26,349 nucleotides of DNA from positions 1-26,349 of IMG/VR virus record IMGVR_UViG_3300006737_000163. The stretch is one strand, 5' to 3'. Both the position numbers and the translations under genes were made by a program. The stretch is from a virus. The first letter of the stretch is position 1; each line of letters starts with the position of its first letter. The notes beneath the pieces are model-generated. The model was not told the DNA's origin and did no database searches. It saw only the letters and a program-made list of their open reading frames with translations. This document shows, in pieces, positions 1 through 26,349 of the stretch.

Positions 1-3000
1 GAATCTGTATATTCCAGTACTTCTGAGTATTGTGGAGTCTCTGGGAATCTACTTGCATCATCTACAGTAATTGTTCTGAGACCATTTGCTGCACTTTCAA
101 TACTTTTTACTATACATTTTGGATTTAGAGATGTATTTTGTAATATATGTGAATATATATTTGGATATATTGAAGGATATCCTGCAATTGTTAATTGTAC
201 TCCTATACTTCCGAAGGTACTTCTCTTTATCTGATAGTAATTATCTGGGCGATGAAGTGCTATGTGTTTGAAATTGTTAGAGGAACTGTCGTCTGGAGCG
301 ACCTTGTGGATGAACGACCACCAAGGTGTGCTGACTGTGTATCCGGGCGTGGCATTCCTGAACTGACCCGGTGTGTACGGTAGTGCTCTACGTGTGAAAA
401 CGGGTGATTCCGTGCCTTCTACCCCGAATTGATTGTACAATAGTAAGGGTGGTAAGTTGGTGAATTGGCTGCCGTGGTCCGGGTTTATGTCAAGCATTGC
501 CTCGTTGATGAACACTTCACAACCTCTGACATCAGCCTGCGTAGCCTGTGCTAGAATCAGGGAAACAGTGCCTAGAGTGTTGTTGGCAGGTCTTTTGCCT
601 ATCACCGTATGTACCTGCTGACTGGTCAGCGATTGTGTGGAAGCACCTACATCTGCGTGGAAACCGATTAATTGCGTGGAGAAAGTGTTGGGTTGTATCA
701 CAATCTGATATGCACCCACTTCAGCAGGGTCTGGGAAGTTCTTGCCCAAAGTGTAGTAGTATGCGGATTCAAGAACTATGGTGTGTCCACCTTGTTGATT
801 TACCGTACCTGCGTCACCTGTAGATGCGAGAATGCCGTAACCATCATATTTGATACCCGTCTCGAACATAAGCGTAAACGCACCTCCATGGATATCGCTG
901 GGCAGCGATGGAGCAGCGTTTACACCACTGAATGCCAACTCAGGGTCGTGGACGTTGAACTGGTCTACTACTGCGCCTGACGCTAAAGCAGTCAACTCTG
1001 CTTTGTTCATGGTGGCAGTTACGCTATCAGCCAGTATGTTCTTGTCAGCAAAGCCTCGCAGTGATGCGTTTTCTGCTCTGTGCATCGTGAATAGACTCTG
1101 GTAAACAGGGTGTGCCCAGTGACCGGGAAGCATAGGCATTGTCGGTGTGACGAAGTGATGACCCATGCGTGGTAGAGGCATTGGTGTCAATACCTGCTTG
1201 TTGTAGATGTTGTATGCTAGGGTATTGGCATTGACCGTACCGTATGTTCCTGAGGAGTATTCCGTCTTAGCCATGTCTGGTGAGTTACCACTTACCTCTG
1301 CGTGGTCACGTAGCCTTCTAGATGCGAAGAAGCGATTGCTACCGGCTGGAATGTAGTATGATGGTGAGATGTTGATTGTAGTCGAGGCTGGTGGGTTCGC
1401 TGCTAGGAAGGTGGTGAAGTCCACGTCTCCTACCACCCCTTCAAACGTGCTTCCGCTGATGTTTGTGTAAGAGACCACCACTGAGTCAGTGCTAGTAGCA
1501 AGGCGTAGGAAGCGTCTGTTGTCGCCTACCTCCTTAGTTCCGAACCCAGCGTCGTATATCGAGGAGTCTACGGTGGATGACACAGTGAGTATAGTGCCGC
1601 TGAAACCACTGACTGTGAGGCTTTGACTTACCACACCGCCTGCATGAGTGTACTCTGTGGGGTATCTCTCGGTGCTGCTGTGTCCCATCTTCGTCACATG
1701 GAAGTACAGTGTCCTGTCATGCTGCTCGTAACTGGATTGCAGAGGTGCGCTGTTGGTCGCTTCCTTCCAACCAGCATTGGTGCTGTCCTTGGTCAGCACG
1801 TCGATGTGCTCCCAGTTGTGGTCCTCGTATGTAGGACCTGTGCGTGGACTGGACACTGAGTTATCGAACAGGCTTCCTATGTAGTTCTCATTCAGGTCTG
1901 GGTGTATCATGCCACCAGAACCCATGGTCTCGTTCTGGTACGCCTGTAACCTGTCGAACCCTGACCTCACCACGATGTTGCCGGGTATGGAGTTGGGGTC
2001 AGGCAACTGTATCTTGAGGTTGGGTGCAACGTCGCTGTTGGCGAGAGCAGGGGACATGCCCTTCGTTTGCCTGTCAGTGACCTTTCTGAAACCACGTATG
2101 ATTGTACCCAGAGGACTGCCACCCTCAAGGACGTGCTCCTGCCCTGAATCGTCAGTGACGGTCATCTCACCGAACTGCATCTCCTCGTTGGGTATCTCCA
2201 AGACGTTCTGTATGTTGAGTGGGAACTTGGATGCGAGTTGAGGGTGATTCAACTCCTGTGCCTGTAGCACTGGTAGCATGGCACTGTTGGTGGTCTCGAA
2301 CGTGAATCTGACGTTGCCGTATATCTTCTCACCCATGGTGTAGGCGTTGTTGCCACTCACCCTGTTCACGAAAGGCACAGCGCCCAGACCACGTGCATTG
2401 ACCGCTGGTAGAGAGAGGTTGCCACCATCCATCCTCTTCCACACTATGTGCTCTATCGAGAAGTTCTTCGCTGCTGACCTCTTGTACAGGTCGTATGCAT
2501 TCACATCACCGACCCAGAAGTCGTCGTGTGATGGTGTACCGCTGTCATCGTATAACTGTGTAAAGTCCTCACCACTACTACCACCAATACCATTACCGTA
2601 TAGGTCGGCTGCGACGTTTCTCTCCACACCATCCTCCTCAAGGAAGAAAGAGCCTACTGAGTGGTCTAGGTCGAATATCAGGTCGCCTGTCTTGTGCAGG
2701 CTGGGTATGGCGTTTCTAAGAGTGGAGTTGCTAGCAGTGCCGTGCAGGAAGTACTCCGCATCGAAGGTCGTGTCCAGCACATGGTCCGTCGTGTAATCAC
2801 TGATAGTCTTGACAGTAGGTGTGGTGTGTACCATCGCCTCTACGTTAGGACCTGCGTTCGCTGGTGCTATGAATCGGTCTTGACCGTGGAATCGCTCATC
2901 CCACCTCGTAGTACCAGCATAGTGGATGGGGTTGGCTACACTGTTAGCAGCAGCACCCTTGACTTGCAGCCAATCACCTAGGCCTGTGATACCGTCCCTG

Positions 3001-6000
3001 TCGTACTTAGCCACGAGAGCACTCTCACACTCGTAACTCACCACTATGAATGCCCTGCCGAACACCCCCTGTGGGTGTGTCATGAAGTCAGGTAGAGTGG
3101 TGTCGATGTACGTGGGAGGCTTGGTGTGTATCGTGTGGGGGGCAACGAAAACATCGTGCCCGATTTGATAAGCAGCCTGCCTATCAAGATTCACCCTAAA
3201 TCCAGTGGAATTACTGTATGGGTCACCTAGGTATGTCATCAGGTTTGCTCCATTAGCACCCATTCCATCTATTGGTGGTGATGCCTCAGGGCTGTGCACC
3301 ATAGCGCCAACAACGGGTAGATGACCTAATGCTGTGATTGCCGAGGATGCACTACCATACGGTGAGAAGCCGAGCATCGGATGCCAAGCACCTAATCCAG
3401 CGGCATATCCCTGTGTACCAACCTTCAGGCTGTTGAGGTAGGAGTATCTCTCTCCTGCCCAACCGACCGCACCTATCGGTCTTGTCCTGTCTATGGCATC
3501 TACCAGACCTGAGAAGTGAGTCTGGCACATGTGGTCACGACCAGTGTCATTCTCGTTGTTGAATCTGTGAACGCCTGCTTTAGACCAAATCCATATAGAG
3601 CCTGTGGATGGTGTAGCAAACTTGCTGTTATTACTCCAAGTAACCTTGTCCTCAAACTTCATGTGTCCAGTTATTCTATTAGGTGCAAGGTAGAACTTGA
3701 CTTTGATTCCACTGTCATCGAACACCTCTCTGGCGTAGTAGGGAGCGAAACCTGAAGAGTTTGTCCTGAGCCACCCACATGCAGGTATCTCCTCACTTCC
3801 AGTGAAAGTGTCATCTATGTATACTGTGAGATGGTTTTCGGATGGATTTTCAGCAGTGGTATCACCTGTCTGGGCTATTGATACGAAGGTACTCTCAATC
3901 CAACCATACCTATCTTGCCTCATCGCATTACCCATTGATGGCATGTGTGTACCACCCATGGCCTTGAGTGCACCAGCGCCGGGGAAGGTATTGATTGCAG
4001 AACCCACTATTGTGGCGAGTTCCTCACCGTTCTGACATCTCGTGGCATCCACGATGATGTACTCCATGTCCACCTCGCTAGAGGCAACGTCTTCGCTGTA
4101 TGCCAGTACCTTGGTGGTGATTGGTCCTGCCACCCTGTATGCGCTTGGATGTAGCACTGTGTTCGCTGAACCGCTACCCCATCTCTGTAGTATGGTTTCG
4201 CCCTTGGGGTGTGGGGGGTTGAATGTGATTTGGTTGTCCATCCAATGACCACCGGGGTGGTATCCACCATCCATGTGATACACCATGTCTGCGGCCATGG
4301 CTACACCGTGGCCAATCACTGAGCAGTGTCTCATTGGGTGGGCCTTCTTCAAATCGTCATCTATGCCAGATGTCGCTGTCCTGTAATTGAAGTGATTACC
4401 GTACATCCTGCCTGATGCCTGTGACTGCTTGAGTATCGCTAGGTTGGGTTTGCCTTGTGGTGTCTCCCAATTGAGAGTAGTCCTCCAGTGGAATCTGCCT
4501 CTTGCCAACTGGTAGGCAGAGGCCTCAGGCATGAAGTAGCCATCACCGAATGTACCATTGGCCAACACCCCGTCGCTTTCTATGTGGTTGGGGAATCTCC
4601 TTGCATCAGTCGCCTTGGGTACTTTGCTGTGCCCGTTACCGTTCACTATGACCCTGCCCGGATGAGGCTGCTTGATGTTGTAACTACCGGCGTTGTCTGC
4701 TACCTCCTGTGCGAATGGGAACGCCTGACCCGGTCCGAAGATGATGTATGTCGTCTTGTTCTCCACACTAGCGTCCTTGTGGTCCTCGTATCTGGCGGTG
4801 GGATGTGCGAACCTCAGAATCAGTGGGCTGGGTTTCTGCACTCTTACATTAGTGCCGGAGTTGTTGGTGTAAGGGGTGCTGTTCGGGTGACTGCTGTTGA
4901 TTGTCACACCACCCCTCGATATGTCTGGGGACAGTATGTTGTCCCTGTTGAACATCGGTGGTAGTATGCTTCCCCTGTGTTGATTACATAAAGCAGCACC
5001 GGGGAAGAAGGCGAACATCGCATTGCCGTCAAGCAGGGCGAAACTGGTGGATATCTCGTTGGCGTTCTGTATGCCTGTAGTTCCTGTAGGGCCATTCGCA
5101 TACGGGTGTGTGTAGAATGAGGAGTAGTCGTTCTTCGTACCGTCGTTGATGTCGAGCGTCACACCGCTGAATCCACCACCGAAGAACAGGGGCACGCTGT
5201 GGTCAGTGCTGCTCTTCCCTCCTCTGAAGAACACGTATGGCTCGGAGAACACGCTGCCTAGCGAGCGCAGTCCATCGAAGTGCTTGGTCACATCCAGAGT
5301 GGCCCAGTGCGAGAAGACTACGTTGTCGTTTACTTCAGTTGCAGGCCAGTCCTCCGATGAGTTTGACCAGACGAACTTGGTCGTGCTATTTCCACCGTTG
5401 AGGCTCTCCACAGTGACAGACTTCTTGTCATTCATGAAGATGGTCTTGGTCTCACCGAAGGATGGTATCCTGCTGCTAGAACCCTCTTGTCCTGCTGGTA
5501 TGAGGAAGTTCCACATCTCGTGGTCTAGTGTGATGTTCTGAGTGTTATCTGCCTCCCAGTCGGTGTTTGTTGCGTTCTTGTCGAACATAGCAGTCGGGTT
5601 GTTTATCATAGGCAGGATGTGGTCACCGCTGTGGCGTGTGAAACTCTCACCCTTCAGGTTCTTCCTCCAATCGCTGATGTCAACGGGGTTGTTCAGGGAG
5701 TCAACCAGCACTGGTGTGGCTGTGTTGCCGTTAGGCCCTCTGCTTCTGGTGGCTATCTGTAGCACGGTCTTGGGTATGTAGCCACAGGCAATCCTCCTGT
5801 TGGTCTCTATGTCTGTATCTGCTGTGGCTCTTGATGTGCCGAAAGCCCAACCTGTTGATAGCAGTTCAGTCTTCTCCACTTCTCCTAATTCGACGTGTGC
5901 TGCCTGTATCCCCAAGTCGCTGTGTATGGATGCGCTGAAGAGGTCTGATATGGGAGTGATGTTCTTGGTCGGGTCGAATGCTCGTATGGTGATGGCATCG

Positions 6001-9000
6001 GCAGACACACCCATGTCACCGAACGTCTTGCCGTTGGTGGCGTACATCTCGGTGCAGTCGAAGTTCACTCCCTCAATCAACTGGCTCGTTGTCGCATTGA
6101 TTGCAGCAGTAGTGACAGCAGCCATCAACTCGTCAGTCACGAGTGTGGTCCAATTGAGTACAGGACTAATGAGGTATCCAGCAGTATCGTATGTGTGTTC
6201 TACCTCATCACCAGCAATACCGAAGAACTGGTGAGTACCGTCCTTGTCGTTCTGCGTTCTCCTTGTATAGGAATAGGTCATACCCTCGTTGCCTCCTCCA
6301 GAATCAGTCACCTGTATCATACCGTCGGTTAGTGGGAAACCTAGGTAGCCAAGCACATCATGATGTACAAGTCCACTAGCGTTGTTGAATGGCGCTTGTA
6401 ACGACACCGTGAGAGTGGTACTGCTTCTGCTTATTCCACAGTTGACCGCTATATTCGGTGCAGACACACCTCTCCATCTGTTGCCAGTCCACTCCTTCTG
6501 AGTCATAGTGCTGGCATTGCTGGTGTCCATTCTACCAGTGGCATCACCTTTGCCACGCATGTGCTTGCCTATGGTGAAACCACCCTGAGCCATATCCCTA
6601 TCATCGAAGAAGACGCAGACCTCGTTGGATATGGTGTCTGGGAGAACTGTGTTGTCGTTTGCGAAACCTAGTCCTGCACCTCTGTAGATGTATCGTATAC
6701 CATGATTGCCACCCCTGTGGTCTGTGAGTTTGAGTCCGTATATCGGTGAGTCACCTAGTGTGTCGGACTTCAGTTGATTCGCATCTGTGTGGTCGGTGTA
6801 GGCTACTGCCACGCTCGACCTACCGTATGTGTCTCGGAATGACTGAGAACCCTTCTTGCCAAAGCCCCAAGGTCCTGCTATTGGTGAGAAACCGGGTACG
6901 CCACTGGCTACCAGCCCACCGAAGTTCACTCTACCAAAGGAGTTCTTACCGACTCTGAGTCCCTGTATTATGGTTGATGATGAGCCTATTGTGGAGAATG
7001 ACTCTGTATTGACTGTGTTGAACTGCTGCCCCCCACCTAAGGCATTTGATATTGCTCTGATGACAGGACTGCTGTCATCGTCAGAATCAGTGAAGTCAGT
7101 CGTGCTGATTACATCCTCACCCGTCTCCTCTGGATTTATGTATTGTGTGAGAGTGGTTATCGGTGCGAACGGTCTGCCGTGCTTGTTGAGTGGCATGGGT
7201 GCAGGGTGCATGTTCTCACCCTCCTTCTCCTCAGGAAGCGCCCAGAAGTTACGCCATCTACCACCATGTCCTATGAGGAAGTCTGGTTGGTAGACGCTCT
7301 GCCCCTTGCTGTTGTCTAGCCATACGCAGAAGTTCCTACCACTAGCACCCGGAACGGTGCTGTGTATGACCACGGTGAATCCCCTGTTGCCGTTCTTGTC
7401 CTGCACCTCCCTGCCCATGTGTGCTCTGACGTATCCCATGTGCGTTCCTCTATCACGAGAGGAGAACGCCTTGTCTGTATCCCAAAAGGGAGCGGGGTCA
7501 TGGGCACTACCAGTAGTGTCTTTGTCAACTACGATTTGTCCCTTGGGTGCGCCTGATTGGTTGATTTGCCTGACAATCTCCTGAGTTGCTGATTCTATGG
7601 ATACCACACCGGATTTACCTGCAACAGCGCCGCAGTCTATCGAGAGTCTTCTCAGGAAATCCATGTCCGTCCATTGCTTCAGATGCTGTAGCCTGCTCTC
7701 CTCATGCCCTGTGAGGTCTAGCGGTGTGTCTCTTATCCCCTTGAGGCACAGGAAGGCTGGTATGACACGAGTGCCGTCTGGTGTGTCGAAGAAGGTTGAC
7801 GGGTCTCTCAGTGTAGCACCGCTGGTGTCTGTTCTCAGTTTGACGAGTGCAGCAGTGAATGCCTCGGTCAATGACCTCTTGGTCCTTGAGAATGCATGGT
7901 CGCTGTTCGCTGTGAATGGATTGACTGTCGAGTCGTTTGTCCTCGGTAGAACACTGTCTCCCATTGAGTACTTGTTGGCCTCACCGAATATGCTGTACCC
8001 AGTATGTACGTGATGGCCGTGAGCCTTGCCGTATATTCCCGGTGATGAGGATGTGGTTGCGCTAGCAGGTAGGTTAGATGGTAGAGTCCCGTTGACTGCT
8101 GTCATTATGTTAGTGCCTATCCTGTTGGCTAGGTCATGCGAGTATGCACTCTCTATGAACTTGGACTGCTGTGTCGAGCGAATGTACCTGTTCTCACTTG
8201 GGAAACCGTTGGCTACGTCAATCTGGGTGGTTATCCATGATGGTCCACCACCGTTGAAGGTAGCAGTGTACTCAGCCAAGTCCACTGGTGCTGAACCGCT
8301 ACCCACCACCATGTTCCTCGGTCTGCCGATAGTGACTGCATCAGCGCTGGTCTGAACCTGCATGTGTAGGTCTTGGAATGCTATGAACTCCTTGTCATGA
8401 GCAACGTCATAGAGAAGCACCCTAGCATGCCCATCGTCAGCCAGATAGGGGTCAACGTAAGCCACCTTGGGTGCATCTGCCTCATCAAGTCCTAGTGATT
8501 TGTAGTTCTCCTTGACTGTCTGATTGACGTGCTGTGCGTAGTTTATCGCTGTCTCAAGGCAGGTGTCACCGATGAGGAAGTTCTCCAATGGCACGCTCTC
8601 CCTAGGTCTGGATGCAGCGAGACTAGCCACACCACCGTTGAAGCCCTTCCATACCTGAGCCTCATTGAACACACCTCTGCTCTTGGAGAACAATCCCTCT
8701 GTCGCATAGGGGTTGTTGATTGTCATGTTGGCCCATATCGTATCACCGCTTCTCAGTCCACCAGCAGCATATGGATAGTTCCAAGACTTGTTGAGAATAG
8801 CGTCAGCGTCTTCCTCGTATGCGTTGGCTATGGAAAGCCTGAGTGGTACGTCGTCAGCATCTGCCGCAGCGTTAGCAGCGTTGGCTGTCAGGGTGACATC
8901 ATATGTGCCGTTATCGTAATCTTCTATAGCAGCCACTGTACCTATGAAGAGTATCTTGCTGGCGGTTTCCTCTGAGTAAATCAAATCGCCTATTCTTAGA

Positions 9001-12000
9001 TTCAAGCCTAGAGTGTTAGCACCAGCGAGTCTTCCATTACTATTTTCAATTGTAACAGTTGCACTGTTTGTTGCCGCTATAATTGTCCAAGCATCGTCAC
9101 CAGTGGGTTTGAAAGTCTTGGCTATATTCTCGTTGTTGGCCTCCTTCAAGGCTGCGTTGTTGCCGTCATCCCCGTCAACAGCACCGAAGATATCCCTCAC
9201 CCTTCTAATGAGTTTCAACTCCTTGCCGGGTAGATTTGTAACCCAAGAAGGTGTGGATGATGATGCTGCTCTATATACGAACACCAAGACATTGGGTGCT
9301 ATGGTGTCGCTGATGCTGTTCTTGGTGAGTCTTCCGTAGTAATGCAATTTCTGAACAGTGCCGTCGCTTAGTATGGTCTCTGCTTCGTAGAGGAACTCAC
9401 CTGAGGAGAAGGAGTACGTGCTCATGTCCTCGTAGTCCAAGTCAGGGAAGAGGTCCATGTCCTCGTCAGACATGGTGACTAGGACTTGGTTGATGAAAGA
9501 ACCATTCCCGCCTGATAGGTTCTTGTGTGCGGCAGTGACCACATTGCCGACAGCCCTGCCTGAGACTATCCTAGGTGCGTGTGGATTGGACTCAGGACCT
9601 TCCTTGAACTCCACTGCGCTCACGTACTGGCGCATTCCGTAGTCCACATTGCCTCCCTGTGTCTTGACGCTGGCTGAGTCGTGGTAGTACTCCGACCTGT
9701 TCTCGAAATCCGAGGATGGTGTGAAGGCATCAGAGCCTATGGGAACTATACCCTCCAGTGGAAGTGAAGGTCCACCAGTAGTTATTGAAGCACCAACAAC
9801 AGCCTCATCGAGGAATCCTGACGAGAATGCCCAATTCTCTGCACCGTTGTCCTTAGGTATGTAGAGTGATGCTTGTCCCACAGTGGTCGATATTTGGACG
9901 TAGTATGCCCATTCACCACTGGGTAGGAAGACCTTCCTGTAGTTCCTGACATTATCGACATTCTGATAGTTCTCGTCGTCGGTGTTATCTTCATTCATCA
10001 GTAGAGCACCATATTGCGGTCTTGGGAAGATTCCGATGTCTTCTACACGAATGAAGTAGAAGGATGGATTGGATGTCACTTTCGTGATTCTTGTCGAGGG
10101 GGCGTATTGGTTCTGCCTCTTGTTTAGGGTGTAGGCTGATATCGCTTCCCTATCTGTTGGTTCTACACCCTTCGGTCTCCTACCCACAGGACTTGGGTTG
10201 TACGTGTGTGGGGTGTGTGTAGCATCTATGTGAATCTTGAACGAGTTGTCTGGTCCGGGGAAAGTGCCCGTTCGCACGTCATCGAAGAACTGGTTTGCGA
10301 AGAACGGTATCTCTACCATCGCCCTTGTGCTTGCGTATTGAGTGCCGAGTTGGTAGTCATGCTGCACATCGCTCATGCCTTGGAACATCCTGTCGTTGAT
10401 GGTAGAGCCATCCTCAGCGAGTGATGACTCATCGAAGAAGCGGTCTGCAAACAGTGTTACTGAGACATTGATATCTTCTAACGATGATATGCCTTTGGAG
10501 ATGTCAGTGGCTGATAGCCAACTTGAGAAGTCTGTGAACTCAGTGCCATTGGCTAGTAGGAACTTACCTGCTCCTGCGCTGGCTGCGTCTGTGAAGACAA
10601 ACTCTGATGAGGTTTTGCTGTCATATCTAGCACTAGCACCGTCTTGTAGGTAGACCCTGCCTGCCTTGGGGAATCCGTATGTGCCCCAAGATGCTAGGTC
10701 TGATGAGTTGTTGTTGAGTGGCTTGACTGCAATTCGACCGCCCCCTGAGCCTGATACCGCTAGATAACCGACAGCACACATGTTCCTCCTCGTGGAGAAC
10801 GGGAGTCTGGCTAGCGGGCTTGGGTCATATGTGGGTTTGACATCCATAGCACCCTGACCCGGACCACCGAGGGTGACTGTGACTACTGGTGCGTTAGGCT
10901 CTATCTCCTTGACCACCTGTGAGTCTGGACTGCCCTTTCCTCTCACGTTTACTGACCTGTTGACTGTCGATTCTGTGAGACCCACACAACGTACTGTGGT
11001 GAAACTCTCACCACCTTGGTCAGAATCCAGCACTGCCCTGATTCTGGCTCTGCTCATCAGATACATCATGGTGATGTTGTTAGGCTCTTTGAAATCGGTA
11101 GACTGCGACCTCAATCCTGAGAGTTGGTTGACTCTCCTCCTATCGGAGGGTTGTATGAACATCCTTACGCTACCATCATCTTGAAATTGGTTGTCGATGA
11201 TATCGAACATTTCGTATATGTGTGTCCCAGAGGCAGTGCCTGCTTTGTCGAACTCACCGTTGGATGGTGACTGTATGACCTCGCTAGGCTCTCTTCTGAA
11301 GTACAGTCCCTTATCTGTCAAGGAGTCGTTCTTGCTTCTGCTGGGTTCTATGACCATCTTGTGAAACACAGAGTCGTGTTTCGTGGTAGGTGTGTGTGAG
11401 GCTGTGATTATCTGAGGTGTTTTGTTAGGATGTGCATTAGTGCCTATACCTATGAATAACTCCTCTCCATCGGTAATAGCAACAGCACGGTTATCCGTGA
11501 GGGTGATGTTAGCCCCTATCCCTCCTGACGCTATTGTGCCCACAAATGCTAGGTTTGAGTTGTAGATGTCATCTCCCTCTGCTATGTTGCTGCTCTCGCT
11601 GCTAGTGCCGTTGGTGGTGATGGTAGTACCGCCACCAGAGGCTTGCTTACCATCTACAGTGATTCCGGTGGGGGTCATCGGTTTGTGGTTGATTGGTGTG
11701 AGACTCTCATCCAATTCGTCGTCTGACTCATATCCCTCACTGACATCACCTATCAGAGAGTGGTTCTGCCTTAATGACCCCTTGAGAACATCAACATCTG
11801 TGAAGTCGATGTATCCACCAGCAGCGAACAACTCTGACCTTATTGTGCTTGTCTCTATTGCAGTTTTGATTAGACTGAAGACAGTAGTAGTGCCGGTGAC
11901 TATAGTAGAACCAGCAGGTACTGTCTTCTCCACCATCAGCAGGGGTTGTGTGACACCGCTCATGCTAGCCCCAGTAAGGTCTATCGCATTGTAGTAGACC

Positions 12001-13916
12001 TTGACGAAGGGAGCAAGATTGTACGAAGTCAGTGCGGGAACTTTGAGAAGGGCTATTCTGCTCTTCTCACTGGGTCTGAGGTGAAGTCTGCGTGTCTCTG
12101 TGTTCAGATTGTCTAGGTCTTGTGGGACAGGTCCTTTCAGCATGAATGGTAGATAGTCGAAACTAGGACCACCAATTGCAATCACCTCTTTCTCTGCATC
12201 AACCAACCCGTTGTCAAATACTACTTGTGCCTCTGTGTTATTGATTAACTCGTCAATCAGAACCGTACCTTGGTCTCTGTAGACATCGACTCTGCTGTTT
12301 ATTGATATCTGGTCGGAGATGCCACCTTTGGAGACATCGTACATCACATCTATGATGTCAGCAGAACCGTCTATCTGCTGGTCGATTATCTCCTCCTGTG
12401 CTCTTGGCATCATCTTGAGGAAATCATGACCATCAACGTGGTTGAGAGTGTGTCTACCACTGTGACCCAATTGGAGAGATGTGTCTACGTCAGTGGGCCA
12501 AGTGACTGCGTATGCGTTGTCTGAGGTGTCTGTTGCCATGTTAGTCGAGTAGACGAATCCGTGCAAACCAAACTGACTTTCGTCAATCACCATTTGCCCT
12601 GTCCTGTCTATCATCTGTGTGGAATGATGAGGTGGTTGGTATGGTCTACCACTGGCACTGTCTATCAGTAGGTCAGCACCTATGACTACGAAGTAGTTGT
12701 CAACACCCGCTGTTCTGCTATGTAGAGCCTTACGAAGTCCGTTCAGTGAACTGGAGAAGTCCAGATGCACGCTGGACACGAGACAGTTACCGGTAGATGT
12801 GTTGATGTTGTGAAGCCTGACTCTCTCTGGCGGTTTGTTGTTGGGCTTGAACACATCTCTGTCTGTAGCACCGGCATTGATGAGCAGGTTGTATGGTGTG
12901 TGAGAGACTGCGTATGTGGTTGGAGTACCTGTGTTCTGTAGGTAGTTGACGACCTTGTAGTCCCCTCCTGAGAACTTGTGTGTGCTGTCCTTCGAGAACA
13001 CGTAGTTACCCGATACCGTTTCCAAACCAGTGAGTTTCTTGGCTAGTTTGACTGCATCAGCAGTGCTGAGTGATATCTGGGATATGGTAACACTCTGTCC
13101 ATCCATGGTAATGCTGTTATCTGATATCGAGGAGAAGGTATAGACATCCTCTATAGGTGCTATTGGTTCTTCAAACCTATAAAGCAGCAACGTATTCTCG
13201 TTGGCTATGGGTGCAGACCTCTCTATAGTACCCTCATCGAAGTGACCAGAGATGTGAAGTGACTCCATCACTCCCCTGAATTGTCCTCCTTTACCACCCA
13301 CATACACATGTGCGTTGCCCTTGGCTATGCTCAGGGTTCTGTTTACCAACTCCTTGGATACCATGAGTTCACCATTGATGTAGAGTTCTATGGAGTTGTT
13401 TCTCACTGCTGCTACTATGTGCATCAGTGGTCGCTGGTCTGTGTTGAGCGTGGTTGGGTCGTCGTGTGAGCCGCTGTACTTGTTGTAAGACGAGTGTATA
13501 CCGCCGAAATCTGAAGCAGGATACACTACACCTTCGTATCCTCTCCCAGAGACTTTCGTTCCTGTTGATAGGAAATGATGTTCTTGACCCGCATCAGTGT
13601 TCAGAAACACCTCGAATGTCGCAGGACCGGGTGTGTCTACCTCGCCCAATGATAACTTGAACTGGTCTTCCTTCTCTACCACGACACCGCCACAATCAGG
13701 TATGACCCAAGCCTCTATGCATATCTGAGTACTCAGTACACCAGACAGTGTACCCTCGCCCTCTATGTGTTGCTTTTCACCCAGTATGTTTACCTTCGAT
13801 TTAATGCCATCTGATGTCTGCTTTCCCAAGCGGCTCATAGTGCCCTGTGGTACTACTATGCTGTCTGACACGCCGTCAAACAAGAAAGCGTGATTTGAGC
13901 GTCCGAGTATAGGCAT
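1..13916 (-). CDS. Giant virion protein, probable tail-tip/host-recognition protein (at least 4638 aa, C-terminus off window)
   Basis: A single frame is open from the ATG at 13916 to the window edge without a stop, giving at least 4638 residues (roughly 500 kDa). The start MPILGRSNHAFLFDGVSDSI is the usual opening of a LamG/concanavalin-like domain. That domain runs to about residue 245, with ICIEAWVIP, a NNSIELYINGELM strand pair and a closing LLLYRFEE. Two copies of a small beta module lie near 780-825 and 1640-1690 (GDDIYNSNLAFVGTIASGG; IGDLIYSEE...FIGTVAAIE). A His-rich stretch lies near 3190-3245. The rest is Gly/Asn/Thr/Ser-rich, beta-type, with few Cys and no membrane segment or enzyme motif that I recognise. 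The SD is weak (GTGAT, 3 bases before ATG), so translation is probably coupled to the preceding gene. Position after the distal-tail gene suggests adhesion. Confidence 0.85.
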   Translation of the reverse strand, partial: MPILGRSNHAFLFDGVSDSIVVPQGTMSRLGKQTSDGIKSKVNILGEKQHIEGEGTLSGVLSTQICIEAWVIPDCGGVVVEKEDQFKLSLGEVDTPGPATFEVFLNTDAGQEHHFLSTGTKVSGRGYEGVVYPASDFGGIHSSYNKYSGSHDDPTTLNTDQRPLMHIVAAVRNNSIELYINGELMVSKELVNRTLSIAKGNAHVYVGGKGGQFRGVMESLHISGHFDEGTIERSAPIANENTLLLYRFEEPIAPIEDVYTFSSISDNSITMDGQSVTISQISLSTADAVKLAKKLTGLETVSGNYVFSKDSTHKFSGGDYKVVNYLQNTGTPTTYAVSHTPYNLLINAGATDRDVFKPNNKPPERVRLHNINTSTGNCLVSSVHLDFSSSLNGLRKALHSRTAGVDNYFVVIGADLLIDSASGRPYQPPHHSTQMIDRTGQMVIDESQFGLHGFVYSTNMATDTSDNAYAVTWPTDVDTSLQLGHSGRHTLNHVDGHDFLKMMPRAQEEIIDQQIDGSADIIDVMYDVSKGGISDQISINSRVDVYRDQGTVLIDELINNTEAQVVFDNGLVDAEKEVIAIGGPSFDYLPFMLKGPVPQDLDNLNTETRRLHLRPSEKSRIALLKVPALTSYNLAPFVKVYYNAIDLTGASMSGVTQPLLMVEKTVPAGSTIVTGTTTVFSLIKTAIETSTIRSELFAAGGYIDFTDVDVLKGSLRQNHSLIGDVSEGYESDDELDESLTPINHKPMTPTGITVDGKQASGGGTTITTNGTSSESSNIAEGDDIYNSNLAFVGTIASGGIGANITLTDNRAVAITDGEELFIGIGTNAHPNKTPQIITASHTPTTKHDSVFHKMVIEPSRSKNDSLTDKGLYFRREPSEVIQSPSNGEFDKAGTASGTHIYEMFDIIDNQFQDDGSVRMFIQPSDRRRVNQLSGLRSQSTDFKEPNNITMMYLMSRARIRAVLDSDQGGESFTTVRCVGLTESTVNRSVNVRGKGSPDSQVVKEIEPNAPVVTVTLGGPGQGAMDVKPTYDPSPLARLPFSTRRNMCAVGYLAVSGSGGGRIAVKPLNNNSSDLASWGTYGFPKAGRVYLQDGASARYDSKTSSEFVFTDAASAGAGKFLLANGTEFTDFSSWLSATDISKGISSLEDINVSVTLFADRFFDESSLAEDGSTINDRMFQGMSDVQHDYQLGTQYASTRAMVEIPFFANQFFDDVRTGTFPGPDNSFKIHIDATHTPHTYNPSPVGRRPKGVEPTDREAISAYTLNKRQNQYAPSTRITKVTSNPSFYFIRVEDIGIFPRPQYGALLMNEDNTDDENYQNVDNVRNYRKVFLPSGEWAYYVQISTTVGQASLYIPKDNGAENWAFSSGFLDEAVVGASITTGGPSLPLEGIVPIGSDAFTPSSDFENRSEYYHDSASVKTQGGNVDYGMRQYVSAVEFKEGPESNPHAPRIVSGRAVGNVVTAAHKNLSGGNGSFINQVLVTMSDEDMDLFPDLDYEDMSTYSFSSGEFLYEAETILSDGTVQKLHYYGRLTKNSISDTIAPNVLVFVYRAASSSTPSWVTNLPGKELKLIRRVRDIFGAVDGDDGNNAALKEANNENIAKTFKPTGDDAWTIIAATNSATVTIENSNGRLAGANTLGLNLRIGDLIYSEETASKILFIGTVAAIEDYDNGTYDVTLTANAANAAADADDVPLRLSIANAYEEDADAILNKSWNYPYAAGGLRSGDTIWANMTINNPYATEGLFSKSRGVFNEAQVWKGFNGGVASLAASRPRESVPLENFLIGDTCLETAINYAQHVNQTVKENYKSLGLDEADAPKVAYVDPYLADDGHARVLLYDVAHDKEFIAFQDLHMQVQTSADAVTIGRPRNMVVGSGSAPVDLAEYTATFNGGGPSWITTQIDVANGFPSENRYIRSTQQSKFIESAYSHDLANRIGTNIMTAVNGTLPSNLPASATTSSSPGIYGKAHGHHVHTGYSIFGEANKYSMGDSVLPRTNDSTVNPFTANSDHAFSRTKRSLTEAFTAALVKLRTDTSGATLRDPSTFFDTPDGTRVIPAFLCLKGIRDTPLDLTGHEESRLQHLKQWTDMDFLRRLSIDCGAVAGKSGVVSIESATQEIVRQINQSGAPKGQIVVDKDTTGSAHDPAPFWDTDKAFSSRDRGTHMGYVRAHMGREVQDKNGNRGFTVVIHSTVPGASGRNFCVWLDNSKGQSVYQPDFLIGHGGRWRNFWALPEEKEGENMHPAPMPLNKHGRPFAPITTLTQYINPEETGEDVISTTDFTDSDDDSSPVIRAISNALGGGQQFNTVNTESFSTIGSSSTIIQGLRVGKNSFGRVNFGGLVASGVPGFSPIAGPWGFGKKGSQSFRDTYGRSSVAVAYTDHTDANQLKSDTLGDSPIYGLKLTDHRGGNHGIRYIYRGAGLGFANDNTVLPDTISNEVCVFFDDRDMAQGGFTIGKHMRGKGDATGRMDTSNASTMTQKEWTGNRWRGVSAPNIAVNCGISRSSTTLTVSLQAPFNNASGLVHHDVLGYLGFPLTDGMIQVTDSGGGNEGMTYSYTRRTQNDKDGTHQFFGIAGDEVEHTYDTAGYLISPVLNWTTLVTDELMAAVTTAAINATTSQLIEGVNFDCTEMYATNGKTFGDMGVSADAITIRAFDPTKNITPISDLFSASIHSDLGIQAAHVELGEVEKTELLSTGWAFGTSRATADTDIETNRRIACGYIPKTVLQIATRSRGPNGNTATPVLVDSLNNPVDISDWRKNLKGESFTRHSGDHILPMINNPTAMFDKNATNTDWEADNTQNITLDHEMWNFLIPAGQEGSSSRIPSFGETKTIFMNDKKSVTVESLNGGNSTTKFVWSNSSEDWPATEVNDNVVFSHWATLDVTKHFDGLRSLGSVFSEPYVFFRGGKSSTDHSVPLFFGGGFSGVTLDINDGTKNDYSSFYTHPYANGPTGTTGIQNANEISTSFALLDGNAMFAFFPGAALCNQHRGSILPPMFNRDNILSPDISRGGVTINSSHPNSTPYTNNSGTNVRVQKPSPLILRFAHPTARYEDHKDASVENKTTYIIFGPGQAFPFAQEVADNAGSYNIKQPHPGRVIVNGNGHSKVPKATDARRFPNHIESDGVLANGTFGDGYFMPEASAYQLARGRFHWRTTLNWETPQGKPNLAILKQSQASGRMYGNHFNYRTATSGIDDDLKKAHPMRHCSVIGHGVAMAADMVYHMDGGYHPGGHWMDNQITFNPPHPKGETILQRWGSGSANTVLHPSAYRVAGPITTKVLAYSEDVASSEVDMEYIIVDATRCQNGEELATIVGSAINTFPGAGALKAMGGTHMPSMGNAMRQDRYGWIESTFVSIAQTGDTTAENPSENHLTVYIDDTFTGSEEIPACGWLRTNSSGFAPYYAREVFDDSGIKVKFYLAPNRITGHMKFEDKVTWSNNSKFATPSTGSIWIWSKAGVHRFNNENDTGRDHMCQTHFSGLVDAIDRTRPIGAVGWAGERYSYLNSLKVGTQGYAAGLGAWHPMLGFSPYGSASSAITALGHLPVVGAMVHSPEASPPIDGMGANGANLMTYLGDPYSNSTGFRVNLDRQAAYQIGHDVFVAPHTIHTKPPTYIDTTLPDFMTHPQGVFGRAFIVVSYECESALVAKYDRDGITGLGDWLQVKGAAANSVANPIHYAGTTRWDERFHGQDRFIAPANAGPNVEAMVHTTPTVKTISDYTTDHVLDTTFDAEYFLHGTASNSTLRNAIPSLHKTGDLIFDLDHSVGSFFLEEDGVERNVAADLYGNGIGGSSGEDFTQLYDDSGTPSHDDFWVGDVNAYDLYKRSAAKNFSIEHIVWKRMDGGNLSLPAVNARGLGAVPFVNRVSGNNAYTMGEKIYGNVRFTFETTNSAMLPVLQAQELNHPQLASKFPLNIQNVLEIPNEEMQFGEMTVTDDSGQEHVLEGGSPLGTIIRGFRKVTDRQTKGMSPALANSDVAPNLKIQLPDPNSIPGNIVVRSGFDRLQAYQNETMGSGGMIHPDLNENYIGSLFDNSVSSPRTGPTYEDHNWEHIDVLTKDSTNAGWKEATNSAPLQSSYEQHDRTLYFHVTKMGHSSTERYPTEYTHAGGVVSQSLTVSGFSGTILTVSSTVDSSIYDAGFGTKEVGDNRRFLRLATSTDSVVVSYTNISGSTFEGVVGDVDFTTFLAANPPASTTINISPSYYIPAGSNRFFASRRLRDHAEVSGNSPDMAKTEYSSGTYGTVNANTLAYNIYNKQVLTPMPLPRMGHHFVTPTMPMLPGHWAHPVYQSLFTMHRAENASLRGFADKNILADSVTATMNKAELTALASGAVVDQFNVHDPELAFSGVNAAPSLPSDIHGGAFTLMFETGIKYDGYGILASTGDAGTVNQQGGHTIVLESAYYYTLGKNFPDPAEVGAYQIVIQPNTFSTQLIGFHADVGASTQSLTSQQVHTVIGKRPANNTLGTVSLILAQATQADVRGCEVFINEAMLDINPDHGSQFTNLPPLLLYNQFGVEGTESPVFTRRALPYTPGQFRNATPGYTVSTPWWSFIHKVAPDDSSSNNFKHIALHRPDNYYQIKRSTFGSIGVQLTIAGYPSIYPNIYSHILQNTSLNPKCIVKSIESAANGLRTITVDDASRFPETPQYSEVLEYTD

Positions 13917-13920
13917 GATA

Positions 13921-15135
13921 TCACAACAAGAAGTCCACAGGTACGAAGTTCATCACAATGTCGTAGACATTCTCGCCTGCGTTGTATGTGATGTCTAGTT
14001 TGTTTACTGTGCCTTTTATGCCTGTTGTGTTGCCTGTGAAGGTAGCACCTGCTGGATTGGAGTTGTTATCGCTCCTCTTGTCCTTGAATGATTTGCCGAA
14101 GCCTGTCGGCATGATGAAGTTGCGAGAGACGAAGTTATCGCCATCCGCTTGTATTGTCGAGTTGTATGGTATCTGTATACCCTTGATGTATCCGCTACCT
14201 CTACCTGCCCCGTCCATCATAATTCCCACACCTGCTGCCGCTACGCCAACACCGACAGGAGCACCGATTCCGGTAAAGGCAGCAGCACTTCCTCCTACTA
14301 CCATACCTAACCCTAGAGCGAACTTCTCAATACCTTCTTTCTTGGAGTTGTTCATAATGCCATATAGGTCCATCGCCTTGTCTCCTGCTGACCTCTTGGA
14401 GACGGTTAGTCCACCTGCGAACTTCTCATGTTGGGGAGGTCTGTATCCGTTAGGCTTCCGTGAGAATATAGGAGTGAGGTTGTCTCCATCCTCACCTACT
14501 GTGTTTTGTGTTATGGTGACTATGGTGTTGGATTCACCTGTGGTAACTGAATCTGATTTAGATGCGGTGAACTTTGCCGCTAAACTGGTTGTGTTGTTTA
14601 TCAGGTCTGTGAAAGCAGTGGCTAAACCTGCGTGTGTCAGTGAACCCGCAGGGTTGATTCCTATGATGTAATCGGTGTTGGTGGTATTGGTGAATGTGCC
14701 CGATGAGAGTTTCTGGAGTTTAATGACGAAGGTTGTACCGTCATGTGATGTCAACTGTATGGTAGAGAAACTGAACTCGTCTGAACCTTCAAAATAAGTA
14801 TTGTTGAACAACTTGGCTATGTTGGAATTAGTAGCACCACCACCATCTAGGTAACTCTGAATCTGGCCTCCTAGTAGGATGAAAGAGAAATCTATCCTTG
14901 ATTTGGAAGCAATACTAGAACCCACTAGATTCCTGTCGTCAGTAAGTACTGCGTTGATTAGTATCATCGACTTGTTCATGTTCAGGTCAAGTCCTACTCT
15001 TATACCACCAGTGAAAGGTGTGGGCATACCACCTGTCTTTCTCTGTGTTGTCATGGTCATGCTAGTGGCGTTTATCTCAGTCAACTGCCCATTGTCATGA
15101 ACCAGCCTGATAGGAACACCATTTGCCGCCGCCAT
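13921..15135 (-). CDS. Probable distal tail protein or tube-like tail-tip protein (404 aa)
   Basis: The gene after the tape measure is normally the distal tail protein, which joins the tube to the tip. N-terminal (about 1-70, INATSMTMTTQRKTGG, RVGLDLNMNKSMILINAVL) and C-terminal (about 310-404, LDITYNAGENVYDIVMNFVP) beta segments could form one tube-like fold. They are split by insertions: a domain near 130-230 with LATAFTDLINNTTSLAAKF followed by NTIVTITQNTVGEDGDN, and a Gly/Ala-rich, possibly membrane-active stretch near 275-305 (AFTGIGAPVGVGVAAAGVGI). The latter could be a hydrophobic insert that helps DNA entry, but that is speculation. The ATG overlaps the tape measure stop (TAATG). Four bases separate its stop from the giant frame. 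Confidence 0.65.
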   Translation of the reverse strand: MAAANGVPIRLVHDNGQLTEINATSMTMTTQRKTGGMPTPFTGGIRVGLDLNMNKSMILINAVLTDDRNLVGSSIASKSRIDFSFILLGGQIQSYLDGGGATNSNIAKLFNNTYFEGSDEFSFSTIQLTSHDGTTFVIKLQKLSSGTFTNTTNTDYIIGINPAGSLTHAGLATAFTDLINNTTSLAAKFTASKSDSVTTGESNTIVTITQNTVGEDGDNLTPIFSRKPNGYRPPQHEKFAGGLTVSKRSAGDKAMDLYGIMNNSKKEGIEKFALGLGMVVGGSAAAFTGIGAPVGVGVAAAGVGIMMDGAGRGSGYIKGIQIPYNSTIQADGDNFVSRNFIMPTGFGKSFKDKRSDNNSNPAGATFTGNTTGIKGTVNKLDITYNAGENVYDIVMNFVPVDFLL

Positions 15136-16007
15136 TATGCAAACCTACTTTTTGTCGTTGTGCCACCTAGTGCTCTGGCAGTTTCCTCTTGCATCAATTC
15201 ACCTAACTCTCTGGCTAGTTGTCTCTTGTCAGAACGGTCTGTCACTCCTGAGATGTTGATATTCATTGTGAAGTACTGATTAACCCCACCAGATACAGCA
15301 GTTCCTATTTGAGTACCACCAGATTCTTTCTTCTTTTTATTACCACCGAATAGTCCTTTGGCTTTGTCTATCAGACCACCAACAGCACCAGCGATTGCAT
15401 CCTTGATTTTCTTGATTATATTCCAAACTTGCTTGAAAGGCCACAGCATTATGTCGCCTACCTTGGCGAACTGGTCGCCTATGAACTTACCAACACCTGC
15501 TAATTTGCTCTTTAATCCACTGACCAACTTGCCTATTTTACTGAATGCCTTCCCTATTGCTTCGCTTATCTTAGACGGTATACCGAAGATGAAGTCCTTT
15601 AGAGCAACCAGTTTGTCTATTGCTTTATCCTTGAGAGTGCCAAACAAATCAGGTATGCCCACTATGGCATTTGTCAGTTTCTCTTTTATCGTGCCGAAAG
15701 CCTCAGGTATCTTCTTGAAGCCATCAACGATGAAGCCTATTACTTTCTTTGCTATATTCAACACACCATTGAACACCTTCTTCGCTATACCTATGAAAGG
15801 CTCAAGTGCAGGTATCACCTTGTCTTTTATGAAATCCTTAATCTTGGTGAATATCTTCACAGCGAGTTGTCCTAGTTTGTTGAATACTGCACTGAAAAGC
15901 GTGCCTATCATACTTATACCGCCTTGTACAGCAGTTATACCGCCTTGAATCAAAGTGGTTGATGAGTTGATGGCTGCAAGGGATGCCAATATTGGAGCGA
16001 ATGCCAT
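15135..16007 (-). CDS. Short tape measure protein (290 aa)
   Basis: This would set tail length and occupy the tube lumen. Residues about 10-50 are hydrophobic, Ala/Ile/Gly-rich. Residues 50-215 are a chain of short amphipathic helices with Ile/Phe/Lys repeats (KIFTKIKDFIKDKVIPALEP, KKVIGFIVDGFKKIPEAFG), typical of tape measures. The end, FTMNINISGVTDRSDKRQLA then LGELMQEETARALGG, resembles the tape measure C-terminus of other siphoviruses. At roughly 1.5 angstrom per residue it would specify a tail of only about 43 nm. The ATG overlaps the previous stop and follows AGGAGGATGA. The stop overlaps the next ATG. The assignment is supported by the preceding G/GT pair. Confidence 0.8.
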   Translation of the reverse strand: MAFAPILASLAAINSSTTLIQGGITAVQGGISMIGTLFSAVFNKLGQLAVKIFTKIKDFIKDKVIPALEPFIGIAKKVFNGVLNIAKKVIGFIVDGFKKIPEAFGTIKEKLTNAIVGIPDLFGTLKDKAIDKLVALKDFIFGIPSKISEAIGKAFSKIGKLVSGLKSKLAGVGKFIGDQFAKVGDIMLWPFKQVWNIIKKIKDAIAGAVGGLIDKAKGLFGGNKKKKESGGTQIGTAVSGGVNQYFTMNINISGVTDRSDKRQLARELGELMQEETARALGGTTTKSRFA

Positions 16008-16650
16008 TAGAAGTCATCCTCCTGCAAGAAGGAGTAGTCTAGTTTTACTATGTCATTGCTCTCAGTATTGGACCTGACCCTCGCTTCCTCTGCATGTTTC
16101 TCTTCCTCTGCGTCGTACACCATGGCCCATACTAGAGACTGTCTGAATATCTCTTCGCTCATGTTGTATACCTCTGTCAGTGAAATCCCGTAATGTTTTG
16201 CTATGTTGTATGCAAACAACTGTAGTTGGAGTTCGATGTCTTCTGATGACTCTATTGCTTGTCTCTTCAGAAAACTCTCAACCCTCAGTTGCTCGCTTTG
16301 GTAAACCCCCCTTGCATAGCCTCCGCCATCTCATCAGGCTTCGGGAGGAGCGATGCTAGTTGCTCACCAGCATATGCATTGAGTTGTCTCATTTCTTCTA
16401 TGGTCAGTTCCGGGTTAGTGCCTACGACCCAATTAGTGAAAGCATACGACCAGTATGCCTCTAAATCAAGAGAAACGCCAGATTCATTCACCACGAACAT
16501 CGTTTGTGCTGCTTTCTGTACATCTAGATAAGTTATGTCTCTTATCCACACTTCCATGATAGCCTCAGGGTCGTCCCTATCGACTTGTATCTCATGTTTG
16601 TGTTCTTCTTTATTCGTTAATATCTTCCTCTTGTTCACTACTTTCGTCAT
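16007..16650 (-). CDS. Tail assembly chaperone, frameshifted form (gpGT-like, 214 aa)
   Basis: The frame downstream of the 121-aa chaperone is open in the -1 register from the GGGGGG run to TAA at 16009-16007. It contributes 99 residues, including FAYNIAKHYGISLTEVYNMS and IFRQSLVWAMVYDAEEEKHA. This T-part has no ATG near its beginning; the first in-frame ATG is well inside the conserved-looking helical part. Free translation would need a TTG at 16219 with no SD. A -1 shift at 16311-16306 gives 115 + 99 residues. This G/GT arrangement is conserved in siphoviruses and suits the position before the tape measure. The stop overlaps the tape measure ATG as TAATG. Confidence 0.7.
16285..16650 (-). 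CDS. Tail assembly chaperone, short form (gpG-like, 121 aa)
   Basis: Its position just before the tape measure gene, its size and its acidic helical content fit the G-type tail assembly chaperone, which coats the tape measure during tail assembly. The body includes DPEAIMEVWIRDITYLDVQ, a DLEAYWSYAFTNWVVG segment and TIEEMRQLNAYAGEQ. The ATG at 16650 lies inside the end of the SAP gene, with GAGGAAGTGA upstream. Codons 114-115 form GGGGGG, where a -1 shift would lead into the downstream frame. Without a shift, translation ends six codons later at TGA 16287-16285. Confidence 0.75.
   Translation of the reverse strand: MTKVVNKRKILTNKEEHKHEIQVDRDDPEAIMEVWIRDITYLDVQKAAQTMFVVNESGVSLDLEAYWSYAFTNWVVGTNPELTIEEMRQLNAYAGEQLASLLPKPDEMAEAMQGGFTKASN
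16303..16311 (-). promoter_or_regulatory. Probable -1 ribosomal frameshift site
   Basis: The minus strand reads CAA GGG GGG TTT ACC in the upstream frame. Slipping back one base on the run of six G keeps GGG pairing for at least one tRNA and continues as GTT TAC CAA. A weak 4-bp hairpin (CAAC/GTTG) lies about 15 bases downstream; I see no strong stimulator. Confidence 0.6.
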
Positions 16651-17284
16651 TGTTTGTCACTTCCTCGGTTACAGCCGCTTCTTCAGCGGGGGCATCCGAC
16701 GATTCCTCAGCAGCCATTTCTTCGGTCACAGTGTCACCGGGTGAGGTTGGTATTTCCTCTTCGGGGGCTTCGGTCTCATCATCTGGTTGTGTTTCTTCGG
16801 TAATGCCTTCGTCGTCTCTCCTTAGTCGGAGCACGACTTCAGCCTTAGTACCTCGAATCGTAAGTCCTCTGTCTCTACATATGTCACGTAGTTCTGCGAC
16901 AGTCATCGAATCGTAATTTATGTCTATGTCAAATGGAGAATCGGTTGTTATTCCCTCAGGAACGTCAGGTTGTTCCTCATCCTCATCAGGGTCAGGTATT
17001 TCCTCAGGAACGTCAGGTTGCATTTCTGGCTCAGGTTCTGGCTCAGGTTCTGGCTCAGGTTCTACTTGCGCTAGTACTTCCTCAGCAGCATCCACCCAAG
17101 CGGGTTGCTCTTCTACCACCTCAGGTGCAGCAAGAGCAGCCTCGAAAGCAGCGTCTATGTGCGCTCTCTCCCTTGATGGTACATGTGTGATTTCTACACC
17201 AGTCCTACTGGACATCCAAGAGAGGTAGTCCTCTTTGGAGATTCTGTTGAATCTCTTGGCTCTCTCTCTTAGTGCTGGCATCAT
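16610..17284 (-). CDS. SAP-domain protein with acidic Pro-Glu repeats (224 aa)
   Basis: A SAP motif (about 35 aa, usually nucleic-acid binding) lies at roughly residues 125-157: DSMTVAELRDICRDRGLTI, then RGTKAEVVLRLRRD, with the conserved Leu, Gly and Lys positions. On either side are acidic low-complexity stretches: PEPEPEPEPEPE (about 75-86), repeated QPDVPE, and a Glu/Thr/Ala-rich C-terminus. The N-terminus (LRERAKRFNRISKEDYLSWM) is basic and helical. I chose the ATG at 17284 because GAGGT, overlapping the previous stop, lies 8 bases upstream; a TTG at 17317 lacks an SD. Its end overlaps the chaperone gene by 41 bases. The job is unknown; a role in tail assembly or in holding DNA at the tube is a guess. 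Confidence 0.75.
   Translation of the reverse strand: MMPALRERAKRFNRISKEDYLSWMSSRTGVEITHVPSRERAHIDAAFEAALAAPEVVEEQPAWVDAAEEVLAQVEPEPEPEPEPEPEMQPDVPEEIPDPDEDEEQPDVPEGITTDSPFDIDINYDSMTVAELRDICRDRGLTIRGTKAEVVLRLRRDDEGITEETQPDDETEAPEEEIPTSPGDTVTEEMAAEESSDAPAEEAAVTEEVTNNDESSEQEEDINE
16954..17020 (-). repeat. Direct repeat of 19 bases within the SAP gene
   Basis: The 19-base sequence CCTCAGGAACGTCAGGTTG (plus strand) occurs at 16954-16972 and again at 17002-17020, offset by 48 bases. Both copies encode the QPDVPE motif, so a 16-codon unit has been duplicated in frame. Confidence 0.8.
17025..17060 (-). repeat. Three tandem 12-base units encoding Pro-Glu repeats
   Basis: TCTGGCTCAGGT (plus strand) is present three times in a row without mismatch and then breaks down. 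On the coding strand it gives the alternating Pro-Glu run. The perfect identity suggests recent slippage and likely length variation between relatives. Confidence 0.85.
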
Positions 17285-17294
17285 CTTCAAAACC

Positions 17295-19535
17295 TCAGGA
17301 ATGGAACACAGGGTCAATCGTTATGACCTTGATTGACTTAGGCATTATCTTCAGCATGCTCCTTATCGGTCCTTTGTCCTCAGGTATGGGCAGTGGTGCT
17401 TCTGTAATGAAGTAGTCATCAATTAGAATCTCTATGGTCTCTTTAGTACCACTACCGCCCTGTTTGACGAATGATAAACGTATCATGTCAGCGTCAGTGG
17501 TGTCTGTTGTAGTGTCATCGAAGTTATCTATGCTTCTTCTCATGTTGTGGTAGAACAGCGGGTCGTCTACTATTATCTCCATCTCCATGTCGTACTCGGT
17601 CTTGCCAGCGACGGATATGGTTGGGTTTCTAGTGCCTGCGTATGGTACTTGGTCGGTCTTAGAGTCAGCGACGTTAGCACCTGTGATGGTGTAGAACTGC
17701 TGCACTCCGGTGCTGCCGTTGAGTTGGAAACTGACGACTTGCCCAAGGGTAGTGCCCTTGACCCTCATCGTACCATTGTAGAACATGAATGGCTTCTGAG
17801 TCCTCTTGGCTATGCCGGACTCCTTCCTCTTGACCTCTGTGTTGGCCGTATCCTCGAAGAGTCTGTGTGCGTCGTACCTGTCACCTTCTTCTGAGTCTTC
17901 CAATCTACCAGTGTCGGTGTAACATAGAGCAGCATCGAAGTTCACTGTCATTTTTAAGGCAGCATCAGTATCAGCCTTGAGTGAGAAGTCTTTCACCTTG
18001 CATCCACGGAAGACACGTGTGAGTTGCTTTGAGTCACCTGCACTACCATCCACGACCTCTGTCGCTGCTGTGCCTGCACCAAGACCTGTGTCATTTCTCC
18101 TGATGCTAACCTCCATAGCGAAAGATGGTAGGTTGGTTCTGGAGTAGATGAGTTTCTCAACTGGATTCTGTAATGTACCGAAAGTCCCAGCACTAGAACT
18201 AGCCGCTGTGGTGAGGAGATTAGGACTACCGTTAGACCCGTCTGCCATGAACCTACAGAAGTAGATGTCCATGTCGGTGTCATGATTGAAGTTGAAAGGG
18301 TCATCGACCCATATCTTGCTGTTGTTTATGGCGACTATCCTTCTTATCTCGGTCTTGATAGCCTTGCTTATGACGCTATCAGCGCCCTGTGCTGGCCAAG
18401 TGCCGTCGCTTGCTGTTTCCCTGTGAGTGTGTACATCTGTGGTGTTGAACTCAGGGATTATCACATAGTCGCCTGCTGCTGGTGCTTCGTTGTCACCCGC
18501 ACCTAGTTCGCTGACAGCAGTGCCACTGTAGGCGAAGTAGGAGTCACCGGGCGAGATAGCACCGTCAGTCTCTAGGCTTGTTGTAGTACTTGTAGGACCA
18601 CACAGAGCAGATGGACTGAAAGCGAGCGTGTCTGCTGTCGTCAACTGAACCTTAGTGCCACCCTCCTCGAATCTCATGGTACTGTTTGCTCCGCTATCGG
18701 AAACAGCGGTCAATCTACCTACATATGTCCCGTCGCTCTTGAAGATTGCATCTCCAGCACCGACTCCTGTGATTGCCCCGTCTAATTGTATATGGGTGGC
18801 CGTTCCTGCTGCGATAGTTTCTTCGACTTTACCGGTTATGGTTGTTAGTGGTAGTTTGGCCAACTCGTGACCTAGTGCGTAGTAGAACCAACGACCGTTG
18901 TGTATGTTGCACTCGAAAGAGCCGCCTGTATTGATGAACCTGCCCGGAGTCTGTACTGCTACGTCTCGACCTAGACCGACCACGTGGTATCTCTTCAGGT
19001 CCACGACGGTCTCAGGTAGAGCCACAGTGCCTACCAGTCCTACGAACTGGTCAGTGAGAACCCTCTCAGCAGCATCATTTGCGTGACCTGCATGAGTCAT
19101 GGATGTGTCCATGCTGGGAGTTTTGAATGGAAGTATGTGCAGAGCACCTGAGTCTGACGTTATGTCACCACTGCTGTGGTCTGTAAGCAGATGTGGGGAT
19201 ATGGTGAGTTCGATGTCGGATTGAGCGACTATGGTGTATACCCTACCAGACACGCTGTAGTTGTCATTAGCATCCCAAGGGTCGCCATCCAGACCGCTGA
19301 AGACGAGTTGACTGCCGACCAACATGCCTCTTGGGAAGGCAATCTTGGTGCTGTCTATCGGTGCTCCCGATGCGCCACCACTGAACTTGATGACGCTTGT
19401 ATCCTTGATTTTGTCTCTTGCACCGGACTTGGCAATGAACCTCACAGTGCCGAATGCATTGTGCTCTATTGTGATACCTGACTCGTGACCGAACGTGATT
19501 TCAGTCAGGTCTCCACGATAAACTGTTGACGGCAT
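17295..19535 (-). CDS. Tail tube (major tail) protein, enlarged (746 aa)
   Basis: This protein would polymerise into the tail tube. The C-terminal half carries tube-type features: FAMEVSIRRNDTG, an FRGCKVKDFSLKADTDAALKM motif followed by NFDAALCY, and later KTEYDMEMEIIVDDPLFYHN. This resembles the beta-sandwich of siphovirus tube proteins. The N-terminal half holds extra beta domains. One near 255-305 (GAGDAIFKSDGTYVGRLTAV) belongs to a small module also present twice in the giant protein. Tube proteins are commonly 150-350 aa, so this one probably has surface domains on each ring. The ATG is 9 bases after TGAGGTGA. The TGA stop again begins the SD of the next gene. Assignment follows from order (terminator before, chaperones and tape measure after) and these patterns. 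Confidence 0.75.
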   Translation of the reverse strand: MPSTVYRGDLTEITFGHESGITIEHNAFGTVRFIAKSGARDKIKDTSVIKFSGGASGAPIDSTKIAFPRGMLVGSQLVFSGLDGDPWDANDNYSVSGRVYTIVAQSDIELTISPHLLTDHSSGDITSDSGALHILPFKTPSMDTSMTHAGHANDAAERVLTDQFVGLVGTVALPETVVDLKRYHVVGLGRDVAVQTPGRFINTGGSFECNIHNGRWFYYALGHELAKLPLTTITGKVEETIAAGTATHIQLDGAITGVGAGDAIFKSDGTYVGRLTAVSDSGANSTMRFEEGGTKVQLTTADTLAFSPSALCGPTSTTTSLETDGAISPGDSYFAYSGTAVSELGAGDNEAPAAGDYVIIPEFNTTDVHTHRETASDGTWPAQGADSVISKAIKTEIRRIVAINNSKIWVDDPFNFNHDTDMDIYFCRFMADGSNGSPNLLTTAASSSAGTFGTLQNPVEKLIYSRTNLPSFAMEVSIRRNDTGLGAGTAATEVVDGSAGDSKQLTRVFRGCKVKDFSLKADTDAALKMTVNFDAALCYTDTGRLEDSEEGDRYDAHRLFEDTANTEVKRKESGIAKRTQKPFMFYNGTMRVKGTTLGQVVSFQLNGSTGVQQFYTITGANVADSKTDQVPYAGTRNPTISVAGKTEYDMEMEIIVDDPLFYHNMRRSIDNFDDTTTDTTDADMIRLSFVKQGGSGTKETIEILIDDYFITEAPLPIPEDKGPIRSMLKIMPKSIKVITIDPVFHS

Positions 19536-19549
19536 GGCTCTCTCTCACC

Positions 19550-19999
19550 TCATGGGATTAACTCTGCAAAGATAACAACTTCTATCTGAAAGGTCGTTCT
19601 GAACAACATTTTGCTCCTATCGGACAAATCCGTTCGTGTTTTGAACACCAGTCTGTCGTAGTTCTCACCGTCTCCTTTGCGCTTGGTGTGGATTGCTCTT
19701 CTTATCTCATTCTCCATGAGTTGCAAGTGCTTTCTGCTTCTCATGGTTCTCGCATCCAACGTGATATTTATTCTAGTGGTAACGAAGTCATACAATAGTT
19801 CCGGTGTCTCTTCGTTGTGTGCCGTCTCGAAGACCATGATGTAGTCGTGGTTCTTCATGTCCAGCCTCTTTCCACGCTCTGGTCCTACGTCTGCTATGTC
19901 TATGATGATAGGCTTGTAGTTGCCCGTATTCCCCCTGTTCCAATTGTCTTTCAGGACAGCGAGAACAGCGTCTATGCCCTCTAGGAAAGTCGCTACCAT
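19550..19999 (-). CDS. Probable tail terminator/tail completion protein (149 aa)
   Basis: Length, position just before the tail tube gene and the alpha/beta pattern fit a tail-terminator protein, which caps the tube at the head-proximal end. An N-terminal helix (GIDAVLAVLKDNWNRG) is followed by a strand (YKPIIIDIADVG), a YIMVFETA strand, a helix (RKHLQLMENEIRRAIHTKR) and a final strand (FRTTFQIEVVIFAEL). This alternation is typical of the lambda gpU-like group. The ATG overlaps the previous stop by one base. The TGA stop forms the start of the SD TGAGGTGA of the tail tube gene. Assigned from context and secondary-structure pattern, not from a diagnostic motif. Confidence 0.65.
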   Translation of the reverse strand: MVATFLEGIDAVLAVLKDNWNRGNTGNYKPIIIDIADVGPERGKRLDMKNHDYIMVFETAHNEETPELLYDFVTTRINITLDARTMRSRKHLQLMENEIRRAIHTKRKGDGENYDRLVFKTRTDLSDRSKMLFRTTFQIEVVIFAELIP

Positions 20000-20340
20000 T
20001 AGTTCTTCACCTCTGCAATCGGTAGTAGTTTGCCACCTCTGTAGTTGAAGTTGTGCTCCCTTATCTCAGGATTTCCCTCTGTGAGCATCCTCTCGTCCAC
20101 TCTCTTCATCACCTTGTCTATGATTTCCTGTGATGCTGGGAGACCTGTCTTTGTTACAGTAATGAGACCATCATCGTTCGTCAGTCCCTCAGACATCATC
20201 TCCTCCCTCTCCTTCCTCGTTCTGAGGTTGGATGGATTCTTTGTGAAGTAGTTGAGTAGTTCTGCTTGGTTGGATATATTCTCAGAAAAGGTATCCCTGA
20301 TTCTACCTCGCATCTCGTCTCCTGCGTCATACTTGGTCAT
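19999..20340 (-). CDS. Probable head-closure/neck protein (113 aa)
   Basis: A small, highly charged, largely helical protein (MRGRIRDTFSENISNQAELL, RTRKEREEMMSEGL) with a C-terminal strand-like end (NFNYRGGKLLPIAEV). I do not recognise the family from sequence. Its position between an adaptor-like gene and a tail-terminator-like gene, with a 4-base ATGA overlap at its start and a 1-base TAATG overlap at its end, is that of the head-closure protein or stopper of siphoviruses. The overlaps suggest fixed-ratio expression with its neighbours. Confidence 0.6.
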   Translation of the reverse strand: MTKYDAGDEMRGRIRDTFSENISNQAELLNYFTKNPSNLRTRKEREEMMSEGLTNDDGLITVTKTGLPASQEIIDKVMKRVDERMLTEGNPEIREHNFNYRGGKLLPIAEVKN

Positions 20341-21992
20341 AGGAAACTTACCACCTCTTTGTAACGTGGTATGGTGTTCTCTATGTCCATCTTGTACATC
20401 TGTATCTTGGATGCGAGGTCTACGTTCTGCGTTCCCTCAGGTATGAGAACGCTCCTATCATCGCTCATGAGTAAGTCTATGGCTACCATCTTGGTGCACA
20501 TGTCCTCTATCGCCTTCTCAAGATACCTCTCTCCGTAGATGTAGGATGCCTTGACTGCGTTCCACTCGAAGAACGGGTATGAGTTGTTGAAGTATATGAT
20601 TCCCATCTCAGGGTCTAGCCAGAAGTCACGTAGCCTGCCACCGTCTCCAGTGCTTCCCTGTAGGTCAACATCCATTTTATGCTGAGTGACAGTAAGCCCA
20701 TTCAAGTCGTCTACTGAAGAACCTACAACAGAAGAACAACCAGTGAATGTACCATGTGAGGTCACATTCCCATTAGCATCGAGTACATTTGAGGTCTTAC
20801 CTGTGTATCTGATAACTGTATCACCAACGGATAAGACTCCAGAATCCACGAAATTGGATGTTGTGTTTTTTGCTGTCACATTACCGTCTCCATCGACCGT
20901 GTGTACAGTTAGTACGCTAGTCGTAACACTATTGACAACAGCAGTATTACCGATTGCTGCATCTATAGTGACATTGGAATTAGTGGAGGCGATTGTGCAT
21001 GTTTCTCCCCCCTTTATCGGTCTCATGCTTGTTATCTTTACAATACCACTGCCTAAATCGGAGTTTGCTGTAGCAAGGAACTCGTTGTTCACTGCTACGT
21101 TAGAGGTGCTCCCCTCTAATGTGAAAGCGGGTGAGAAGTCCACTCCTGCCTTTCCGACCCTATCTTCCTTGTTGATTAGGTCAGCGAGATTCTGTGCTGT
21201 GGTTATCTTGTCGAAGTCTGCTCTCCACTGATTGGATGCAGTGCCCATAGTCAAAGTGACAGTAGATGCTGTGCTGTTTCCGGGGCATAGAACGATAGAG
21301 CCTGATAAGGTGTTCACACTATCTGGTATGATAATACGTGCTTCTGCTGCACCAATCTCCCTGTAGTCATCTCCTTGCCATAGTTCTAGACGTAGGAGTT
21401 GCTGTACGTTTCTATATAGAAGAGGGGTAGTACCCACGTAATCCGTGTAGTACCTACGCCTGTATGGTTTGTATGTGTCGAAGTTGATGTACTCAGCAGT
21501 GACGAGATTCGGTCTCCATGAGTTGTGTGTCATGTTGTCTATCTTGTCCTGCATGCGTCTGATGATGGCATCCACCTTGTCCTTGGTCAGTCCTCTTGTC
21601 CTGCCGTTGGTGAATGATGCTTGATTCTGCACGTATCCATTGTCTGCTACCTCGTAGTCAGTAGCAGTGAGAGTAGCGCCTGAGAATGTGAGTTTGACAC
21701 TACCAGCCTTAGTTGAAGTACCTTTGCCGATAGCGGTGATGGAGAGGTCCTCTTCACCTAGGGGGTCAGCGTCACTGTAGATTCGTATTTTATCTCCTAC
21801 TGAAAATCCGATATTACGATAGTCAGCACCAGTGATGTATATGGCATCAGAGTCTGCATCTTTGCTCATTAGAACTGCTTCTTGTGGTCCTATGTCTAGT
21901 AAATCTGCGACTTTCTGTGCTGTGGTGTATACAATCGCAGTGGGGTCAAGAGGCCTTGTCTCTGCCTCACCGGGACTGAACACCTGTGGCAT
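20337..21992 (-). CDS. Head-tail adaptor-like protein with large beta insertion (551 aa)
   Basis: The last 100 residues resemble gp6/gp15-type connectors: IIYFNNSYPFFEWNAVKASY, then helices ERYLEKAIEDMCTKMVAIDL and a terminal KIQMYKMDIENTIPRYKEV. An N-terminal helical piece (about 130-160, LTKDKVDAIIRRMQDKIDNM) would complete the adaptor bundle. The centre (about 215-430) is Thr/Ser/Val-rich beta sequence, including TTAQNLADLINKED followed by strands, a layout seen in virion insertion domains. Classical adaptors are near 100-150 aa, so this one is several times longer. I prefer the ATG at 21992, which overlaps the previous stop as TAATG. A GTG at 21998, 4 bases after GGAGG, is an alternative. 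The gene ends in an ATGA overlap with the next gene. Confidence 0.7.
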   Translation of the reverse strand: MPQVFSPGEAETRPLDPTAIVYTTAQKVADLLDIGPQEAVLMSKDADSDAIYITGADYRNIGFSVGDKIRIYSDADPLGEEDLSITAIGKGTSTKAGSVKLTFSGATLTATDYEVADNGYVQNQASFTNGRTRGLTKDKVDAIIRRMQDKIDNMTHNSWRPNLVTAEYINFDTYKPYRRRYYTDYVGTTPLLYRNVQQLLRLELWQGDDYREIGAAEARIIIPDSVNTLSGSIVLCPGNSTASTVTLTMGTASNQWRADFDKITTAQNLADLINKEDRVGKAGVDFSPAFTLEGSTSNVAVNNEFLATANSDLGSGIVKITSMRPIKGGETCTIASTNSNVTIDAAIGNTAVVNSVTTSVLTVHTVDGDGNVTAKNTTSNFVDSGVLSVGDTVIRYTGKTSNVLDANGNVTSHGTFTGCSSVVGSSVDDLNGLTVTQHKMDVDLQGSTGDGGRLRDFWLDPEMGIIYFNNSYPFFEWNAVKASYIYGERYLEKAIEDMCTKMVAIDLLMSDDRSVLIPEGTQNVDLASKIQMYKMDIENTIPRYKEVVSFL

Positions 21993-22291
21993 TACCACCG
22001 AGCCTCCTCATTCCTGTGGCCCATGTTGTACTCCATCGGTTTCTTGCATGAACTGCACTTCTCCACGAACATGAAGTGAAGGAGACCACAGTGCTTGCAC
22101 CGTGTTCCTGCACCTATGTTGAGTATATCGCTTATGTCTTCGACTCTCTTGTTCTGCTTGCTGACAGTGCCTGCCAGAGGTTTGTCGGTATTGAATACCG
22201 AGCCAGTTCCAAGAGTCTCTGCTAGTTTGACGTTCTGCTTCTGTGCACGTTCTATGTCGCTGAGTTCAAGAGTTTGTATATCGAAACCCAT
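21992..22291 (-). CDS. Zinc-ribbon protein of the neck region (99 aa)
   Basis: The C-terminal part has two CxxC pairs, CKHC at about residues 65-68 and CSSC at about 79-82, which should bind one zinc ion as a small ribbon. The N-terminal 60 residues are helical and charged (LSDIERAQKQNVKLAETLG). The start ATG follows GGTGAGG by 8 bases. The TAA stop overlaps the ATG of the adaptor gene (TAATG), suggesting translational coupling. The role is unknown. Its setting between head and connector genes suggests a structural or assembly role rather than a transcription factor, but short zinc-ribbon proteins of archaeal viruses can also be regulators. Confidence 0.7.
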   Translation of the reverse strand: MGFDIQTLELSDIERAQKQNVKLAETLGTGSVFNTDKPLAGTVSKQNKRVEDISDILNIGAGTRCKHCGLLHFMFVEKCSSCKKPMEYNMGHRNEEARW

Positions 22292-22306
22292 TCATATCCC
22301 TCACCA

Positions 22307-22480
22307 TCAACTCGTTGTCACAAATATATACACGTTACCCAGAATCGTATGTGGGTCAACTGCCACAGGTGCGTTACTGCCTATAGCAGCAATCACTGCG
22401 TTCTGCATCGTCGTCTTCGCACTACTGCTGTTGAAGTCAGTAGGGGCGAACGGTCCAAGTATCGTAAGTGTCTTTGCCAT
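22307..22480 (-). CDS. Short hypothetical protein (57 aa)
   Basis: A 58-codon frame fills the gap between the 87-aa gene and the zinc-ribbon gene. It begins with ATG at 22480, preceded by GGTGA with a 5-base spacer (GGCGGTGACCTAGATG), and ends in TGA at 22309-22307. The peptide starts MAKTLTILGPFAPTDF and ends GNVYIFVTTS. It is mildly hydrophobic with beta-type stretches and no Cys. The strong SD, correct spacing and full use of an otherwise empty 200-base gap argue that it is real. Its first residues (Met-Ala, then an Ile/Leu-rich strand) loosely recall its neighbour. Function is unknown; a small virion component is likely from context. Confidence 0.7.
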   Translation of the reverse strand: MAKTLTILGPFAPTDFNSSSAKTTMQNAVIAAIGSNAPVAVDPHTILGNVYIFVTTS

Positions 22481-22493
22481 CTAGGTCACCGCC

Positions 22494-22757
22494 TTAATTG
22501 CGGAAACCTATGCCAATGAACCTTCCGCCTAGAGATGCGCTCTCACTAAAGTGCAGGGTAGTGCCGTTTGCACCAATTGCTACCGGGTTTGCTTCCTCAG
22601 TCGGGTTGTTGTCTCCGCCTACTACTATTACATCGCCGTAAACTAGACTAGCCAAGTGTCCTGAGAAGTCTATGCTTGTATCGCCGTCTGCAAAAGTACC
22701 AGTCACTAGCACTAGGTTTCCTATTATCGTTGGTCTTGGGTCAAATGATATTGCCAT
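22494..22757 (-). CDS. Small beta-rich virion protein (87 aa)
   Basis: Unrecognised. It has alternating hydrophobic beta-type segments (IIGNLVLVTGTFADGD, LVYGDVIVVGGD, RFIGIGF), Gly/Asn turns and no Cys. The pattern GDVIVVGG...ANGTTLHFSE faintly resembles a small beta module seen in the tail tube and giant protein here. The ATG at 22757 has a GGAGG site in the duplicated leader. It lies among capsid-adjacent genes, so a head decoration or head-fibre-like role is plausible but unproven. Confidence 0.65.
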   Translation of the reverse strand: MAISFDPRPTIIGNLVLVTGTFADGDTSIDFSGHLASLVYGDVIVVGGDNNPTEEANPVAIGANGTTLHFSESASLGGRFIGIGFRN

Positions 22758-22776
22758 TTTTTTATTCCTCCATTAT
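22755..22776 (-). repeat. Copy A of a duplicated translation-start leader
   Basis: This is nearly identical to the leader of the 155-aa gene at 23661-23681 (one extra A). Here it overlaps the coding end of the HeH-like gene, where it encodes the final Ile-Met-Glu-Glu and stop, and supplies GGAGG to the 87-aa gene. Confidence 0.7.
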
Positions 22777-23184
22777 TGTTTCTGTTGCCGTCTCTTCGAC
22801 CGCTTCCTCAACCACTTCTTCCACAACTGGCTCTTCGGCTATCTCTTCGACAACCGGCTCAGGTGCGGGTGGGTTTAGAATTGTATCGACTTGTGCTAGT
22901 AGTTGAGTCTTGGTTTGGTAGACCCTACCGACAGTTCCGCCGTTATCTCTTATCCAATCTATGATATCGGCTCTGCGCCATCCATCATCTGGTAGACCGT
23001 CGTTACCAGCATCGGTGGTGAGGGGTTCGTCTCCCTCGATTGCCCACCTTTCTGCTGGTAATCTGTTTCTCCATTGGTCTACCCACTCTTGGGTTTTTTC
23101 CTGCGATTCCGTCCTAACAAACTCAGGCCCACCATCAGGAGAGTTTCTCCTGTGGTGAGGTCCGAGAAAAGTTACGGTTGGCAA
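22762..23184 (-). CDS. HeH/SAP-like domain protein with acidic tail (140 aa)
   Basis: Residues about 65-103 (DDGWRRADIIDWIRDNGG followed by KTQLLAQVDTIL) form a helix-extension-helix pattern like the HeH, SAP or Rho-N small folds. Such domains are often annotated in short proteins next to capsid genes of tailed viruses. Residues about 106-140 are a Pro/Glu/Val-rich acidic tail (EEPVVEEVVEEAVEE). The N-terminal third is basic and hydrophilic. The start is TTG at 23184, chosen because TGAGGTGG lies about 7 bases upstream and there is no nearby ATG. That SD begins with the TGA stop of the preceding gene. It may bind DNA or another head protein, but the role is unknown. A second protein with a SAP domain and acidic repeats lies in the tail region. 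Confidence 0.7.
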   Translation of the reverse strand: MPTVTFLGPHHRRNSPDGGPEFVRTESQEKTQEWVDQWRNRLPAERWAIEGDEPLTTDAGNDGLPDDGWRRADIIDWIRDNGGTVGRVYQTKTQLLAQVDTILNPPAPEPVVEEIAEEPVVEEVVEEAVEETATETIMEE

Positions 23185-23195
23185 CTGAAACCACC

Positions 23196-23663
23196 TCAGC
23201 CTACTATAGCCGTTAGTAGAACTACGTCTGTGTTTCCAGCGGTGGTGTAAGCGACTGTTCCAGCCTCATGAGCAACTACTGTTGCTGCTGCGAGTAGGGA
23301 CTCGTCGGTATCTGTGTCGTTGATTAGACTCAGAACTGCGTAGACCTTGCTGTAATTGCTGTTGAAAGCATTCACATCGAAGGTGTGTGCAGTACCAGTA
23401 TCACCAGTCAGACTAACCGAAATCAATCGTAGACCTGATACTGGTTTGTTAGTACCTTGCGTGTTCGTTGCTCCGAAAGCATCCAGAGTACCGGGGTATC
23501 CTGACGTTCCTGCAACGAATGCTGCTCCACCTGCACTTTGCCATGCTGTGTTAGCGGCTACTGTGCCGTCTGCGTTAGGGACATTTTCTAATGCCCCACC
23601 AGTGTTTCCACCCATTGGTATGTCTAAGTATGTCGTTGTTACTGTTGTTTGTACGTGTGCCAT
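23196..23663 (-). CDS. Small virion protein, possible capsid decoration protein (155 aa)
   Basis: I do not recognise a named family. The protein is rich in Gly, Ala, Thr and Val, with alternating beta-type stretches (for example GLRLISVSLTGD and TTAGNTDVVLLTAIVG), almost no charge clusters, no Cys and no membrane segment. Its place directly after the capsid gene, 30 bases downstream with a strong GGAGG site, fits a decoration or cement protein or a minor capsid component. Such a gene is expected to be highly expressed, which suits the SD. Its stop codon TGA forms the first bases of the SD of the next gene. Function is inferred from position and composition only. Confidence 0.7.
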   Translation of the reverse strand: MAHVQTTVTTTYLDIPMGGNTGGALENVPNADGTVAANTAWQSAGGAAFVAGTSGYPGTLDAFGATNTQGTNKPVSGLRLISVSLTGDTGTAHTFDVNAFNSNYSKVYAVLSLINDTDTDESLLAAATVVAHEAGTVAYTTAGNTDVVLLTAIVG

Positions 23664-23681
23664 TTTTTATTCCTCCATTAT
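23661..23681 (-). repeat. Copy B of a duplicated translation-start leader
   Basis: On the minus strand this reads ATAATGGAGGAATAAAAAATG. It differs by one A from copy A at 22755-22776. It contains GGAGG and ends with the start codon of the 155-aa gene. Here it is non-coding, lying after the capsid stop, although an ATG-GAG-GAA-TAA mini frame is kept. Confidence 0.7.
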
Positions 23682-23693
23682 CTCCAGACTGAC

Positions 23694-24839
23694 TCACTTA
23701 AGGTCACGAATGCTCCCTTGTCCACCGAAGAAAGTCGTCCATAGTTCTCCCATGGTCCTGTACATTCCTTCTTGCCCTAGTCTGTTGATTGCGAATGGGT
23801 CACCAGTCTCAATTCCACTCTCGTAGTATTGTGTTGGTATCGCCGTGCTGAAGTACATGTAGTCAGTGTCTAGGAAGTACATCCTGCTGATTACATCTGA
23901 TTCTACGTCTTTGGAAGGGATGATTGGAACTCCGTTGTAGGTTGCTACTACGAATCCGGCTTCCATTCCCGGTACACCCTTGACACCGTTGTAGGTTGGG
24001 GTGACTCTCTTCTCTTCCATGAACCTCTGCTGGGACTGTAGCAGTTGCTGTAGTCTCATCAGAGTGTCGTATCCAGTTAGAATGACCTTGGGGTTTCCAC
24101 CACGTACCCAGATTTTCTGGAATAGGTCGTCTAGTTGGTCTAGGCTTAGAACCCTGTCAGTTGCGCCAGTGCCACCAGTGTTAGCCTCAGCATATCCCCA
24201 GCCGCCAGTAGTTGCGCTTCTGTCGATGGAGTAGATGTCCTCGTCGTTGTCATCGTAGTGAGTACCGCCAGCGGCCATTACACTCGTGTCACCGATAGTT
24301 ACTCTGTCAAGAGACTCGAAGTTGTTACCAGCCTTTGTAGATACATCTGTTAGAAGCATCTTGTTGGTCATCTCTGCGTGGTGCTTGCCCATCTCTTCTT
24401 TCAGGACTGAGCGTATGTCGCCCATTCCGTCATCCTTGTCAGCAAGGAAGATAGCAGTCTCGGACATGTCGAACGTGTGAACGATTGTCTTTGGTTTTGC
24501 TGCCACGTGCTCGAACTTTGGCTTTACTGTGTCTGGTAGGGCTGCATTCTCTGCAACTCCACCGTGTATTGCGCCTGAGTTAGGTTTGTCAGTTAGAACT
24601 CTCCATCCTGACCTGTCCCAAGGTCTCTTCGGTAGTATGCTGAATGCGTTGAACTCTTGGTTCATCTGCGACCATACTTTGCGTCCGTAGATTGCATTGT
24701 ATGTTCCAGCGGTTGAAGAGAGCATTGGTGCATCTGCTTTCAATAGTTCACTGCCGGAGTAGGAGTAACCCATTGAGTTACCTGCTCCGTAGTAGTATCT
24801 TTCCATGTCTGTTATTGTGCGTACGTAGTTTCTTGCCAT
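23694..24839 (-). CDS. Major capsid protein, HK97 fold (381 aa)
   Basis: This protein forms the icosahedral shell. It has the usual length and layout: an N-terminal arm (about 1-45), an extended E-loop-like part (about 65-105), a long charged helix (spine, about 128-155, IRSVLKEEMGKHHAEMTNKM) and an A-domain. The A-domain shows PKVILTGYDTLMRLQQ and YNGVPIIPSKDV followed by RMYFLDTDYMYF, which is characteristic of HK97-fold capsid proteins. A substrate-like N-terminal delta domain is absent, in agreement with a separate scaffold. The ATG at 24839 is preceded by AGGAGTGAT, which overlaps the end of the protease gene. It lies directly after protease/scaffold and before small head genes, the standard order. 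Confidence 0.9.
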   Translation of the reverse strand: MARNYVRTITDMERYYYGAGNSMGYSYSGSELLKADAPMLSSTAGTYNAIYGRKVWSQMNQEFNAFSILPKRPWDRSGWRVLTDKPNSGAIHGGVAENAALPDTVKPKFEHVAAKPKTIVHTFDMSETAIFLADKDDGMGDIRSVLKEEMGKHHAEMTNKMLLTDVSTKAGNNFESLDRVTIGDTSVMAAGGTHYDDNDEDIYSIDRSATTGGWGYAEANTGGTGATDRVLSLDQLDDLFQKIWVRGGNPKVILTGYDTLMRLQQLLQSQQRFMEEKRVTPTYNGVKGVPGMEAGFVVATYNGVPIIPSKDVESDVISRMYFLDTDYMYFSTAIPTQYYESGIETGDPFAINRLGQEGMYRTMGELWTTFFGGQGSIRDLK

Positions 24840-24841
24840 TC

Positions 24842-25717
24842 TTAATCACTCCTGAAGGTGCTGTTTGCGAGGTTATGTACCTCGTCCCAACTCATTGTTG
24901 CGAGTTCCTCAGTTGAAGGGATTTCAACGGTTGGAAGGGATGCTGCTGATTTTGCGATTGTAGAACCGGACTCTACTGAGCCGATGCTGTCGATGCGCTC
25001 TGTAAGAGCGGCTAGAGACTTCTCGATAGCGGCTAGTGGGCTGCGAGCATCGAATGCTGCTGCTTCTGCTTTTGCTATTTCGTGTTGCCTCTCTGATGCG
25101 AATCTGCTGGAGAAGTGGTTTTCTAGGCTTCCCTTGAACTCCTGCTCCAGTGCTGCTGCTTTGTAGACCTCGTATGCTGCCTCGATGTCTGAGTCAGATA
25201 CTCTGTCTGCTGTTAGGAAGTCAGACTTCTCTAGTGTGGATTTCTTGCCTTTTCCACCAGAGCCAAAGTTGGCCTTGGGGACTTCTGGCTTTCCGTCTAC
25301 GGATTCCCTCTTTGGTGCTTGTCCACCAAACCTTGTTGCTCCGTCTCCAATTTCTTCTGGGGTAGAACCAAGGTTTGCCTTGTTGACATCATCAAAGTGA
25401 GCACGTGCGGAAATTGTGTCCACACCTGCACTCTTCAGAGTGTCTTCCATCCAATTTAGGTACTCAGAGGAGATAACGTCAGAGTATTGTGATTTTTCGA
25501 CATCTTTGTCTTCTTCATCTTTCATGGCTTCTTTCTTGTCACCATACATTTTCTCTTCGTCGTCTTTCTCATCGCCGTCGTCGTCGTTCTTCTTGCCTTG
25601 CATATGCTCTTTCAAGCCCGGTGGCATTTCCCCTTTCTCCATGGAGTCGAGTCTTCCTTCCAGACGTGACAGGACATCTGTCATTTGCGTCATTACATCA
25701 TTTTCTGCTTCTGTCAT
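24842..25717 (-). CDS. Nested scaffold protein from an internal start (291 aa)
   Basis: Inside the protease gene, codon 177 is an ATG preceded by GGTGAAAAAAATG: a GGTG Shine-Dalgarno core exactly 6 bases before the start. It falls where the protease domain ends and the coiled-coil, acidic scaffold part begins. The frame is the same as the long gene, so the product would be the free scaffold, as with lambda C and its in-frame internal gene Nu3. The best evidence is the coincidence of a good ribosome site, a Met and a domain boundary. Expression itself is not shown by the sequence, and the motif could be chance in a Lys-rich linker. Confidence 0.55.
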   Translation of the reverse strand: MTEAENDVMTQMTDVLSRLEGRLDSMEKGEMPPGLKEHMQGKKNDDDGDEKDDEEKMYGDKKEAMKDEEDKDVEKSQYSDVISSEYLNWMEDTLKSAGVDTISARAHFDDVNKANLGSTPEEIGDGATRFGGQAPKRESVDGKPEVPKANFGSGGKGKKSTLEKSDFLTADRVSDSDIEAAYEVYKAAALEQEFKGSLENHFSSRFASERQHEIAKAEAAAFDARSPLAAIEKSLAALTERIDSIGSVESGSTIAKSAASLPTVEIPSTEELATMSWDEVHNLANSTFRSD

Positions 25718-26245
25718 TTTTTTCACCTTGTTTTTATCTTCTTTTAATATCCTAAATGTTGCTTCTGGATTTATTCCTTTCTCACAAATTGTGATTTCGT
25801 GTAGTTCAAGTTTGCTGATTTCTTGGTAGTCTCCATGTACCGGGTCTGATTTTCTGACTCGTTTGAATGCCTGCCCTCCAATACTAAAACCTCTCAATGA
25901 GCCTTTTCGTATTTCGGCAGCGACTTCCTTTGCTTTTTCGATGTCGTCTCGTAATTCTACAACTACAAACATTCCGACATCGTCAACTTCGCTTTTCCAC
26001 AACCTCCCTTCACTATCTGTATAATTAGGAATTACTTCACCCACTTGAATGTTAGAATGCGCTAATTGCACGTTTCTGTATCTGTGGTCCTCCATGTATT
26101 TCTTGAATGCGCCTTTCAATGCTTCTTTCGTAATTTTGTCTCCTTGCTTGTCAACTACTTCTACGCTAGCATACCCGGCAACAACGAGGTCTCCACCCTT
26201 GATGAGTGTAATTCCAGACTGAGGTTGTCGCAATGGGGATAGCAC
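24842..26245 (-). CDS. HK97-type prohead protease fused to a scaffold domain (467 aa)
   Basis: This should cleave scaffold and capsid precursors inside the prohead. Residues about 12-166 look like an XkdF-like (S78_2-type) serine protease. The likely catalytic His is His63 in QLAHSNIQVGE. The Ser is in GSLRGFSIGG (Ser121, or Ser116). The domain ends with LELHEITICEKGINPEATF, matching the family's usual E-x-S/T-x-x-x-x-x-x-NP-x-A ending. Residues about 177-467 are scaffold-like: a coiled-coil stretch, a Lys/Asp/Glu-rich segment near 205-245, then charged helices. The start is GTG; an in-frame TGA lies three codons upstream and there is no closer alternative. The gene is followed after 2 bases by the capsid gene, whose SD lies in this gene's last codons. 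The protease half is more AT-rich (about 31-42% GC by hand count) than the scaffold half. The protease identity is strong; exact catalytic residues are inferred. Confidence 0.85.
   Translation of the reverse strand: MLSPLRQPQSGITLIKGGDLVVAGYASVEVVDKQGDKITKEALKGAFKKYMEDHRYRNVQLAHSNIQVGEVIPNYTDSEGRLWKSEVDDVGMFVVVELRDDIEKAKEVAAEIRKGSLRGFSIGGQAFKRVRKSDPVHGDYQEISKLELHEITICEKGINPEATFRILKEDKNKVKKMTEAENDVMTQMTDVLSRLEGRLDSMEKGEMPPGLKEHMQGKKNDDDGDEKDDEEKMYGDKKEAMKDEEDKDVEKSQYSDVISSEYLNWMEDTLKSAGVDTISARAHFDDVNKANLGSTPEEIGDGATRFGGQAPKRESVDGKPEVPKANFGSGGKGKKSTLEKSDFLTADRVSDSDIEAAYEVYKAAALEQEFKGSLENHFSSRFASERQHEIAKAEAAAFDARSPLAAIEKSLAALTERIDSIGSVESGSTIAKSAASLPTVEIPSTEELATMSWDEVHNLANSTFRSD
25724..25727 (-). 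promoter_or_regulatory. Internal Shine-Dalgarno for nested scaffold start
   Basis: GGTG within AAGGTG, separated by six A residues from the ATG at 25717. It matches the GGTGA type seen before several other genes in this window, and it decides the proposed internal start. Confidence 0.5.
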
Positions 26246-26270
26246 ACTGACTCAGAGTTACTGTGTCATA

Positions 26271-26284
26271 CTACTTATATGAAG
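26271..26284 (-). promoter_or_regulatory. Possible archaeal TATA box for the head genes
   Basis: The minus-strand sequence CTTCATATAAGTAG contains a TATA-like core centred near 26277, about 32 bases before the GTG at 26245. An archaeal TATA box centred about 26 bases before the transcription start would place that start near 26250, leaving a leader of only about 5 bases. No GGTG or GGAGG motif precedes the GTG, which fits a leaderless message. There is no clear purine-rich BRE upstream, so the call rests on spacing and the missing SD. Confidence 0.35.
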
Positions 26285-26311
26285 CGGCAACAAACTAAAC
26301 TGTTGTTGCTT
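26282..26311 (-). terminator. Imperfect inverted repeat at the end of the upstream gene
   Basis: The arms at 26282-26292 and 26301-26311 are 11 bases each and match at 9 positions, with two adjacent mismatches, around an 8-base loop. The loop contains the stop codon of the upstream gene. No U-run follows on the minus strand. It lies between that stop and the TATA-like element, so it may be a processing or termination signal, but it could also be chance. Confidence 0.3.
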
Positions 26312-26349
26312 CTTTATCTGGACCTGAATCTTCGTTTTTGATACCCTTA
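26295..26349 (-). CDS. C-terminal end of an upstream gene (partial)
   Basis: Read on the minus strand, one frame is open from the window edge for 17 codons and ends in TAG at 26297-26295. The peptide is KGIKNEDSGPDKEATTV, a charged tail of the sort often seen at the end of virion proteins. By the usual order of tailed-virus genes, the gene before a prohead protease is the portal, so this could be the portal C-terminus, but nothing in 17 residues proves that. Its stop codon lies in the loop of an imperfect inverted repeat. Confidence 0.5.
   Translation of the reverse strand, partial: KGIKNEDSGPDKEATTV

Follow-up and report, generated by a model that had tools for sequence, protein, structure and literature searches.

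A giant gene in the tail module of magrovirus-like marine viruses probably encodes a core tail-tip protein

More than half of a 26,349-nucleotide viral sequence (IMG/VR record IMGVR_UViG_3300006737_000163, positions 1 to 26,349; the whole stretch analysed, hereafter the window) is taken up by one minus-strand frame without a stop codon, whose product is referred to here as the giant. The locus raises the questions of whether so long a frame is one real gene, in which kind of virus it occurs, and what a protein of this size might do in a tail module.

Extent and integrity of the giant gene

The frame (positions 3..13916, (−)) begins with an ATG and was followed by translation through 4638 codons to the window edge, beyond which its stop lies. 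In the near-identical contig IMGVR_UViG_3300025102_000019 (L005), with 3 amino-acid differences across the common 4638 codons, the frame closes at 5567 codons, so that the window carries 83% of the gene; the L005 product has a computed mass of ~605 kDa and a pI of 5.5. When the window was shuffled 100 times, the longest open frame had a mean length of 177 codons and never exceeded 296, and the log10 probability of 4638 codons without a stop is approximately −89. A single frame of at least 4638 codons, open at the edge, had been proposed in the original prediction and was confirmed by the ORF listing, the translation, the shuffles and L005, which also supplied the stop to the left. Between L005 and L008, Ka was 0.058 and Ks 0.527 (Ka/Ks 0.11), and in blocks of 400 codons the ratio was at most ~0.20 everywhere; purifying selection acts along the whole gene.

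Equally long genes occupy the same locus in relatives, where the original prediction had advised looking for them. The giant was complete in 14 of the 23 loci of a first set, the remaining 9 running off the contig or locus end, and in 24 of the 29 copies read when further contigs were included (5 cut by contig or locus ends). Each of the 24 complete copies is a single frame of 5236–6329 aa (median 5597). Two observations had been named in advance as speaking against the gene: relatives with several independent genes at the locus, found in none of the complete copies, and an in-frame stop or frameshift, likewise absent from these, with one exception elsewhere in the form of a single frame switch with a 20-base overlap in L200, either genuine or due to a sequencing error. 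In a wider set of 79 loci, drawn from 80 of 430 confirmed relatives, the frame was open to the left locus end in 78. The giant is thus one real, intact gene conserved as a unit.

How widely it is distributed was assessed in three overlapping samples. Among 20 contigs with the major capsid protein, picked mostly by length among 80 loci listed, the C-terminal piece was found in 15 and the N-terminal piece in 3 of the other 5; judged by coordinates, the last two (G024, G028) stop short of the expected position. A second sample of 21 contigs, picked among at least 80 loci, comprised 15 marine-type contigs, of which 13 matched the N-terminal profile and 8 the mid/C-terminal profile, and 6 HVTV-1-like records from salt-loving relatives, none of which matched either; the marine contigs missed, G040 and G045, both end within 4 kb of the capsid gene. 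The third sample, all those 19 of 59 PolB loci whose contigs measure 70 kb or more, gave 16 matches to the mid/C-terminal profile, 15 to the N-terminal profile and 17 combined, the misses being G024, which ends before the place in question, and G059. Most of the related marine viruses examined have the giant as a single chain, and in G003 and G005 it accounts for 17–18% of the contig. In G062 it is divided between both ends of a 103-kb contig (2176 + 3548 codons), as expected for a circularly permuted genome; the ends of this contig suggest that the genome is complete.

Pairwise identity of the giant ranges from 39 to 91% among 19 genomes and tracks that of the capsid protein (Mantel r 0.59, a value reached in 0 of 2000 permutations). 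A 27-row alignment contains 847 invariant positions, counted where at least 22 rows were without a gap, with the strongest enrichment for Trp, Gly, Pro and Arg; conserved blocks alternate with variable, gap-rich stretches of low conservation. The L024 copy carries a 588-residue repeat-rich insertion within a conserved C-terminal block (L024:25082-27070), for which an intein was considered and rejected by eye, the repeat-rich stretch having no intein-like look.

Affiliation of the virus

The window also encodes a major capsid protein (23694..24839, (−)) and a prohead protease (24842..26245, (−)), both matching those of HVTV-1, HCTV-5 and HCTV-1. The same Druskaviridae share the order of the head, tube, chaperone-frameshift and tape-measure genes. 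Magroviruses are described as having, among other traits, a chaperonin, PolB, an HMGL-like enzyme, a clamp-loader-like protein and halovirus-related structural genes (PMC10768690, PMC12999244), and the text available of PMC5332604 reports thermosome-type genes for magrovirus clade 1. Of the features by which Magrovirales are recognised, kinship of capsid protein and protease to Druskaviridae is found in the window itself, and PolB together with a chaperonin only in longer relatives, the window being too short; these relatives also encode a terminase, a clamp-loader-like AAA protein and an HMGL-like enzyme, and thus share with Aoguangviridae and Apasviridae the set of traits above. By gene content, set against published descriptions of Magrovirales, the virus is magrovirus-like, and from literature on similar viruses we infer that its host is a member of Poseidoniales. 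The giant gene is not mentioned in those portions of the literature that were searched, which did not include key magrovirus papers.

Two further observations concern the head region. A second very large protein (1859–1897 aa) is encoded upstream of the protease in relatives (L043:309-6002 (−), G001:42386-47965 (−)); it has a weak match to ATP-dependent DNA ligase at residues 1493–1577, below the Pfam cut-off, and HVTV-1 has a long 'zeta toxin' gene near the corresponding place. In G010 (C1:47322-48400) the capsid gene is broken up into two frames.

Organization of the tail module

Upstream of the giant, the window has the features of a tail module. The next gene (13921..15135, (−)) encodes a 404-aa protein matching no Pfam or PHROG family, which from its place might be a tail adaptor. 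It is preceded by a gene for a 290-aa probable tape measure protein (15135..16007, (−)), assigned from PHROG tape-measure families (best E 9.4e-10), its place and its helical look. Tail length follows tape-measure length at ~0.15 nm per residue, so the tail should be short, ~43 nm. Upstream of the tape measure gene lies a probable tail assembly chaperone pair (16007..16650, (−)), read from the sequence as two frames, one of 121 aa (16285-16650) and another that extends to 16007. The former stops just past six G and TTT (16303-16311), and a −1 shift at the G-run (16306-16311) probably joins the two; the frames measure 70–93 and 120–124 aa in relatives. Farther upstream are a SAP-domain protein (frame 16610-17317), within whose frame lies a perfect 12-base tandem repeat of 3.3 copies (17024-17063), and a 746-aa tail-tube-like protein (17295..19535, (−)) that resembles Pfam Phage_tube_2 with an E of 0.00067, below the family cut-off.

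The order of genes downstream was read from relatives, where the end of the giant could be located in 59 of the 89 loci tried, some of them on common contigs. In 53 of these 59, it is directly followed by a gene for ~464–509 aa and one for ~112–115 aa, and then by larger genes where the locus reaches. The exceptions are L012 and L013, with two extra genes before the ~470-aa gene, L190 and L191, with a 945-aa gene, L229, with three extra small frames, and L210, where the contig ends. Some of the downstream proteins match PHROG baseplate/fibre or structural families. The ~470-aa protein gave weak matches to phrog_1887 (E 0.0044), an XkdQ-related PDB chain (E 0.14) and HVTV-1 gp133 (41% probability), which suggest that it is hub-like; Phage-tail_3 was found in 3 of 47 neighbour proteins taken together (best E 0.00093).

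The giant thus sits between the tape measure and ~400-aa genes on one side and the hub-like gene on the other, in the tail-tip position originally predicted. The further proposal that it replaces separate fibre and baseplate genes is not supported: hub-like and fibre-like genes are present beside it, so that the giant has been added to them. The tail module of HVTV-1-like viruses is without a giant in all 6 records.

Sequence and structure comparisons

The profile searches and structure prediction recommended for the full frame were productive for its N-terminal part and gave no trusted match elsewhere. Residues 86–223 (13248..13661, (−)) resemble Laminin_G_3 (PF13385) with an E of 0.00047 and 20.8 bits, short of the curated cut-off of 27.6, and the same family was matched by 7 of 36 pieces of the giant from relatives (best E 2e-8). 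A usable structure model was obtained only for the first 1150 of 5567 residues (pLDDT 68.6); a deposited relative, UniProt A0A1B1IU10, has 49% identity to this N-terminal model. The top Foldseek matches were clostridial neurotoxin binding domains, with an rmsd of ~19 Å over ~420 columns, and this likeness was rejected. On re-alignment, PAPP-A, pentraxin and LamG-type domains came out on top, with Z 12.3–16.8 among the 50 matches listed and aligned residues ~6–500, which points to the common lectin jelly roll, and no toxin likeness is claimed. The modelled N-terminal part would accordingly have a LamG/pentraxin-like lectin jelly roll, a shared fold that in itself shows no function. Proteins of tailed phages with LamG/ConA-like domains are similar to the giant in this part only, and HCTV-5 encodes a small LamG protein after its own baseplate gene that has no profile match to it.

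Outside the N-terminal part no trusted match was found, which is not a claim that a known fold is lacking. The model for residues 3787–4674 (888 residues) was poor (pLDDT 48.9), and a small barrel at its residues 571–687, which aligns at Z 6.3–8.5 with the barrels of phage tail tube, T5 pb9 and EF-Tu, is too weak a likeness to use. The PDB yielded no match to the whole window protein and, at E 1, none to four of five segment profiles; those of the fifth, to separase (E 0.014) and an antibody chain (0.27), were taken as chance. No cellular relative was seen among the 21 stretches returned from genome contigs by two short patterns, a search that misses distant kin. A comparison of 630 window pairs for internal repeats gave a best probability of 26% and none that was convincing, making the giant unlike a repeat adhesin.

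Conservation and the proposed role of the giant

In our reading, the giant, with its ~5,500 residues, probably belongs to the structural core of the tail tip, a place in the virion that we infer; its N-terminus may contact glycans, with specificity set by the downstream fibres. This reading is favoured by the fixed place in the tail module, the single-frame copies, purifying selection, identity that tracks the capsid protein, conservation, the lectin-like fold and the lack of any membrane-like stretch in the L005 giant. It is weakened by the indirect placement in the virion, the small part that could be modelled, a better-conserved 114-aa neighbour and the weak hub matches.

The alternative that comes closest makes the giant itself the main receptor-binding adhesin, its specificity residing in the lectin-like domain or in exposed loops. 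The LamG-like N-terminus, the tail-tip place and the variable, gap-rich stretches amid conserved blocks would all suit such a function. However, few tail-tip proteins are as conserved as the giant: its identity exceeded that of both fibre-like neighbours in 9 of 9 genome pairs, of the hub-like neighbour in 8 of 9, and of the tape measure and ~400-aa protein in 8 of 8, the 114-aa neighbour being the more conserved in 9 of 9 pairs. The variability above other tail proteins that marks a fibre-type protein was thus not seen in the nine genome pairs, and separate, more variable fibre-like genes lie downstream. The giant's conservation above that of most tail-tip neighbours favours a core component over a variable receptor-binding tip, and we regard the adhesin as unlikely.

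The great length of the chain, the low-conservation stretches dividing its conserved blocks and the presence of a prohead protease gene could also indicate a precursor cleaved into several tail or baseplate proteins. Separately encoded homologues of the parts were nevertheless found neither in a phage collection, searched with a 2638-aa piece of the giant, nor among the tail proteins of HVTV-1/HCTV, compared by profile with segments of it, and a precursor appears improbable. Still less credible is a protein that travels in the particle and is injected, or acts in the cell, with no part in building the tail. Giant injected or transcription proteins are indeed described for other phages of the crAss-like type (available text of PMC7886860), yet neither the giant nor the pieces from relatives matched an enzyme family in Pfam, none of the DxDGD-type and other enzyme motifs tried was both present and conserved, and the gene lies between the tape measure and hub-like genes. 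Finally, only its length and its place in the tail module would make the giant an artefact of assembly or the tape measure protein. Both are very improbable, since nine relatives have a separate tape measure of 211–445 aa after the chaperone pair, the window giant matched no PHROG family at E 0.1, none of the 36 pieces matched a tape-measure family, and the same frame recurs in many contigs.

For the core structural protein that we favour, the following course is proposed. One chain of ~5,500 residues would be made in the distal tail of magrovirus-like viruses and would probably build much of an adhesion platform on a short tail, the residues beyond the N-terminal fold presumably having a structural role. 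Through the predicted LamG-like domain, the chain may make contact with archaeal host glycans, and the more variable downstream fibre-like proteins would set host specificity.

Co-occurrence with a viral chaperonin

Chaperonin genes (PF00118) were searched for in three overlapping sets of contigs and found in 22 of 31 (the 9 misses being 48–70 kb long), 4 of 10 (the misses being three marine contigs of 59–71 kb and 3 HVTV-1-like genomes) and 9 of 9. When each marine contig is counted once, all 29 that reach 73 kb or more have a chaperonin, versus none of the 3 HVTV-1-like genomes. The one chaperonin that was typed belongs to group II, since the 60 top-ranked PDB matches listed are thermosome, CCT or other group II chains, whereas Aoguangviridae are described with GroEL. 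The co-occurrence of chaperonin and giant fits one shared ancestor, and a client relation is therefore suggested, not shown. The full picture of a ~600-kDa, non-repetitive, single-chain tail-tip scaffold, without homologue in the genomes searched, that takes up ~17–18% of the genome and is folded by the viral thermosome is correspondingly tentative, and we hold it to be rather unlikely as a whole.

Implications

The giant represents a concrete candidate client for viral chaperonins. Its gene provides a sequence handle for finding particles of marine archaeal viruses in proteomes and is a candidate marker for the virus group, which would have a tail-tip design absent from the HVTV-1-like relatives examined.
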